This document shows, piece after piece, positions 1 through 64,000 of a DNA stretch of 64,000 nucleotides. The stretch is from Vannielia litorea (lineage in GTDB: Bacteria; Pseudomonadota; Alphaproteobacteria; Rhodobacterales; Rhodobacteraceae), in assembly GCF_900142295.1 (NCBI RefSeq), contig NZ_FSRL01000001.1:2046001-2110000 (forward strand), read 5' to 3'. Numbering within the stretch: position 1 is the first letter of the stretch; each line of letters opens with the position of its first letter. The notes under the pieces are model-generated. The model saw nothing but the letters and a program-made list of their open reading frames with translations. It made no database searches and had not been told where the DNA came from. The position numbers and the translations under genes were made by a program.

Positions 1-846
1 CGCACCTACCGGGGCCGCGACATCGACGGGTTGGTGTGTGGCGAAATCCTCGTTCCCGGCCACGATGGCACAACCAGGATCCGCACCCGCATCTACCGCC
101 CTTCCGACCACGACGGCGACCTGCCAGCCATGCTCTACATCCACGGCGGCGGTTACATCAGTGGTATCCCCGAGCAGGCGGCCAATGAAATCCGCCGCTT
201 CATCGAAACGCGCCCCTGCGTCGTCATCGCACCGGATTACCGTCTGGCCCTTGAAGCCCCGTATCCGGCTGCCTTCGACGACTGCTATGACACATTGCTC
301 TGGGTGCGCGACAACGCCCAACAGCTTGGCATCAATCCGGACCGCATCATCGTCGCCGGTCACAGCGCGGGTGGCGGGTTGACCGCCGCCGTCACGCTGA
401 AGGCGCGCGATACAGGCGACGTGAAGATCGCCTTCCAGATGCCGATCTATCCAATGATAGACGACACCCAGCCCGACGACCCCGCGCGCGAGATCCTGGG
501 CGGCACCTGGGACAGCCGCACCAACCGGTTCGGCTGGCAGCAATACCTGCGTGACTTGCGCGCGCGCGGCCAGGACATCCCCGCCCATGCCGCCCCGGCG
601 CGCAACCAGGACTACTCCGGCTTTCCGCCGACCATCAGCTTCGTCGGCACGATCGAACCCTTCTACCCGGAAACCGTCACCTACATCGAGGCGCTGAAGG
701 CCGCCGGGATCGACACCCGGTTCGAGGCCTTCGAGGGCTGTTTCCACGGGTTCGAGATCGTCGCGGCAGACACGCCCATCGGCCAAAGGGGCCAGCGTTT
801 CACCTACGACAGCTATGCGGATTTCTACGACGCATACGCCACCTGA
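1..846 (+). CDS. Alpha/beta hydrolase, HSL-type esterase (5' end outside window)
   Basis: This is a carboxylesterase/lipase-like hydrolase of the hormone-sensitive-lipase family. The frame is open from base 1, and the first possible starts (TTG at 31, GTG at 34) fall inside conserved sequence, so the real start lies upstream. Counting codons from base 1, the oxyanion-hole motif HGGGY is at 48-52. The nucleophile elbow GHSAGG has Ser at codon 122, and the catalytic His is in CFHGF (codon 249). The usual acidic Asp of the DPL motif appears as Glu in TIEPF (codon 219), a tolerated but less common choice. Substrate cannot be told from sequence. It precedes a lipocalin-domain protein in the same direction with 35 bp between them, so the two may be co-transcribed. 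Confidence 0.85.
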   Translation, partial: RTYRGRDIDGLVCGEILVPGHDGTTRIRTRIYRPSDHDGDLPAMLYIHGGGYISGIPEQAANEIRRFIETRPCVVIAPDYRLALEAPYPAAFDDCYDTLLWVRDNAQQLGINPDRIIVAGHSAGGGLTAAVTLKARDTGDVKIAFQMPIYPMIDDTQPDDPAREILGGTWDSRTNRFGWQQYLRDLRARGQDIPAHAAPARNQDYSGFPPTISFVGTIEPFYPETVTYIEALKAAGIDTRFEAFEGCFHGFEIVAADTPIGQRGQRFTYDSYADFYDAYAT

Positions 847-881
847 CACCTCTGCGCACATCCCTGTTGAGAAAGGAGCCC

Positions 882-1712
882 ATGATCATGACCCAGACCA
901 GATTGATGAACAGCCCGACGGACTACGAGAAGTTCGGCGTAAACCCGGATCGGATTGAACCATGGGAAGACGCCCGCCGCGATGACGGCCGCCCTGGCGC
1001 GTTCGAATGGTGGTATTTCGACATGCTGCTCGATGACGGCAGCGCGGTCGTCATCATCTTCCATGACAAGGATGCGGCGAACCCGGATCAGCCCATGAAG
1101 CCCTATGTGCAGATCGGGGTGACGCTTCACTCGGGGGAATACCTGCACGAGAACCTGGAACCGGATGACGGTGAAATCACGTTCAGCACCGAAGGCTGCG
1201 ACATACGCATGGGCCCCCATTCCGTTGCCGGTGACCTCAAACGGTACGAAATCGAGATCAGCCCGGTGAACGGGCTGGGCGCAAGACTGACCCTTGAAAG
1301 CATGAGCTCACCCTGGCGACCGGGAACGGGCTACATCGGGTTCGGCGAGAACGACAAGGATTACTTCACCTGGCTTTGCGCCGTGCCGCGCGGACGCGTC
1401 CACGGGCAGTTGACGGCCAAGGGCGAGACCCGGGACATCTCGGGGTTCGGCTATCACGATCATCAATGGGGCACGGTACCGCCGCTGATGATCTGGAACC
1501 ACTGGTTCTGGATCCGCCAGGCCTATGACGACTACACGATCCTCGTCTTCGATCTCGTGGCCAATGCCGACCACGGGTATACCCGCTACCCGCTTGTGTT
1601 CGTTCAGGACGCCGACGGCAAGATCGTGTTCCAGGGCACTGGCGAACTCGGTGAGGTCAGCTTCGAGGTGGCCGTGGCTTTTCCCGGGTTGATCCTCTTG
1701 TTTGCGAAGTAG
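882..1712 (+). CDS. CrtC/AttH-like lipocalin-domain protein, probably shortened
   Basis: The N-terminal half resembles the carotenoid 1,2-hydratase / AttH lipocalin-like family: an early FEWWYFD motif, later YHDHQWG, then WNHWFWIRQ. Members act on hydrophobic substrates, but the substrate here is unknown. A ribosome site GAAAGGAG (871-878) serves ATG 882 or ATG 888. The product of about 276 aa is shorter than the usual two-lobed protein of well over 300 aa. Its last residues (after about base 1650) are a hydrophobic run that does not look like family sequence. The following kilobase is decayed, so the 3' end was probably lost by deletion or frameshift. Family assignment is moderate; whether it is functional is uncertain. 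Confidence 0.6.
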   Translation: MIMTQTRLMNSPTDYEKFGVNPDRIEPWEDARRDDGRPGAFEWWYFDMLLDDGSAVVIIFHDKDAANPDQPMKPYVQIGVTLHSGEYLHENLEPDDGEITFSTEGCDIRMGPHSVAGDLKRYEIEISPVNGLGARLTLESMSSPWRPGTGYIGFGENDKDYFTWLCAVPRGRVHGQLTAKGETRDISGFGYHDHQWGTVPPLMIWNHWFWIRQAYDDYTILVFDLVANADHGYTRYPLVFVQDADGKIVFQGTGELGEVSFEVAVAFPGLILLFAK

Positions 1713-2100
1713 AAGTCCTTGGTGCAATTAAACTGCGGAGGCTCCCGTGAACTCGGAAGAACGTCGGGTGTCCGGTCAGTCGCCAAACGACAACTTCGTC
1801 CGCACGGCCACCATCCAGTTCCTCGAATTGCTGCATGTGGCTGCCAACGTCTGCTTCGGGGAAGCTGCGTCGCGGCGTCGGTTGTGGTGGTCAAAGTCCG
1901 GTCGGGGCCGTTCTTGACGAGCGATGGCACCGGGGCAAGCCGCCAGTGGAAGCGCAGCGTCGAAGTTGTCGGGCACCCAGCGTTTCAATCATCATGTCTC
2001 GAAGTGGTCGCGTCGAGGTTGCAGTTGAGCTAGAATTTGCCCGCTACTTGCATAGTTGGGTCTGATCAATACACGCCGGTGTAAAACTCGGTCTCTCATA
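1713..2100. other. Non-coding stretch with no recognisable gene
   Basis: About 390 bp lie between the shortened lipocalin-domain gene and the kinase remnant. Only short open frames occur on both strands, none with a convincing ribosome site or recognisable domain. Base composition is more mixed than in the neighbouring genes. Together with the broken genes on both sides it looks like a decay scar, but no transposase or terminal repeats could be identified. Confidence 0.5.
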
Positions 2101-2612
2101 TCATACTCGGGCGTTCACAATGTTCTGTTGATCGCCAACCTTGGGCACCTCGAGCCTGAAACTGGTCGTCTGCCCCTCGCTGACAACGGTCAACTGGCCC
2201 ACCATGAACCTTCGCGATCGAAGACGCGATATGAAGTCCGAGACCAAGACCTTTGCTCCGGTCATTTGCCCGACGGAAGGGCGAGAACAACACCTGCTGA
2301 GCCTCTCTGTCGATTGCCTGTCCCTCGTTCTCCACTTCGACGAAAGTGAAATCCGACTGGCTGCCAGCGCTTATCCGCACCGGTGAACCGGGGGTTCCGT
2401 GCGTGATCGCGTTCGATAGGAGGTTGGATACAACCTGACCGATCCGGTCCGGATCGCAGCTGACCGGGTGACGCAGGTCAAGATCCGCCAAGATTTGCCG
2501 GTATCTTCGCAGTTCACTTATACGCTCCAAAGCGCCGTTGAACGCAGTTACGCGCAAACCTGAGGCAGTTTCCGCGAAGGTGCCTGCTCATATCCACAAG
2601 ATCCTTGTGAGG
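2101..2612 (-). pseudogene. Decayed sensor histidine kinase (ATPase domain remnant)
   Basis: Reading the minus strand, a clear HATPase_c domain is present. The N box is around DPDRIGQVVSNLLSNA, followed by FSPFRRAND and the G2-type glycine motif GLGLGLHIASSIA. After KVHGG the frame goes wrong. Removing one base of the CCC at 2198-2200 restores a typical kinase C-terminus (GQLTVVSEGQTTSFRLEVPK) ending at a stop at 2101-2103. Upstream, kinase-like residues (DLVDMSR, at about 2560-2612) continue only in another frame, and there is no DHp histidine or sensor domain. At least two frame disruptions and loss of the N-terminus mark it as a pseudogene. Similarity is to PAS/phytochrome-type soluble kinases, from memory of the family. 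Confidence 0.8.
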
Positions 2613-2803
2613 CACTCATCAGGGGCAACTGTCGCAACTCTGCACGTTTCCATCTGAACTGGCCGAATTGTCGCGAATGGGCAAGCAACTTGAGGACTCC
2701 GGCACCGGATATCCATGGCCGAATGGTCCGACAACGGCTGCAGATCGCATCCTCAAGCGCCGACCTGCGCACAGGGCACCCCCGCCCCGAGGCACCGCGG
2801 AAC

Positions 2804-2828
2804 GGAACCATGCCGCGCCCCACCCGTT
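2804..2828 (+). promoter_or_regulatory. EcfG-type stress promoter (GGAAC-N16-CGTT)
   Basis: GGAAC at 2804-2808 and CGTT at 2825-2828 are separated by exactly 16 bases. This is an exact match to the alphaproteobacterial general-stress sigma (EcfG/RpoE2) consensus. It lies 44 bp upstream of the PQQ dehydrogenase ATG on the same strand. Confidence 0.7.
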
Positions 2829-2872
2829 TCATCACGGACAGTAACACTTCAAGATCCCAGCGAGGTGACCCT

Positions 2873-5404
<2,532 letters not shown>

Positions 5405-5405
5405 G

Positions 5406-6017
5406 ATGTTCGACTGGCTGACCGGCATGGTCGAACAGGGCGGGTATTTCGGCATCGCGCTGCTGATGCTGGTGGAGAACATCTTTCCGCCCATCCCCTC
5501 CGAGCTGATCATGCCGCTGGGCGGCTACCTGGTGCAGCAGGGCAAGCTCGATCCGGTGCTGGTGGTGATCTCGGGTTCCATCGGCTCGCTGGCCGGCACC
5601 TCCCTGTGGTATCTCGCCGCCCGGAGCCTGGACCAGGCCCGCTTTCACGATCTGGTCGAGCGCTACGGCCACTGGTTCACCGTGGACCGGGAAGGCATGG
5701 AAAAGGCGGAGCGCCGGTTCGAGCGCCACGAGGGGCTCGCGGTCTTCGCGGGGCGGATGCTGCCTGCCGTGCGCACGCTCATCTCGGTGCCCGCAGGCTT
5801 TGCGCGGATGTCGCCCTGGCGGTTTCTCGCCCTGTCGGCGGCGGGCACGCTGATCTGGGTCAGCGGGCTGACCGCGCTGGGGTACGCCCTCGGCAGCCAG
5901 TACGACAAGGTCTCCGGCTGGCTCGACCCGTTCACCACCCTGCTCTTCGCAGGGGTGGCGCTGCTCTACATGGTACGGCTGCTGCGCGGAAAGGGACAGC
6001 GCCGCCCGGCGGAATGA
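5406..6017 (+). CDS. DedA-family membrane protein
   Basis: DedA/VTT-domain inner-membrane protein of 203 aa, the normal family length. Members are lipid flippases/scramblases or affect membrane potential and drug sensitivity. The family signature is visible as ENIFPPIPSEL near the N-terminus, followed by GSLAGTSLWY, an FxGRMLPAVRTLISVPAG segment (about residues 115-135) and C-terminal hydrophobic helices. Its ATG sits one base after the stop of the PQQ dehydrogenase, so it is almost certainly translated from the same stress-promoted message. Confidence 0.88.
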   Translation: MFDWLTGMVEQGGYFGIALLMLVENIFPPIPSELIMPLGGYLVQQGKLDPVLVVISGSIGSLAGTSLWYLAARSLDQARFHDLVERYGHWFTVDREGMEKAERRFERHEGLAVFAGRMLPAVRTLISVPAGFARMSPWRFLALSAAGTLIWVSGLTALGYALGSQYDKVSGWLDPFTTLLFAGVALLYMVRLLRGKGQRRPAE

Positions 6018-6028
6018 CGCCGCGCCAG

Positions 6029-6053
6029 GGAACTGCGCGCCTGCTCATACGTT
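6029..6053 (+). promoter_or_regulatory. EcfG-type stress promoter (GGAAC-N16-CGTT)
   Basis: GGAAC at 6029-6033 and CGTT at 6050-6053 have a 16-base spacer, an exact consensus match. It stands just after the dedA stop and about 95 bp upstream of the amino-acid permease, whose operon includes the terminal oxidase. Confidence 0.7.
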
Positions 6054-6146
6054 CGTGAAGAAACGAGAGGGTCGGAGACGGAACCAGCCCGCCCACCCCC
6101 CGCACGCCGATTGCCGACGCGACAACGCCCCCTGACGGAGTCTTCC

Positions 6147-7559
6147 ATGACGGACGCGACATCCCCGGCCAACACTTCGGGCGAACCGGAGGACACCAAG
6201 CTCAAACGGGTGATGGGGCCGGGGCTGCTTCTGCTCTTTATCGTCGGCGACGTGCTTGGCACCGGCATATATGCCCTGACAGGAGAGGTGGCCGCCGAGG
6301 TGGGCGGCATCGTCTGGCTGCCCTTTCTGGTGGCCTTCCTGCTCGCCACCGTCACCGCCTGCTCCTACCTGGAGCTGGTCACCAAGTACCCCAAGGCGGC
6401 GGGCGCGGCACTCTACACCCACAAGGCCTTCGGCGTTCACTTTCTGACCTTCCTGGTGGCCTTCGCGGTCATGTCCTCCGGCATCACCTCGGCCTCCACC
6501 GCCTCGCGCGCCTTCGCCGAGAACTTCGGCGAGAGCACCGGGCTGGGGAGCGGGGCCTTCGGGGTCACAGCCGTCAGCCTCGCCTTCATCGCCCTGCTTG
6601 CTGCGGTCAACCTGCGCGGGGTGGGCGAAAGCGTGAAGATGAACGTGGTCTTCACCTGCATCGAGCTGAGCGGGCTCGTCATCATCATTCTGATCGGTGC
6701 CTGGGCGCTGGCCGGAGGAGAGGGCGACTTTTCCCGCGCGGTCGATTTCAGTGCGGCCGAAGAGGAGGGTGGCCTCTTCTGGCCGGTGATCGCCGCCACC
6801 ACGCTCGCCTTCTTCGCCATGGTGGGGTTCGAGGACTCGGTGAACATGGCCGAGGAATCCAAGAAGCCCAGCCGGATCTTCCCAAAGGTGCTGCTCGCGG
6901 GGCTGCTGATCACCGGCGTGATCTACCTGCTGGTCTCCGTCACCGCGATCGCTCTGGTCGAGGTGGAGGACCTGAGCCAGGGCGCCACCCCGCTGCTGAA
7001 GGTCGTCGAGGCGGGCGCGCCGTGGTTTCCGCTCTCGGTCTTCGGGGTCATCACCATGTGTGCGGTGGCGAACTCGGCGCTGATCAACATGCTCATGGCC
7101 TCCCGCCTGCTCTATGGCATGGCGGAAGAAAACGTGCTGCCCTCGGTGCTGGGCCGCGTGCTGCCCAACCGGCGCACGCCCTGGATCGCCATTCTCTTCA
7201 CCACCGCCCTGGCCGCCGGGCTGATCGTCTTCGTCGGCGCCGTCCCCGAGCTCGGCGGCACCACCGCGCTGCTGCTGCTCGCGGTCTTCGCCGTGGTCAA
7301 CGTGGCGGTGCTGGTGCTGCGCTCCGACAAGGTCGACCACGACCATTTCACCGCGCCCCTCGGCCTGCCCTGGCTCGGCGCCGCGAGTTGCGCCTTCTTC
7401 GTGGGGCCGTGGACGGGGCGCGACCCGGTGCAATACCTGATCGCGGGCATCCTGCTGGGCATCGGCGTGGTGCTCTGGGCGGGAACGGTCGCCTGGATGA
7501 AGTCGAAGGGCCAGGAGCCCGGCGGGGACGATGCCGACATGAACGAGCTGGCGCAATGA
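6147..7559 (+). CDS. APC-superfamily amino-acid permease
   Basis: A 470-aa integral membrane transporter with about 12 hydrophobic helices. The N-terminal helix has the typical unwound glycine motif (GDVLGTGIYALTG), and a conserved acidic segment reads FFAMVGFEDSVNMAEESKKP. ATG 6147 has GGAG at 6137-6140; the more upstream starts lack one. It probably imports amino acids or polyamines by cation symport or exchange; the substrate is not evident. It ends 7 bp before the oxidase subunit II gene. Sharing an operon with a respiratory oxidase under a stress promoter is unusual and may reflect acid or osmotic stress physiology. Confidence 0.85.
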   Translation: MTDATSPANTSGEPEDTKLKRVMGPGLLLLFIVGDVLGTGIYALTGEVAAEVGGIVWLPFLVAFLLATVTACSYLELVTKYPKAAGAALYTHKAFGVHFLTFLVAFAVMSSGITSASTASRAFAENFGESTGLGSGAFGVTAVSLAFIALLAAVNLRGVGESVKMNVVFTCIELSGLVIIILIGAWALAGGEGDFSRAVDFSAAEEEGGLFWPVIAATTLAFFAMVGFEDSVNMAEESKKPSRIFPKVLLAGLLITGVIYLLVSVTAIALVEVEDLSQGATPLLKVVEAGAPWFPLSVFGVITMCAVANSALINMLMASRLLYGMAEENVLPSVLGRVLPNRRTPWIAILFTTALAAGLIVFVGAVPELGGTTALLLLAVFAVVNVAVLVLRSDKVDHDHFTAPLGLPWLGAASCAFFVGPWTGRDPVQYLIAGILLGIGVVLWAGTVAWMKSKGQEPGGDDADMNELAQ

Positions 7560-7566
7560 CGGAGCC

Positions 7567-8568
7567 GTGTCCTTGATCTGTGCCGGGAGGGCATCCGCAG
7601 GCAGGGCGCTGACGGTCGTCGGCGTCGTTCTGCTGTCGGGCTGCGAAGGGCGGCAATCGGTGCTGGACCCGTCGGGCACCGATGCCCTGGCGCTCTACGA
7701 TCTTGCCGTGGTGCTTTTCATCGGTGCGGTGGTGCTCTGGCTGCTCGTCGCCGCCCTCTTCATCTATGTCACGAGGATCAATCCGCGCGCCATGTCTCGA
7801 CGGATGGGCGAGACCCTGATCGTGGGAGGCGGCGTGCTCTTTCCCGTGGTTCTGCTGGGTGGGCTGCTGATCTATTCACTGCCGCTGATGAGCCCGCAGC
7901 GAGAGGGTGAGGCCGGGCTGGAGGTGCGGATCACTGCCGAGCAGTGGTGGTGGCGGGTGGACTACCTGCTGGAGGACGGCACCATCGTGACCTCCGCCAA
8001 CGAGCTGCGCCTGCCAGTCGGGCGACGCACCGGGTTGCGGCTGAACGCGCACAACGTGATCCATTCCTTCTGGGTGCCCGCGCTCGGCGGCAAGACAGAC
8101 ATGATCCCGGGGCGCGAAACATTCATGTCGCTCAGGCCCGAGAAAGCCGGCACGTTCCGCGGCCAATGCGCCGAGTTCTGCGGTGCCTCCCATGCCCTGA
8201 TGGCCTTCGAGGTGGTGGCCATGGACCCCGCAGCCTTCGCGGCGTGGTTGCAGGCCGAAGCTGCCGACGCCTCGGCGCCATCCGGCCTCGAAGCCCGGCG
8301 CGGCGCGGAGGTCTTCGCCCGCGAGGGCTGCGGCGCGTGCCATGCGATCCGAGGCACCGATGCAATCGGGCAGGTCGGGCCTGACCTCACGCATGTGGGC
8401 AGCCGGGTGTCTCTGGGCGCGGGCATACTCGGCCCGACGGCGGAGGATTTCACCCGCTGGCTCGGCCACACCGAGAGCCTGAAACCCGAGGTACGCATGC
8501 CGACCTACGATTTTCTGCCGCCCGAGGACATCGCCGCCCTGGCCGCCTACCTGGAGGGACTGGAATGA
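7567..8568 (+). CDS. ctaC: Cytochrome c oxidase subunit II with fused cytochrome c domain (caa3 type)
   Basis: This is the electron-entry subunit of a haem-copper oxidase. The N-terminus is a lipoprotein signal with lipobox LLSGC, followed by two transmembrane helices. The CuA domain carries CAEFCGASHALM (around residue 200). A C-terminal cytochrome c domain has the haem motif CGACH (around residue 255) with an axial Met candidate in VRMPTYDF. The fused haem domain defines the caa3 class. The start is ambiguous: GTG 7567 sits only 2 bases after GGAG (7561-7564), while TTG 7573 has better spacing (8 bases). The stop overlaps the ctaD start (ATGA). Confidence 0.9.
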   Translation: MSLICAGRASAGRALTVVGVVLLSGCEGRQSVLDPSGTDALALYDLAVVLFIGAVVLWLLVAALFIYVTRINPRAMSRRMGETLIVGGGVLFPVVLLGGLLIYSLPLMSPQREGEAGLEVRITAEQWWWRVDYLLEDGTIVTSANELRLPVGRRTGLRLNAHNVIHSFWVPALGGKTDMIPGRETFMSLRPEKAGTFRGQCAEFCGASHALMAFEVVAMDPAAFAAWLQAEAADASAPSGLEARRGAEVFAREGCGACHAIRGTDAIGQVGPDLTHVGSRVSLGAGILGPTAEDFTRWLGHTESLKPEVRMPTYDFLPPEDIAALAAYLEGLE

Positions 8569-11129
8569 GCGTACCCGAACGGATGCCCGCCCCCGAGGGC
8601 CCCTTTCCGCCGACGGAGGAAATGCTCTCGGAGCCCGTCCCGCAGGACGAGCAGGAGCGCGGCAAGGCCGAGCTGCGCGAGGCGTGGAAGACGCCGGAAG
8701 GCTGGCGCTACTGGTCGGCGGTGAACAACACCGAAGTCGGCGTCTGGTATGCGCTCACCGCCTTCGCCTTCATGTTGACTGCCGGGCTGCTGGCGCTGGC
8801 AATCCGGGTGCAGCTCGCCTTTCCCGACAGCCAGTTCCTCGACGCCGACCGCTTCAACCAGTTCTTCACCATGCATGGCTCGGCGATGATGTTTCTCTTC
8901 GCCGTGCCGATGTTCGAGGCCATCTCGATCCTGCTGCTGCCCGCCTTTCTAGGCGCGCGCGACATGCCGTTTCCGCGGCTCTCGGCCTATGGTTACTGGT
9001 GCTTCCTGATCGGCGGCATCTTCGTGCTGGGGTCGCTGCTGTTCGATGCCGGTCCCAAGGCCGGCTGGTTCATGTATCCGCCGCTGGCAACCAAGGAAGA
9101 GGGCATCGGGCCGGATGTCTGGCTGCTGGGTCTCAGCTTCATCGAGGTCGCCTCCATCGCCGCAGCCGTGGAGCTGATCGTCGGCGCGCTCAAGTGCCGC
9201 CCGCCGGGGATGCGGGTGAACATCATGCCGCTCTATGCCTGGTACGTGCTGGTCGTGGGCGGCATGATCCTCTTTGCCTTCCCGCCGCTGATCGCGGGCG
9301 ATTTCCTCTTCGAGCTCGAGCGCAGCTTCGACTGGCCCTTCTTCGACCCCACCCGCGGAGGCGACCCGGTTCTCTGGCAGCACCTGTTCTGGATCTTCGG
9401 GCACCCGGAAGTCTACATCGTCTTCCTCCCCTCCATCGCCATCGCGGCAATGATCGTGCCCACCGTCGCGCGACGGCCGATGGTGGGCTACTCCTGGATC
9501 GTGCTTTCGGCCGTCGGCACCGGCTTCCTGTCCTTCGGGCTGTGGGTGCACCACATGTTCACCACCGGGCTGCCGCAGATGTCGCTCGCGTTCTTCTCGG
9601 CGGCTTCCGAAGCCGTGGTGATCCCTACCGGCATCCAGCTCTTCGCCTTCGTCGCCACGCTGATGGTAGGCCGGGTCAGGATGAGCCTCCCGATGCTGTG
9701 GATCGCCGGCGCCCTGGCGATCTTCGTGGCGGGCGGGCTGACCGGGGTGATGCTGGCGCTGGTGCCCTTCAACTGGCAGGTGCATGACACCTACTTCATC
9801 GTCGCCCATCTGCACTACACGCTCTTCGGAGGCATGGTGTTTCCGGTGATCGCGGGCGTCTATTACTTCTTCCCGTTCTTCCGCAAGAAGCTGCTCTCCG
9901 AAAGGCTGGGGCGCTGGTCCTTCTGGCTGGTCTTCACGGGCTTCAACGTGACCTTCCTGCCGATGCACATGACCGGGCTGATGGGAATGCCGCGCCGGAT
10001 CTTCACCTACCCCGAAAGCTCCGGCTGGGGCTGGCTCAACCTGATCTCCTCGGTCGGTGCCTTCATCGTCGCGGCCGGCTTCGCGGTGTTCCTCTACGAC
10101 CTGCTGCGCCCCAAGCACCGCCAGCCGCAGATCCCGCGCAACCCGTGGGGCGCAGGAACGCTGGAGTTTTCCCACGACGTGCCCGAGGAAGCCTGGGGCG
10201 TTCGCTCAATCCCGCATATCACCTCGCGCTACCCGCTCTGGGACCAGCCGAAGCTGGTGGAGCGGATGGACGCGGGACGGTTCTACCTGCCCGATGCGCC
10301 GGACCGGAAGCGCGAGACTATCGTTACCTCGGTGATCGACGGCAAGCCGCTCTACGTGCAGGAAGTCACCGGCCCGGCCTGGGTCACGATCCTTGCTGCA
10401 GTCTTCACGGGCGGAGCCTTCATCTTTCCGACGTTTCATATCTATACCCCTGCCATCGTCTGCGGTGCCTTCGCCATCGTCTGCGTGCTGTGGTGGCTCT
10501 GGACCGCCACCGCCCGCCCGCCGAAGAACGACATGCGCGAGGCGGGGCTGGGGCTACGCCTGCCGACCTATGCGTCGGGCCCGAACGCGGTGGGCTGGTG
10601 GGCCATCTGGATCACCATGCTCGGCGATGCCACCGCCTTTGCCTCGCTGGTCTTCGGCTATTTCTTCTACTGGACGGCCCGGCCCGACTTTCCGCCGCCC
10701 GATGCGGCGCACCCCGAGGGCCTGTGGGCGGCGCTCACCGCAGCGCTCTTGGTGCTTGCCTGGGCCGCCATCGTCACGGCAAGAGAGACCAACGTGCGCG
10801 GCCGTCAGGGCGTGGCACGCGGGTCGATCGCCTTGGCGATCTGCGCCGCCGCGGGAGGAGCCGGTGCCGCCTGGCTCGCGGTGGCCGACCTCTCGCCCAC
10901 CTCTCATGTCTACCCGGCCATGCTCTGGGCCCTCATGGTCTGGCTGGTCGCGCATGTCGGCGCGGGGGTGGTCATGCAAGGCTACTGCCTCGCCGGATCC
11001 TTCTTCGGCAAGCTCACGCCCAAGTACGACGCCGACCTGCGCAACGTCACTCTCTTCTGGCACTTCATCGCGCTGAAGGCCCTCGTGGTGAGCGCGGTCC
11101 TGGGGCTCGCGCCGATGGTGCTGTCATGA
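8565..11129 (+). CDS. ctaD: Cytochrome c oxidase subunit I-III fusion
   Basis: An 854-aa protein fusing catalytic subunit I with subunit III (CoxAC fusion). Subunit I (to about residue 600) has the haem-copper motifs: FTMHGSAMMF with the low-spin haem ligand, GHPEVYIVFLP with the Tyr-His copper ligand, WVHHMFTTGLP with the CuB histidine pair, and HDTYFIVAHLHY carrying haem ligands. From about residue 690 a subunit III-like bundle begins (WWAIWITMLGDATAFASLVFGYFFYW). The enzyme reduces oxygen to water and pumps protons. ATGA overlaps join it to ctaC upstream and to a small membrane protein downstream, so all are co-translated. Confidence 0.93.
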   Translation: MSVPERMPAPEGPFPPTEEMLSEPVPQDEQERGKAELREAWKTPEGWRYWSAVNNTEVGVWYALTAFAFMLTAGLLALAIRVQLAFPDSQFLDADRFNQFFTMHGSAMMFLFAVPMFEAISILLLPAFLGARDMPFPRLSAYGYWCFLIGGIFVLGSLLFDAGPKAGWFMYPPLATKEEGIGPDVWLLGLSFIEVASIAAAVELIVGALKCRPPGMRVNIMPLYAWYVLVVGGMILFAFPPLIAGDFLFELERSFDWPFFDPTRGGDPVLWQHLFWIFGHPEVYIVFLPSIAIAAMIVPTVARRPMVGYSWIVLSAVGTGFLSFGLWVHHMFTTGLPQMSLAFFSAASEAVVIPTGIQLFAFVATLMVGRVRMSLPMLWIAGALAIFVAGGLTGVMLALVPFNWQVHDTYFIVAHLHYTLFGGMVFPVIAGVYYFFPFFRKKLLSERLGRWSFWLVFTGFNVTFLPMHMTGLMGMPRRIFTYPESSGWGWLNLISSVGAFIVAAGFAVFLYDLLRPKHRQPQIPRNPWGAGTLEFSHDVPEEAWGVRSIPHITSRYPLWDQPKLVERMDAGRFYLPDAPDRKRETIVTSVIDGKPLYVQEVTGPAWVTILAAVFTGGAFIFPTFHIYTPAIVCGAFAIVCVLWWLWTATARPPKNDMREAGLGLRLPTYASGPNAVGWWAIWITMLGDATAFASLVFGYFFYWTARPDFPPPDAAHPEGLWAALTAALLVLAWAAIVTARETNVRGRQGVARGSIALAICAAAGGAGAAWLAVADLSPTSHVYPAMLWALMVWLVAHVGAGVVMQGYCLAGSFFGKLTPKYDADLRNVTLFWHFIALKALVVSAVLGLAPMVLS

Positions 11130-11521
11130 GCGACGTCGAGCAGCGGCAGGAGAGACGCGAGTTCCGCGCGGAATTTCACAGCCTCTGGCGGATCACCTTC
11201 TGCCCGGCGATCTGGGCGCTGCATTTCACCCTCAGCTACTGTGCCACGGCAATCGTCTGCGCCAAGGGCGGCTCGGTCGAGATGCTGCGGCTGGGCATCG
11301 GCTTCGGTACACTCGTCGCGCTGGCGGCCATCGCCTGGCTCGGCTGGCGCTCCTGGAGGCAGTGGGACCTGCTGAACGACAGGGAATGGGAGAACGACGC
11401 CGGAAGCAGCGAGGACCGTCACCAGTTTCTTGGTCACGCGGCGTTTCTGCTCTCGATCATCTCCTTCATCGGCGTCGCCTACGTGGCCCTGCCCGCCCTG
11501 CTGATCGGGAGCTGCCGGTGA
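11126..11521 (+). CDS. Small membrane protein of the oxidase operon
   Basis: A 131-aa protein with three hydrophobic segments after a charged N-terminus (MSDVEQRQERREFRAEF). I do not recognise a named family. Proteins of this size and topology are commonly placed right after CoxI-III fusions in alphaproteobacteria, which suggests an accessory or assembly role. Its ATG overlaps the ctaD stop, and its stop overlaps the GTG start of the CtaG-like gene, so translation is coupled on both sides. Confidence 0.7.
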   Translation: MSDVEQRQERREFRAEFHSLWRITFCPAIWALHFTLSYCATAIVCAKGGSVEMLRLGIGFGTLVALAAIAWLGWRSWRQWDLLNDREWENDAGSSEDRHQFLGHAAFLLSIISFIGVAYVALPALLIGSCR

Positions 11522-12096
11522 GCCGGGTGGCGGGATACGCGGGCCTTGGCCTGTTGGCGGCGCTCTGGCTCGTGCCGCTCGGCCCCTGGCTCGGAGCCGA
11601 TTTTCCGCACCACATGCTGCGCCACATGGGGCTGGTGGCGGTGGTGACACCCCTGCTGGTGATCGGCTTCCCGCGCCTGTCTGCACCCTTCGCCTTCTCT
11701 CCGCTGGCCGGGGCGGTGGCCGAATTCGTCGTGGTCTGGGGCTGGCACCTGCCGGGCCTGCACGGACTGGCCGATGCCGGCGGGCTTGCGCTGGTGGCCG
11801 AGCAGGGCAGCTTCCTTCTGGCCGGGTTGCTGGTCTGGGCCGGGGCGCTCCGCGGCGGCAGCCCCCTGGCCGGCGCCGGCGGGTTGCTGCTGACCTCGAT
11901 GCACATGACCCTGCTCGGCGCACTGATCCTGCTGGCCCCTCGCGATCTCTACGCCGAAATCTGCGGCCGTGCTCCCGACCTCGACGCCCAGCAGCTCGGC
12001 GGCCTGCTGATGCTCGGGATCGGCACGCCGGTCTATCTCGTCGCGGGCCTCGCGCTGACCGCCCGCGCCCTCGACCTCGGAAAGGCCACCGCATGA
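11518..12096 (+). CDS. CtaG-like cytochrome oxidase assembly membrane protein
   Basis: A 192-aa multi-helix membrane protein of the Caa3_CtaG family, needed for maturation of caa3 oxidases (probably copper delivery to CuB). Visible features are HHMLRHM, the WGWHLPGLH segment and SMHMTLLGALILLAP, His/Met-rich helices typical of the family. The GTG start at 11518 overlaps the upstream stop (GTGA), and its own stop overlaps the cytochrome c start. It is shorter than Bacillus CtaG. The context, directly behind a caa3 oxidase, supports the assignment. Confidence 0.78.
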   Translation: MSRVAGYAGLGLLAALWLVPLGPWLGADFPHHMLRHMGLVAVVTPLLVIGFPRLSAPFAFSPLAGAVAEFVVVWGWHLPGLHGLADAGGLALVAEQGSFLLAGLLVWAGALRGGSPLAGAGGLLLTSMHMTLLGALILLAPRDLYAEICGRAPDLDAQQLGGLLMLGIGTPVYLVAGLALTARALDLGKATA

Positions 12097-13130
12097 GAAC
12101 CGCCCTTAAGCTCCTCGCCGCCCTTGCCGCGCTCGGCCTTCTCGCCGGAGCGACCGTGGTCGGCTTCGGGCTCTACAACACCTCCGCGCGGCAGGGGCAC
12201 TGGCCGGGAGTGGGAGCGGTGATGCATACCACCTTCAAGCAGTCCGTCCGCCTGCGCGCCCCGGGGGAAGAGGCGGTGCCGGACGATCTTGCCGCCCCCG
12301 ACCGTATTGCCCTGGGCGCCCTGCACTACCAGTCGGCCTGCGCCTTCTGTCACGCCGTGCCCGGCATCCCGCGGAGCGCCACCGCCCTCTCGTTGAACCC
12401 GCAACCTCCGCACATCTCCGAGGCGGTGCAGGCGTGGGAGCCCCGTCACATGTTCTGGATCGTGCGCGAAGGCGTGAAGATGACAGGCATGCCCGGGTGG
12501 CCCGCCGACGGCCATGACGACGAGATCTGGTCGGTCGTCGCCTATCTCGAAGCGGTGAAGGGCATGACACCGGAGGACCAGCGTGCCCTGACCGGCGCGC
12601 GGCTTGGCCGGAGCGGCTGCACCGCGTGCCACGGCGAGGGCGGGCGAAGCACCAACAGCTTCGTGCCACGCCTCGACATCCTGACCAGCGACGAGATCGT
12701 GGCTGCCCTGTCTCACTACAGCGCAGGCAGACGGCCCAGCGGGATGATGCAGGAGGTCGTCTCGCGTCTGGATGACGAGGACATTGCCGATCTGGGCCGC
12801 GAGTTCGGCGCGGCGGAGCGCCCCTCTGCGTCCCTCCCGCCCGGCTCGGACGAGCCCGGCATGGAGCTTGCCACGCGGGGGACCGCCTCGGTGCCGGCTT
12901 GCATCGCTTGTCACGGCCCCGGTCGCCAGTCCGGCGCCGCCCCTGCCCCGGCCATTGCGGGCCAGTCACGGGACTACATCGCGATCCAGCTGCGGCTTTG
13001 GCGGGATGGAAAACGCGACGGCGGGCCACGGGCGGAACTGATGCGCAAATCCGCGCGCGCGCTCACCGATGGCGATATCGAGGCCCTCGCCGACTGGTTC
13101 TCGTCACTGGATCAGGTTTCCGCGAACTAG
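12093..13130 (+). CDS. Tri-haem membrane-anchored cytochrome c
   Basis: A 345-aa cytochrome with one N-terminal hydrophobic anchor (KLLAALAALGLLAGATVVGF) and three CxxCH haem sites: CAFCH (about residue 83), CTACH (about 175) and CIACH (about 269). Each lies in a class-I-like domain followed by Met-containing segments (GVKMTGMPGWP after the first). It is the last gene of the oxidase operon, joined by an ATGA overlap. It is therefore a likely electron donor to the caa3 oxidase, or links it to a dehydrogenase such as the PQQ enzyme upstream (inference). The c-type haem count of the operon is four including CtaC. Confidence 0.85.
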   Translation: MRTALKLLAALAALGLLAGATVVGFGLYNTSARQGHWPGVGAVMHTTFKQSVRLRAPGEEAVPDDLAAPDRIALGALHYQSACAFCHAVPGIPRSATALSLNPQPPHISEAVQAWEPRHMFWIVREGVKMTGMPGWPADGHDDEIWSVVAYLEAVKGMTPEDQRALTGARLGRSGCTACHGEGGRSTNSFVPRLDILTSDEIVAALSHYSAGRRPSGMMQEVVSRLDDEDIADLGREFGAAERPSASLPPGSDEPGMELATRGTASVPACIACHGPGRQSGAAPAPAIAGQSRDYIAIQLRLWRDGKRDGGPRAELMRKSARALTDGDIEALADWFSSLDQVSAN

Positions 13131-13207
13131 CCGGGCTCCTCCCGTTGATCCCGTTCCGCCCTCGCCCGCCCGGATGACCCAGAGCCACACGTCCTCGCCG
13201 TCCCAAG

Positions 13208-13232
13208 GGAACACAGCATCGTGATTCACGTT
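13208..13232 (+). promoter_or_regulatory. EcfG-type stress promoter (GGAAC-N16-CGTT)
   Basis: GGAAC at 13208-13212, a 16-base spacer, and CGTT at 13229-13232 form an exact consensus match. The -10 element ends 8 bp before the DUF421 ATG, so transcription would begin at or very near the start codon. Confidence 0.65.
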
Positions 13233-13240
13233 GAACCCGC

Positions 13241-13768
13241 ATGGAACCCGCACAAACATGGCTATCCGAACCGGACCGGCTGCTGCACATCGCTGCATCC
13301 TGCCTGGTTTTCTATGTCTATGTGGTGGCGCTGACCCGCATCAGCGGGAAGCGGACCACGGGCAACATGAACAACTTCGACTGGATCATCACCGTGGCCA
13401 TCGGCTCGATCATGGCCTCGGGCATTCTGCTGAGAAACGTCTCGATGCTGGATGCACTCGTGGCCGTCTCCGCGCTGGCGGCGCTTCAGTGGCTCACGAC
13501 CTGGGCCGCGCTGCGCTCGCGCCGGTTTGCGCGTCTGGTCAAGCCGCAGCCCCGGGTGCTGCTGGAGAACGGCCGGTTCCTTCCCCGAGAGATGGCCATG
13601 GAGCGCGTGACCGAGGACGAGTTGAGCGCCGCCATGCGCAGGGCCGGCCTTCGGGGCCGGCAGTTCGCGGCATGGATCGTGATGGAAACGAACGGACAGC
13701 TCTCCGTCATACCCGCTACGGATGAAGGCGACCCTCCGCGAGGACTGCTCTCGGACGTCGCGAAATAA
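13241..13768 (+). CDS. DUF421 (YetF-type) membrane protein
   Basis: A 175-aa protein with three N-terminal hydrophobic helices, the family motif RISGKRTTGNMNNFD, then a cytoplasmic domain (RVLLENGRFLPREM... TEDEL..AMRRAGL). Family members have no firmly established reaction. In Bacillus, YetF-type proteins are spore or envelope associated. No ribosome site precedes ATG 13241, and the predicted promoter -10 ends only 8 bp upstream, which predicts a leaderless or nearly leaderless message. A Crp/Fnr regulator follows after 55 bp. Confidence 0.82.
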   Translation: MEPAQTWLSEPDRLLHIAASCLVFYVYVVALTRISGKRTTGNMNNFDWIITVAIGSIMASGILLRNVSMLDALVAVSALAALQWLTTWAALRSRRFARLVKPQPRVLLENGRFLPREMAMERVTEDELSAAMRRAGLRGRQFAAWIVMETNGQLSVIPATDEGDPPRGLLSDVAK

Positions 13769-13823
13769 GCCCGATGAACCCAGCAACCAAGGCCGCGAGG
13801 AAGGGCGGCAAAGGAGCAATGCA

Positions 13824-14642
13824 ATGACCAGTGAGGAACAGTTACCAGTTGACCACCTGGAGATGGCAGACGGTGCGGACATCTCGGAAGATGTCCCGAC
13901 GCCTGTGGCCCTGGACGCACGCTACCGATGCGGCATGTCGCGCCACATCAGCCCTGCCTTGTGGGAGCGCCTGGATCGAGCCTGCACCGAGATACGGACC
14001 CTGGAACCACGCACGACGTTCTCCAGGGCGGGCGAAAGGCTGCGCCACAGCGCTCTTCTGCTCGAGGGGTTGATGGTGCGCTATGTCGTGAGCAATCGAG
14101 GGCCCCAGCCCAACCGTCAGATGGTGTCCATCCAGGTGCCGGGAGACTTCGTCGATCTTCACGCGCTGCCGCTCAAGCACCTCGATCACGACGTCGCCAC
14201 CCTGACGCAGGCCAGGATTGCCCTGTTTCCGCATGACGCGCTCGAAGAGATCATCGCAGCTGATCCCGAGCATGCCCGAACGCTCTGGAAGCTCACGATG
14301 ATCGATGCTTCGATCCATCGTCATTGGATCTACCGCGGAGGCACCTTGCGGGCGATGGCGGCAATGGCGGACTTTCTCTGCGAGATGGAGACGCGACTGA
14401 GCGCCTGCGGCCTGGTAGACCAAGGCAACGTGCCGTTGCCCCTGCTCCACTCGGACCTGTCGGAGATCTGCGGCATCTCCAACGTGCATGTCAGTCGGGT
14501 TGCCAGGGATCTGCGTGACGCCGGGCTCAGCACAGTGCGCGACGGCGTGGCGCAAATTCACGACCGTCCCGCCCTGCAGAAGCTCGCTAACTTCGATCCG
14601 GGCTATCTCTATCTGCCACCTGACGGCGGCGCGCCACACTGA
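13824..14642 (+). CDS. Crp/Fnr-family transcriptional regulator
   Basis: A 272-aa regulator with an N-terminal cyclic-nucleotide-type beta-barrel (about residues 55-160) and a C-terminal helix-turn-helix (LLHSDLSEICGISNVHVSRVARDLRDAG, split here only in description; about residues 210-240). ATG 13824 has AAGGAG at 13811-13816. The cysteine set of true FNR is absent, so it is not an obvious iron-sulfur oxygen sensor; its effector is unknown. It may share the DUF421 message and could control neighbouring respiratory or stress genes. Its last 34 bp overlap tail-to-tail with the methyltransferase on the other strand. Confidence 0.85.
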   Translation: MTSEEQLPVDHLEMADGADISEDVPTPVALDARYRCGMSRHISPALWERLDRACTEIRTLEPRTTFSRAGERLRHSALLLEGLMVRYVVSNRGPQPNRQMVSIQVPGDFVDLHALPLKHLDHDVATLTQARIALFPHDALEEIIAADPEHARTLWKLTMIDASIHRHWIYRGGTLRAMAAMADFLCEMETRLSACGLVDQGNVPLPLLHSDLSEICGISNVHVSRVARDLRDAGLSTVRDGVAQIHDRPALQKLANFDPGYLYLPPDGGAPH

Positions 14643-15199
14643 AATGCCGCCGCGCTCCAGTGCGAGGTCGAGTCCCGCTGGATCAGATGATCGGGTCGCG
14701 TTGCGGCGAGGGCCTCGAGGAGTTCTGCCTGTGTCTCAGACGCGCCAAGCTGGGTCTCGGTATCCCCGGCGTAGCCCGCGACAAGGCAGGCCCCGCCTGG
14801 CGCGAGTGCGTTCAGCACGCAGGAGACCGTCTGCTCGAATGCGGGGCGCGAGAGGTAGTAGAGCACCTCGGAGAGCACGATGAGGTCCCAGGAGCCCGGC
14901 GGCCAGTCGCGCGGGATCGTCCCCGTCTCGAAACGCGCGTTGGCGATCCCCCGTTGCCGGGCGCGCGCGACGGCGGCGGGGGCAAAGTCGATCCCCAGCA
15001 GGCTGTCGCAGCGCGCGGCGATCAGCGCACTCATCACGCCGATCGAACAACCCACCTCCAGCGCCGCTCCGTAGCTGGTGCGAGGCAGGAGCGCCAGGCA
15101 GCGCCGATATTTCTCTGCCTCGTAGGCGCTTGTCTCGTAGTTCCAGGGATCTCCCTGCTCCACGTAGAGTCGTTCGAAGGAGGCAGCGTCGCGGGTCAT
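14609..15199 (-). CDS. SAM-dependent methyltransferase (NodS-like)
   Basis: A 196-aa class I methyltransferase. Motif I appears as LEVGCSIGVMSALIA, the SAM-acidic residue follows in LLGIDFAP, and motif IV appears as DLIVLSEVLYYL. The N-terminal FERLYVEQGDPWNYETSAYEAEKY resembles the NodS group, which N-methylates the deacetylated sugar of Nod factors. Sitting directly after a PIG-L deacetylase (ATGA overlap at 15196-15199), it may methylate the amine exposed by deacetylation (inference). It is the last gene of the eight-gene operon. Confidence 0.85.
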   Translation of the reverse strand: MTRDAASFERLYVEQGDPWNYETSAYEAEKYRRCLALLPRTSYGAALEVGCSIGVMSALIAARCDSLLGIDFAPAAVARARQRGIANARFETGTIPRDWPPGSWDLIVLSEVLYYLSRPAFEQTVSCVLNALAPGGACLVAGYAGDTETQLGASETQAELLEALAATRPDHLIQRDSTSHWSAAAFQCGAPPSGGR

Positions 15200-15924
15200 G
15201 CGGGAATGAAGATTTCGTCGGTATCGACGAAATGCGCGGCGAGTTCGGGCGCCATGGTAAAGCCGGTCGGGTCGTCGTCGATCAGCGGTGTCATCTGCGA
15301 GGCATGCGCGGCAACGGCACGGGCTTTCAGTGCTCGCAGGGGCGCGGAGCGAAACCGGCGCAGCCCGGAGAAGCGCGCCGCCGCGGCGGGCCCCTGCACC
15401 CGCCCCCAGACCGGGCAGGCATAGAGTCGGCAACCCGGTTGCCGCGCGGCCAGGTAGCAGGCCAGGGCCCAGGTCCGCTGGTGATCGGGATGCGGGTCGC
15501 CCCACCAGGTGGACCAGATCGCGCTGACATCCGGCAGGATGCGGCCCAGGCGGGCCGCCACCGCGGCAAAGGCTGCGGGGTCTTCGGGCGCGGCGAGGTC
15601 GGGGTAGCCCAGCCAGATCGGTCGGGCGTTGTTGCCCGAAAGCAGGCGCACCGCGCGGGTCACCTCGCGGCGGCGCAGGGCTGCAAGGGCGGCGGCGGGG
15701 TAGCGCGCGGAGTTCGGGTGCGAGCGGCTGCCGTCGGTGACCACCGCCACATGCGCGCGCCGCCCGCTGCGCCAGGTCGCCGCCAGAGCGGCACCGGCAG
15801 CAAGCGTTTCGTCGTCGGGGTGCGGTGCGAGCATCAGCACATCGCCGGTCCCGGTCAGCTCACCCAAGCGGATCGGCGGCGCGGCGGCGGCGGCGGACAC
15901 CACGGGGGTGAATGCCGGGCTCAT
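15196..15924 (-). CDS. PIG-L family (LmbE-like) deacetylase
   Basis: A 242-aa zinc-dependent de-N-acetylase. The metal motif is APHPDDETLAAG near residue 33, and a second histidine motif is DPHPDHQRTW. Family members remove acetyl from N-acetylglucosamine linked to lipid, inositol or a small molecule (for example MshB, BshB, PIG-L). Start and stop overlap its neighbours by 4 bp, so it works with the flanking acyl-CoA-dehydrogenase-like protein and methyltransferase. Substrate unknown; the surrounding glycosyltransferases point to a GlcNAc-containing glycoconjugate. Confidence 0.87.
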   Translation of the reverse strand: MSPAFTPVVSAAAAAPPIRLGELTGTGDVLMLAPHPDDETLAAGAALAATWRSGRRAHVAVVTDGSRSHPNSARYPAAALAALRRREVTRAVRLLSGNNARPIWLGYPDLAAPEDPAAFAAVAARLGRILPDVSAIWSTWWGDPHPDHQRTWALACYLAARQPGCRLYACPVWGRVQGPAAAARFSGLRRFRSAPLRALKARAVAAHASQMTPLIDDDPTGFTMAPELAAHFVDTDEIFIPA

Positions 15925-17006
15925 GAGCCCCAGCCCTCACCCACCGGACGGTCGGCGGAGCAGAGGCTCCGTCCCACCTGAGTGAGCTTGCCGTCGAGGT
16001 CGGCTTGGCGGAGGAAGAAAGAGAGGTCGCGGCGCACGCGGTCCGGCAGGCTCGGTTCGGCAAAGGCGCGCGTGCCCAGCGCCCGATCCGCGATGGCGAT
16101 CCCGTCGAGGCAGGCTTGTTCCACGGCCTCGCGGACAGCGAGGCTCAGGGCCACGGCAGCCTCCCCTGCCCCCGGTGCCTCGACCTGCCGGGCGGCATCC
16201 TCGACCAGCAGGCGCGCGCCGTGCGCCAGCGTCGCGATCCGGGCCACCCGGTGCAGCTGGGCCTCGCTGGCCGCATCACCCCGGTCGGCAACCCCGGCGC
16301 GCACCGCCTCGGCCAGGGCCTCAAGCCCGCCCACATGCAGCGCGGCATACCGCCAGACCCCGCCCTGAAAATGCGGCTCACGCTCGTAGTCTCCCGGTGC
16401 GCCCAGGGTCTCCGCCTCCACCCCGTCGAAATCGTAGCTGCCCGAGGCGGTGGCGCGCATGCCGCTGACCTGCCAGCAGGAGGCATCGGCGCGGTGCGGG
16501 TCGCCGGAGTTCGCCAGTACAAGCTGCGTCCCCTCATCGGTGCGGGCGGTCAGCACCACGGCTCCCACGACACCCAAGCCCGAACAGAAGCGCTTTTGCC
16601 CCGCAAGCCGCCCCCTGCGCCCGATGCGCATGGCCAAGCTCACACCAGGGCTGCCGTCCGCTCCCCAGACGCCATGGATCATGCCTGCGCGCGCGGCGGC
16701 CCAAACGCGTCGGCGCTGGCTGTCGGACCCATAGAGCTGGACCAGCCGCAGCGCGTTCATGTGGCCCTCCGCCAATCGGCCGACCGACAGGCTGGCCCGG
16801 CCGATGCGGCGCAGAAGGGTGACGCTGTCCCGAGGGTCTGCGGCGGTGCTCACCAGCCTGTCGAGCAGGCCGTGCCGGACAAGCAGGGCCATGTCGGCCG
16901 ACAGGTCGCTCGCCCCGGTGTCGGCCTCGCCGGCATGGGCGGCAATCTCCGCCAGCACGGATCCCTCCGTGTCGCAGGCGCGGGTGTCCGGCGCGGCGGT
17001 CCTCAT
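15921..17006 (-). CDS. Acyl-CoA dehydrogenase-like flavoprotein
   Basis: A 361-aa protein with acyl-CoA-dehydrogenase architecture: an N-terminal helical part, a middle beta domain (about residues 105-200) and a C-terminal four-helix region (about 220-340). It is divergent. The canonical flavin-binding Ser/Thr motifs of fatty-acid enzymes are weak, and no clear catalytic Glu can be placed. It could act on a carrier- or sugar-bound acyl group, or be an oxygen-using relative; I cannot decide. Four-base overlaps with the glycosyltransferase upstream and the PIG-L gene downstream show strict co-expression. Confidence 0.7.
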   Translation of the reverse strand: MRTAAPDTRACDTEGSVLAEIAAHAGEADTGASDLSADMALLVRHGLLDRLVSTAADPRDSVTLLRRIGRASLSVGRLAEGHMNALRLVQLYGSDSQRRRVWAAARAGMIHGVWGADGSPGVSLAMRIGRRGRLAGQKRFCSGLGVVGAVVLTARTDEGTQLVLANSGDPHRADASCWQVSGMRATASGSYDFDGVEAETLGAPGDYEREPHFQGGVWRYAALHVGGLEALAEAVRAGVADRGDAASEAQLHRVARIATLAHGARLLVEDAARQVEAPGAGEAAVALSLAVREAVEQACLDGIAIADRALGTRAFAEPSLPDRVRRDLSFFLRQADLDGKLTQVGRSLCSADRPVGEGWGS

Positions 17007-18030
17007 GCCGGCACCTGCGACCGGGTCGGCGCGAGGCGCGCGAGTTCACGCTGCAGCAGCGGGAGTTCGAGGCGCAGTCGCGACAGACGCATCCGCTCGC
17101 GCCGCAGCTCCGCTGTGCCGGCCTCCAGCACCGCCCAGGCCGCGCCGAAGCCCGGGCCGATCCACCGGCGGCGCAGGGTGCCGCGCATACGCGCGCGCAG
17201 GATCGTGGTGGCGGCGGGCTCCAGCACCTCATCCACCAGCGGGTCAGCCTCCAGGATCCGGGCGCGCAGGGCCCCGGCCATGCCCCCCTCCGTGCGGCCC
17301 GAAAGCCGGCAGGAGGTGGTGACCTGGGCACGGGACGAGTGGCGCACCCGCCAGTCGCGAGCCTCGGCGAGGGCCGCAAACGCGCGGTCCTCGCCCACGG
17401 TCCGCTCCTCGAAGCCGCCCAGCGCGTCGTAAAGCGCCATCCGGAAGGCCAGGCTGGCTCCGGCCGGGCTGATATGGGTCGGCGCCGGGTCGTGCGGCAC
17501 CGGGTCGAGCAGGTGTCGGACGGCGAGGGTCAGGGCCATGTATTCGCCCTCCGGCGCGCCATTGCGCCCGATCACCGAAGGCAGGCGGGCCGCCTCCTCC
17601 GGGTCGGGCAACACGGTGCCGCAAACGAGGTCCGCGCGCTCGAGTTCGGCCAGGTTGGCGTCCACCCAGTCCCCGGCCACGCAGGTGTCGGCATCGGTCG
17701 TCATAATCACCGCATCGGGCGCCAGGCGGGCCGCGCAGGATGCAATCGCCACCCTCCGCGCCCGGCCGACTCCACCGGCTTCCGGCGGGTTCGGCTCGTC
17801 GAGCACCGCGCCGGACAGGCCGGAGCGCCGGAACCAGTCCTCGGCGACGGCGCGGGTCGCGTCCTGCGAGCCGTTGACCGCCACAACGATGGCGCCACGC
17901 CCCCGAAGCGACCGCGCGGCCGCATCGAGGCAGCCAGGCAGCCGCTCCTCCTCGTTACGGGCCGGAACGGTGATGACCAGCGGCCAGCCACCCTGCGGCC
18001 CGAACTCCCGTCGGTAAACGTCACGCACGA

Positions 18031-18034
<4 letters not shown>
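17003..18034 (-). CDS. Family 2 glycosyltransferase
   Basis: A 343-aa GT-A fold glycosyltransferase. It has [17 protein letters not shown] at the start of the catalytic domain, MTTDADTC with the DxD metal motif, and [16 protein letters not shown] containing the acceptor-side acidic residues. The last ~90 residues are arginine-rich helices without transmembrane character. ATG 18034 overlaps the catalase stop (ATGA), and the stop overlaps the next gene. No N-terminal anchor, so it is cytoplasmic or peripheral. The sugar donor cannot be inferred. Confidence 0.82.
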
Positions 18035-20088
<2,054 letters not shown>

Positions 20089-21142
20089 GTCGTGAACCTT
20101 TCGGGGCTGGGAACAGGGGTAATGGAGGGGCGCGTTGCGGCCCCTGGTACGAGCAGGTCCACCCAGCTGGCGAGCACCTGCGAAAAGCGGAACTCCGGGC
20201 GCACCCGGATCTCCGAAGGGCGCCTGGCGGCATCTCGCCACCCGGCCACGGCCCGGCGCAGCGCATCCGGGTCGGAGCTGTCGATGCACTGCGCCGCAGT
20301 ACTCGCCACCTCGTCGTTTGCGCCAAGACCGCGCTGCAGCACGGCAGGGCAGCCGACGGCATTGGCTTCGGCGATGACGAGGCCGAAGGTTTCGGCGAAC
20401 TGGCCCTGCGGGTAGAACAGGCAAGCTGCGCGTCGCATCCAGCCGATCAGCTCCGGCTGTCGCAAACGTCCCAGCGGCAGCACGCGGGCCGGCATCCGAC
20501 CGACCGGCCAGGCAAGGTATCCCGGATCGGCAATCGCCAGGCGCAACCTCGGCCACTCCGCCTGCAACATCTCGAACCGCTCGAGCACCTGCCCGAGACC
20601 CTTGTGCGGCGAGCTGGCGAAGAGCAGCAGATCCGGGTCGCGGGGCGTGTCGTCGGGCGCGAGCGCGTCGTCGATGGGGTTGCAGACATGGCCGATGGCC
20701 GGCGCCGGCCCTCCGCCGACAAAACGCCTCAGCCACTCGGCATGGCTGCGGGAGACACAGAGCACCTCGATGCCGGCCGCAGCCAGGTCGGGGGCGAGCG
20801 CGCGGTTGTGGCGCCCCGGAAAGACGTGCTGCCAGACGATGACACGGGACGCCGGGTGCAACCTCGCCAGCTTCAGGGCGACCTTCCAGGAGTTTACCAC
20901 GACGATGGTGCCGGGCGCTTCCGGAAAGGGCCTCTTCAGGTCGAGCCCTGCATATCCGACCCCGCTCCACCAGTCGGCACGATCGGGCCGCATCCTTTGG
21001 CGAACCATGATCTGGAGCCGCGAGGACAGACCCTCGCAAACACGCACGAGCGTCGCCTCGGTGCCGCCCAAGCCCTCCAGCTGGCCCGGCGCGCCGCTGT
21101 ATCCTCTCGGAGCCAGCGGATCGACGAATGTGATGGCGCGGC

Positions 21143-22060
21143 TCACGCCACGCGCTCCGCGATCGCGCCGCCCCGTAGCTCGCCCAGCGCGGCGGGGTCG
21201 CAGAGCCCGGGATTGGTGCAGCTGCTCAGCCGGACCTGCGACAGGTCGATCGGGCACGGCTCGACCTCGCGGGTCTCGAACCACCGGCCCACCGCGTCCC
21301 AGACCCGGAGCCGGTCGGCCTTGCGCCGCGGGCTGTCGTAGTCGGTCGCCCCCTGCTGGGTCAGGCTGTCGGGAGTTTCGATCTTGGTCAGCAGCAGCTC
21401 CGGGATGACCCAGAGCACCTCGCCCGCCATGATGAGCCGGTTGCGGAACTCCCTGTCCTCCTCGATGCAGTCCGAAAAGCCGCCGAGGCGATCGAAGACC
21501 GAGCGGTGAAAGAGGCCGGAATTCACATGGGTCCAGTCGCCCGGCACCCCGGCGGCCATCTGCAGGTTGGGAAAGAAGTCGTCCACCAGCGAGAGCGTGC
21601 GGCGGATCTCGACCCGCTCGCCGTCCGGCAGGATCAGCTCGTGGTGGGTGAACACCCCGCCAACCTGGATGCGGGTGTCGGGCTCGCGGCCTGCAAGCCG
21701 CCAGTTCAGGCAGGGATGCGCCCCGATGTTCTCGTTGCCGATCACCCGCGCCTGACGCAGCACCTTGTCGCGATGCGGGATGTCGTCGGAGTCGTGAAAG
21801 GTCACGGCATCGCTCGTCGACAGCGCGATGCCCACGTTCTTGGCCTGCGCCGTCCCCACGTTGCGGGCAAGGCTCACGCCGACAAAGCGGGGGTGGTCGG
21901 CGTAGCCGCGCAGCACCTCGCCGGTGGCATCTGTCGAGCCGTCGTCGACGACCAGCACCGTGGTTGCGGGGTGCGACTGCCCCAGTGCGGCGTCGATTGC
22001 CTGTGGCAGGATGGAGGCTCGGTTGAACGTGGGAATGACGATGGTGACGCTGGGCAACAT
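21143..22060 (-). CDS. Family 2 glycosyltransferase
   Basis: A 305-aa GT2 enzyme. It has [28 protein letters not shown] as the nucleotide-binding motif, [12 protein letters not shown] as the DxD metal site, and [15 protein letters not shown] as the ED catalytic motif. Soluble, with no membrane helix. It lies 9 bp after the membrane glycosyltransferase gene and overlaps the next by 4 bp. The donor sugar is unknown; the DDSD motif supports a retained metal-dependent activity. Confidence 0.86.
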
Positions 22061-22069
22061 GACGATCTC

Positions 22070-23524
22070 CTAGACTTGGGCTTGAACGAGGGACGCGCGA
22101 TAGACCGAGAGCCGGGTGCAGGTCGCCCGCGCGAGGGGGTAGGGCAGGATGAGCAGCACCGCACCCAGCAGTCCGGACAGCGGCATGCCGGGAACCGCCA
22201 GCAGCGCCACACCGGCCAGCGCGAGGGCGGGCAGCACCGCGCCGGGCCGATCGGTCGCGCTGCCGACATCCTTGGATGTCCGGCAAAAGGCACCAGCCCG
22301 GCCAAGCAGGGCGTCCACGGTGCCCGCGGCGGAGGGCAAAAGCAGGGCGATGCGGGACGAGAGGGCCGCCCACACGGTGCCGAGCCCGGGCCTGCCGTTG
22401 GCCAGCATCGCCGTCAGGAGCGGCAGGGCGGCAGTGGCGAAGACCAGGGCCAGGCCAAGCCCGGAGGCCGACGCCAGCCAGCCGGCGGGGCGGTCGTCCG
22501 GAGTGGCCGCCAACCGCAATCCGCCGCCGATGAGGCCGGCCGCGAACGGCAGCGCGAGGCTGGCCCAGGCCGTCAGTTGCGCGACCACATGCACTGCCGC
22601 GCGAAGCGGAAGGCCCGACAGCCCCCGGCGAATGGTGTGCAGGTTGCCGGAGGCCCAGCGATAGCGTTGCAGCGTGAGGCCGGCCAGGTCGAGCGGCAGC
22701 AGACCCCGCCCGACGACCCGGTCGATGTATCGGCCCCGGTATCCCTGTTGCCGGAGCCGCAGGCCCAGCTCGGCATCCTCGGTGATGGTCCGGTCGCTCC
22801 AGCCGCCGATGGCTTCCAGGGGGCCGCGGGCAATCACGCTGAGCGTGCCCGTGAGGAGCATGGCATCGGCGGTTTCGGCCCGACGGGCATGGCGCAGAAA
22901 GTAATCCGCCAGCTCCAGCGAAATGCCAGCCGCCTCGCCCGAGTCGCTGCGATAGGCTTGCGGGAACTGGATGAACGCAGCGCCGCAGCGGCGGATCTCC
23001 CCGGCGGCAACCGCCAGGAAATCGGGCGCCACCTCGTAGTCGGCATCCACGACCACGATATGAGTGGCGCGCGGATCGGTGCGCGCCAGCGCGATATTCA
23101 GCGCCCCGGCCTTCGCACCCTTTACGCCCTCTTCGTGATAGAAGCGAAACTCGGGGCCGAGCTCCCGGCACAGCGCCTCGACCGGCTGCCACAGGGCAGG
23201 ATTGCGGGTGTTGTTGTCCAGGACGATCACCTCGAAGGCCGGAGCATCCACTTGGCGCGACAGCGCCAGGACCGTGCGCATGACCAGGTCCGCGGGCTCC
23301 TCGTGCGCGGCGACATGAACGGAGAACCGCACAGGACCTTCATGTGCCGAGCGGTCGCAAGTCTGGGCCCCCTGCGGGCTTCTCGTCCCGGCCATCAGGT
23401 GCAACGCGGCCAGAGCCGCCTGCGCCACCAGCGCCATTCCGACGACCACCAGTGCAACGACTGGCAGGATCAGTCCAAGACCGATCAGAGCGAGGAATAC
23501 ACCTCGGCTATCGAGCCTGAGCAT
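22070..23524 (-). CDS. Membrane-embedded GT2 (cellulose synthase-like) glycosyltransferase
   Basis: A 484-aa processive-type glycosyltransferase. N-terminal hydrophobic helices are followed by a GT2 domain with VIVLDNNT, VVDADYEV (D,D motif), GWSDRTITEDAELGLRL (TED) and LQRYRWASGN, the QxxRW motif of cellulose/hyaluronan synthase relatives. Several C-terminal transmembrane helices follow. It probably both polymerises and exports a glycan or builds a lipid-linked sugar. ATG 23524 has GGGAGGAAA upstream. It is the first gene of the operon, with an EcfG-like promoter 60-80 bp upstream. Confidence 0.87.
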   Translation of the reverse strand: MLRLDSRGVFLALIGLGLILPVVALVVVGMALVAQAALAALHLMAGTRSPQGAQTCDRSAHEGPVRFSVHVAAHEEPADLVMRTVLALSRQVDAPAFEVIVLDNNTRNPALWQPVEALCRELGPEFRFYHEEGVKGAKAGALNIALARTDPRATHIVVVDADYEVAPDFLAVAAGEIRRCGAAFIQFPQAYRSDSGEAAGISLELADYFLRHARRAETADAMLLTGTLSVIARGPLEAIGGWSDRTITEDAELGLRLRQQGYRGRYIDRVVGRGLLPLDLAGLTLQRYRWASGNLHTIRRGLSGLPLRAAVHVVAQLTAWASLALPFAAGLIGGGLRLAATPDDRPAGWLASASGLGLALVFATAALPLLTAMLANGRPGLGTVWAALSSRIALLLPSAAGTVDALLGRAGAFCRTSKDVGSATDRPGAVLPALALAGVALLAVPGMPLSGLLGAVLLILPYPLARATCTRLSVYRASLVQAQV

Positions 23525-23582
23525 CGATTTCCTCCCGCGTGAATTTTCGATTGTTGCCGGGCAAGCGGCATAGTCCGGGCTA

Positions 23583-23607
23583 AACCGCGCGCCGAAGCGG
23601 CAGTTCC
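23583..23607 (-). promoter_or_regulatory. EcfG-like promoter for the glycosyltransferase-catalase operon
   Basis: On the minus strand GGAAC (23607-23603) and GGTT (23586-23583) are 16 bases apart. One base differs from the CGTT -10 consensus. The position is about 60 bp upstream of the first glycosyltransferase ATG. Confidence 0.5.
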
Positions 23608-23840
23608 CACAACATTTGTTATCCGACATGCGCTGAGGCCCCGCGGCGGCCTGATGACCCGCATCGGCACCGCAGCGCTGGTCACCAACGGTGCCGGATT
23701 ATTTCGAATTAAAATCAGTGACTTGCACGCCGGCCGAACGAACCGCCAGCCGGGTTTCTTGCCTCTGCCGCCCCGCGCATCCGCTGCAGCAGACTGCCCG
23801 GCGAACTCCCGGTGGGGAACGCCCGGAACCTTTCCCGGTC

Positions 23841-23866
23841 GGAACCTTCACCCGGGTTCACGCGTC
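23841..23866 (+). promoter_or_regulatory. EcfG-like promoter for the membrane-stress operon
   Basis: GGAAC at 23841-23845 and CGTC at 23863-23866 are separated by 17 bases; the -10 has one mismatch (CGTC for CGTT). It lies about 28 bp upstream of the 22-residue peptide gene. Confidence 0.45.
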
Positions 23867-23894
23867 AGTGAGACAACCAACCGGAGGAACACCG

Positions 23895-23963
23895 ATGCAC
23901 ACGATCATTTACGCCGTAGGACTGCTGGTCATCGTTGTCGCCGTTCTGAACTTCGTCGCCTGA
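23895..23963 (+). CDS. 22-residue single-pass membrane peptide
   Basis: ATG 23895 has a strong GGAGG (23883-23887, 7 bases away) and encodes MHTIIYAVGLLVIVVAVLNFVA, 22 residues, nearly all hydrophobic (given here once in full only because it is the whole product; the core is a single membrane helix). Similar tiny helices beginning M-x-T-I-I-Y-x-V-G-L are common next to stress genes in alphaproteobacteria, from memory. Function unknown. It leads the operon of envelope/holin-like proteins and lies directly behind the stress promoter candidate, which argues that it is a real gene. Confidence 0.7.
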   Translation: MHTIIYAVGLLVIVVAVLNFVA

Positions 23964-23986
23964 GCCGAATGGAGAGGACCCAGAAG

Positions 23987-24532
23987 ATGACCAACACACC
24001 CGAACAATCCCGAGACAGCACGCAAACCGCGAAGGACACGGTCAAGGACCTGCGCGACGAGACCTTGTCCACCGTGCAGGACCTGAAGGAGAAGGCCATG
24101 GCGGAGGCCGGGCAGCGTGCCGAGGCCGGCAAGGCCACCGTGGCCGACGAGATCTCCGGCGTGGGCAATGCCCTGCGCCGTGCCGCCGACGAGCTGCACA
24201 AGGGCTCGCCGCAGGAGCGGACCTTCGGCCGGATGGCCACCGCGCTGGCCGACCTTTCCGACAAGGTGCGCGACAAGGACCTTGGCGAAGTCGCCGGTGA
24301 CCTGTCGACCTTCGCGCGCAACAACCCGCTGGCCTTCCTGGGCGGTGCGGCGCTGCTTGGCTTCGCCGGCACCCGCCTCGCGCGGGCCTCGCAGCGGGAT
24401 GCCGCTCCGGCGGGCCCCGCAGTCGACCTCGGCGATCCCTGGCATGACGACGAGGACGATGAGGCCCTCGACGCCGCGATCCGCCAGCAGCCCTCCCCCT
24501 ACCGTGCCCCGGCAACCGGAGAAACATCATGA
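23987..24532 (+). CDS. Amphipathic-helix membrane stress protein
   Basis: A 181-aa protein. Its charged, Lys/Glu/Ala-rich N-terminal half (residues 1-80) is predicted to form long amphipathic helices like DUF883/YtxH-type proteins. A hydrophobic segment follows (PLAFLGGAALLGFAGTRLA, about 110-130), then an acidic tail. Homologues are sometimes called nutrient-deprivation-induced proteins, from memory. It may bind or remodel the inner membrane under stress. ATG 23987 has GGAG/GAGGA just upstream, and the stop overlaps the next ATG. Confidence 0.7.
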   Translation: MTNTPEQSRDSTQTAKDTVKDLRDETLSTVQDLKEKAMAEAGQRAEAGKATVADEISGVGNALRRAADELHKGSPQERTFGRMATALADLSDKVRDKDLGEVAGDLSTFARNNPLAFLGGAALLGFAGTRLARASQRDAAPAGPAVDLGDPWHDDEDDEALDAAIRQQPSPYRAPATGETS

Positions 24533-24936
24533 GCTCTACCGATCCCAACGCCCCCGAAAGCACCGGCTCCCTGATCGGCGAGGCACTCAAGCATGTCTCC
24601 TCGCTGGTCCGCAACGAGGTGGACCTCGCCCGCGCCGAGCTGGACCAGAACCTGCGCCGCGCCGTCACCGCGGTGGGCCTGCTGGTCGCCGCCGTCGTGC
24701 TGGCGCTCACCGCGCTCAACGTGCTGTCGGCGGCCGTGGTCGCCGGGCTGACCGAAGCCGGGATCGAGCCCGGCTGGTCCGCGCTCATCGTAGGCGTCGC
24801 GCTCGGCGTCGTCGCCGCGATCCTCGTCGCCAAGGGCACCAGCGACCTCAAGCTTTCGAGCCTCGCGCCCACCCGCACTGCTGAAAATCTCAAGCGCGAT
24901 GCCCGCGCTCTCAAGGGAGACCGGACCGATGTCTGA
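24529..24936 (+). CDS. Phage holin-like (Phage_holin_3_6) membrane protein
   Basis: A 135-aa protein with an N-terminal amphipathic region (LIGEALKHVSSLVRNEVDLARAEL) and two central hydrophobic helices (VGLLVAAVVLALTALNVLSA and IVGVALGVVAAILVAKG). The layout fits the actinobacteriophage-holin-type family widespread in non-phage loci. No lytic enzyme is nearby, so a lysis role is unlikely; it belongs with its envelope-stress partners. It starts inside the preceding stop codon (ATGA) and overlaps the DUF3618 gene by 8 bp. Confidence 0.75.
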   Translation: MSSTDPNAPESTGSLIGEALKHVSSLVRNEVDLARAELDQNLRRAVTAVGLLVAAVVLALTALNVLSAAVVAGLTEAGIEPGWSALIVGVALGVVAAILVAKGTSDLKLSSLAPTRTAENLKRDARALKGDRTDV

Positions 24937-26176
24937 CACCAGAACCCCCAATGAAATCGAGCGCGATATCGAGCGCGAGCGGGCCCGCCTCGGGCAGACC
25001 GTGGATGCCCTGCAAGACCGCTTTTCGCCCGAGCGCATCCTGCGCGACGTGGGCCGTGGCTTCTCGGAGCACGGCGGCGACATCGGCACCGCGATCACCC
25101 AGTCGGTCAAGCGCAATCCGGTCGCCCTGGCACTGACCGGCATCGGCCTCGCCTGGCTGATGAGCGGCAAGTCGTGGGATGAAACCCGCGACGGCGTCAG
25201 GGACGGCGTGCGCGCCGCGCGCGACCGCATGCCCGACACCCCCTGGAAAGGTCGCAACTCGGGCGAGGCCGCTCGGGCCTATGCCGCGCCGGATGCCAGT
25301 GACCCCGACGGCATGCCCGCCACCCCCGCCGGGCGCGCCCGCCCTGCCCCCACCGACTCCGTCGGCATGGATCATCCCCTCGAGGACGACTGGCTCTGGG
25401 CGGAGGACGACGACTACTGGGACGACGAGACCGATGACGACGCCGCCACCAACGCCGGACCGGGGATCGGCACACGCGTGGGCGACATTGCGTCGTCGGC
25501 GGGAGAGGCCGTGAGCGGCGCAGGCAGTTCCGTGGCAGGCGCCGCGAAGTCGGCCGCCTCCGGGATCGGAGCGGGTGTCTCCTCTGCAGCCGGCGGCCTT
25601 GCCAGCGGCGCCGCGTCGGCCCGCGATGCCGCGGCCGCGGCGGGCCGGTCGACGGCCGAGCGTGCGCGTCGCATCCGCAAACGCCTCGCCATGGGCACCG
25701 AGAACTTCACCGAGGAGGCCCGCGAACGGGTGATTTCCGCCCGCTGGGCCGCGCTCAAGGCTCAAAAGGCGGTGCGGCGACGTGCCCGGAAAGGGGTCGA
25801 CGCAGCCTCCGACTTCTACGAGCAGAACCCGCTCGTTGTGGGCGGGCTCGCGCTGGCCGCCGGGGCAATCCTCGCCGGGGCGCTCCCTCGCACCCGCCAG
25901 GAAGACCGCGCCTTCGGGGCCTATTCGGACGAAGCCTTCGACAGGGCCGAACGCATCTTCCATGCCGAACGGCGCAAGGCGACCCGGGTGGCCGAGCGTG
26001 CGCTGGACACCGCGAAGGAGATTGCCGACGAGAAGCGCGAGCAGATCGACGCCTCGGCGCCCGGTTCGAAATCTGCCGCCGAGCACCTGGCCGATCAGGT
26101 CCGCGAGGGTGCTGAGCGCGTCGTGAGCGCCGCAACCGACGAGGCCGACCGGCAGAAGCTCGGCAAGCCCGGATGA
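24929..26176 (+). CDS. DUF3618 domain protein
   Basis: A 415-aa protein with an N-terminal DUF3618 motif (TPNEIERDIERERARLGQTV and the following DALQDRFSPERIL). A short hydrophobic stretch follows near residue 70, then an acidic middle (about residues 145-175), Ala/Ser/Gly-rich repeats (180-240), and a second hydrophobic helix (LVVGGLALAAGAILAGAL, about 300). ATG 24929 has AAGGGAG (24913-24919). Function is unknown. The domain recurs beside holin-like and YihY proteins, and the low-complexity middle suggests an envelope spacer. Confidence 0.75.
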   Translation: MSDTRTPNEIERDIERERARLGQTVDALQDRFSPERILRDVGRGFSEHGGDIGTAITQSVKRNPVALALTGIGLAWLMSGKSWDETRDGVRDGVRAARDRMPDTPWKGRNSGEAARAYAAPDASDPDGMPATPAGRARPAPTDSVGMDHPLEDDWLWAEDDDYWDDETDDDAATNAGPGIGTRVGDIASSAGEAVSGAGSSVAGAAKSAASGIGAGVSSAAGGLASGAASARDAAAAAGRSTAERARRIRKRLAMGTENFTEEARERVISARWAALKAQKAVRRRARKGVDAASDFYEQNPLVVGGLALAAGAILAGALPRTRQEDRAFGAYSDEAFDRAERIFHAERRKATRVAERALDTAKEIADEKREQIDASAPGSKSAAEHLADQVREGAERVVSAATDEADRQKLGKPG

Positions 26177-27120
26177 CCGAGCCTGCCGACACCGGCGAGT
26201 TCGCCGAACGTCCCCGCCACATTCCCGCTCGCGGATGGTTGACTATCGGCAAGCGGGTCTGGGCGGAGATGGGCACCGACCACCTCAGCCTGATCGCAGC
26301 CGGAGTGGCATTTTACGGGCTGCTCGCCCTGTTCCCGGCCATCACCGCGCTCATGGCGGTGGCCGGGCTGCTCTTCGAGGCGGACGACGTGATCAGCCGG
26401 ATAGAGACCATCTCCGCCATCGTGCCCGAGGCCGCGGCGGAGATCATCATCGGCCAGGCCACCGCGGTCACCGGCAGCGAGGAAGGCGGGCTGGGGCTGG
26501 CGGCGCTGGTCGGCTTCGGGCTGGCCATCTGGTCGGCCTCCAAGGGCGTCGGCAGCCTGATCGAAGGGATCAACGTCGCCTACGACGAGGAGGAGACCCG
26601 CGGCTTCGTGGCCCTCACCGTCACCCGCCTGGGGCTCACGCTGTTTCTTGTCGTGGGCATGATCGCCGGGCTCTCGGCCACGATCATCCTGCCCTCGCTG
26701 CTGCAGATCCTCACCCTCGGGCCGACCACCGAGGTGCTCATCGGCCTGGTGCGCTGGGCGGTCCTGCTGCTGATGACGGCGCTGGGCCTGAGCGCACTCT
26801 ACCGGTTCGCCCCCAGCCGACCGGCGGCCAAATGGCGCTGGCTCAGCCCGGGGGCCCTTCTGGCAACGGTGCTCTGGGTCGTGGCCTCCGCCGGATTTGC
26901 TGTCTACGTGCAGAACTTCGGCAGCTACCAGGAGACCTTCGGCGCTCTCGCCGGGGCCATCATCCTGCTGATGTGGCTCTGGATCTCGGCGCTGCTGGTC
27001 CTGCTCGGGGCCGAGTTGAACGCCGAGACCGAAGCGCAGACGCGGGTCGACACGACCGTGGGCCAGCCCATGCCGATGGGCGCCCGCGGCGCGGTGAAGG
27101 CCGACACCCTGGCCAGTTGA
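26173..27120 (+). CDS. YihY/BrkB-type inner-membrane protein
   Basis: A 315-aa membrane protein with about six helices. The family hallmark is SLIAAGVAFYGLLALFPAITAL, split here as SLIAAGVAFYG and LLALFPAIT. Further conserved pieces are SASKGVGSLIEGINVAYDEEE and LMWLWISALLVLLGAELNAE near the C-terminus. Members were once mis-annotated as ribonuclease BN; their activity is unknown. It is the last member of the membrane-stress set, joined to the DUF3618 gene by ATGA. Ku-LigD follows after about 100 bp with its own promoter candidate. Confidence 0.85.
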   Translation: MTEPADTGEFAERPRHIPARGWLTIGKRVWAEMGTDHLSLIAAGVAFYGLLALFPAITALMAVAGLLFEADDVISRIETISAIVPEAAAEIIIGQATAVTGSEEGGLGLAALVGFGLAIWSASKGVGSLIEGINVAYDEEETRGFVALTVTRLGLTLFLVVGMIAGLSATIILPSLLQILTLGPTTEVLIGLVRWAVLLLMTALGLSALYRFAPSRPAAKWRWLSPGALLATVLWVVASAGFAVYVQNFGSYQETFGALAGAIILLMWLWISALLVLLGAELNAETEAQTRVDTTVGQPMPMGARGAVKADTLAS

Positions 27121-27144
27121 TCCGTCGGAGGGGCGGACCGAACC

Positions 27145-27170
27145 GGAAACTTTGCACCCCGCTCCGCGTT
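27145..27170 (+). promoter_or_regulatory. EcfG-like promoter for Ku-LigD
   Basis: GGAAA at 27145-27149 (one mismatch to GGAAC), a 17-base spacer, and an exact CGTT at 27167-27170. It lies 52 bp upstream of the ku ATG. Stress-sigma control of Ku/LigD has been described in other alphaproteobacteria. Confidence 0.5.
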
Positions 27171-27222
27171 GGTCCCGCGTTGACCGCAGGCGGCGGCGGA
27201 ACAGATCGAAAGGGCACATCAC

Positions 27223-28059
27223 ATGGCGTCACGCGCGATATGGAAGGGGCAGCTCAGGCTTTCGCTGGTGGCGATCCCGGTAGAGATCCACTCGGCCCGC
27301 AACTCCGGCAGCAAGGTGTCCTTCAGGCAGATCCACAAGCCCTCCGGCAAGCCGGTGCGCTACCAGAAGGTGGTGCAGGGGGTGGGACCGGTGGAGACCT
27401 CCGACATCATGAAGGGCTACGAGACCGACAATGGCGACTACATCCTGCTGGAGCCCGACGAGATCGACGCGATCAAGCTCGAGACGAAAAAGACGCTGGA
27501 GCTGAGCCAGTTCGTCGAGATCACCGAGATCGCCCCGATCTGGTTCGACCGGCCCTACTACGTGGTCCCCTCCGACGAGCTGGCCGAAGACGCCTACCGC
27601 GTGGTGCGCGACGCCCTGCGCCAAACCAGGAAGGCCGGGCTCGGCCAGCTCACCATGCGTGGCAAGGAATACCTCTGCGCAATCCGGCCCTGCGGCGACG
27701 GGTTGCTGATGGAGACCCTGCATTACGAGCAGGACATCCGCGATGCCGACCCGCTGTTCTCCGGCATCGAGGACGACGCCCCCGACGAGGAGCTGCTCGA
27801 GGTGGCCACCCAGCTGATCGAAAAGAAGACAGCCCCCTTCGACGCCTCCGCCTTCGAAGATCACTACGCCGCCGCGCTGCAAGACCTGATCTCCCGCAAG
27901 ATGCGCTCGCGCAAGACCCCGCGCGCGAAGGCGGAAGACAAGGAAGACCGCCCCGAGGGTGAAAACGTGGTGGACCTCTTGGATGCGCTGAAGAAGAGCC
28001 TGAAGCAGAGCAAGGACACGAGCAAGAGCACGGGCGGGCGCAAGAAGAGGGCGTCATGA
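27223..28059 (+). CDS. ku: Ku-type DNA end-binding protein
   Basis: A 278-aa bacterial Ku that encircles broken DNA ends and recruits LigD for non-homologous end joining. The N-terminal SRAIWKGQLRLSLVAIPVEI is diagnostic. The core beta-barrel continues through VGPVETSDIMKGYE and LHYEQDIRDADPL. The C-terminal ~40 residues are lysine-rich, a tail that in other bacteria helps DNA threading and LigD contact. ATG 27223 is preceded by AAAGGG. Its stop overlaps the ligD start (ATGA), giving a fixed protein ratio. Confidence 0.95.
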   Translation: MASRAIWKGQLRLSLVAIPVEIHSARNSGSKVSFRQIHKPSGKPVRYQKVVQGVGPVETSDIMKGYETDNGDYILLEPDEIDAIKLETKKTLELSQFVEITEIAPIWFDRPYYVVPSDELAEDAYRVVRDALRQTRKAGLGQLTMRGKEYLCAIRPCGDGLLMETLHYEQDIRDADPLFSGIEDDAPDEELLEVATQLIEKKTAPFDASAFEDHYAAALQDLISRKMRSRKTPRAKAEDKEDRPEGENVVDLLDALKKSLKQSKDTSKSTGGRKKRAS

Positions 28060-30488
28060 GCCAGCTTCGGGAATATGCGGCCAAACGGGATTTCTCGGTC
28101 ACCCCCGAGCCGCGCGCCGAGCTGGTGGAGGCCGGAGGCCGCCAGCCCGGCTTCGTCGTGCAGAAGCACGATGCCAGCCGCCTGCACTTCGACTTCCGCC
28201 TCGAATGGGACGGCGTGCTGCTGTCCTGGGCCGTTACCAGGGGCCCCTCCGCCGACCCGGGCCAGAAGCGGCTTGCAGTGCGCACCGAGGACCATCCGGT
28301 CAGCTACGGCAGCTTCGAGGGGACCATCCCCCAAAAGGAGTACGGCGGCGGCACAGTCATGCTCTGGGACACCGGCTGGTGGGAGCCGATGCACCCCGTG
28401 GCCGAGGGGCTGAAACAGGGCAAGCTGCACTTCCGCCTCCACGGCGCGCGCATGAAGGGGGGCTGGGCCCTGGTGCGGATGCGCGGCAAGAAGCGCGAAA
28501 AGCGCGAGAACTGGCTGCTCATCAAGGAGCGCGACGATTTCGCCGGGCGCAGCGCGGATGCGCTGGTCAATCGGCACCGCACCAGCGTCACCACCGGCCG
28601 TGCGATGCGCGATATCGCCGCCGACCGCAGCGCCCTCCGCCCCGCCGACCATGCAAAGCCCCTGCCCCGCTTCCGCAAGCTTCAACTGGCCACGCTGGCA
28701 GATGCCCCGCCCGAGGGTGACGGCTGGCAGCACGAGGCCAAGCTCGACGGCTACCGCTGCCTGATCGCCGTGGGCAAGGGCGGCGTGCGGCTCTACACCC
28801 GCAACGGCAAGGACTGGTCCGACCGCTTCGGCGCCCTGCGCGACCCGGTCGATGCCCTGCCCTGCGAGGCCGCGCTGATCGACGGCGAGGTGGTCGCGGG
28901 CGGCGCGGGCGATGACTTCTCGGCGCTTCAGGCGGCGCTGAAGTCCGGCGACCCGCTCATCTTCTATGCCTTCGACTGCCTGGCCCTCGATGGAGCCGAC
29001 CTGACCGGCAAGCCGCTGACCGAAAGGCGCAAGGCGCTCGAGGGTCTGTTTGCCTCCCTGCCTCCGCGCGGCCCGCTCCGGCTGAGCCCCGTGCTGGAGG
29101 GCAACGGCGCCGCGGCGCTCGCCACGATCTGCGAGGCGGGCGGCGAAGGGATCGTCTCCAAACGGCTGGATGCGCCCTATCGCGGCGGGCGCGGGCGCGC
29201 CTGGATCAAGTCCAAGTGCATCCGTCGCGCCGAGTTCGTCATCGGTGGCTGGTCGCCCTCCGACAGGCGGGGGCGCTCCTTTGCCTCATTGCTGCTCGGC
29301 AGCCGCGAGGGCGGGCGGTTCGTCTACCGTGGACGGGTCGGCAGCGGCTTCGACGCGGACGCCCTCGACGAGATCGGCGCCGCCCTGCAACCCCTCGCCC
29401 GAAAGACCCCGCCCTTCGACGGCGCGCTGCCCTCCGAGGCCGATGACGCGCGGTGGGTCACCCCCAATCTGGTGGCCGAGGTCGAGTACACCGAATTCAC
29501 CAGCGAGGGCCGCATCCGCCACGGCGTGTTCAAGGGCATGCGCGAAGACAAGGAGGCGAGCGAGGTGAGCGCGAAGCAAGAGGCCGAGACCGATGGCGCG
29601 GAAGAACAGGTGGGCAGGGTGCGCATTTCCAGCGCCGACCGGGTCGTCTACCCCGAGGCCGGGCTGAGCAAGGCTGATGTCGCCCGCCACTACGCCCGCG
29701 TGGCCGAGCGGATGCTGACCCACGCCGCGAACCGCCCGCTCTCGCTCCTGCGCTGCCCCTCCGGCCTCAAGGGCGACTGCTTCTTCCAGAAGCACGCGGG
29801 CAAGGGCTTTCCCTCCGCCGTCAGGTCGATGCCGATCGAGGAGAAGGACGGCGCCACCGAGGACTACATGTATGTCACCACCCCCGAGGGGCTGATCGGC
29901 GCGGCGCAGATGGGCACGCTGGAGTTTCACATCTGGGGTTCCGCCCGCGACCGGATCGAACGCCCCGACCGGATGGTCTTCGACCTCGACCCCGACGAGA
30001 GGCTCGGCTTCGACGCGGTGAAGGCCGCCGCCACCGAGGTGCGCGAGGGTCTGGGCGCCTGCGGGCTGCAAAGCGTGCCCATGATCACCGGCGGCAAGGG
30101 GGCGCACGTCATCGTGCCACTGCGCCGGGTGGCCGGGTGGGACACGGTAAAGTTCTTTGCCCGCACCTTCGCCCAGATCCTCGCAGAGAGGCACCCCGAC
30201 CGCTACACCGCCACCATGTCCAAGGCCAAGCGCAAGGGCCGGACCTTCATCGACTGGCTGCGCAACGAGCGCGGGTCCACGGCGATCGCGCCCTATTCGC
30301 TGCGTGCCCGCGAGAGCGCCGCCGTGGCGGTGCCGGTCACCTGGGACGAGCTGAACCGCCTGACCTCCGCCGACGCGTTCCACGCAGCCGACATGGAGGC
30401 CCGCCTCGCCGCCCCCTGCCCGCTGGAGAACGCCCCGCTCGGCAGCATCGGCGCCGCCGCGGTCGAAGCGCTCGAAGCCTGGGCCTGA
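28056..30488 (+). CDS. ligD: Multifunctional DNA ligase D
   Basis: An 810-aa NHEJ enzyme in the order phosphoesterase-ligase-polymerase. The 3'-phosphoesterase domain (about 1-165) has RLHFDFRLEWDG and GSFEGTIPQKEYGGG. The ATP-dependent ligase domain (about 205-510) has motif I KLDG with the adenylated Lys at residue 229, and the OB-fold ends with RIRHGVFKGMRED. The primase-polymerase domain (about 525-800) has the catalytic FDLDPD pair. All three centres look intact. This is the standard architecture of proteobacterial LigD. Confidence 0.95.
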   Translation: MSQLREYAAKRDFSVTPEPRAELVEAGGRQPGFVVQKHDASRLHFDFRLEWDGVLLSWAVTRGPSADPGQKRLAVRTEDHPVSYGSFEGTIPQKEYGGGTVMLWDTGWWEPMHPVAEGLKQGKLHFRLHGARMKGGWALVRMRGKKREKRENWLLIKERDDFAGRSADALVNRHRTSVTTGRAMRDIAADRSALRPADHAKPLPRFRKLQLATLADAPPEGDGWQHEAKLDGYRCLIAVGKGGVRLYTRNGKDWSDRFGALRDPVDALPCEAALIDGEVVAGGAGDDFSALQAALKSGDPLIFYAFDCLALDGADLTGKPLTERRKALEGLFASLPPRGPLRLSPVLEGNGAAALATICEAGGEGIVSKRLDAPYRGGRGRAWIKSKCIRRAEFVIGGWSPSDRRGRSFASLLLGSREGGRFVYRGRVGSGFDADALDEIGAALQPLARKTPPFDGALPSEADDARWVTPNLVAEVEYTEFTSEGRIRHGVFKGMREDKEASEVSAKQEAETDGAEEQVGRVRISSADRVVYPEAGLSKADVARHYARVAERMLTHAANRPLSLLRCPSGLKGDCFFQKHAGKGFPSAVRSMPIEEKDGATEDYMYVTTPEGLIGAAQMGTLEFHIWGSARDRIERPDRMVFDLDPDERLGFDAVKAAATEVREGLGACGLQSVPMITGGKGAHVIVPLRRVAGWDTVKFFARTFAQILAERHPDRYTATMSKAKRKGRTFIDWLRNERGSTAIAPYSLRARESAAVAVPVTWDELNRLTSADAFHAADMEARLAAPCPLENAPLGSIGAAAVEALEAWA

Positions 30489-30555
30489 GCCCTTGCCTGC
30501 CGCTCGGTCAGGCCGGCCAAACCCCCGGTCCACGGAACCTCCCGCGCCCGCCGCG

Positions 30556-30690
30556 CGCCACGGCCAGATCGCCAACCACGACTTCGCGGCGTACCACCTT
30601 CCGGTCAACCTGGGCGTGCCCCGGATCGAGGTGCCGTTCATCGAAGAACGCGACGACTGGGCGAACTCGCTGCAGGCCAAAGGCATCGGG
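30556..30690 (+). pseudogene. Remnant of a xanthine dehydrogenase-family molybdopterin subunit
   Basis: Forty-five in-frame codons (RHGQIANHDFAAYHLPVN, then VPRIEVPFIEE, then NSLQAKGIG) match the conserved C-terminal region of XdhB/YagR-type molybdopterin-binding subunits, from memory of the family motif N-x-D-F-A-x-Y-x-x-P-V ... N-P-L-G-A-K-G-I-G. No start, no upstream domains and no partner subunits exist, so this is a leftover fragment. The following ~220 bp (30691-30913) contain no recognisable gene, but have a lower GC content than LigD. Confidence 0.65.
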
Positions 30691-30913
30691 GCGCAGTTTT
30701 GGCGGGTTCGCGAGTCAGGCCATTGGAATAGCGAGGCAATTTTCGACCGAACCGGAATCGACGCGGTTCGCCCGACCAGAGACGAGAGGCCATTAAGAGA
30801 CGGAAAACGCTGCACACCCGGGTCTCAGCGGTTCGCACCCATCCGGCAAACCCCTTTGAAAACAGGAGAAATTTCGCCCCGGTCGGACGGCCTAAATGGG
30901 TTCGAAAGGGTGA

Positions 30914-30934
30914 TGGTGGCGGAGGAGGTGGGAT
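30914..30934 (+). repeat. Left attachment-site repeat (attL)
   Basis: A 21-bp copy identical to 35373-35393. Read on the minus strand it contains the CCA end, the acceptor-stem 3' strand and part of the T arm of tRNA-Ser(TGA). It is the displaced original 3' end left behind by integration. Confidence 0.9.
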
Positions 30935-30994
30935 GCTCCGCTCACGTGACGTAAGCCAATGAAACCATTGTATTCCCGTAACTTAGGACTGCAT

Positions 30995-31017
30995 ACGTGT
31001 GTGGGAAACGTGTGTGG
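30995..31017 (+). repeat. Paired ACGTGTGTGG repeats at the integrase end
   Basis: Two copies of ACGTGTGTGG start at 30995 and 31008, 13 bp apart. The second merges with the integrase ribosome site (TGTGGAG). A matching pair occurs at the other end of the island (35291-35312) in the same orientation. They are candidates for arm-type binding sites of the integrase or its directionality factor, and binding could also repress int. Confidence 0.55.
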
Positions 31018-31026
31018 AGAAACTGA

Positions 31027-32334
31027 TTGCCCAAGTACCTGCAGCAGCGTCGTCGTCGCTGGTATGCCGTCCTCGACATCCCCAAGAGCCTTCGGCCTCG
31101 GTACGGCGGCAAGCCTCGCTTCGTCCAGAGCTTGGAGACAGATAGCCTCAGTGCCGCTGAGCGACGTGCCCCTCTCCTTGTCGCCAAGTGGAAGGCTGAG
31201 CTTGAGGCTGTCCGGTCAGGCAATGCTCAGCCGCTCCAAGACCTTCGAGACGTCGCTGCCGAGTGGAACGCCGAGCTGGATGGAGCGGCTAGCGATGAGC
31301 AGCGGCTAGCGCTGGAGATGATCCTACAGGACAAGGCAGAAGAACTCGAAGGGACACGACCGGGTGCCGGGAGGCCGTTCTTCAAGCTCGCTACAGGGCA
31401 GTGGACCGAGACGGCGAGCTTGGTTGAAGACTGGCTCGCCACACTCGACAACGAAGCCAAGACCATCGACATGAAGCGCTCTGACCTCGCGCGGCTCAGC
31501 ACACGCTTCAGGGTCCTCCAGAAGATCGACCGGAAGGCCGTTCTGCAGTGGGTGGATCACCTCCACCGCGCTGAGAGCCTTAAGCTAGCCACTGTGCGGC
31601 GCATCATCTCGGCCTGTCGAGGCTACTGGGCGCATCTGCAACGCACCCACGTCGTTGCCGATGACAAGGAGCCGTTCCGGGACGTTGTGCCAAGGGCGGC
31701 CAGGAAGTCGAAGAGCGAGGTCGCAGACAAGCGCAGACCATTTACTGACAGCGACGTGGTGCAACTTCTCCATGCCTCGCTCTCGGACAATGACCGAAGC
31801 CTTGCATCGCTGATCTGGATGGGCATGTGGACAGGGTGCCGGATTGAGGAGCTTTGCGCCTTGAAGGCCAGCGAGGTGGCATCCGACCGGTTCATGATTG
31901 AGGACGCCAAGTCGGAGGCCGGATGGAGGGAGGTCCCGATCCACAGCAGCCTAAATGCTTCCCTGCAGTCCCTGTGCGCATCCTCCAAGGACGGCTTCGT
32001 CCTAGGCGGCCTCACGAGCAACAAATACGGTGACAGGTCGAACGCCGTAGGTAAGCGCTTCGGTCGCCTGAAGACCCGGCTTGGCTATGATCATCGCCTC
32101 GTCTTCCACTCGTTGAGGAAGACCGTCACCACCCAGCTTGATGCGGCAGGCGTCCCTGAAGCCGTGAGCGCTCGCATCCTCGGCCACGACATCCCGACCA
32201 TGACGTACGGTCTTTACTCCGGCGGCGCTCCATTCGAGACGAAGAGGGACGCACTCGAGGTCCTGAAGTATCCCCTGAGGGGTGACGAAGAGGACGCCCT
32301 GAGAGCGACGGAGAGGGCCCTCAGAGCATCATGA
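31027..32334 (+). CDS. Tyrosine recombinase/integrase
   Basis: A 435-aa phage-type integrase that should cut and join DNA at the tRNA-Ser att sites. Catalytic set: Arg in WTGCRIEEL (about residue 272), His-x-x-Arg in FHSLRKT (about 360), His in LGHDIPT, and the Tyr nucleophile in MTYGLYSGG (about 396). The N-terminal MPKYLQQRRRRWYAVLDIPK is the DNA-arm-binding type seen in tRNA-targeting integrases. The start is TTG 31027 with GGAG (31016-31019) upstream. All catalytic residues are present, so it looks active. Its stop overlaps the serine recombinase stop by 6 bp (convergent). Confidence 0.93.
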   Translation: MPKYLQQRRRRWYAVLDIPKSLRPRYGGKPRFVQSLETDSLSAAERRAPLLVAKWKAELEAVRSGNAQPLQDLRDVAAEWNAELDGAASDEQRLALEMILQDKAEELEGTRPGAGRPFFKLATGQWTETASLVEDWLATLDNEAKTIDMKRSDLARLSTRFRVLQKIDRKAVLQWVDHLHRAESLKLATVRRIISACRGYWAHLQRTHVVADDKEPFRDVVPRAARKSKSEVADKRRPFTDSDVVQLLHASLSDNDRSLASLIWMGMWTGCRIEELCALKASEVASDRFMIEDAKSEAGWREVPIHSSLNASLQSLCASSKDGFVLGGLTSNKYGDRSNAVGKRFGRLKTRLGYDHRLVFHSLRKTVTTQLDAAGVPEAVSARILGHDIPTMTYGLYSGGAPFETKRDALEVLKYPLRGDEEDALRATERALRAS

Positions 32335-32991
32335 GGCGTCCAGCCGCTCCAGTACCCGTTTCACCTGTGAGGCTTGCCACTGACCGCCTCTGGCAGTCTT
32401 TACGCCCACCCGGTTAAGCTCCTCCGCAATGGCGCGGAGAGACAGGCCGTTTTGACGGAGTGGTACGACTACTCCCTCGACCTTCTCCGCACGGCGCTGG
32501 GCGTTAGCCTTGACCGCCTCGTTGCGCTTCATCGTGGCGTCACGCATCCCGCCAAGCACCACGCCTCTACGCTTGGCCTCTGCCAAGGCAGCTTTCGTGC
32601 GCTTGCTGATGAAGTCCCTCTCCTGCTCGGCGAGGGCAGCATAGATGTGCAGCTGGAACTTGTCGGCGTAGGGCATCTGCGCCACCCGAAGCGAGAGCTT
32701 GCTATCTTCCATCAAGGCCGAGATGAACGACACACGGCGGGACAGCCTGTCCAGCTTCGCGATGAGCAACTCCGCTCCTGTCCTCTTCGCCAGCTCGATG
32801 GCCTTCGCCAGCTCTGGTCGCTCGTCGTCGGTACCACTGAGGACATCCGTGAACTCCCCCAAGACCTCGAACGGGACATCTGAGTAGGTCTCAAGGAACA
32901 GTTGAATGTCGCGCTCCTGCGCATCGAGGCCGAGCCCACTCCGGCCCTGCTCCGACGTGCTGACCCTCTTGTACGTCACGTAGTGCTTCAT
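32329..32991 (-). CDS. Serine recombinase (resolvase/invertase type)
   Basis: A 220-aa small serine recombinase. The nucleophile Ser11 is in YKRVSTSEQGRSGLGLDAQ. The catalytic-domain Arg residues are in KLDRLSRRVSFISALM. After the E-helix (LAEQERDFISKRTKAAL) a C-terminal helix-turn-helix ends the protein (LSLRAIAEELNRVGVKT). ATG 32991 has AAGGGAG upstream. It could resolve dimers of the excised circle, act as an invertase, or promote mobility. Having both recombinase classes in one tiny island is unusual. Its start faces the long non-coding region. Confidence 0.9.
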   Translation of the reverse strand: MKHYVTYKRVSTSEQGRSGLGLDAQERDIQLFLETYSDVPFEVLGEFTDVLSGTDDERPELAKAIELAKRTGAELLIAKLDRLSRRVSFISALMEDSKLSLRVAQMPYADKFQLHIYAALAEQERDFISKRTKAALAEAKRRGVVLGGMRDATMKRNEAVKANAQRRAEKVEGVVVPLRQNGLSLRAIAEELNRVGVKTARGGQWQASQVKRVLERLDAS

Positions 32992-33066
32992 CTCGTCGTC
33001 TCCCTTGCCTGTCGAAAACGACAAGTAGAGCGAACCGTTGCAAACGTCAACGTAGGTTGTGACCGT

Positions 33067-33082
33067 TACAAAGCTACAAAGC
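33067..33082 (+). repeat. Tandem 8-bp repeat TACAAAGC x2
   Basis: Two adjacent copies of TACAAAGC lie 76 bp upstream of the serine recombinase ATG, on the side expected for its promoter. They may be an operator or part of a recombination (res) site; sequence alone does not decide. Confidence 0.4.
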
Positions 33083-33085
33083 GAG

Positions 33086-33151
33086 CCCCCCCCCCCCCGG
33101 GCATGGCATTCGTTCAGGACACACCCTCGGCCCATACTTGGACGGGGGGGG
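33086..33151. repeat. C13 tract and G8 tract
   Basis: Thirteen consecutive C (33086-33098) are followed 45 bp later by eight consecutive G (33144-33151). The runs can pair with each other in single-stranded DNA or RNA, and either could change length by slippage. Long homopolymers are also a place for sequencing error. Confidence 0.7.
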
Positions 33152-33476
33152 ATACAGCGTCACCGCCTACCATTGATACCGGCTCAGATTTTCGCGGTGC
33201 TATAGCTCGCTGGGTGAACGACAAAGGCCCCACAGCAAGCGCTGGTGGAGCCATGGGAACTACAGTGAGGTGAGGGGTTGGATAGGTGAAGGGCGGGGGG
33301 AGGGATAGCCACAGGTCCCCACAGTCTCCCTATAGTTACCCTACAGGTCAGGGGTCTTGAGCTGTATCCCCAGATGCCCCCCTACCCCCCACGATTTCGG
33401 CGTGATCTGGATAGGAGTGGCTCGGTTCAACAGCAGGCGATCAGGTGATCTTGAGCTTGCAGTTGCCCCAGAGAGG

Positions 33477-33508
33477 CCCCCACAGAAGTGTTTCTTCTGC
33501 AATGGGGG
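33477..33508 (+). other. Hairpin upstream of the RT gene
   Basis: CAGAAG (33483-33488) and CTTCTG (33494-33499) pair around a 5-base loop TGTTT. CCCCC (33477-33481) can pair with GGGGG (33504-33508) beyond a small internal loop. It has no T-tract downstream on the plus strand, so it is not a standard terminator; it may be part of a longer structured RNA. Confidence 0.45.
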
Positions 33509-33546
33509 AACTCAATCGGAGTGCAGCTCCTCAGCCGAACGCGAGC

Positions 33547-33575
33547 TTGACGTAGAGGTCGGGCAAGTCTAGCCA
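33547..33575 (+). promoter_or_regulatory. Possible sigma70-type promoter for the structured RNA/RT
   Basis: TTGACG (33547-33552) is a good -35 element. At 17 bases spacing the -10 position reads TAGCCA, a poor match. Transcription would start near 33582, just before the 11-bp inverted repeat. Weak on its own; its value is the placement. Confidence 0.3.
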
Positions 33576-33718
33576 CTTTAGTCAGTGGCGTAGTAGCCGA
33601 GGCGGTGGAGCAAAGTACCGGGCGGCCAAGTCGCTGATGGCGTTGTTGCTGGAAACGGTAACCACGACGCTGGGAGGTGAGCCTCCTAGTGGAACCCCTG
33701 ACTATCAGCTCCACCGCC
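33572..33718 (+). ncRNA. Candidate structured non-coding RNA of the RT locus
   Basis: A compact nest of inverted repeats ends 20 bp before the RT ATG. A 6-bp hairpin GCCACT/AGTGGC spans 33572-33589 (6-base loop). A perfect 11-bp inverted repeat GGCGGTGGAGC (33601-33611) and GCTCCACCGCC (33708-33718) closes a 96-base interior. Inside are GCGTTGT/ACGACGC (33640-33646 with 33664-33670, one G-U pair) and the tight hairpin GGAGG-TGAG-CCTCC (33673-33686). The layout, structured RNA closed by a terminal stem immediately upstream of an RT, parallels retron and DRT2/DRT9 loci where the RNA is template or cofactor. That it is transcribed, and used by the RT, is inference. Confidence 0.55.
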
Positions 33719-33738
33719 GATAAACGAGCTGAGGCAGT

Positions 33739-35289
33739 ATGCAGAACGCCTTGAAGGCTGAGATCAAACGGCTTGCCTCTAGGGCTTTCAAGAGGGCCGC
33801 TAAGCAAGCCAGAGTTGAGGCTTCCCACCGGCGGAAGTTCGAGAAGAGAACTGGCGTTGCTGCGGGGCTGCCAACTCCCTCCGTCACAAGCCATCCCCAC
33901 AGACACTTCGATCCACGTTACTGCGCTCGAAACGCCAACTTCCTGGCCAAGACGCTTTGGCACAAGGTCCTGACCTACTCCTACGACCCACTCTGCGCGG
34001 CAGAGCACCTTCTGCCGAAGCCAGATGGCTCGACGAGACCGGTCATGGCTTTCTCCATACCGGATGCCGCGCTGGCTAATGTGGTGCTACGGCGGACCAG
34101 AGACCGCAACCTGAAACGCCTGTCCCCAGCATCGTTTGCCTACCACCCCGACAAGAATGTGTTCGATGCCGTGCTGTCACTGCGCGAGTTTGCGCACGAC
34201 GGACGCCTCTTCGCTGTTCAGATCGACTTCGAGAAGTACTTCGACTTGATACCAACTCGCTACATCGAGGCGAAACTCGACGATGCGAATGAAATCAGCC
34301 TTACTCCCCACGAAAAGCACATCTTCAACCGCTTCCTGAGACATCGGTCTCGCCTCGCAAGTGACTACGCGACGGGTCCAGAGAAGCGCCGACACAAGGG
34401 AACCCCGCAGGGATCTTCCGTCTCCCTACTGCTCGCCAACCTCGCCAACGACGACCTAGACACCGCGCTGTCTACGGAAGCTGGGAAGTTCGTGAGGTTC
34501 GCTGACGATGTGGTAGCCCTCTGCTCGACCTATGAACAAGCCCAACAACTCGAGGCGTGCTTCCACAGACACTGTGACGCAAGCGGACTGAAGATCAACG
34601 AAGCAAAGTCACCGGGGATCGCAATCATAGCCAACACCCAGCAAGAGATGCGGACTTACGGGCACTTCGACTACCTTGGCTACAGGTTTTCGACAAGTGG
34701 CCTCTCGGTTACGAACAAAGCAGCACGGCGCATCAAGTCCCGAGTGTCTAGGCTCACCCACATTTACCTGAACCAGTACCTCCTCGCCGGGTTCAACACA
34801 TCGCGCACCTCAGTGACTTCGCCTGTGTACGACTGGGACCTCCTTGGATTGATCTACGAGCTGCGAAACTCCTTGTATGGAGGGCTGAGCGAGGAGGAAC
34901 TCAGGAGTTTCGTCGAAGGCGGTCGTAGACTGACCAGCATGAAGGGCTTGATGGGCTTCTACTGCCTCATTGACGAGCCTGCGACCATGCGGGAAATCGA
35001 CGGGTGGATGCTCAGCACAGTTCGACGCGCGATGGCACACCGAAACAGACGGTTAGGGACGTTGCACGGAGTATCATGCCCGACGCCCAGTAACAGACAA
35101 CTCGCAACAGGCGAATGGCTGGATGTTCGTGCTTGGCGAGATGACGAGCCACCTCCCGACGCAAGGATGCCTAGCTTAGTCCGGGGCTGGCGAGCCGCAC
35201 GTAAGCACTACTTCACGTTTGGCCTCGAAGACGTCCAAGCGCCTGACTACAACCGGTACTCCGACATCGGGTCCCTCTTTGACTACTAA
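33739..35289 (+). CDS. Reverse transcriptase, UG/DRT-like (candidate anti-phage)
   Basis: A 516-aa RT with a full finger-palm core: RT2 AFSIPDAALANVVLRRT, RT3 FAVQIDFEKYFDLI (about residue 160), RT4 KGTPQGSSVSLLLANLA (about 220), RT5 FVRFADDVVAL with the catalytic Asp pair (about 255), RT6 GLKINEAKS and RT7 FDYLGYRFS. The SVSLLLAN form of RT4 and the helical C-terminal ~200 residues (KGLMGFYCLIDEP and IDGWMLSTVRRAM) recall the unknown-group (UG/DRT) RTs linked to phage defence, from memory. No maturase, endonuclease, protease or nitrilase domain is present, and retron VTG and NAxxH motifs are missing. ATG 33739 has GAGG at 33731-33734. It is the island's only cargo. Confidence 0.85.
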   Translation: MQNALKAEIKRLASRAFKRAAKQARVEASHRRKFEKRTGVAAGLPTPSVTSHPHRHFDPRYCARNANFLAKTLWHKVLTYSYDPLCAAEHLLPKPDGSTRPVMAFSIPDAALANVVLRRTRDRNLKRLSPASFAYHPDKNVFDAVLSLREFAHDGRLFAVQIDFEKYFDLIPTRYIEAKLDDANEISLTPHEKHIFNRFLRHRSRLASDYATGPEKRRHKGTPQGSSVSLLLANLANDDLDTALSTEAGKFVRFADDVVALCSTYEQAQQLEACFHRHCDASGLKINEAKSPGIAIIANTQQEMRTYGHFDYLGYRFSTSGLSVTNKAARRIKSRVSRLTHIYLNQYLLAGFNTSRTSVTSPVYDWDLLGLIYELRNSLYGGLSEEELRSFVEGGRRLTSMKGLMGFYCLIDEPATMREIDGWMLSTVRRAMAHRNRRLGTLHGVSCPTPSNRQLATGEWLDVRAWRDDEPPPDARMPSLVRGWRAARKHYFTFGLEDVQAPDYNRYSDIGSLFDY

Positions 35290-35290
35290 G

Positions 35291-35312
35291 CGTGTGTGGA
35301 GGGTGTGTGTGG
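35291..35312 (+). repeat. Paired GTGTGTGG repeats at the tRNA end
   Basis: CGTGTGTGG (35291-35299) and GTGTGTGG (35305-35312) sit right after the RT stop, about 60 bp from the right att repeat, in the same orientation as the pair at 30995-31017. A matching position at both ends fits integrase or excisionase arm sites. Confidence 0.55.
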
Positions 35313-35372
35313 AAGCGGCGCGGAGCAGCGCGAAATACACAACGATAACAGATAGATAGGTCATTTCTGCCT

Positions 35373-35393
35373 TGGTGGCGGAGGAGGTGGGAT
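35373..35393 (+). repeat. Right attachment-site repeat (attR)
   Basis: Identical over 21 bp to 30914-30934. It covers the 3' terminal 18 bases of the intact tRNA-Ser(TGA) gene plus 3 bases beyond the CCA. Confidence 0.9.
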
Positions 35394-35465
35394 TCGAACC
35401 CACGGTACGCTTTCACGCACGCCGGTTTTCAAGACCGGTGCATTCGACCACTCTGCCACTCCTCC
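35376..35465 (-). tRNA. tRNA-Ser(TGA)
   Basis: A 90-base class II tRNA on the minus strand. Acceptor stem GGAGGAG (35465-35459) pairs with CTCCTCC (35386-35380), then discriminator G and encoded CCA (35378-35376). The anticodon stem CCGGT/ACCGG surrounds loop CTTGAAA with anticodon TGA at 35431-35429, reading UCA. A long variable arm and GGTTCGAATCC T arm are present. Its 3' end is the integration target of the island. Confidence 0.96.
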
Positions 35466-35672
35466 GGCGCCGGTCGCGGGCCCACAAACCTCGGCGGCGC
35501 GGAAAAGGCAACAGGGGTCACGCCGATTTTTGCTCGGGCGCAACATCTCGGGTTTCCATGCAGCCTCCACCTATGTATTGTGACGTTCGAGAGCAGTTCA
35601 GCCGGACAAACCGGCGGCAAATTCGGCCTTGGCGGGCAACGACCCGACCGGAGGCGGACAAAGGGGCGAAGC

Positions 35673-36773
35673 ATGGGCAAGGGCAAACTCCTGCAACTCG
35701 GCGTGGTATCGGTGTCGGTTCTGGCATTGGCGGCCTGCGAGGACGGGGCAGGTCTCAAACTCGGGAGCAAGACGGCCGACGGCGCCGAGGTTTCGGCATC
35801 GGCCAGCCGTCCCGCCGCGACAAAGCTCGTCGAGCGCGATGTCGAGGCACCCGAGGTTTTCTCGAAGAATGAAGACGGCCTGTGGGACGGCCGCCCCTCG
35901 CTGGGCGGTGTCTGGATCGCGCATCCCGACGTGAGCGAGCCCGAGCGGGTCATCATCCGCAACGAGGCCAACGGCAAGTTCGTCATCGGCGCCCTGTTCA
36001 AGCGCGAGCGCGACAACCCCGGGCCCAAGCTCCAGGTCAGCTCCGACGCGGCCAACGCGCTGGGCGTCCTGCCCGGCGCGCCGACCAGGCTGAACGTCGT
36101 CGCCCTGGTGCGCGAGGAGGTGCGGGAGACCGCCCCCGGCGCCGAGGCCATGGCCGCCGCGCCCTCCGAGGCCGGAACCATCGCCGCCCCCGAGGCTATC
36201 GAGCAGCAGTCGCTCGACGCGCCGCTGGCCGCCGCCGAGGCCGCCATTGCCGCGGCCGAGGGCAATGCCGCCGCCGCGCCTGGCGTCGAGACCGCCAGCG
36301 CGGCCACCGCCGAACCCGCACCGACCAAGGCCAAGAAGGGCTTCTGGCAGCGCCTGGGCGGCAAGAAGGAGCGCCGCGCCAAGGCCGACGCCACCATCTC
36401 CGCCGCCGCCGATGCCGCCGCACCCATCGCGCCGGCCGCCGCCGGCCTGGCCACCCCCGAGATTTCCGCGGCCCCGCTGGGCGCCACGGCGGCCGCCGCC
36501 ACCGCGCCGGCTCCCAAGGCCGCCGGCCCCAAACCCTCGGGCGGCAAGAACTACATCCAGATCGGGATCTTCTCGGTCGAGGACAACGCGAACCGCACCG
36601 CCGCCAACATGCGCAAGGCAGGCGTGGTGCCCACCGTCTACGAGCAGCAGTCCGCCGGAAAGACCTTCTGGCGCGTGGTGATCGGCCCTGCGCATAGTGC
36701 CGCCGATCGGCAGGTGCTTCTCGAGAAAGTTAAGGCGATGGGCTTCCAGGACGCGTATTTTGTGAGCAACTGA
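35673..36773 (+). CDS. SPOR-domain lipoprotein
   Basis: A 366-aa lipoprotein with signal peptide and lipobox LAACEDG (Cys about residue 19), a globular N-terminal region (about 45-150), a long Ala/Pro/Glu low-complexity linker (about 155-280, interrupted by the basic patch KKGFWQRLGGKKERR), and a C-terminal SPOR domain (NYIQIGIFSVEDNANRTA onward, to DAYFVSN). SPOR domains bind denuded peptidoglycan at division sites, so a role in cell division or wall remodelling is likely. ATG 35673 has AAGGGG at 35661-35666. The 207 bp between the tRNA and this gene carry both promoters (none clear). A D,D-carboxypeptidase follows, consistent with wall function. Confidence 0.83.
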   Translation: MGKGKLLQLGVVSVSVLALAACEDGAGLKLGSKTADGAEVSASASRPAATKLVERDVEAPEVFSKNEDGLWDGRPSLGGVWIAHPDVSEPERVIIRNEANGKFVIGALFKRERDNPGPKLQVSSDAANALGVLPGAPTRLNVVALVREEVRETAPGAEAMAAAPSEAGTIAAPEAIEQQSLDAPLAAAEAAIAAAEGNAAAAPGVETASAATAEPAPTKAKKGFWQRLGGKKERRAKADATISAAADAAAPIAPAAAGLATPEISAAPLGATAAAATAPAPKAAGPKPSGGKNYIQIGIFSVEDNANRTAANMRKAGVVPTVYEQQSAGKTFWRVVIGPAHSAADRQVLLEKVKAMGFQDAYFVSN

Positions 36774-36860
36774 GGCGGGACTCAGCCGCAACGCCAGCCC
36801 GCCCTGCACCATCCCCGGCCCCCTCACGCCGGGTCCGGACAGGAAAGGACCTCCGCCCCC

Positions 36861-38012
36861 ATGCTTCGGCTCATCGCCTTCGCCCTCTTCATTTCCACCG
36901 CCGCCACCTCGGCCGCCGCCGCCTTCGAGACCCGCGCCACCTCGGCCTGGGTCGCCGACGAGACGACCGGCACGATCCTGTTGTCGAAGAACGCCGAGAC
37001 CTCGCTGCCGCCGGCCTCGATGTCCAAGCTGATGACGCTGAACATGCTCTTCGAGGCGCTGCGCGACGGGCGGGTGACGCTCGATACCACCTTCACGGTG
37101 AGCGAGCGCGCCAAGGCGATGCAGGGTAGTTCGATGTTTCTCAACACCACCGACCGGCCGACCGTGGAAGACCTGATCAAGGGCATCATCGTGCAGTCGG
37201 GCAACGACGCCTGCGTGGTGGTCGCCGAGGGGCTTGCCGGCACCGAAGACGGCTTCGCCCGGCTGATGAACGAGCGCGCCCGCGATCTCGGCATGGAGAA
37301 CTCGACCTTTGCCAATGCCAGCGGCTGGCCCAACCCCGGCCAGCGCATGTCGATGCACGACCTGGGCATCCTCGCCCTGCGGCTGATCCGCGAGTTTCCC
37401 GAGTATTACGGCTACTTCGGCATGGAAGAATTCGCCTTCGACGGGCGTGTGCCGACCAACCACAACAACCGCAACCCGCTGCTCAAGCTCGGCATCGGCG
37501 CCGATGGCCTCAAGACCGGGCACACCCAGGAGGCGGGCTATGGCCTGGTGGGGTCTGCCAAGCAGGGCAACCGGCGGATCGTCTTTGTCATCACAGGGCT
37601 CGACAGCGAGGACGCGCGCAAGCAGGAGGCGATCAACATCGTCAACTGGGCGTTCCGCCAGTTCGTGCAGAAGACCGTGGCCAACGAGGGCACCCGGGTC
37701 GCCGAGGCGCCCGTCTGGATGGGCGCGGAGCCCCGTGTCGGCCTGGTGCTGGCCCGCGACCTCGATGTGCTGATGCCCGCGCTGGCCCAGGACCGGGTGA
37801 AGGCAGAGGTGAGCTACGAGGGCCCGCTGCGCGCGCCGCTGGCCGCCGGCCAGGAGGTGGCGCAGCTGACCGTGAGCCTGCCCGACATGGAGCCGATCAC
37901 GGTGCCGCTGGTGGCCGAGCGCGACGTGCCGAAGGGCGGCTTTCTGCCCCGTCTGAAAACCGCCGCCGGCGTGCTGATGAAGCAATTCGCCAGCCAGGCC
38001 GCCCCGCAGTAG
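36861..38012 (+). CDS. dacC: D-alanyl-D-alanine carboxypeptidase (PBP5/6 type)
   Basis: A 383-aa periplasmic penicillin-binding protein that trims the terminal D-Ala of peptidoglycan pentapeptides. A signal peptide ends near SAAAAFE. The active site has SxxK in PPASMSKLMT, SxN in VQSGNDACV and KTG in DGLKTGHTQEAG. The C-terminal PBP5_C beta-domain (about 280-360) and a short basic helix for membrane attachment complete the family length. It stands 87 bp after the SPOR lipoprotein, whose stop is followed by a GC-rich dyad. The gene symbol is the usual family name, not proven orthology. Confidence 0.9.
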   Translation: MLRLIAFALFISTAATSAAAAFETRATSAWVADETTGTILLSKNAETSLPPASMSKLMTLNMLFEALRDGRVTLDTTFTVSERAKAMQGSSMFLNTTDRPTVEDLIKGIIVQSGNDACVVVAEGLAGTEDGFARLMNERARDLGMENSTFANASGWPNPGQRMSMHDLGILALRLIREFPEYYGYFGMEEFAFDGRVPTNHNNRNPLLKLGIGADGLKTGHTQEAGYGLVGSAKQGNRRIVFVITGLDSEDARKQEAINIVNWAFRQFVQKTVANEGTRVAEAPVWMGAEPRVGLVLARDLDVLMPALAQDRVKAEVSYEGPLRAPLAAGQEVAQLTVSLPDMEPITVPLVAERDVPKGGFLPRLKTAAGVLMKQFASQAAPQ

Positions 38013-38023
38013 CGGCCGGGGAG

Positions 38024-38056
38024 CCGCCGCCCCCCCCGGCGGGCTTTGCCCTTTTG
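38024..38056 (+). terminator. Probable rho-independent terminator after dacC
   Basis: CCGCCG (38024-38029) pairs with CGGCGG (38037-38042) around a 7-base C loop, followed by GCTTTGCCCTTTTG. It begins 12 bp after the dacC stop. The T-run is interrupted, so strength is uncertain. Confidence 0.45.
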
Positions 38057-38124
38057 CCTGCGCGCCTGCGACGATCGGGGCGCGCGGGTTTGCGCCTGCG
38101 GAAACCTCGGTATAACGTCCGCCC

Positions 38125-38754
38125 ATGACGCAGCCCGCTGGCCTCTTCATCACCTTCGAAGGCATCGACGGCGCCGGGAAATCCACCCAGGCGCGGGCGC
38201 TTGCCGCCTGGCTGGAGCGCCAGGGCCGCGAGGTTGTGCTCACGCGCGAGCCCGGCGGCTCGGCAGGCGCGGAGGAGATTCGCCGGCTGCTGGTGGAGGG
38301 CGCGCCCGACCGCTGGTCGGGCGAGACCGAGACGCTGCTCTTCACTGCCGCACGGCGCGATCACCTCGAGCGGGTCATCGCCCCTGCCCTCGCGACCGGC
38401 AAGGTGGTGATCTCCGACCGCTTTGCCGATTCCACCCGCGTCTACCAGGGCGCCGCACGGGGCGAACTGCGCGCCTTCGTCGATGCGCTGCACGGCCTGG
38501 CCATCCGGCGCGAGCCCGACCTGACGCTGATCCTCGACATGGACCCGGAGGTGGCGCTGGCCCGCGGCCTGGCCCGCCGCTCCGGCGAGGACCGCTTCGA
38601 GGAGGAGGGGCTGGCGTTTCAGCTCAAGCTCCGGGCGGGGTTTCTGGCGCTCGCCGGGGCCGACCCTGCCCGCTGCCGCGTGATCGACGCGGGCCGCCCC
38701 ACCGAAGAGATCACCGCAGATGTCATCGCCGCCCTCCGGGAGGGCCTGCAATGA
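38125..38754 (+). CDS. tmk: Thymidylate kinase
   Basis: A 209-aa dTMP kinase catalysing dTMP + ATP to dTDP + ADP. The P-loop is FEGIDGAGKSTQ at residues 10-21, the DR motif is in SDRFADSTRVYQG (about 97), and an arginine-rich lid is ARGLARRSGEDRFE (about 150). Normal family length. Its stop overlaps the holB start (ATGA), a conserved tmk-holB pairing in proteobacteria. Confidence 0.95.
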   Translation: MTQPAGLFITFEGIDGAGKSTQARALAAWLERQGREVVLTREPGGSAGAEEIRRLLVEGAPDRWSGETETLLFTAARRDHLERVIAPALATGKVVISDRFADSTRVYQGAARGELRAFVDALHGLAIRREPDLTLILDMDPEVALARGLARRSGEDRFEEEGLAFQLKLRAGFLALAGADPARCRVIDAGRPTEEITADVIAALREGLQ

Positions 38755-39929
38755 GCGCCGCGCCCCTTGGCCTGGCCGAGGAGACGCCCGAGGCCGATCG
38801 GCTTGGCGGCTACCCGCACCCGCGCCATACCGAAACGCTCTATGGCCAGGAGGCCGCAGAGGCGCGCTTTCTGGCGGCGTTCAACTCGGGCCGCCTGCCC
38901 CACGCCTGGCTGATCACCGGGCCGCGCGGCATCGGCAAGGCCACCCTGGCCTGGCGCATCGCCCGCTTTCTCATCGCCACGCCACTGGAGCAGGAGGCCG
39001 GTCTCTTCGGCGAACCGGAGCTGCCCGAGAGCCTTGCCGTGGATCCCGGGCACCCGGTGGCCCGGCGCATCGCGGCAGGCTCCGAGGGCAACCTGATGCT
39101 GCTCCGGCGCAAATGGGTCGAAAAGCCCGCCCCGGCCCGGTTCAAGACCGTGATCGACGTCGACAGCACCCGCGAGCTGAAACGCTTCTTCGCCTATTCC
39201 GCCGCCGAGAAGGCCCGCCGGGTGGTGCTGATCGACTCGGTGGACGAGATGAGCACCTCCGCCGCCAACGCGGTGCTGAAGGTGCTGGAGGAGCCGCCGC
39301 TGAACACGGTTCTGCTGCTCATCTCCCACGCCCCCGCCTCGCTCCTGCCCACGATCCGCTCGCGCTGCCAGGTGCTGCCCTGCGCCACGCTCTCCGAGGC
39401 CGCGCTCATCGCCGCGCTGCGCGAGGCCGGGGCGGAGCCGCCCGAGGACGCGGGCAAGCGCGCCGCCCTCACCGCGCTCTCCGAGGGGTCGGTGGCCACA
39501 GCGCTGCAGCTGATCGACGACGAGGGCCTCGCGCTCTATGCCGCCCTGGTGGCGCTGTTCCGCGATCTGCCCAGGCTCGACCGTCCCGCCACCCTCGCGC
39601 TCGCCGCCAAGTGCGGCGGACGGGCGGCGCAGGACCGTTTCCGCCTTACCGTCCGGCTGATCGACACGCTGCTGGCGCGGATTGCCCGCACCGGCGCGCT
39701 CGGCCCGCTGCCCGCCGGATCGGCCCCCGCCCCCGAGGCCGCGCCCGGCGAGGCCGCCCTGCTCGCCCGCCTCGCCCCCGATGCCACCCGCGCCCGGGCC
39801 TGGGCCGAGCTGGCCGCCACGCTGGGCGCCCGCGCCCGCGCCGGGGCCGCGGTCAACCTTGACGCCCCGGCCCTCATCACGGATATCTGCCTGAAAATCT
39901 CCGAGGCCGCCGCAGAGATGCGCCTCTGA
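38751..39929 (+). CDS. holB: DNA polymerase III delta-prime subunit
   Basis: A 392-aa AAA+ clamp-loader subunit. It has LYGQEAAEARFL near residue 28, a Walker-A-like GPRGIGKATLAWR, a DSVDEMSTSAANAVLKVLEEPP segment covering Walker B and sensor regions, and ISHAPASLLPTIRSRCQ with the SRC motif typical of clamp loaders. It works with delta and tau/gamma to load the beta clamp. ATG 38751 lies in the tmk stop. TatD follows after 25 bp, the standard tmk-holB-tatD order. Confidence 0.93.
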   Translation: MSAAPLGLAEETPEADRLGGYPHPRHTETLYGQEAAEARFLAAFNSGRLPHAWLITGPRGIGKATLAWRIARFLIATPLEQEAGLFGEPELPESLAVDPGHPVARRIAAGSEGNLMLLRRKWVEKPAPARFKTVIDVDSTRELKRFFAYSAAEKARRVVLIDSVDEMSTSAANAVLKVLEEPPLNTVLLLISHAPASLLPTIRSRCQVLPCATLSEAALIAALREAGAEPPEDAGKRAALTALSEGSVATALQLIDDEGLALYAALVALFRDLPRLDRPATLALAAKCGGRAAQDRFRLTVRLIDTLLARIARTGALGPLPAGSAPAPEAAPGEAALLARLAPDATRARAWAELAATLGARARAGAAVNLDAPALITDICLKISEAAAEMRL

Positions 39930-39954
39930 GCCCTGCCTCCAACGCCGAGCCCCC

Positions 39955-40743
39955 ATGCCCCCTGAAATAACCGACAGCCATTGCCACCTCGATTTTCCCG
40001 ATTTCAACGGCGAGGTGCCCGAGATCGTTGCCCGGGCCAGGGCGGCAGGGGTGACCCGGATGGTCACCATCTGCACCCGCCGCGACGGGCTGGCAGCCGT
40101 GCAGGCGATCTCGGAGGCGCATCCGGAGGTCTTTCACGCCTTCGGCATCCACCCGATGCGGGCACATGAAGAGGCGCTGATGACGGTGGAGGAGCTGGTG
40201 CAGGCCGCCGCCCACCCCAAATGCGTCGGCATCGGCGAGACCGGGCTCGACTACCACTACACCGCCGAGAGCGCCGAGGTGCAGCAGGCCTCGCTGCGGG
40301 TGCATATCGAGGCCGCCCGCGAGACCGGCCTGCCGCTCATCATCCACGCCCGTGCCGCCGATGACGACATGGCTGCGATCCTGCGCGAGGGCTACGAGGC
40401 CGGCCCCTACGGCTGCGTGATGCACTGCTTCAGCTCCAGCGCCGCCCTGGCCCGTGCCGCGCTCGACATGGGCTTCTACCTCTCCATGTCCGGCATCGCC
40501 GCCTTCCCCAGGAGCCAGGAGCTGCGCGACATTTTCGCCGCCGCCCCGCTCGACCGCGTGCTGGTGGAAACCGACAGCCCCTACCTCGCGCCCCCGCCCC
40601 ATCGCGGCAAGCGCAACGAACCGGCCTATACCGCCCATACGGCAAAGGTCGGCGCCGAGGTCTTCGGCATCGCCTACGAGGACTTCGCCGCCGCCACCCA
40701 GGCCAATTTCGAGCGGCTGTTTTCCAAGACGGTGGCCGCGTGA
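39955..40743 (+). CDS. tatD: TatD-family metal-dependent deoxyribonuclease
   Basis: A 262-aa TIM-barrel hydrolase. The metal ligands are in TDSHCHLDFPDF (HxH), IGETGLDYHY, a central IIHARAADDD histidine and the ETDSPYLAPPPHRGKRNEP signature near residue 203. The family has 3'-5' DNase activity and acts in DNA repair and degradation. The stop overlaps the GTG of the downstream MBL gene. The symbol is by family; paralogues such as YcfH are equally possible. Confidence 0.9.
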   Translation: MPPEITDSHCHLDFPDFNGEVPEIVARARAAGVTRMVTICTRRDGLAAVQAISEAHPEVFHAFGIHPMRAHEEALMTVEELVQAAAHPKCVGIGETGLDYHYTAESAEVQQASLRVHIEAARETGLPLIIHARAADDDMAAILREGYEAGPYGCVMHCFSSSAALARAALDMGFYLSMSGIAAFPRSQELRDIFAAAPLDRVLVETDSPYLAPPPHRGKRNEPAYTAHTAKVGAEVFGIAYEDFAAATQANFERLFSKTVAA

Positions 40744-41534
40744 CCTATCGCTTCACCATTCTCGGCTGCGGCTCCTCGGGCGGCGTGCCGCGCCTGCCGG
40801 ACAACTGGGGCGAGTGCGACCCGACCAACCCCAGGAACGCCCGCCGACGCTGCTCTCTGCTGGTTGAGCGCGACGGGCCCGAGGGCACCACGCGGGTGTT
40901 GATCGACACCTCGCCCGACCTGCGCGCGCAGCTGCTCGACGCCGGGATCGGCACGCTCGACGGCGTTGCCTTCACCCATGCCCATGCCGACCACACCCAC
41001 GGCCTCGATGACCTGCGGATGGTGGTCTACAACATGCGCGCGCGGGTGAAGGTCTGGGCCGATGCCGCCACCACCGATGATCTGATCGCCCGCTTCGGCT
41101 ATGCCTTCGTGCAGCCTCCCGGCTCGGATTACCCGCCGATCCTCGACCTGCACGGCATCGACGGCCCCTTCACCGTGGAGGGCGCGGGCGGGCCTGTCAC
41201 CCTCACCCCCTTCGAGGTGGAGCATGGCCGGATCGACGCGCTCGGCTTCCGCATCGGCGGCCTCGCCTACCTGCCGGATGTCTCCGACATCCCCGAGGCG
41301 GCCTGGCCGGTGCTCGAGGGGCTCGACATCTGGGTGCTCGACGCGCTGCGCCGCACGCCCCACCCCTCCCATGTGCACCTCGAGAAGGCGCTGGAGTGGA
41401 TCGCAAGGGCCGCGCCCGCCCGCGCGGTGCTGACCAACATGCACATCGACATGGATTACGCCGCCGTCGAGGCCGAGACGCCGGCCCGGGTGACCCCCGC
41501 CCATGACGGCCTCGTGCTGACCCTGCCCTCATGA
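40740..41534 (+). CDS. MBL-fold metallo-hydrolase (PhnP-like)
   Basis: A 264-aa metallo-beta-lactamase-fold enzyme. It starts FTILGCGSSGGVPRL, contains cysteines in the WGECDPTNPRNARRRCS segment, and has the dinuclear metal motif THAHADHTHGLDD. It ends with the NMHIDMDY histidine-bearing segment. PhnP-like enzymes cleave cyclic phosphodiesters; the conserved pairing with tatD suggests nucleotide or RNA turnover. GTG 40740 overlaps the tatD stop, and the stop overlaps the next ATG, so the three genes are coupled. Confidence 0.87.
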   Translation: MTYRFTILGCGSSGGVPRLPDNWGECDPTNPRNARRRCSLLVERDGPEGTTRVLIDTSPDLRAQLLDAGIGTLDGVAFTHAHADHTHGLDDLRMVVYNMRARVKVWADAATTDDLIARFGYAFVQPPGSDYPPILDLHGIDGPFTVEGAGGPVTLTPFEVEHGRIDALGFRIGGLAYLPDVSDIPEAAWPVLEGLDIWVLDALRRTPHPSHVHLEKALEWIARAAPARAVLTNMHIDMDYAAVEAETPARVTPAHDGLVLTLPS

Positions 41535-42460
41535 GCGCGCTGACCTCGGTCATCCTGCCGGTCTTCCTCGTGATCGGCTTCGGATATCTCGCGGTCTGGA
41601 GGCTGAAGTTCCCGCCCGATGCCTCCGACCGGCTGATGAACTTTGCCCAGAGCTACGCGATCCCGGTGCTTCTCTTTGCGGCGATGACCCGGCTCGACCT
41701 GGCGGCGGGCTTCCGGCCCGCGCTGCTGGTGTCCTTCTACGTCGGGGCCTACATCAGCTTTGCCGCCGGCATCGCCGGCGCAAGGCTGCTGTTCCGGCGC
41801 GACTGGGAGGACGCGGTGGTGATCGGCTTCGCCTGCCTCTTCTCCAACTCGCTCCTGCTCGGCCTGCCGATCACCGAAAAGGCCTATGGCCCCGAGGCGC
41901 TCACCGGCAACTACGCCATCATCGCGCTGCACGCGCCGCTCCTGCTGACCACCAGCATCGTGATGATGGAGCTGGTCCGTGCCCGCGGCACGCCGCTTTC
42001 CGCCCTGCCGCTCCGGATCGCAGGCAACCTGGGGCGCAACGGCTTCATCATCGGCATCCTCTCGGGCCTCGCCGTCAACATCACCGGCCTGCCCGTGCCC
42101 GCCGTGATCCTCGACGCGGCGGACCTGATCGGCCGCGCCGGCCTGCCCGCCGCGCTCTTCGCCCTCGGTGGCGTGCTCTACCGCTACCGGCCCGAGGGCG
42201 ATATCCGGGTGGCGCTGATGGTCTGCCTGCTGGCGCTCGGCCTGCACCCGGCGATCACATGGACGCTGGCGCATCTCACCGGCGTCGACACGCCGGGCCT
42301 GCGCTCGGCCACCCTCACCGCCGCCATGGCGCCCGGGCTCAACGCCTACATCTTCGCCAACATGTACGACCGCGCCAAGCGCGTCACCGCCACCGCCGTG
42401 CTGATTGCGACCGGCCTCACCATGCTCACCGCCTGGGGCTGGCTCGCGGTGCTGCCGTGA
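41531..42460 (+). CDS. AEC-family (auxin efflux carrier-like) transporter
   Basis: A 309-aa integral membrane protein with about ten helices: VILPVFLVIGFGYLAVWRL at the N-terminus, a helical break near NSLLLGLPITEKAYGP, and a C-terminal five-helix repeat including LTAAMAPGLNAYIFANMY. Members export or import organic acids such as malonate or malate; substrate unknown. ATGA overlap with the MBL gene makes it the last gene of the tmk-holB-tatD operon. Confidence 0.85.
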   Translation: MSALTSVILPVFLVIGFGYLAVWRLKFPPDASDRLMNFAQSYAIPVLLFAAMTRLDLAAGFRPALLVSFYVGAYISFAAGIAGARLLFRRDWEDAVVIGFACLFSNSLLLGLPITEKAYGPEALTGNYAIIALHAPLLLTTSIVMMELVRARGTPLSALPLRIAGNLGRNGFIIGILSGLAVNITGLPVPAVILDAADLIGRAGLPAALFALGGVLYRYRPEGDIRVALMVCLLALGLHPAITWTLAHLTGVDTPGLRSATLTAAMAPGLNAYIFANMYDRAKRVTATAVLIATGLTMLTAWGWLAVLP

Positions 42461-42469
42461 TCGGGCGGC

Positions 42470-42492
42470 ATCCTGGGGCCTGACCCGAGGAT
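42470..42492. terminator. Possible bidirectional terminator hairpin
   Basis: ATCCTGGG and CCC-G-AGGAT pair around a 6-base loop with one bulged G (42470-42492), in the 47-bp gap between the convergent AEC and ABC permease genes. No T-tract, so support is mainly position. Confidence 0.35.
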
Positions 42493-42507
42493 CCCGGCGC
42501 GCGTCGC

Positions 42508-43359
42508 TCAGCCCGGCGACATGCCCCTGAGCCGCTCGCTCCGCCGGCGCAGCATCTCCACCGTGGCCAGCAGGGCGATGGAGATCACCACCAGCAGCGT
42601 GGCCACCGCGAGGATGGTGGGCGAGATCTGCTCGCGCAGCCCGATGAACATCTGCCAGGGCAGCGTCTTCTGGCCCGCCGAGCCCACGAAGAGCACCACC
42701 ACCACCTCGTCGAAGCTGGTGATGAAAGCAAAGAGCGCGCCCGAGATCACGCCGGGCAGGATCAGCGGCATCTGCACCTTGAAGAAGGTGCGCACCGGGT
42801 CCGCCCCCATGGAGGCCGCCGCGCGGGTCAGCGAACGGTCGAAGCCCACCAGAGTGGCCGTCACGGTGATGATGACGAAGGGGATGCCGAGGGCGGCATG
42901 GGCCAGCACCACGCCCAGGTAGGTGCCCTGGAGCCCGACGCGGGAGTAGAAGAAATACATGCCCGCCGCCGAGATGATCAGCGGCACGATCATCGGCGAG
43001 ATCAGGATCGCCATGATCGCCCGGCGGAACGGCACATGCTCGGAGCTGAGCCCGATCGCCGCCAGCGTGCCGAAGCCCACCGAGAGGATCGTCGCCACCG
43101 GGGCGATGCTCACCGAGTTGCGCAGCGCCTGCTGCCAGTCGGAGTTGGTGAAGAAGTCGCGGTAGTGCTTGAGCGAGTAGCCTTCCGGGTCGAAGGCCAG
43201 CATCTTCGGCGTGAAGGTGAAGAAGTCCTCGGCATTGAAGCTGAGCGGAATGATCACCAGGATCGGCGCGATCAGGAAGAAGAAGATCAGCCCGCAGATC
43301 ACCCGGAAGCCATAGTACCAGATCCGCTGGCCCGTCGTCGCATATGTCGGAATTGCCAT
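42508..43359 (-). CDS. ABC transporter permease, polyamine type (PotC/PotI-like)
   Basis: A 283-aa inner-membrane permease with six helices. The cytoplasmic coupling motif is EAASMGADPVRTFFKVQMPLILP-like, seen as AAASMGADPVRTFFKVQMPL around residues 185-205. With PotB-like, substrate-binding and ATPase partners it forms an importer for polyamines or related cations. It lies 5 bp after the other permease gene and is the last gene of the operon. Confidence 0.88.
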   Translation of the reverse strand: MAIPTYATTGQRIWYYGFRVICGLIFFFLIAPILVIIPLSFNAEDFFTFTPKMLAFDPEGYSLKHYRDFFTNSDWQQALRNSVSIAPVATILSVGFGTLAAIGLSSEHVPFRRAIMAILISPMIVPLIISAAGMYFFYSRVGLQGTYLGVVLAHAALGIPFVIITVTATLVGFDRSLTRAAASMGADPVRTFFKVQMPLILPGVISGALFAFITSFDEVVVVLFVGSAGQKTLPWQMFIGLREQISPTILAVATLLVVISIALLATVEMLRRRSERLRGMSPG

Positions 43360-43364
43360 TTGCC

Positions 43365-45014
43365 CTACCCCAGCTTCACGTTGTCGATGCCCACGATCTT
43401 GTCATAGGCCCAGTAGAGCAGCAGCACGGCCGCCAGAAGGATCGTGCCCAGCGCCGCCGCGAGGCCCCAGTTGAGCGAGGTCGAGATGTGGTAGGCGATC
43501 CGGTTGGAGATGAAGACACCCTTGGTGCCGCCCACCAGCTCCGGCGTGATGTAGTAGCCGATGGCCAGGATGAAGACGAGGATCGACCCCGCCCCGATGC
43601 CCGGCACCGACTGCGGAAAGTAGACCCGCCAGAAGGCCACCCAGTTGGTCGCGCCGAGGCTCTTGGCCGCGCGCAGGTAGGTGGGCGGAATGGTCTGCAT
43701 CACCGAATACATCGGCAGGATCATGAAGGGCAGCAGGATATGGGTCATGGCGATGATCGTGCCGGTGACGTTGTTGATCATCACAAGCCGGTTGGCATCG
43801 GAGATGATATGGGCCCAGACGAGGATGTCGTTGATCACCCCCTGTGATTGCAGCAGCACCTTCCAGGCCGAGGTCCGCACCAGAAGCGAGGTCCAGAACG
43901 GCAGGAGCACGAGGATCATCAGCATGTTGCTGGTCCGCATCGGCAGGTTGGCCAGCAGCCAGGCCACCGGGTAGCCCAGCAGGATGCAGGAGCAGGTGAT
44001 GGCCAGCGACATGACGATGGTGCGCCAGAACAGCGTGAGGTAGATCCGCTGGTTGCCCTCCTGCTGCTCGATGCCCTCGGGCGTCAGCTTCAGGTCGACC
44101 GAGTTGAGGAAGTAGCCGGAGGTGAACTCGCCCGAGTAGGCCTTGATCGTGCCCCAGACCTCGAGATCCTCCCAGTCCTCGTCGATCCCGACAAAGCCCT
44201 CGCGCCAGGTCTGGCTCTCGAAGCTCGGCACCGCCGCCAGCGCCTCCTCGAGCAGCGCCGTCTCGGAGCCGTCGTAGGCATCCATCTGCACCGGCCCGGT
44301 GAGATCGAGCCAGAGCATCGCGTAGACATAGGCCCAGGGGTCTTCCTCGAAGGGGTTGTCCCCGTCCTCGCTCTGTGTGAATTCGGCGAATTGCGCATAG
44401 GCCCGCGCGGTGTTGGGCAGGGCGCCGGCGATGCCGTCGCGCAGCTCGAAGCCGGCCTCCGCGCCCTCCTCGGCCTGCGCGGCCAGCCAGTCGTCGGAGC
44501 CCATCAGCCGGGCCCAGGTTTCGGGCTCCTTCCAGGCCGGGTTCAAGTCTTCGAACTGGTCCTGGTAGAGCTCGCCCATGTCTTCCACGCCGCGCCCGGT
44601 CTGGCGGAACAGCGAGGAGGTGCCGGAGCTTTCGTAGTTCAGCCGGGAGCCGAGGCGGGTGTGGGTCTTGTACTCGACCGCCACCGAGAGGTCGCGGTAG
44701 AGCGCGAGATAGGCCTCTTCGCCCGGCGGCTCGCCGGAGGCGTAGTCCCAATCCTCCAGCGCCTCGACGGTCTCGGGCAGGGTGTTGCCGACGATCTCGT
44801 TCTCGACCGAGCGAAACAGCATGTCGGCGATGGGCGCGATGAAGGTGAGCAGCACGAACAGCAGCAGCGGCGCGATCAGGAGCAGCGCCCGCATCTTCTG
44901 GCGGCGCAGGGCGCGGCCCAGCGAGCGCTTCAGCGGCGTGCCGTCGGCGGCCAGAAGCCGGCCCGCGGAGTCGGTTTCGGCCTGCACATGGGGCGAGGTG
45001 GCGGCATCAGACAT
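43365..45014 (-). CDS. ABC transporter permease with large periplasmic insert (PotB/PotH-like)
   Basis: A 549-aa permease, far longer than the usual ~300. After the first helix (LLLIAPLLLFVLLTFIAPIA) an insert of roughly 240 residues (about 75-315), acidic and Trp/Tyr/Glu-rich, precedes the normal five-helix core. The core has the coupling motif RAAKSLGATNWVAFWRVYFP near residue 460. The insert would lie in the periplasm and may contact the substrate-binding protein. ATG 45014 overlaps the DUF1330 gene by 8 bp. The permease domain itself looks complete. Confidence 0.85.
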   Translation of the reverse strand: MSDAATSPHVQAETDSAGRLLAADGTPLKRSLGRALRRQKMRALLLIAPLLLFVLLTFIAPIADMLFRSVENEIVGNTLPETVEALEDWDYASGEPPGEEAYLALYRDLSVAVEYKTHTRLGSRLNYESSGTSSLFRQTGRGVEDMGELYQDQFEDLNPAWKEPETWARLMGSDDWLAAQAEEGAEAGFELRDGIAGALPNTARAYAQFAEFTQSEDGDNPFEEDPWAYVYAMLWLDLTGPVQMDAYDGSETALLEEALAAVPSFESQTWREGFVGIDEDWEDLEVWGTIKAYSGEFTSGYFLNSVDLKLTPEGIEQQEGNQRIYLTLFWRTIVMSLAITCSCILLGYPVAWLLANLPMRTSNMLMILVLLPFWTSLLVRTSAWKVLLQSQGVINDILVWAHIISDANRLVMINNVTGTIIAMTHILLPFMILPMYSVMQTIPPTYLRAAKSLGATNWVAFWRVYFPQSVPGIGAGSILVFILAIGYYITPELVGGTKGVFISNRIAYHISTSLNWGLAAALGTILLAAVLLLYWAYDKIVGIDNVKLG

Positions 45015-45309
45015 CCGTGTGCCCTTCGACCAGGATGATGGTGCTCTCGGCGGTGGCCTTCCGGATCAGCGAGATCTCCTGGTAGGCCGGATCCTCGTAG
45101 GCGGCCTTGGCCGCCTCGAAGCTGTCGAATTCGAAGACCACGTGGCGCTGGCCCTCGGGCACATCGCCCTCGGGCGCCTCGGACTTGCCGCCGCGGACAA
45201 GGAAGCGCGCGCCATGGGCCTTGAGGATGGGCGTGTCGCCGGTGACGTAGGCCTTGTAGCCTTCCGGGTCGTTCACGACGATATGGCCGATGATGTAGCC
45301 CTTGGGCAT
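45007..45309 (-). CDS. DUF1330 (dabb-fold) small protein
   Basis: A 100-aa protein: KGYIIGHIVVNDPEGYKAYV at the start, FLVRGGKSE in the middle, and FDSFEAAKAAYEDPAYQE, typical of the DUF1330 ferredoxin-like (dimeric alpha-beta barrel) family. Activity is unknown. ATG 45309 has AAGGGGG upstream. It sits between the binding-protein and permease genes and overlaps the permease start, so it is part of the transport operon and may process the imported compound. Confidence 0.83.
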   Translation of the reverse strand: MPKGYIIGHIVVNDPEGYKAYVTGDTPILKAHGARFLVRGGKSEAPEGDVPEGQRHVVFEFDSFEAAKAAYEDPAYQEISLIRKATAESTIILVEGHTDV

Positions 45310-45400
45310 GGTCGTCCCCCTTGGTGGTCTTGGTGGGGCGGCCCCGCTGGGGACCGCCCGGATTTGCAGGGTGGGCACTCTGCCCACCGCGCCGAGAGGC

Positions 45401-46519
45401 TTACTGCGCGAGCCAGGCCTGGAACTTGGCGTCCAGGTCGTCGCGGTAGTCGGCCCACCAGGTGTAGTTGTTCACGAAGGTGTTCTCCGCGTTGTTCGGA
45501 TCGGTCGGCATGTGGGGTGCCATGTCGATGCCGAGGTCAGCGTGCTGACCCACCAGCGGAGCCGAAGACGCGCGCGCCGGGCCGTAGCTGATGTACTTGG
45601 CCTGGTCGGCCAGGCGCTGGGTGTCGGTCGCGTAGAACAGGAAGTCCTTCACGCGGGCCAGGCGATCCTCGGGCAGACCGGCGGGCACGACCCAGCCGTC
45701 GATGTCGAACATCTGCCAGTCCCAGGCCATGCCGATCGGCTGGTTCTGCTCGACGATCGCCGAGAACAGGCGGCCGTTGTAGGCGGAGCCCATGAAGACC
45801 TCGCCGTCGGCGAGCATCTGGATCGGCTCGGCGGAGGCCGACCACCAGATCGTCTCGGCCTTGATGGTGTCGAGCTTGGCGAAGGCACGGGCCTGGCCCT
45901 CGTCGGTCTCGAGGGTGTCATAGACATCCTCGTAGGCCACACCGTCGCAGAGCAGCGCCCACTCCATGTTGGCGATCGGCTGCTTGTTCAGCGCGCGCTT
46001 GCCCGGATACTTCTCCAGGTCGAACACGTCGCAGGCGCCGGTCGGCGGCTCGACGCCCTCGGGCACCATGTCGGTGCGGTAGCCGAAGGTGGTGGAGAAC
46101 ACGATCTGCGGAATGAAGCAGTCGCTCACCATCAGGTCGCCGAAGTCGTCCTCGGCCGAGGTGCCGTCGGGCGCGGCGGCCAGGTCTTCGGAGTCCCACT
46201 CCATCGCCAGGCCCTCGTCGCACAGGCGGATGGCGTCGGCGGCTTCAACGTCCACCAGATCCCAGGTGATGTTGCCGGCCTCGTTCATGGCGCGCAGCTT
46301 GGCCACGGCCTCAGGGGAGCTTTCGTCCCAGGTGACCGACACGCCGGAGTTCTCGGCGAGGTAGGGCTCGGTATAGGCCTTCTGCTGGCTCGCCTGGTAG
46401 GCGCCGCCCCAGCTGACCAGCGTCATGCTGTCGGCCATGTTGCCGTGGCTCTCGGCCAGGGCGAGGCCGGCCGACACGGTCAGCGCGGTGGTCGCCAGAA
46501 TGGATGTCTTGATCGTCAT
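45401..46519 (-). CDS. ABC transporter substrate-binding protein, polyamine type (PotD/PotF-like)
   Basis: A 372-aa periplasmic binding protein with a signal peptide (LATTALTVSAGLALA, cleavage before ESHG). The mature part starts MTLVSWGGAYQASQQKAY, characteristic of the PotD/PotF family, and continues with two alpha/beta lobes. Conserved acidic and Trp residues that cage the polyamine amines are plausible (DVEAADAIRLCDEG; WWSASAEPIQ), but exact ligand residues cannot be fixed. It is encoded between the ATPase and DUF1330 genes, all on one strand. Confidence 0.88.
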   Translation of the reverse strand: MTIKTSILATTALTVSAGLALAESHGNMADSMTLVSWGGAYQASQQKAYTEPYLAENSGVSVTWDESSPEAVAKLRAMNEAGNITWDLVDVEAADAIRLCDEGLAMEWDSEDLAAAPDGTSAEDDFGDLMVSDCFIPQIVFSTTFGYRTDMVPEGVEPPTGACDVFDLEKYPGKRALNKQPIANMEWALLCDGVAYEDVYDTLETDEGQARAFAKLDTIKAETIWWSASAEPIQMLADGEVFMGSAYNGRLFSAIVEQNQPIGMAWDWQMFDIDGWVVPAGLPEDRLARVKDFLFYATDTQRLADQAKYISYGPARASSAPLVGQHADLGIDMAPHMPTDPNNAENTFVNNYTWWADYRDDLDAKFQAWLAQ

Positions 46520-46599
46520 GCGTATGCACTCCTTGTTGTCATGCCCGTGTTATATGTCCGCGCCCCACCCCGGGCAGGCAGGGGAGCGAGCCGCTGCGC

Positions 46600-47703
<1,104 letters not shown>

Positions 47704-48037
47704 GGCCGCTCCTTTGTCTGGTTTTTCTCGGCCGCCTCCCCAGGCAGCCGCTCCCTGTGATCCCAGACTAAAACAAGCGCGGGCCTGCATTACAATGGGC
47801 ATTTGCGAGATTTTTGGGCAATTTCGCATGCTTTCGGCACAGGTCGCGCTTGCGCACATTTGCGGCGCAGCCCTCCGCCGGATTGCACGGATGTTGCGCG
47901 AACGATGAAGCCGCCGTGCCTTCCCTCACCCGGTCGGGCTGCTGTCACCTCCTGACACAACGCTGTCAGCAGCCTGCTTTCCTCGCTACTGCCGGCCGGG
48001 TCACCTGTTGTCACCATCCACGAAAGGACCGCGCCAG
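47704..48037. promoter_or_regulatory. Divergent control region between ABC operon and ridA
   Basis: This 334-bp gap has no gene. It contains an AT-richer patch with the dyad TGCGA (47804-47808)/TCGCA (47824-47828), a possible operator, flanked by CATTGTAAT-like and TTTTTGGGCAATTT sequence that could carry a promoter for the ABC operon. Nothing matches the EcfG consensus. Assignment is tentative. Confidence 0.35.
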
Positions 48038-48445
48038 ATGACCCCCTCCCTCACCCGCCTCAACCCCGCCGCGATGCCCGACAGCAGCGCCCTGGGCTAT
48101 TCGCAAATCTCGCTGGTCGAGCCCGGCCGCATGGCCTTCGTTTCGGGCCAGGTCGCGGCGCTGCCCGGCGGCGACCCGGTGCCCGAGGGCCTCGCCGCCC
48201 AGACCCGCGCGGCGGTGGCCAACTGCGCCGCCGCCCTTGCCGCGCTCGGCGCCGCACCCGCCGACATCGCCATGCTGCGGCTCTACGTGGTCGGCCTGGA
48301 CGGGGCGGCAATGGGCGAGTGCTATCCCGTCGTGCTCGAGTGGCTTGCCGGTGCGGCGCCCTCGATCACCGGCATCGGCGTGGCGGCGCTGGCTGGTCCG
48401 GACCTGCTGATCGAGATCGAGATGGTGGTGCGCGTCCCCGGCTGA
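48038..48445 (+). CDS. RidA-superfamily protein
   Basis: A 135-aa trimeric-fold protein of the RidA/YjgF superfamily, with FVSGQVAALPGG and LRLYVVGLD in the expected places. True RidA enamine/imine deaminases carry an Arg in the VARLP segment; here the equivalent reads VAALAGPD, so the key Arg seems absent and the protein may belong to another Rid subgroup. The threonine ammonia-lyase gene 58 bp downstream produces exactly the 2-aminocrotonate enamine that RidA neutralises, so the neighbourhood fits. ATG 48038 has AAAGGA. Confidence 0.83.
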   Translation: MTPSLTRLNPAAMPDSSALGYSQISLVEPGRMAFVSGQVAALPGGDPVPEGLAAQTRAAVANCAAALAALGAAPADIAMLRLYVVGLDGAAMGECYPVVLEWLAGAAPSITGIGVAALAGPDLLIEIEMVVRVPG

Positions 48446-48503
48446 GGACGCGCGCGTTGACATCGGTCGTGGCCGCGTCCATCCCTCCCGAAAGGAGGCC
48501 GCC

Positions 48504-49718
48504 ATGACCCTCACCGCAGATCTCATCCGCAGCACCCATGCGGCCATTGCGCCCGACACCGTGCGCACCCCGCTGGTGCGCGCCGCGCGGCTTTCGCTCA
48601 TGCTCGGGTTCGACCTGTTCCTGAAGCTGGAGAACCTGCAGCACACCAATGCCTTCAAGGCACGCGGCGCGCTGGCCAAGCTGCAGACGCTGAGCGAGGC
48701 CGAGCGCCGGGCCGGGGTGATCGCCTGTTCGGCGGGCAACCATGCCCAGGGCGTGGCCTATCACGCCACCCGGCTGGGCATCCCCTCGGTCATCGTCATG
48801 CCCGAGGGCACACCCTTCAACAAGGTCAAGCGCACCGGCGACTTCGGGGCCGAGGTGGTGCTGCACGGATCGAGCTTCGACGAGAGCGTGCAGTTCACCC
48901 TCGACCTCGCCGCCGAGCGCGGGCTGACCTTCATCCATCCCTTCGACGATCCGGTGGTGGCCGCAGGCCAGGGCACGGTGGCGCTGGAGATGCTGGAGCA
49001 GAACCCCGCGCTCGATACCATCGTGGTGCCGATCGGCGGCGGCGGGCTGATCGCCGGCATGGCGGTGGCCGCCCGCGCCGTGAACCCCGGCATCGAGATC
49101 GTCGGCGCCCAGGCCGAGGCCTTCGACGCGGTGAAGGCCGCCTTCGACGGCGCCGCACCGCAGACCGCGGGCACCACGCTGGCCGAGGGCATCGCCGTCC
49201 GCGCCCCCTCCCCCGCCAACATCGAGATCATCCGGCAGAACGTCGACCGGATCGACATGGCCACCGAGGCCGAGATCGAGGATGCCGTCTTCGACCTGCT
49301 CTCCCACGAGAAACTGGTCGCCGAAGGGGCCGCCGGCGCCGGGCTCGCGGTCATCAAGAAGAACGCGGCGCATTACAGGGGCAAGCAGGTGGGGCTCGTG
49401 GTGTGCGGCGGCAACATCGACAGCCGGATGCTCTCCACCCTCATCCTGCGCGGGCTGGTGCGCGACGGGCGCATCACCCGGCTGATCTTCAAGCTCGACG
49501 ACCGCCCCGGCCAGCTCGCCCGGATCGCCGCGATCATCGGCGAGGCGGGCGCAAACGTGGTCGAAGTGATCCACCAGCGGATGATGCAGTCGGTGGCCTT
49601 GAAGCAGGCCGAGCTGGAGGTGGTGATCGAGGCGCGCGACGCGCAGCACGTCGAGGAGATCACAGCCGCGCTGCGCGACGCAGGTTTTGCCCTGCGGACC
49701 GGGTCGGAGGCCGTCTAG
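48504..49718 (+). CDS. ilvA: Threonine ammonia-lyase with ACT domain
   Basis: A 404-aa PLP enzyme deaminating threonine (or serine) to 2-oxobutanoate and ammonia. The PLP Lys lies in HTNAFKARGALAK (about residue 54), the phosphate cup is SAGNHAQGVA, and a glycine-rich loop is PIGGGGLIAG. A single ACT-like domain (about 325-400, FKLDDRPGQLARIAAII) suggests allosteric control, as in shorter IlvA/TdcB-type enzymes. AAAGGAGG precedes ATG 48504. The symbol is by family; a catabolic role with the adjacent importer is equally possible. Confidence 0.88.
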   Translation: MTLTADLIRSTHAAIAPDTVRTPLVRAARLSLMLGFDLFLKLENLQHTNAFKARGALAKLQTLSEAERRAGVIACSAGNHAQGVAYHATRLGIPSVIVMPEGTPFNKVKRTGDFGAEVVLHGSSFDESVQFTLDLAAERGLTFIHPFDDPVVAAGQGTVALEMLEQNPALDTIVVPIGGGGLIAGMAVAARAVNPGIEIVGAQAEAFDAVKAAFDGAAPQTAGTTLAEGIAVRAPSPANIEIIRQNVDRIDMATEAEIEDAVFDLLSHEKLVAEGAAGAGLAVIKKNAAHYRGKQVGLVVCGGNIDSRMLSTLILRGLVRDGRITRLIFKLDDRPGQLARIAAIIGEAGANVVEVIHQRMMQSVALKQAELEVVIEARDAQHVEEITAALRDAGFALRTGSEAV

Positions 49719-49734
49719 GCCCTGCCGCGGCGCC

Positions 49735-50172
49735 TCAGCCCTTGCCGGTCATCCGCAGGATACGCTGCACCGCCAGCTCGTAGCCCTGCGTACCGCAGCC
49801 CACAATGATGCCATCGGCCCGCAGCGAGATGTAGCTGTGGTGGCGAAAGCTCTCGCGCTTGTGGACGTTGGAGATATGCACCTCCATCACCGGCCCTTCA
49901 AAGGTGTTCAGCGCGTCGAGGATCGCCACGGAAGTGTGGGTATAGGCCCCGGCATTGATGGCGATGCCCAGCCCGTCCTGGCGCGCCTCGTGGATCAGCT
50001 CCACCAGCCCGCCCTCGTGGTTGCTCTGCTCGGCGCGGATCTCCACCTCGCCCGCGACCCTGCGGCAGGCTTCGGTCACGTCATCGAGGGTCTCGTGGCC
50101 GTAGATCTCGGGCTGGCGCTTGCCGAGCAGGTTCAGGTTGGGACCGTTCAGGATGTAGATGCGCTGTGCCAT
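49735..50172 (-). CDS. aroQ: Type II 3-dehydroquinate dehydratase
   Basis: A 145-aa dodecameric shikimate-pathway enzyme converting 3-dehydroquinate to 3-dehydroshikimate. Motifs: [17 protein letters not shown] (lid loop with catalytic Tyr), [12 protein letters not shown], and [10 protein letters not shown] with the active His. ATG 50172 has GGAGGAATT upstream. It follows the T6SS kinase gene by 91 bp in the same direction. Its tail faces the threonine ammonia-lyase stop across 16 bp. Confidence 0.96.
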
Positions 50173-50263
50173 GAATTCCTCCGCCTTGCAGGCCACCTTC
50201 TCCCCTTCCGCGCGGGCAAGATCAAGCCCGCGCGTCCAAGGTCACCGCGCCCGTGCAGCGCCC

Positions 50264-52684
50264 CTATTGCGCGTCGTCGAAGCGGAAGTAGCCCAGCGCG
50301 GCGGAGGCAGAATTCTCCTCCTCGGTGCCACGCTGCCGGATCTCGGCCTGGATGATCGGCATCAGCGAGGCCGTCGGCGTGCCCGCCTGGGTATCGGCGC
50401 TGCCGATCCGGTTGTTGCTGGCGATGGCCAGCATCAGGTAGGGCACGATCTCGCGGTCGTCCGCGCCCTGGGGCCGGAGCGCCAGCGCGAAGGTCGCCGT
50501 GCCATCCTCCTGCGGCTTGAGCCGCGAGGTGAGGTTGTAGGCGCCGCCCTGGCTGTCGATCAGGAAGAGCGTGATGGTGCGGCCGTCGATCAGGTCGATG
50601 GTGCCGCGGATCGGGTCGCCGGCCTTCAGCACGTCGCGGTCGAGCTTGAGCGCGGGCGCGCGGGCCTCGGAGCGGGTCAGGTTCTTGACGAAGGTCACCA
50701 CCGAGCACTGGCTCTCGTCGACCAGCCGCACGCCGATCTTGGGCTCGGTGCCGAACTCGTCGCGGAACTGGGTCAGCAGCTCCCAGAACGGATCGACCGA
50801 CGTGGCATAGCCCTCGATCTCGAAGTCGTCGGGCACCGCCGAGCGGATGCCGACATGCACGCAGAGCGGGGTCGAGTAGCTGTTCACCCAGGCGATCATC
50901 CGGCCGATGGTGCCAAAGTCGATCTGGCCGTCGGTGTTGGGGGTGGATGTCGCCGAGCCGTCGGCGATCACCGTGCCCTCTGTCGGGTCGAGCGTGCCGT
51001 CCACCGGCCCGATCTCGCCCCCGGCCAGCCGGTCGGGCGTTTCAGGTGTTTCCGGGGTTTCGGGCGTCTCGGGTGTCTCCGGGGTTTCGGGGGTCTCGGG
51101 CGTCTCCGGCGTCTCGGGCGTTTCCGGCGTCTCGGGCGTCTCGGGGGTTTCCGGGGTCTCGGGCGTCTCGGGGGTTTCCGGCGTTTCCGGGGTTTCGGGC
51201 GTCTCCGGAGTTTCCGGATCGGTCTGGTTGGTCGCGGTCTGCTCCGTCTCACAGGGATCATTCGCGTTGCCGTTCTCGTCGAACGTCACCGTGCCAGTGC
51301 ACTCCGGATCGGTCTGCGTCGTGGTGCCATCGGGGTTCGGGACCTCGGGGCCATCCTGGCCGTTCGGCCCGAAGCCCGGAATGAACCCGCCAAAATAGGC
51401 CCCTGCCCCGCCGCCGCCCACCAGCACGAGGGCCAGCATGGCGGCGATCAGGCCGCCCTTGCCGCCCTTCCGGGCGGGCTGGGGCGGCGGCACCGTGGCG
51501 CTCGGCGGCAGCGTGCTGCCAGCGCCGGTGCGCTGCGGCGGCACCGACCCGGGGAACGGGCTGTCCATCGCATCGCCCTGCGGCGGCACCGACTGCTGCG
51601 GCGGCGTGGTAAAGCCGTATTGCGGCGGCTGCGAGATCACCGTGGCCCCGGGATAGGGCGGCTGCGACTGCTGCGGCGGAATGCTCTGCGGCGGGTGCGA
51701 ATACTGCTGCGGCGGCACCGATTGCTGCGGCGGCATCGAGGTCTGCACGCCGGGCACCGGCGCGGGCGCCATGGCGCCACCGGCCCCCAGCATGCCCGGA
51801 TTGTCGATGAACTGGAGCACCCTGGCCATGCTCTCGGGCCGGTTGGCCGGATCGGGCTGGAGCATCATCTCCAGCAGCGGGCGCAGCTCGTCATGCACGC
51901 CCGACAGGTCGGGCACGTCCATCCGCCGCTCGACCGCCTCGGCCGGGCTGTCGCCCATGTCGATCGGCTCGCCCCGGCAGGCGGCAGCGGCCACCAGCGC
52001 GAGGCTGTAGATGTCGGAGCGCCCGTCGATCACGCCCTTGAAGCGGCCAAGCTGCTCGGGGCTGACATAGCCGTACTTGCCGGCAAACTGCCCGCCCAGC
52101 AGCGTGCCGCCGCCGAAGTTGGCCGACTTGGCGATGCCGAAGTCGATGATCTTGGTGTGGCTGATGAGCCCGTCCTGGATGACCACGTTGTCGGGGCTCA
52201 GGTCGCGGTGCACCACGCCGAGGTCATGGGCCTTCTGCAAGCCGCTCGCCACCCGGCGCATCATGGTCTTCACGTCCTCGAGCGGCATCTTGCCCTCGGA
52301 GGCGTAGTAGTCGGCGAGCGAGGCGCCCTCCACGAACTCCATCACCAGGCAGGCGCGCTGGATGCCCGGATCGACCGTGAACAGCATGTAGCGCACGATC
52401 GCGTCGTGGTGCAGCCGGCCCAGAACCGTGGCTTCCTTCTGGAACAGGCTCAGGATCTTCTCGTCATGGGCCAGCGCGGCGAGCACGATCTTGATCGCCA
52501 CCGGCTCCTCGGTGTGGATGTTGAACCCGCGATAGACCTCGCCCATGCCGCCGGTGGCGATGTGCTCGGTGATCTCGAAGGTGCCCATGATCTGCGTGCC
52601 GATGGCCACGCCGGTCGGGGCCGCCGTGCTGATGACAGTCTTCTGGCTGTCCTTCTTGCCGTTGTCCTGCTCGTCGCTGGCCAT
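50264..52684 (-). CDS. ppkA: T6SS-associated Ser/Thr protein kinase (PpkA-type)
   Basis: An 806-aa transmembrane eukaryotic-like kinase. The kinase domain (about 30-295) has ATGGMGEVYRGF, VAIKIV, HRDLSPDNV and DFGIAKS, all catalytic residues present. A Pro/Gln-rich linker follows, then one transmembrane helix (LIAAMLALVLVGGGGAGAYFGGF, about 410-435), a periplasmic stalk of 20 Pro-Glu-Thr units (about 490-549) and a ~240-residue periplasmic sensor-like domain. In Pseudomonas, PpkA phosphorylates Fha1 to switch the secretion system on; no FHA protein is in this window. The gene follows the PP2C phosphatase by 6 bp. Confidence 0.85.
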   Translation of the reverse strand: MASDEQDNGKKDSQKTVISTAAPTGVAIGTQIMGTFEITEHIATGGMGEVYRGFNIHTEEPVAIKIVLAALAHDEKILSLFQKEATVLGRLHHDAIVRYMLFTVDPGIQRACLVMEFVEGASLADYYASEGKMPLEDVKTMMRRVASGLQKAHDLGVVHRDLSPDNVVIQDGLISHTKIIDFGIAKSANFGGGTLLGGQFAGKYGYVSPEQLGRFKGVIDGRSDIYSLALVAAAACRGEPIDMGDSPAEAVERRMDVPDLSGVHDELRPLLEMMLQPDPANRPESMARVLQFIDNPGMLGAGGAMAPAPVPGVQTSMPPQQSVPPQQYSHPPQSIPPQQSQPPYPGATVISQPPQYGFTTPPQQSVPPQGDAMDSPFPGSVPPQRTGAGSTLPPSATVPPPQPARKGGKGGLIAAMLALVLVGGGGAGAYFGGFIPGFGPNGQDGPEVPNPDGTTTQTDPECTGTVTFDENGNANDPCETEQTATNQTDPETPETPETPETPETPETPETPETPETPETPETPETPETPETPETPETPETPETPETPETPDRLAGGEIGPVDGTLDPTEGTVIADGSATSTPNTDGQIDFGTIGRMIAWVNSYSTPLCVHVGIRSAVPDDFEIEGYATSVDPFWELLTQFRDEFGTEPKIGVRLVDESQCSVVTFVKNLTRSEARAPALKLDRDVLKAGDPIRGTIDLIDGRTITLFLIDSQGGAYNLTSRLKPQEDGTATFALALRPQGADDREIVPYLMLAIASNNRIGSADTQAGTPTASLMPIIQAEIRQRGTEEENSASAALGYFRFDDAQ
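51038..51217 (-). repeat. Twenty 9-bp units encoding (Pro-Glu-Thr)20
   Basis: Twenty uninterrupted 9-bp units, each coding Pro-Glu-Thr, lie in the kinase gene. Units differ at synonymous third positions (for example CCGGAAACG versus CCCGAGACG), so the repeat is old and held at protein level rather than a fresh slippage product. Confidence 0.93.
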
Positions 52685-52690
52685 GGGGCC

Positions 52691-53470
52691 TTACATCCCT
52701 TCTTGCGGAAGATCGAAGATCGCCGTCATCGGCGTGACCTCGGTCTTGTCGAAGGCCCGCACCACGACGACGGTGGTATTGTCGGTCGCGCCGCGTTGCA
52801 AGGTCAGGTCGAGAAGCATGTCACAGGCTTTCTGCGGCTGATGCTTCCGTGCAATTTCAAGGATTTCATGATCCTCCACATGGGCGGTCAGCCCGTCGGA
52901 ACAGAGGATGAAGGTGTCGCGGTTCCGCAGGGTACCATACTTGTGGTCGAGGTGCACATCGGGATGCACGCCGATGGCGCGGGTGATGACGTTCTTGCGC
53001 GGCCAGTTGGCGGCCTCCTCGGAGGTGATCGCGCCCCGGTCGAGCAACTCGTTGGCCTCGGTGTGGTCGCGGCTGAGCTGGGTCAGCTGCCCGTCGCGGA
53101 TCAGGTAGACCCGGCTGTCGCCCGACCAGACGCAGGCAAAGTGCTGCTCGAAGACCAGGAGCGACACGACGGTGGAGCCGATGGTGGCGCCCTGGGTCAT
53201 CGCGTGCTGCTGGATCTGGTGATTGGCGCGGGTGATCCGCTCCACGAAGCGGGCCTGAAGATCGGGCGCCGAGGTGGCGCGTCCCACGGTGGCCAGATGC
53301 TGCACGATCACGCCGGAGGCGAAATCGCCGCCGTGGTGCCCGCCCATCCCGTCGGCCACCACCCACATGCCCCCGTCGGGGTAGGTGTAGAGGTTGTCCT
53401 CGTTGTGGTCGCGGGCATAGCCGGTATGGCTGATTTCCCCGGTCTCGAACCTGAACTGCTTTGCATTCAT
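52691..53470 (-). CDS. pppA: PP2C-type Ser/Thr phosphatase (PppA/Stp1-like)
   Basis: A 259-aa metal-dependent phosphatase. Metal motifs: ARDHNEDNLY, VVADGMGGHHGGDFAS, CVWSGDSRVYLIRDG, ILCSDGLTAHV and TDNTTVVVV. This is a complete PP2C core without extra domains. Directly upstream of the kinase in the T6SS operon, it should reverse kinase-driven phosphorylation and turn secretion off, as PppA does in Pseudomonas. The spacing of 6 bp to the kinase implies a common message. Confidence 0.92.
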   Translation of the reverse strand: MNAKQFRFETGEISHTGYARDHNEDNLYTYPDGGMWVVADGMGGHHGGDFASGVIVQHLATVGRATSAPDLQARFVERITRANHQIQQHAMTQGATIGSTVVSLLVFEQHFACVWSGDSRVYLIRDGQLTQLSRDHTEANELLDRGAITSEEAANWPRKNVITRAIGVHPDVHLDHKYGTLRNRDTFILCSDGLTAHVEDHEILEIARKHQPQKACDMLLDLTLQRGATDNTTVVVVRAFDKTEVTPMTAIFDLPQEGM

Positions 53471-53544
53471 GGCATCGTTGCCCCGTTCCCGGGCCCCTCG
53501 CGAGTGGCGGCGTTTGCCAAGTTTCCGTTACGGTTCGTCAACGG

Positions 53545-55173
53545 TCAATCCTTCCCGCGGCCGCGAAGGGAGAAGAGCCCCCGCAAACCGGATTTCTTTC
53601 GGCCAAGCCCCTCGCCGTCATGTCCCAGGCCGCCGCCCGCGCCAAAGGGGCTGTCCTCGCCCTCGGCCTGCGGTGCCTCCTCCCCGATCTCCTCTGCCGC
53701 ACGCGGCTCCGAGGCCTCCGGCGCGGAGGCCTCCGGCGCACCGGGCGCGGGCTCGTCCTCCTCGTCCGGCAGGTCGCCCTCGATCGGAAAATCCTCGTCG
53801 TCAACCATCGATACGTCGATCACCGGCCCGCTGGGGATCTGCGCCTCTGCCGCAAGGGCGGGCAGATCGGGCTCATCGCCCTCGATCTCGAAGTCCGAGT
53901 CGTCGACCATCGACACATCGACGATGGCCTCGCTCCTGGCAGGAACCGGCTCCTCGGCGGGCGCCGAATCCTGCGCCCCTGCCCGCAGCGAGTGCGGCAT
54001 CGGCGGAAAGGCCTCGCCCTCCTGAGCCTGCTCCTCGGCCTCCTCGGGCGCCTCTGGCGCGGGCGCTTCGCTCAGGCTGGCATAGATGTCGTCGCCGGGC
54101 TTGTCCTCGCCCAGGCCGTAGGGCTCGGGCCCGGCATCGAAGATGTCTTCCGGGATCTCCTCCTCCGCCGCCTCGGGCTCTGCCTCCGGCTCCGGCTCCG
54201 GCGCGGGGGCTTTCGACGACCCCGCATCGGGAAAGTCCCAGTCGTCGCGCGGCGCGTCGAAGGGGCTCTCGGCCTCGTCGCCGGTGATCGCCTCGGTCCA
54301 GCCGGCATCGTCCACCGCGTCGGAGGGCGTGGCCCAGGCCAGTTCGTCGCTCGGGGCAGACGCGCCCCAGGCGGCGGCGGCCTCGGCCTCCTCGGCATCC
54401 CCGATCAGGTCGCGCGGCGGCACGGTTGTCTCGCGCGGGCGGGTGGCGGCGGCCCCTGCCCCGGCCCCTGCGGCACGCGCCCGGCTCGGCGCGGCGGCGG
54501 GCTGCTGCACCCGCGCGGGCGGGCCGAAGCCGCGCAGCATCGCCATGAAGCCCGCCACGTCGGGCATGCCCTCCAGCGCGATCATCCCCGGCCCGACATG
54601 ATCGTTGCCGCCGGTCCACCAGTAGCTGCGCCCGAAGGCGGCGAGCTGGTGATCGTGGTCGCGCACATCGGCCAGCATCTGCCCCAGCCCATGCTCGCCA
54701 TAGGCAAAGAAGGCGTTGCGCCGATCCTCCCCCAGCGCACAGGCGGCGGCATTGGGCTCGGGCAACGCCGAAAGGAACCCGTCCACATCACCGTCGAAAT
54801 GGCCCGACTTGGCCGCGAGCAGCGCCCGCTCCAGCAGGCCGTACCAATCTTCCATCGGGTCGGAGAGCGGTGGCACCGGATGGGCATGCCCCATCCCCGA
54901 GAGCACCAGCGTCAGCGGAAACTGCCGCCCGACCCGGTCGAGCGAGGCGGTGAGCGCGCCGGCCAGCGGATGGCCGAACACCCCCGGCCCGATCCAGAAC
55001 CGCCAGACCGGGCTCGCCTCGTAGACCGGGCCCCACTCGCCGCCGAGATGGTGCTTGGCCCCGCCCATCACCTTCTCGAGCCAGGCCTCCCAGAACGACA
55101 ACACCTCGGGCGGCAGCGCCCGGGTGATGAAGTCGCCCTTTGCAGGCAGTTTTCCGAAGAGGCCGAGGGGCAT
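53545..55173 (-). CDS. tagF: TagF T6SS accessory protein with long acidic tail
   Basis: A 542-aa protein whose first ~225 residues are a TagF domain (LFGKLPAKGDFITRALP, ASPVWRFWIGPGVFG). TagF is a post-translational repressor acting with the PpkA/PppA/Fha switch. The remaining ~315 residues are acidic, Ala/Glu/Asp/Pro-rich and probably disordered. They contain a duplicated motif DVSMVDDxDFxIEGDxPD (near 53876-53924 and 53774-53823). Ser in that motif could be a kinase target (inference). In other species TagF is often just the N-terminal domain or fused to PppA. Confidence 0.83.
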   Translation of the reverse strand: MPLGLFGKLPAKGDFITRALPPEVLSFWEAWLEKVMGGAKHHLGGEWGPVYEASPVWRFWIGPGVFGHPLAGALTASLDRVGRQFPLTLVLSGMGHAHPVPPLSDPMEDWYGLLERALLAAKSGHFDGDVDGFLSALPEPNAAACALGEDRRNAFFAYGEHGLGQMLADVRDHDHQLAAFGRSYWWTGGNDHVGPGMIALEGMPDVAGFMAMLRGFGPPARVQQPAAAPSRARAAGAGAGAAATRPRETTVPPRDLIGDAEEAEAAAAWGASAPSDELAWATPSDAVDDAGWTEAITGDEAESPFDAPRDDWDFPDAGSSKAPAPEPEPEAEPEAAEEEIPEDIFDAGPEPYGLGEDKPGDDIYASLSEAPAPEAPEEAEEQAQEGEAFPPMPHSLRAGAQDSAPAEEPVPARSEAIVDVSMVDDSDFEIEGDEPDLPALAAEAQIPSGPVIDVSMVDDEDFPIEGDLPDEEDEPAPGAPEASAPEASEPRAAEEIGEEAPQAEGEDSPFGAGGGLGHDGEGLGRKKSGLRGLFSLRGRGKD

Positions 55174-55194
55174 GATGCGGTCAGTGGCCTCCGC

Positions 55195-58100
55195 TCACAG
55201 CCCGGTCGGGCATTTGAACTCGGTGAGCTCGGACATGAAGAAGGGGTTCACGTCGGTCGCCAACGTCATCTTGTAGGCAATGTGCCGCCCGTCGATGGTG
55301 TAGCGCACCGCGATCACGTTGCCCGAGACCTTGGGCCGCCCGGCGTCGAGGAACTTCAGGAAGGCCCAGGGGCCGCCCTCGCTCATGTTCGACTTGCGGC
55401 CGCGCATGTCTGGCGTGAAGACCAGCTCCACATTGGTGCCCGCGAGGCTGCCGGGCCAGCTCACGTTGGCCGGCGTGTTGCCCTTGCGCCGGGTCAGCAC
55501 GACCTGCCCGTTGATGGTGAGCTGCGCCGTCTCCACCGCGCCGTGCAGCGAGGTCGGTACGATCTCCATGTCGATCTGCGGAATGCCGCCCCCGGTCGGG
55601 AAGAAGGCATCGCGGATCGCCGCCGCCCGCTCGAACTGCTTGAGCGTCGAGGTCGAGAGCTTGCCGGCGAGCGGGCCGCTGTCCTTCCAGGTCCAGGTGG
55701 TGCCGTTGATGTCGGCGAACTGGCTGAGGTTCTCGAGGAAGAACCGGTCCATCACCCCCTGCGGCGCGAAGAGCTTGGCAAAATCGACAAGCCCCACATC
55801 GCGGGCCGAGGCCTTGGAGAAGGGAAACTTGCTGTCGATCACCGCCTGGCAGACCTGGGTCACCTGCTGGTTCAGAAGCTCGTTGAGCCGCGCCACCGAG
55901 GTGTTTGCCGCGTCGCCCTCGAAGTCGTCCACCGCCTCCTGGATCATCCGCTCCATCGGCTTGGGCAGGCGCGAGCTGGCCTGCTTCAGCGCGCCGAGCT
56001 TTGCCGGCATCTCGCGGTCGGCCACCTCGGGAAAGTCCACGGCGGTGATCAGCGTGCGTTGCATGTCGCCCAGCGTCTGGATCAGGAAGTCGATCCGGCG
56101 CTGCGGCGGGTCGCCCACCACGAGGTCGTGCCAGTCGGCATAATAGGCCTCGATCTCGGCGCCCGGCAGCCGGGTGATCCCGCCGCCGCTGCCCCCGGTG
56201 CCGCCGGCCCGCTCCTGGCTCTTGCGAAACACCACGTCGAGCCCGATCCGGGCGAGGCCGTTCTGGCGGCTGATGAAGATCTGACCGGCGCGCCGCGCCA
56301 CCTCGCCGCCCACGTCCCCGGCGGCATCGGTCACCGCGTCGCCGTCCAGCCCGGCCGGAGGCTCGTCGCCGCCCTTGTTGTATTCCGCCGTCAGCGAGGT
56401 CTCTTCCATGATCTCCTGCGTCAGCAGCAGGATCGGCGAGGTGCGCGGGGCCGAGGCCGCCGCCAGCGCCTGGTAGGAGGGCCGGTCGGCGCTCATCGGG
56501 CGCAGCTTGACCTGCGCCAGCACCCTGTCCCACTCCTCGATCCAGTCGTTGGTGTAGCGCTTCAGAAGCACCGGCCCCAGGCCGCTGATCTGGTCCTCGA
56601 TCTGCGCCTCGGCGGCGTATTCGCCCATCACCCACTGGTCCGACAGCAGGTTCTCGGCGATCTGGCTGAGCTGCGGCAGGAAGAACTCGTGAAAGCCCGC
56701 GTAGGTGTAGAGCGGCGAGATCACCAGGTCTTCCAGCGCCCGCCCGTCCACGCTTTCGAACACCAGCTCCGAGTCCCGCCCGGCCCGGCCGGCGATGGAG
56801 AAGGGCTCGATGCCGGAAAACTCGGCGGTGGCCAGCAGGAGCGAATAGGCCTGGTCCTCGATGTTCATCCGCGCCAGCAACCGCTCGCCCTGGTCGATCA
56901 GCGCGCCGTTCAGCTCGAAGCTGGGCTGCTGCGCCGCGTCCAGCTCCAGCATCGCCACCAGATGCGCCTCCAGCGCGGCGCGGGTCTCGGGGTTGGTGCC
57001 GGCATAGGTGTTGCGCCGCCAGTCGTCGCGGAAGTAGCCGATCACCAGCTCGTCGTCGCTCTGCGGGGCGAGGTTGCCCAGCAGCTTGTAGACCTTCAGC
57101 GTGCGGTAGACCGCCAGCACCTCGCCGGTGCGGATGAAGTTCTCGAGCTGCTGCTCGAGTTGCAGGATCAGGCGCGAGCGGAACATCCGCTCCAGCGCCT
57201 GCCGGTAGGTGACTGTGGCCGCCGAGCGCACCGAGCCGCGCTGGCTCAGCCCGAACTGCTCGGTGATCGGCGCGTCGGTGTTGGTGTCGGCATAGCCCAT
57301 CGGCATGTTGCGCAGCATCTCGAGGTGCGGCAGCACCTGCAGCAGGTCGATGTCCTCCACCTTGCCCGAGGTGATCTCGTCCTGCGCGGCCAGCTCGTAA
57401 TCGGCGATGGCGGCCTCGGCGGTGTTGATGAGCTGGCGGTTCTTGTAGAACGACAGGCCCCAGAGCCCGAGCATCCCCATGGTGGCCAGCACGATCAAGG
57501 TGATCGTGGAATAGCGCCAGATCGCGGCCCGGCGCACCGCCTTCTTGTCGGTGCTCACCCAGCCCGCCTCGGCGAAGATCACCTTCTTCAGCAGGTCATG
57601 GAGAAAGAAGCTCTTGGCCTTGCCCGAGAGCTGGCCCTGCGCCTGCATGCCGCCGAAGTTGCGCTGCATCGCGCCCAGCACCTGGTCGATCGGCGTGCCT
57701 TCCTGGGTGCCGGAGGTAAAGTAGAAGCCGCGCAGGTTGGCCGCCACCTTGTAGCGGGTATGGCCGAAGACCCCGCGCATGAAGTCGCCCAGCTTGTCGC
57801 GTAGCATGGCGACCTGGCCGGGGAAGGAGAAGATGGCGATGCGGTTGATCCCGTCGGGCTCTTCCTGCAGCCGGTCGGTGACCTCCTCCGAAAGCCGGTT
57901 CACCAGCGCCTTGTACTCCTCGTCGAAGCGCTCGACGGTCTGCTCCTTCTTGCTGTCGGTCTGGAAGGTGTGGCCCCACACCTTCTGCCGCCGCGACTGG
58001 CTGAACGAGCCGAAGAACTCCATGAACCCGCTGATGAGATCCGCCTTGGTGAACATCACGTAGACGGGGAAATCGACCTTCAGCTCGTCGTTGATCTCGT

Positions 58101-58797
58101 TCAGGCGGGCGCGGATGATTTCGGCATGACCCTCGATCTCGGCCGGACTCGCGGTCATCAGCTCCTGGAGCGAGATCGCCAGCATCACCCCGTTGATCGG
58201 CTGGTTGGCGCGATAGGTCTTGAGCAGCTTCAGGAAACTGGCCCAGCTCTTGCTGTCGGCCTCGGCGTCGCTGTCCTGCGTGGTGTAGCGGCCGGCGGTG
58301 TCGATCAGCACCGCCTCCTCGCTGAACCACCAGTCGCAGTAGCGGGTGCCGCCCACCCCGGCCACTGCGCCCTCGCCCTTCTCCGCGAGCGGAAACTTCA
58401 CGCCCGAGTTGAGCAGCGCCGTGGTCTTGCCCGAGCCGGGCGGGCCGATGATGATGTACCACGGCAGGTCGTAGAGAAAGCTCTTGGAGCCGCTGGATTT
58501 CTTCAGCACCTCCATGGCCTCGCCCATCTTCTCGCCCAGCACCTCGCCGTCGCCGGTGACCTCCTGCTCGGTGAGCGCGGCCTCCAGTGCCCGGGAGGCA
58601 CGGCGGCGGCGGATGAAGCGGACAAGATAGACCGTGCCCACCGTGAGCCAGACCACCGCAATCATCAGCACCCGCACCCAGACCGGCTCGAAAGGTGCGG
58701 CCTCGCCGAAGCCGACCAGCGGCAGCGCAAACCACACCACCACGAACCACAGGATGAGGGAGAGGACGACCAGCGTTCCGATGATCCAGCGTTTCAT
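55195..58797 (-). CDS. tssM: T6SS inner-membrane complex protein TssM (IcmF)
   Basis: A 1200-aa core component that with TssL and TssJ spans the envelope and anchors the baseplate. Two N-terminal helices are followed by a cytoplasmic NTPase-like domain with Walker A GPPGSGKTTALLN (about residue 118) and VLIDTAGRY. A third transmembrane helix is near residue 430 (STITLIVLATMGMLGLWGLSF), followed by the large periplasmic IcmF-related and C-terminal beta domains. An intact Walker A is present, which not all TssM proteins keep. ATG 58797 has GGAAGGA upstream. Confidence 0.94.
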   Translation of the reverse strand: MKRWIIGTLVVLSLILWFVVVWFALPLVGFGEAAPFEPVWVRVLMIAVVWLTVGTVYLVRFIRRRRASRALEAALTEQEVTGDGEVLGEKMGEAMEVLKKSSGSKSFLYDLPWYIIIGPPGSGKTTALLNSGVKFPLAEKGEGAVAGVGGTRYCDWWFSEEAVLIDTAGRYTTQDSDAEADSKSWASFLKLLKTYRANQPINGVMLAISLQELMTASPAEIEGHAEIIRARLNEINDELKVDFPVYVMFTKADLISGFMEFFGSFSQSRRQKVWGHTFQTDSKKEQTVERFDEEYKALVNRLSEEVTDRLQEEPDGINRIAIFSFPGQVAMLRDKLGDFMRGVFGHTRYKVAANLRGFYFTSGTQEGTPIDQVLGAMQRNFGGMQAQGQLSGKAKSFFLHDLLKKVIFAEAGWVSTDKKAVRRAAIWRYSTITLIVLATMGMLGLWGLSFYKNRQLINTAEAAIADYELAAQDEITSGKVEDIDLLQVLPHLEMLRNMPMGYADTNTDAPITEQFGLSQRGSVRSAATVTYRQALERMFRSRLILQLEQQLENFIRTGEVLAVYRTLKVYKLLGNLAPQSDDELVIGYFRDDWRRNTYAGTNPETRAALEAHLVAMLELDAAQQPSFELNGALIDQGERLLARMNIEDQAYSLLLATAEFSGIEPFSIAGRAGRDSELVFESVDGRALEDLVISPLYTYAGFHEFFLPQLSQIAENLLSDQWVMGEYAAEAQIEDQISGLGPVLLKRYTNDWIEEWDRVLAQVKLRPMSADRPSYQALAAASAPRTSPILLLTQEIMEETSLTAEYNKGGDEPPAGLDGDAVTDAAGDVGGEVARRAGQIFISRQNGLARIGLDVVFRKSQERAGGTGGSGGGITRLPGAEIEAYYADWHDLVVGDPPQRRIDFLIQTLGDMQRTLITAVDFPEVADREMPAKLGALKQASSRLPKPMERMIQEAVDDFEGDAANTSVARLNELLNQQVTQVCQAVIDSKFPFSKASARDVGLVDFAKLFAPQGVMDRFFLENLSQFADINGTTWTWKDSGPLAGKLSTSTLKQFERAAAIRDAFFPTGGGIPQIDMEIVPTSLHGAVETAQLTINGQVVLTRRKGNTPANVSWPGSLAGTNVELVFTPDMRGRKSNMSEGGPWAFLKFLDAGRPKVSGNVIAVRYTIDGRHIAYKMTLATDVNPFFMSELTEFKCPTGL

Positions 58798-58883
58798 CTC
58801 GCGTTCCTTCCGCCTGTCAGGCGCTTCATTCCTTCAGCCGGCGTCCCCCGCCGTTCCGCGCGGGCGGCTCGCGCCGCCCTGTC

Positions 58884-60596
58884 TCAAATCTGTTGATCCA
58901 GCGTCTCTTCGCGCTGGATCATGATCTCCACCCGCCGGTTGAGGGCCTTGCCCTCCGGCGTGTCGTTGGAGGCAATCGGTTCGTCCTCGCCGCGCCCGTC
59001 CACCTCGACCCGCTCGGGATCGCTGAGCAGCGGCGTGATCACGCCCGCCACGCTCTTGGCGCGGGCCACGGAGAGCTCGAAGTTGTTCTTGTACTTGCCC
59101 CGGCCCGACATCTTGTCGCTGTCGGTATGGCCGATGAACCGGATCGGCCCCGGCTCGTTTTCCAGCACCTGCGCGATGTCTTCGCCCAGCGGGATGAAGG
59201 CCTCCTTCACATCGGCCTTGCCGCTGTCGAACAGGATCGAGTTGTCGAGCTTGATGATGATGAAGTCGCCCTTGATCTCCACCGTGATGGCCTCGTTGCC
59301 GGCAAAGGCCTCGCTCAGCCGGTCGAACTGGCCGGTCTCCACCGGCGCGGGCGGCAGCGGCGGCGGGGCGACCGGCCCCGTGGTGCGGCGCACCAGCTCG
59401 ATCATCTCGCGCGGATGCAGCTCGCGCATGTTCTCGGTCAGCTCGTTGCCCTCGGTCGTCAGCATCAACCGCATCCCGAAGTAGCCACCGGCCAGGATCG
59501 CCGAAGCCAGGATCGCATAGGCCCAGACCGGCACCTTGGTAAAGCTGCGCCGCGCCGCAAGCTCCACGCCCTTCCAGCGCGGGCTGATGTCGTCGTCGCC
59601 GCGCGCCTTGACCCGCCGCAGCGCCTCGTAAACGCCCCGCTTGATCTGGGTGAGCTTGATGTCGCCCCCCTGCATCGCGCGATACTGGCCCTCGAAGCCG
59701 AGCTGCATGCAGATCAGCATCAGCTCCAGCAGATGATACTTGTGGATCGGGTTCTGGAGCGCCTTGTCGACCTCCTGAAAGAAGCCCACGCCGGCCGTCC
59801 GCTTGTTGAAGAACCGCGCCGACATCGAATACTGCAGCCACACGCCGCGGTCGGTGCCCGGCAGGTTCTGCACGATGTCGTCGGCGGTGCCGCAGACGCA
59901 ATACTTGGCGATCAGCGCATCGGTCTGGTCAACCCCGGACTCCAGCATCTTCTCCTCGAAGGACTCGATCTCCTCGGTGACGTGCTGCATCAGCGGCACG
60001 GCGTGCATGTCGACGACCTGGCTGCGCAGGCGCCCGAAGAGAACGAGCAGGGAGGCCGCTGCGGCCACGATCGGGTTGGCATCGGCCGACATGCCGGAGG
60101 TCTTGGCCGAGAGCGCGGCGTCGAGGCTGATCTTCTTGACCGGCGCGCGCTGAACCTGCTGCTGCTCGCGGCGCATCTCGGGGAAGAACCCCTCCTGCTG
60201 CGGCTTGGCCCCCATCCACTGGCCCGAGCTGGCATGGTCGGCCGGGCCGCCGAAGCCCTGGTTCTGGCCGGGTGGCGGGCCGAAGCCCTGGCTCGGGCCT
60301 TGCTGCGGGCCGCCAAAGCCGCCCCCGCCCCCGCCCGCGCCGCCGGTGTTGCCACCGCCGCCGCCCCAGACATCGCCGCCGCCGTCGCCGCCAAAGCCGC
60401 TGTCCTGGCCGCCAAAGCCGCCGCCCTGGCCGGGCGGAGGAGAGGCCGGCGGCGGGCTGCCCCAGCCGCCCTGAGCGGGCATCGAGCCGCCGATCACGGT
60501 TTTCTGCGAGCCCGGTCCGGTCGTCTTCTGGCCGCCGAAGGCCCCGCCCGGCATCGGGCGGATCACGGTCTTGCCAGAGTCCTTCTCGTCGCTCAT
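58884..60596 (-). CDS. tssL: T6SS TssL (DotU) with OmpA-like peptidoglycan-binding domain
   Basis: A 570-aa 'evolved' TssL. The first ~160 residues are Gly/Pro/Gln-rich and disordered, beginning with phospho-target-like stretches (KTVIRPMPGGAFGGQKTTG). A DotU domain follows (about 175-375), then a transmembrane helix (WAYAILASAILAGGYFG, about 385), and a C-terminal OmpA domain (ILFDSGKADVKEAF, FIGHTDSD, SVARAKSVAGV) that anchors the complex to peptidoglycan. ATG 60596 directly abuts the tssK stop (TAG-ATG), so the two are co-translated. Confidence 0.93.
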   Translation of the reverse strand: MSDEKDSGKTVIRPMPGGAFGGQKTTGPGSQKTVIGGSMPAQGGWGSPPPASPPPGQGGGFGGQDSGFGGDGGGDVWGGGGGNTGGAGGGGGGFGGPQQGPSQGFGPPPGQNQGFGGPADHASSGQWMGAKPQQEGFFPEMRREQQQVQRAPVKKISLDAALSAKTSGMSADANPIVAAAASLLVLFGRLRSQVVDMHAVPLMQHVTEEIESFEEKMLESGVDQTDALIAKYCVCGTADDIVQNLPGTDRGVWLQYSMSARFFNKRTAGVGFFQEVDKALQNPIHKYHLLELMLICMQLGFEGQYRAMQGGDIKLTQIKRGVYEALRRVKARGDDDISPRWKGVELAARRSFTKVPVWAYAILASAILAGGYFGMRLMLTTEGNELTENMRELHPREMIELVRRTTGPVAPPPLPPAPVETGQFDRLSEAFAGNEAITVEIKGDFIIIKLDNSILFDSGKADVKEAFIPLGEDIAQVLENEPGPIRFIGHTDSDKMSGRGKYKNNFELSVARAKSVAGVITPLLSDPERVEVDGRGEDEPIASNDTPEGKALNRRVEIMIQREETLDQQI

Positions 60597-61934
60597 CTAC
60601 CTGTTCTCCTGGATACCCCAGATCTCGAGCTTGAGATCGGGCCAGTCACCGGCGAAGTGCAGGCCGATGGCCGGGGCCGTCGAGAACTCGCGCCACATCG
60701 GGTTGTTCTTGTCGATGTTGAAGTAGACGTGGCTCGTGACGGCACGGATCTGCCGGGGCGGCGTGGGCATGTGCACCAGCTCCAGACCCGGCAGGTTGTT
60801 GTTCACGATAGCATTCATCTGGGTGTTGGGTCCAACCTTGCAGAGCGCGGGAAACTGCTGCTGGATTTGGGTCAGCGGCTTGTCGGCGCTGACCTCGAGC
60901 ACGAAGGAGGCATCGCGGAACAGGTTGCGGTCGGTGACCTTGGCCATGAAGCTGCCCGAGCCGGGGCGCAGCTCTTCCACGTTGAGCCGCACCGCGCGGC
61001 CCACGTCCCGGCTGAGCAGGCGCTGTATGTCGCGGGTGATCGGCTCGAAGACCTCTTCGAGATTGTCCTGGTCGTAGGGCGGGTACTCGATGGCCAGCCG
61101 CTTCTCGTCGAAGGTCCAGAGTTCGCCCACAAGGCGGAGGAAGAGCTGATAGAGCTCCTCGGGATGGATGTACTTGCTGTTCCGGTAGTGCCGCAGCAGC
61201 CCAATCTCGCGGTTCAGCACCAGCAGCATGAAGTAGTCGGTCGCCTGCAACCCGCCGCCCGAGGAGGGGTCCGAGGCATAGCGGGCAAGGCTCTCGAGCT
61301 TGGTCTCGACCCAGCCGACCACCCGCTCGATCCAGCCTGCTACCACCGGATGGGCATGGATGCTCAGCACCGGCGGCGCGAACTTCTCGTCGAAGATCAC
61401 CGTCTTGTCGCGCACCTCGACCACCCGGGCCAGGCGCAGGCAGTTGTAGCCGGGCTTCTCGGTCTTTCGGACATCGAACTCCACGCGCGGATGCGCCACC
61501 TCGATATCCTGCTCCAGCCGCATCGAGGCGGTGCTGTCGGCCACCGTTTCGGCGGCCAGACGGTAGCGCGCCGAGCGGCTGGACTCGTCCTCGGTGCCCA
61601 CCTCGCGCCCGTTCACCTGCACCATCGGCAGCGTCAGCCAGACAGACTGGCCCTCCGAGCCTTCGGGAATGTCGATCGGCGGCGGCAGCTGGCTGGTGCC
61701 CGGCATGTCGAAGGGCGTGCCATCGGGAAAGATGCCGGTCGCCGAGCGCAGCCCGAACTTCATCTGCTGGGCCACGTCCCTGTCGATCTCGATCTGGGAA
61801 AACCCCCAAGGGTACGGCGAAGCAAGCCGGGTGCGGGCTTCCAGCAACTTCTCGAAGTATCTGTCGCTCTGTTGAAAATGGTGAGGCTGCAGAAACAGCC
61901 CCTCCTTCCACGCGACTTTTGAAAACCAGCTCAT
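60597..61934 (-). CDS. tssK: T6SS baseplate protein TssK
   Basis: A 445-aa trimeric baseplate subunit linking the baseplate to the TssL/TssM membrane complex. Family start VAWKEGLFLQPHHFQQSDRY is unmistakable. The middle includes NREIGLLRHYRNSKYIHPEELYQLF, and the C-terminal head ends WPDLKLEIWGIQE. Full length. It is the first T6SS gene of this minus-strand unit; no ribosome site stronger than GAG precedes ATG 61934. Other core genes (tssA, B, C, E, F, G, H, I, J) are not in the window. Confidence 0.95.
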   Translation of the reverse strand: MSWFSKVAWKEGLFLQPHHFQQSDRYFEKLLEARTRLASPYPWGFSQIEIDRDVAQQMKFGLRSATGIFPDGTPFDMPGTSQLPPPIDIPEGSEGQSVWLTLPMVQVNGREVGTEDESSRSARYRLAAETVADSTASMRLEQDIEVAHPRVEFDVRKTEKPGYNCLRLARVVEVRDKTVIFDEKFAPPVLSIHAHPVVAGWIERVVGWVETKLESLARYASDPSSGGGLQATDYFMLLVLNREIGLLRHYRNSKYIHPEELYQLFLRLVGELWTFDEKRLAIEYPPYDQDNLEEVFEPITRDIQRLLSRDVGRAVRLNVEELRPGSGSFMAKVTDRNLFRDASFVLEVSADKPLTQIQQQFPALCKVGPNTQMNAIVNNNLPGLELVHMPTPPRQIRAVTSHVYFNIDKNNPMWREFSTAPAIGLHFAGDWPDLKLEIWGIQENR

Positions 61935-62069
61935 TCAGGGCTCGCAGCGCATTCCAATGTTCGTTTCGCAATATACTGGCAGGATCGGTCCTAACCTGAA
62001 AGGCACAAATAACTGACAGGTCCGGCAAAACCTGCCGTACACCGCCCGGGCACTCTGCCAGAAACAAAC
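61935..62069 (-). promoter_or_regulatory. Probable promoter region of the T6SS unit
   Basis: The 135 bp between tssK and the autotransporter terminator are AT-richer than the genes. On the minus strand a TATATT-like -10 is visible near 61970-61980, and a dyad CAGGT/ACCTG lies at 62017-62034, a possible operator. No confident -35. Confidence 0.35.
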
Positions 62070-62090
62070 GGGGTGCCGCAAGGGCACCCC
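62070..62090 (-). terminator. Rho-independent terminator of the autotransporter-like gene
   Basis: A perfect 8-bp stem (62070-62077 with 62083-62090) with a 5-base loop. On the minus strand it is followed by GTTTGTTTC. It lies 48 bp past the stop of the outer-membrane protein gene and insulates the T6SS unit from it. Confidence 0.75.
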
Positions 62091-62137
62091 GCCAATTGTC
62101 ACGTTGCGCTCACACCGCCGCACGGCGGCAGCGCCGG

Positions 62138-64000
62138 TCAGAACTGGAGCCGGACCTGCGCGGTGACGCTGAGCGCCTCAACGTCTTCCGAGAACCGCGC
62201 ATCCGCCCGCACCGAGGCGTTCAGCTGCTTGGCCTTGCCCACCTGGCCGTCGAGGATCTTGATGTAGCTCAAGCCCACCGAAAGCTCCCCGAAGTCGCCC
62301 AGCGGCTCGGTCGAGACCGGAAGCGTCGCGGAGCCGGAGGTGAAGGTCGCCTTCTGATCGTCCGAGAAATCGCCGTAGTAGGTGGCGGTGACGAACTTGT
62401 TGGTCGCGCTGTCGCCCGCCGCCCCGATCGTGGTCTTGGCGAGGGTCGCGCCGACGAAGCCGATCTTGGTGGTGTGGTCGTCAAAGCTCAGGCGGCCGGT
62501 CTCGGTGCCACCGGGACCGTCGAGGAACACCACGTCATCGGTGGACGACTTGGTGATCCCGAAGCCCGCCGTCGGCACCAGCGTCCACTCGTCGGAGAGC
62601 GGGTAGCTGTAACTGACCGAGGCCGAGAGCGTGGTCGACTGCGACGAGGTTTCGGCACCGAACAGGCCGATGTCGGCATTGTCGAACTCGAAGTCCGCGT
62701 TCTCGAACCGCAGCTGCACATCCGCCGACCAGGCATCCTTGGCCATGGCGACATAACCGCCGACGTAGCTCTGAGAGAAGTCCGCCTTGGTGGTCGACTG
62801 GTAGGCGCCCAGCGAGGGCGGCGTGGTTCCGAAATCGGTGGCGAACACGTCCTGCGTGGTGGAGCCGCCGTTGTAGCCGAAGATCACGCCGCCAGCGATG
62901 TCGATGGCGCCCTGGCCGACGTCGAAACACCCGTAGTCCACACCACCGGTGAAGCCGTAGAAGTCGGCCTCCACCGTCGACGGCAGGTTGGTGACGCCGT
63001 TGTTGGTGCGCGCCGTGCCGGTGGCGGAGCCCGCCGTCATCCGCGCCCAGGTGCCGGTGCCGCAGTTGTCGTCGTCCTCGTAGGCAAGGCCGGAGACGAA
63101 GGGCGAGGACGGCCGGTTCACGATGGTGCCGATGAGCGACTGCACCAGGCTGATGTTGCCGGCAACCGCAAGCGCACCGGAGCCGGTGTCGGTCACGATA
63201 TCCACACCACCCGCGCCGTTGTTCTGGAGCACATAGGTGTTGGAGCCGTCAATCCACAGCACGGTGCTGCCGGAAATCGTAAGGCCGCTGGTGTCGCCGT
63301 TGATCAGGTCGAGCGCGACGATCCCGCCGGAGGCGATGACGTCACCGCTGAACGACAGGGTGCCGTTGTAGCTGCCCACGTTCAACACATCGGTCGAGCC
63401 CGCGCCGGAGAGGTTCACGTCGAATGCCAGCGTACCGCTGCCGGTGACGTTGCCGGTGACCGTGAAGACATCGGTCGTGTCTCCGGCACCCGCGCCGCCG
63501 TCCTCCAGGTCGATGGTGCCGTTGTTCACGAAGTCGCCGGTCACCTGCGCGGTCGTTCCCGAGGTGGAAACCGTCCCCGAGTTGGTGAAGCCGCCGGACG
63601 TGGTGATCACCGACCCATCGCCAATGTCCATGGTCGAGGAGTTGGTGAAGGTCCCGGCCGACACCGTGATGTCGCCCCCCGCATCCAGCGCCATGGTAGT
63701 GGAGTTGGTGAAGTTCCCGGTGGCAAGGGTCAGGGCCACGGCGTTCACGTCATTGAAGGTGCCCGAAGTGTTGTTGAAGTTGCCGTTCATCGTGGTGGCG
63801 CCGTTCAGGTTGAACGTGCCGCCCTGGTTGTTGAAGGTTCCAGCAAAGATGGCTCCGCCGTCGGCCTCGAAGCTGCCGGAAGTGTTGTTGAACGTCGTCA
63901 CCGCGTTCACCGCTGTGCCAAGGCTGCTGCCCGCCGAGTTGGTGAAGGTGCCATCGTTGTCGATCTGGCTCACCACCATGTCCGCACCGACCGTGCCGGC
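62138..64000 (-). CDS. Autotransporter-like outer-membrane beta-barrel protein (5' end outside window)
   Basis: At least 620 codons; the frame stays open to the window edge through Ala-Gly-Thr-Val-Gly-Ala-Asp, so the start lies beyond. The visible N-terminal part (about 63300-64000) is a passenger of degenerate beta-helix repeats rich in Asn/Thr/Gly/Ser with recurring FNNTSGTF/FTNSGT units. The C-terminal ~300 residues form an autotransporter-type barrel (AYQSTTKADFSQSYVGGYVAMAK, alternating strands) ending in Phe (QVRLQF), the BAM recognition signature. It is probably a surface adhesin or self-associating protein; cargo function unknown. Confidence 0.8.
   Translation of the reverse strand, partial: AGTVGADMVVSQIDNDGTFTNSAGSSLGTAVNAVTTFNNTSGSFEADGGAIFAGTFNNQGGTFNLNGATTMNGNFNNTSGTFNDVNAVALTLATGNFTNSTTMALDAGGDITVSAGTFTNSSTMDIGDGSVITTSGGFTNSGTVSTSGTTAQVTGDFVNNGTIDLEDGGAGAGDTTDVFTVTGNVTGSGTLAFDVNLSGAGSTDVLNVGSYNGTLSFSGDVIASGGIVALDLINGDTSGLTISGSTVLWIDGSNTYVLQNNGAGGVDIVTDTGSGALAVAGNISLVQSLIGTIVNRPSSPFVSGLAYEDDDNCGTGTWARMTAGSATGTARTNNGVTNLPSTVEADFYGFTGGVDYGCFDVGQGAIDIAGGVIFGYNGGSTTQDVFATDFGTTPPSLGAYQSTTKADFSQSYVGGYVAMAKDAWSADVQLRFENADFEFDNADIGLFGAETSSQSTTLSASVSYSYPLSDEWTLVPTAGFGITKSSTDDVVFLDGPGGTETGRLSFDDHTTKIGFVGATLAKTTIGAAGDSATNKFVTATYYGDFSDDQKATFTSGSATLPVSTEPLGDFGELSVGLSYIKILDGQVGKAKQLNASVRADARFSEDVEALSVTAQVRLQF

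Follow-up and report, generated by a model that had tools for sequence, protein, structure and literature searches.

A tRNA-Ser island of Vannielia litorea carries a DRT9-family reverse transcriptase and an ncRNA without the poly-uridine template, suggesting a different DNA product

The locus described here raises the question of what a reverse transcriptase (RT) of the DRT9 family would synthesize when its noncoding RNA (ncRNA) does not carry the known template. In the available part of the published account, the DNA that DRT9 makes is poly-dA, copied from a U4 template, and the account rests on this poly-uridine tract, which is called universally conserved (PMC12483538). The locus lies on contig NZ_FSRL01000001.1 of Vannielia litorea, within the stretch of 64,000 nucleotides that was analysed as a whole (hereafter, the window), and belongs to a small segment with the following features:

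30914 to 30934, no strand: left copy of a 21-bp repeat, attL-like (exact repeat)
30996 to 31017, no strand: two copies of CGTGTGTGG, putative integrase arm-type sites
31027 to 32334, plus strand: tyrosine integrase with DUF6538 and Phage_integrase domains (PF00589, E 1.2e-12; PF20172, E 1.1e-11)
32329 to 32991, minus strand: serine recombinase with a Resolvase domain (Pfam PF00239, E 1.2e-23)
33739 to 35289, plus strand: DRT9/UG28-family RT of 516 aa, FADD active site (D256, D257), C-terminal Y504, Y508, and Y516
35291 to 35299, no strand: third copy of CGTGTGTGG, putative integrase arm-type site
35373 to 35393, no strand: attR-like right copy of the 21-bp repeat, at the 3' end of the tRNA (exact repeat)
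35376 to 35465, minus strand: tRNA-Ser(TGA), the integration target (ARAGORN; Rfam tRNA, 63.7 bits)

As expected of a tRNA-integrated island, the segment is flanked by direct repeats that match the 3' end of the tRNA, and the integrase gene inside it starts ~90 bp after the left repeat. Given the position and strand of the tRNA-Ser(TGA) gene, the 21-bp repeat corresponds to its final 18 nt plus the neighbouring TGG (CCA on the tRNA strand). A 20-mer from the repeat, with up to 3 mismatches allowed, matched only the two repeat copies in the 64 kb (shuffle mean, 0.02). GC content is ~0.57 to 0.62 inside the island versus mostly 0.64 to 0.74 in the rest of the window, where other dips also exist (e.g., 0.58 to 0.60 at 1 to 3 kb). 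The preliminary description, which had proposed a segment of ~4.5 kb of lower GC bracketed by a duplication of this tRNA 3' end, was thus borne out, as was its list of genes: in a scan that excluded shorter or overlapping ORFs, only the integrase, the serine recombinase, and the RT, which carries RVT_1 (Pfam), matched a family. The motif CGTGTGTGG is confined to three sites of the window, 30996, 31009, and 35291 (0.46 copies expected; equally many in 1 of 100 shuffles), and its copies lie close to both island ends, as would be expected of integrase arm-type sites. The serine recombinase ORF spans 32329 to 33135 with a likely start at 32991, which leaves 747 bp up to the RT ATG (33739). This interval had been described as non-coding; its length and the absence of genes stand, but its 3' part is a structured ncRNA. 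The RT locus is the only recognisable cargo, as had been claimed of the RT and its upstream DNA. Relatives of the integrase were neither confirmed in viral contigs with the patterns used nor found in plasmids at E 1e-40, so that no sister-island family can be demonstrated.

The comparison of relatives at tRNA-Ser(TGA), called for in the same description, gave a mixed outcome. The window RT is absent from all six same-genus genomes (G001 being 87% complete), the sole match, at 27%, being in G005, and all six keep the tRNA with the same right flank, 71 to 84% identical, but no clean empty site was found among them because the left flank is rearranged. Indeed, the left neighbourhood of the window (20000 to 30551) lies ~2 Mb away from tRNA-Ser in G005, which indicates rearrangement of the region. 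The six left flanks (1,500 bp each; 484 bp in G001) matched neither one another nor the window past one short stretch, where G003 carries GGTGATAGTGGCGG at the place of the window left repeat GGTGATGGTGGCGG. In G002, an ORF on the left side of the tRNA (L069) was considered as an integrase and rejected, Pfam giving only HTH_17, below cut-off.

DRT9 is a family with published anti-phage activity, and by sequence and predicted structure the island RT belongs to it (DRT9/UG28). It matched the Drt9/UG28 model over residues 1 to 507 with 516 bits (E 2.6e-155), the next-best model giving 102 bits, and its predicted structure (pLDDT 85.8) shows the DRT9 fold across almost the entire length. Retrons and group II introns scored far below Drt9; among the NCBIfam matches, which included no Drt9 model, group_II_RT_mat gave 118 bits, under its cut-off of 300. 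DRT3a (ACACAC template) and DRT2 (Neo), for which the available parts of PMC13174585 and PMC12483538 likewise describe ncRNA-templated repetitive cDNA, were rejected with best models at 62 and 59 bits. DRT10 (UG17) resembles our system as a Class 2 UG RT with an ncRNA loop after a stem-loop and expected protein priming, but its model gives the window RT only 79 bits, and the SLATT gene that a DRT10 operon would include was not found by Pfam among the island ORFs scanned. The closest known system is SenDRT9/E. coli DRT9 (UG28; PDB 9nlv, 9ioa, and 9vma), whose near full-length fold is shared by the modelled window RT despite ~26% identity. Both have a C-terminal tail holding a conserved Tyr; in the window clade, where it would be a candidate primer, Y504 is invariant and Y516 almost so (absent in L007, whose protein is identical to P0055, and in L012), but the spacing is unlike that of the Sen-type NYDY tail. 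The active site is FADD in the window clade (Y in L008 and L013) and YADD in Sen-type RTs. Two of the DRT9 copies in E. coli adjoin an integrase at ssrA, and the window island is likewise integrase-linked, at tRNA-Ser. The branch of the window RT appears to be large and deep, and its named members are mostly Alphaproteobacteria, those of Pectobacterium and Phytobacter being known from proteins alone. A listing of relatives holds 119 with identities of 55 to 74%.

Directly upstream of the RT, as published for SenDRT9, the window locus is predicted to encode a structured ncRNA with stem-loops (SL) and a central unpaired loop:

33547 to 33551, plus strand: TTGAC, putative -35-like element of the ncRNA promoter
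33584 to 33726, plus strand: structured ncRNA of the RT system (fold z -4.8; covariation; covariance model)
33587 to 33598, plus strand: SL1
33601 to 33611 with 33708 to 33718, plus strand: outer stem
33621 to 33635, plus strand: SL3
about 33641 to 33667, plus strand: SL4
33668 to 33691, plus strand: SL5
33692 to 33707, plus strand: 16-nt single-stranded loop GAACCCCUGACUAUCA, presumed template, with the core CCCU-K-ACU at 33696 to 33703

The ncRNA was compared across 20 loci, which are not independent and hold 13 distinct loop sequences; L015 was retained despite its broken RT. Dropped from this set were identical or near-identical loci (L028-L030, L034, L037, L044, L045, L047, L053, L060-L063, and L065), loci that had lost the loop (L011, L017, L046, and L048), loci whose RT start lies off the stretch (L016, L018, L036, L050, L052, L054, L064, and L066), and loci of another branch (L021/L040, L051, and L056). 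Two-sided changes that preserve pairing were seen in 17 of 27 pairs, and the covariance model gave 125 bits on the window (E 1.3e-33), the window being among the model's own sequences. No Rfam family matched the ncRNA (E up to 5). In all but one of the 20 loci, TTGAC stands ~36 to 41 nt upstream of SL1 (228 of 18,600 random slots in the control), and a scan upstream of the ncRNA found no full sigma-70 consensus. When viral contigs were searched by motif for additional ncRNAs, 20 stretches were returned, none of them an apparent true copy (8 of 20 had E<=0.01; the best reached 22.7 bits, versus 119.7 to 137.3 bits for four true ncRNAs), and a second motif returned none.

Five Sen-type loci were searched with the clade ncRNA model, which does not detect their RNA, and a terminator hairpin between ncRNA and RT is absent from all 17 clade loci checked but present in 3 of 4 Sen-type loci. 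A SLATT-linked DRT9-like branch (Thioclava L056, with L040 and L051) belongs to the same RT superfamily at ~34% identity but forms a separate clade (98/93); the SLATT_5 gene beside the RT was seen in L056 only, and L040 retains CCCUGACU with a weak clade-model match at the right place.

The loop is 16 nt long in all 20 loci, reading GANNCCCUKACUNUNN with CCCUKACU invariant; fixed length is not unique to it, being shared by two more short segments (9 and 3 nt). U4 occurs in none of these 20 loops, whereas it is found in 5 of 5 readable Sen-type loci (L033/L041 were excluded, their contig starting inside the RNA region). In the window's best fold, CCCUKACU pairs with AGUACCGGG upstream of it, but the comparison did not support this pairing: 72.5% of cells pair, with zero two-sided changes.

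Since the ncRNA does not carry the uridine template of its well-studied relatives, the DNA product is probably different, and for the window it is expected not to be poly-dA because the loop has no U-run. Our best reading of these sequences is a deep DRT9 branch with a different template, which would make protein-linked DNA other than poly-dA. We consider it fairly probable that the island carries a DRT9-family defence system composed of an RT and a scaffold/template ncRNA, whose loop is copied into such DNA. In the model that we propose, the RT-ncRNA particle would be activated upon phage infection, and DNA synthesis would be primed on a tyrosine in the RT's own flexible tail, the invariant Y504 being the candidate. 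The loop would then be copied repeatedly by back-slipping, yielding a long repetitive single-stranded DNA attached to protein, which would shut down the infected cell. The simplest single guess for the repeat would be an A-B-A' register within CU-KA-CU, telomerase/DRT10-like (4-nt repeat, AGTC). That the branch has replaced the poly-U template by the invariant CCCUKACU and uses another repetitive DNA, possibly tandem, e.g., (AGTC)n, as the antiviral is a more tentative proposal, serious though short of probable.

A SenDRT9-like product, poly-dA or A-rich DNA, would imply that the RT selects dATP largely without the loop and that CCCUKACU is a binding or positioning motif. The DRT9 fold predicted over nearly the full length of the window RT would agree with it, and TKACT also precedes U4 in Sen-type RNAs (immediately 5' in 3 of 5, by a few bases in the other two), so that the motif may be structural; its conservation could be due to RT binding rather than templating. 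Three consecutive U occur in 4 of the 13 distinct loops (L007, L009, L012, and L013), and some members could therefore make poly-dA. Against this, UUU does not occur in the window ncRNA, nor UU in its loop. Moreover, excerpts of PMC12483538 report that SenDRT9 loses defence on deletion of one U of four and that A4 leads mainly to poly-dT, and its product is therefore templated. We hold this alternative to be unlikely.

Strict telomerase/DRT10-like synthesis of a tetranucleotide, with C7U8-K9A10-C11U12 as A-B-A', would give (AGTC)n in the window and (AGTA)n in members with K=U. All 20 loci keep both CU copies, spaced by 4 nt, the one core base that varies falls within B, and L008 (K=U, unlike its tree neighbour L007) reads CUUACUUA, a perfect 4-nt repeat. 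In the accessible text of PMC12632851, two DRT10 systems have 2-nt A/A' and the template also follows a stem-loop; the DRT10 loop sequence is described there as poorly conserved, unlike that of the window clade. The CU..CU pattern is, however, no independent test, because conservation alone makes it invariant. A-B-A' homology is at shuffle level in most loops (L039 alone below 0.05; L003-L005 at 0.07 to 0.10; others higher), and an 8-nt register (GACUC..GACUC; L003, L004, L005, and L039) or a 2-nt register (UNU) fits some members equally. As an exclusive account, it likewise has a small chance of being correct.

Untemplated or protein-directed synthesis, as in Abi RTs or DRT3b, is known for other UG-family RTs from the available parts of PMC12483538 and PMC13174585. 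It is quite improbable here: conservation of the ncRNA is strong, and its loop of constant length lies between SL5 and the closing stem, where by our reading DRT9 and DRT10 RNAs carry their template. Finally, we hold it very improbable that the pair is not defensive but either inactive or of use to the island alone: it does belong to a mobile element that also encodes two recombinases, the loop is lost in two related sequences (L011 and L017), and the L015 RT is interrupted by stops, but the island RT is uninterrupted with FADD, RNA and protein are clearly constrained, and the pair is found elsewhere with no close relative of either recombinase nearby, for example amid phage-like genes in L003 and in IMG/VR contigs.

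A branch without poly-U, if our preferred reading of a different template is true, would be a natural re-templating of the DRT9 machine. It would set two questions apart: whether poly-dA itself is required for toxicity or any long DNA linked to protein suffices, and by what route a slip-and-copy template moves toward telomerase-like repeat addition. The window locus offers a natural copy of ~1.7 kb (ncRNA and RT), readily cloned, within a 4.5-kb unit.

The preliminary description had placed a segment of lower GC content, holding a tyrosine integrase, a serine recombinase, 747 bp of noncoding DNA, and one reverse transcriptase (RT), between two copies of the 21-bp 3' end of the tRNA-Ser(TGA) gene, and our analysis bears this out in every part. 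The two repeat copies are exact and are the only sites in the 64 kb with 3 mismatches allowed (20-mer search), GC content is ~57 to 62% inside versus mostly 64 to 74% outside, the tyrosine integrase carries DUF6538, and the 747-bp stretch runs from the likely recombinase start at 32991 to the RT start at 33739. The features concerned are as follows:

27223-30488, bacterial NHEJ genes Ku and LigD, adjoining the island on its left side
30914-30934, left copy of the 21-bp repeat
32329-32991, serine recombinase, in an island already carrying a tyrosine integrase
33584-33726, plus strand, ncRNA
33739-35289, plus strand, DRT9/UG28-family RT
35373-35393, right copy of the 21-bp repeat
35376-35465, minus strand, tRNA-Ser(TGA), whose 3' end is the 21-bp repeat

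Three copies of CGTGTGTGG occur in the window, two near the left repeat and one near the right, and these are candidate integrase arm sites. The island is single copy in the host genome, its own DNA being the sole match. Runs of 13 C (33086-33098) and 8 G (33144-33151) lie within the 747 bp, outside the part explained by the ncRNA.

A comparison with relatives for an empty site had been proposed earlier. The tRNA-Ser(TGA) gene and right flank are kept in six same-genus genomes (71 to 84% identity), and the window's RT was found in none of the six, one of which (G001) is 87% complete; G005 has one distant RT, with 27% identity. The left flanks of the six showed no mutual similarity at E 1e-3, and the window's neighborhood left of the island, with Ku and LigD, is 95% identical to a G005 region ~2 Mb from the G005 tRNA-Ser gene, so that a chromosome rearrangement borders the island. 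Hence, these relatives lack the island, yet no clean empty site was found. As a weak sign, G003, another of the six, has GGTGATAGTGGCGG beside its tRNA end, much as the window has GGTGATGGTGGCGG at the left repeat, which hints that this repeat might be the original tRNA border.

Sequences upstream of related RTs share a block of roughly 140 to 160 nt before the RT; in the window, 33584-33726 folds with a z of -4.8. The consensus structure of 20 loci has 27 pairs, 17 of which vary on both sides; 94.3% of cells pair, versus 80.4% in shuffled alignments and 28 to 51% in slid controls, and none of 500 shuffles reached even one of the five observed structure measures. TTGAC lies ~36 to 41 nt before SL1 in 19/20 loci versus 228/18,600 random slots of the collected sequences. 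The covariance model built from these 20 sequences, the window among them, gives the window 125 bits; it did not find the RNA in five loci of the SenDRT9 kind (Sen-type) and matched another locus, L040, weakly but in the right place (14.8 bits). By one strict rule, a terminator hairpin between ncRNA and RT is absent from 17/17 window-clade loci checked, whereas 3/4 Sen-type loci checked have one.

SL5 and the closing stem are separated by a loop of exactly 16 nt in 20/20 loci, while the SL3-SL5 part spans 22 to 45 nt and the SL5 tip 3 to 33 nt; fixed length is not special to the loop, as two short stretches (9 and 3 nt) are also fixed and another varies by 1 nt. All loops read CCCU, then G (11) or U (9), then ACU, followed by A, C, or U and, in 19/20, by U; the window's is GAACCCCUGACUAUCA. 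Base pairing as the cause of this invariance was not supported for the single candidate partner tested. No U4 occurs in the 20 loops, the longest U-run being 1 to 3, and in the window UUU is missing from the whole stretch between 33584 and the start of the RT. Conversely, UUUU stands at the loop site in all five Sen-type loci with readable RNA (L038, L042=L043, L055, L057, and L059). The RT family, the ncRNA, the loop, and the lack of U4 are established at the level of sequence.

We found no paper on a DRT9 branch without poly-U among the open-licence papers searched. A Science 2025 paper reportedly described poly(A)-rich cDNA. Tang et al. 2025 (PMC12483538) have poly-dA templated by U4, with U4-to-A4 yielding mainly poly-dT, a covariance model spanning 201 systems, and ten systems tried, of which two are described as protective; in the EMBO J paper (PMC12489045), U124-U127 are reported to be highly conserved, and the candidates for priming are Y496/Y498; a 2026 overview (PMC13213688) gives DRT9 as poly-dA; and myRT (PMC8934634) divides UG28 into UG28 and UG28b. 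Tandem repeats arise in DRT10 via an A-B-A' template behind a stem-loop (PMC12632851), and DRT3 has an ACACAC template (PMC13174585).

By analogy with published DRT9 work, the window's system would form RT-ncRNA particles, prime on tyrosine, synthesize DNA upon phage infection, and act by abortive infection. The loop probably serves as template in this clade too, and the product would be a repeat other than poly-dA. Three registers are candidates that the loops allow, none being proven: a 4-nt register, CU-KA-CU, fits all 20 loops, a pattern that conservation alone would also produce; an 8-nt register, GACUC..GACUC, fits L003, L004, L005, and L039; and a 2-nt register, UNU, fits 19/20. Locus L008 extends the 4-nt register to CUUACUUA, and the same register predicts (AGTC)n for the window.

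Two E. coli copies adjoin an integrase at ssrA, a tyrosine integrase gene precedes the RT in loci L013 and L012, with L013 lying beside tRNA-Gly, L003 appears from its ORFs to lie among phage-like genes, and four related loci are in IMG/VR contigs; thus, RTs of this kind travel on several kinds of mobile DNA. In L011 (7902-8000) and L017 (7904-8000), whose sequences recur in L048 and L046, the ncRNA up to SL5 runs straight into the RT at codon ~8 to 16, so that loop and RT start are lost, through either deletion or an assembly fault in these MAGs (DOLZORAL124 and DOLJORAL78). The Mesorhizobium RT (L015) falls into two separate matches, the first with one TGA and one TAG, although its ncRNA looks intact. 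The Thioclava plasmid locus L056 (5750-8131) represents another DRT9-like branch, the third; here a SLATT_5 gene overlaps the end of the RT gene, and the RNA may be closed by GCCAGUAAGC/GCUUACUGGC.

Altogether, the island is real, and singling it out was justified: it is a very small element that carries an RT of a known defence family. The presumed template part of its ncRNA departs from the published DRT9 rule.
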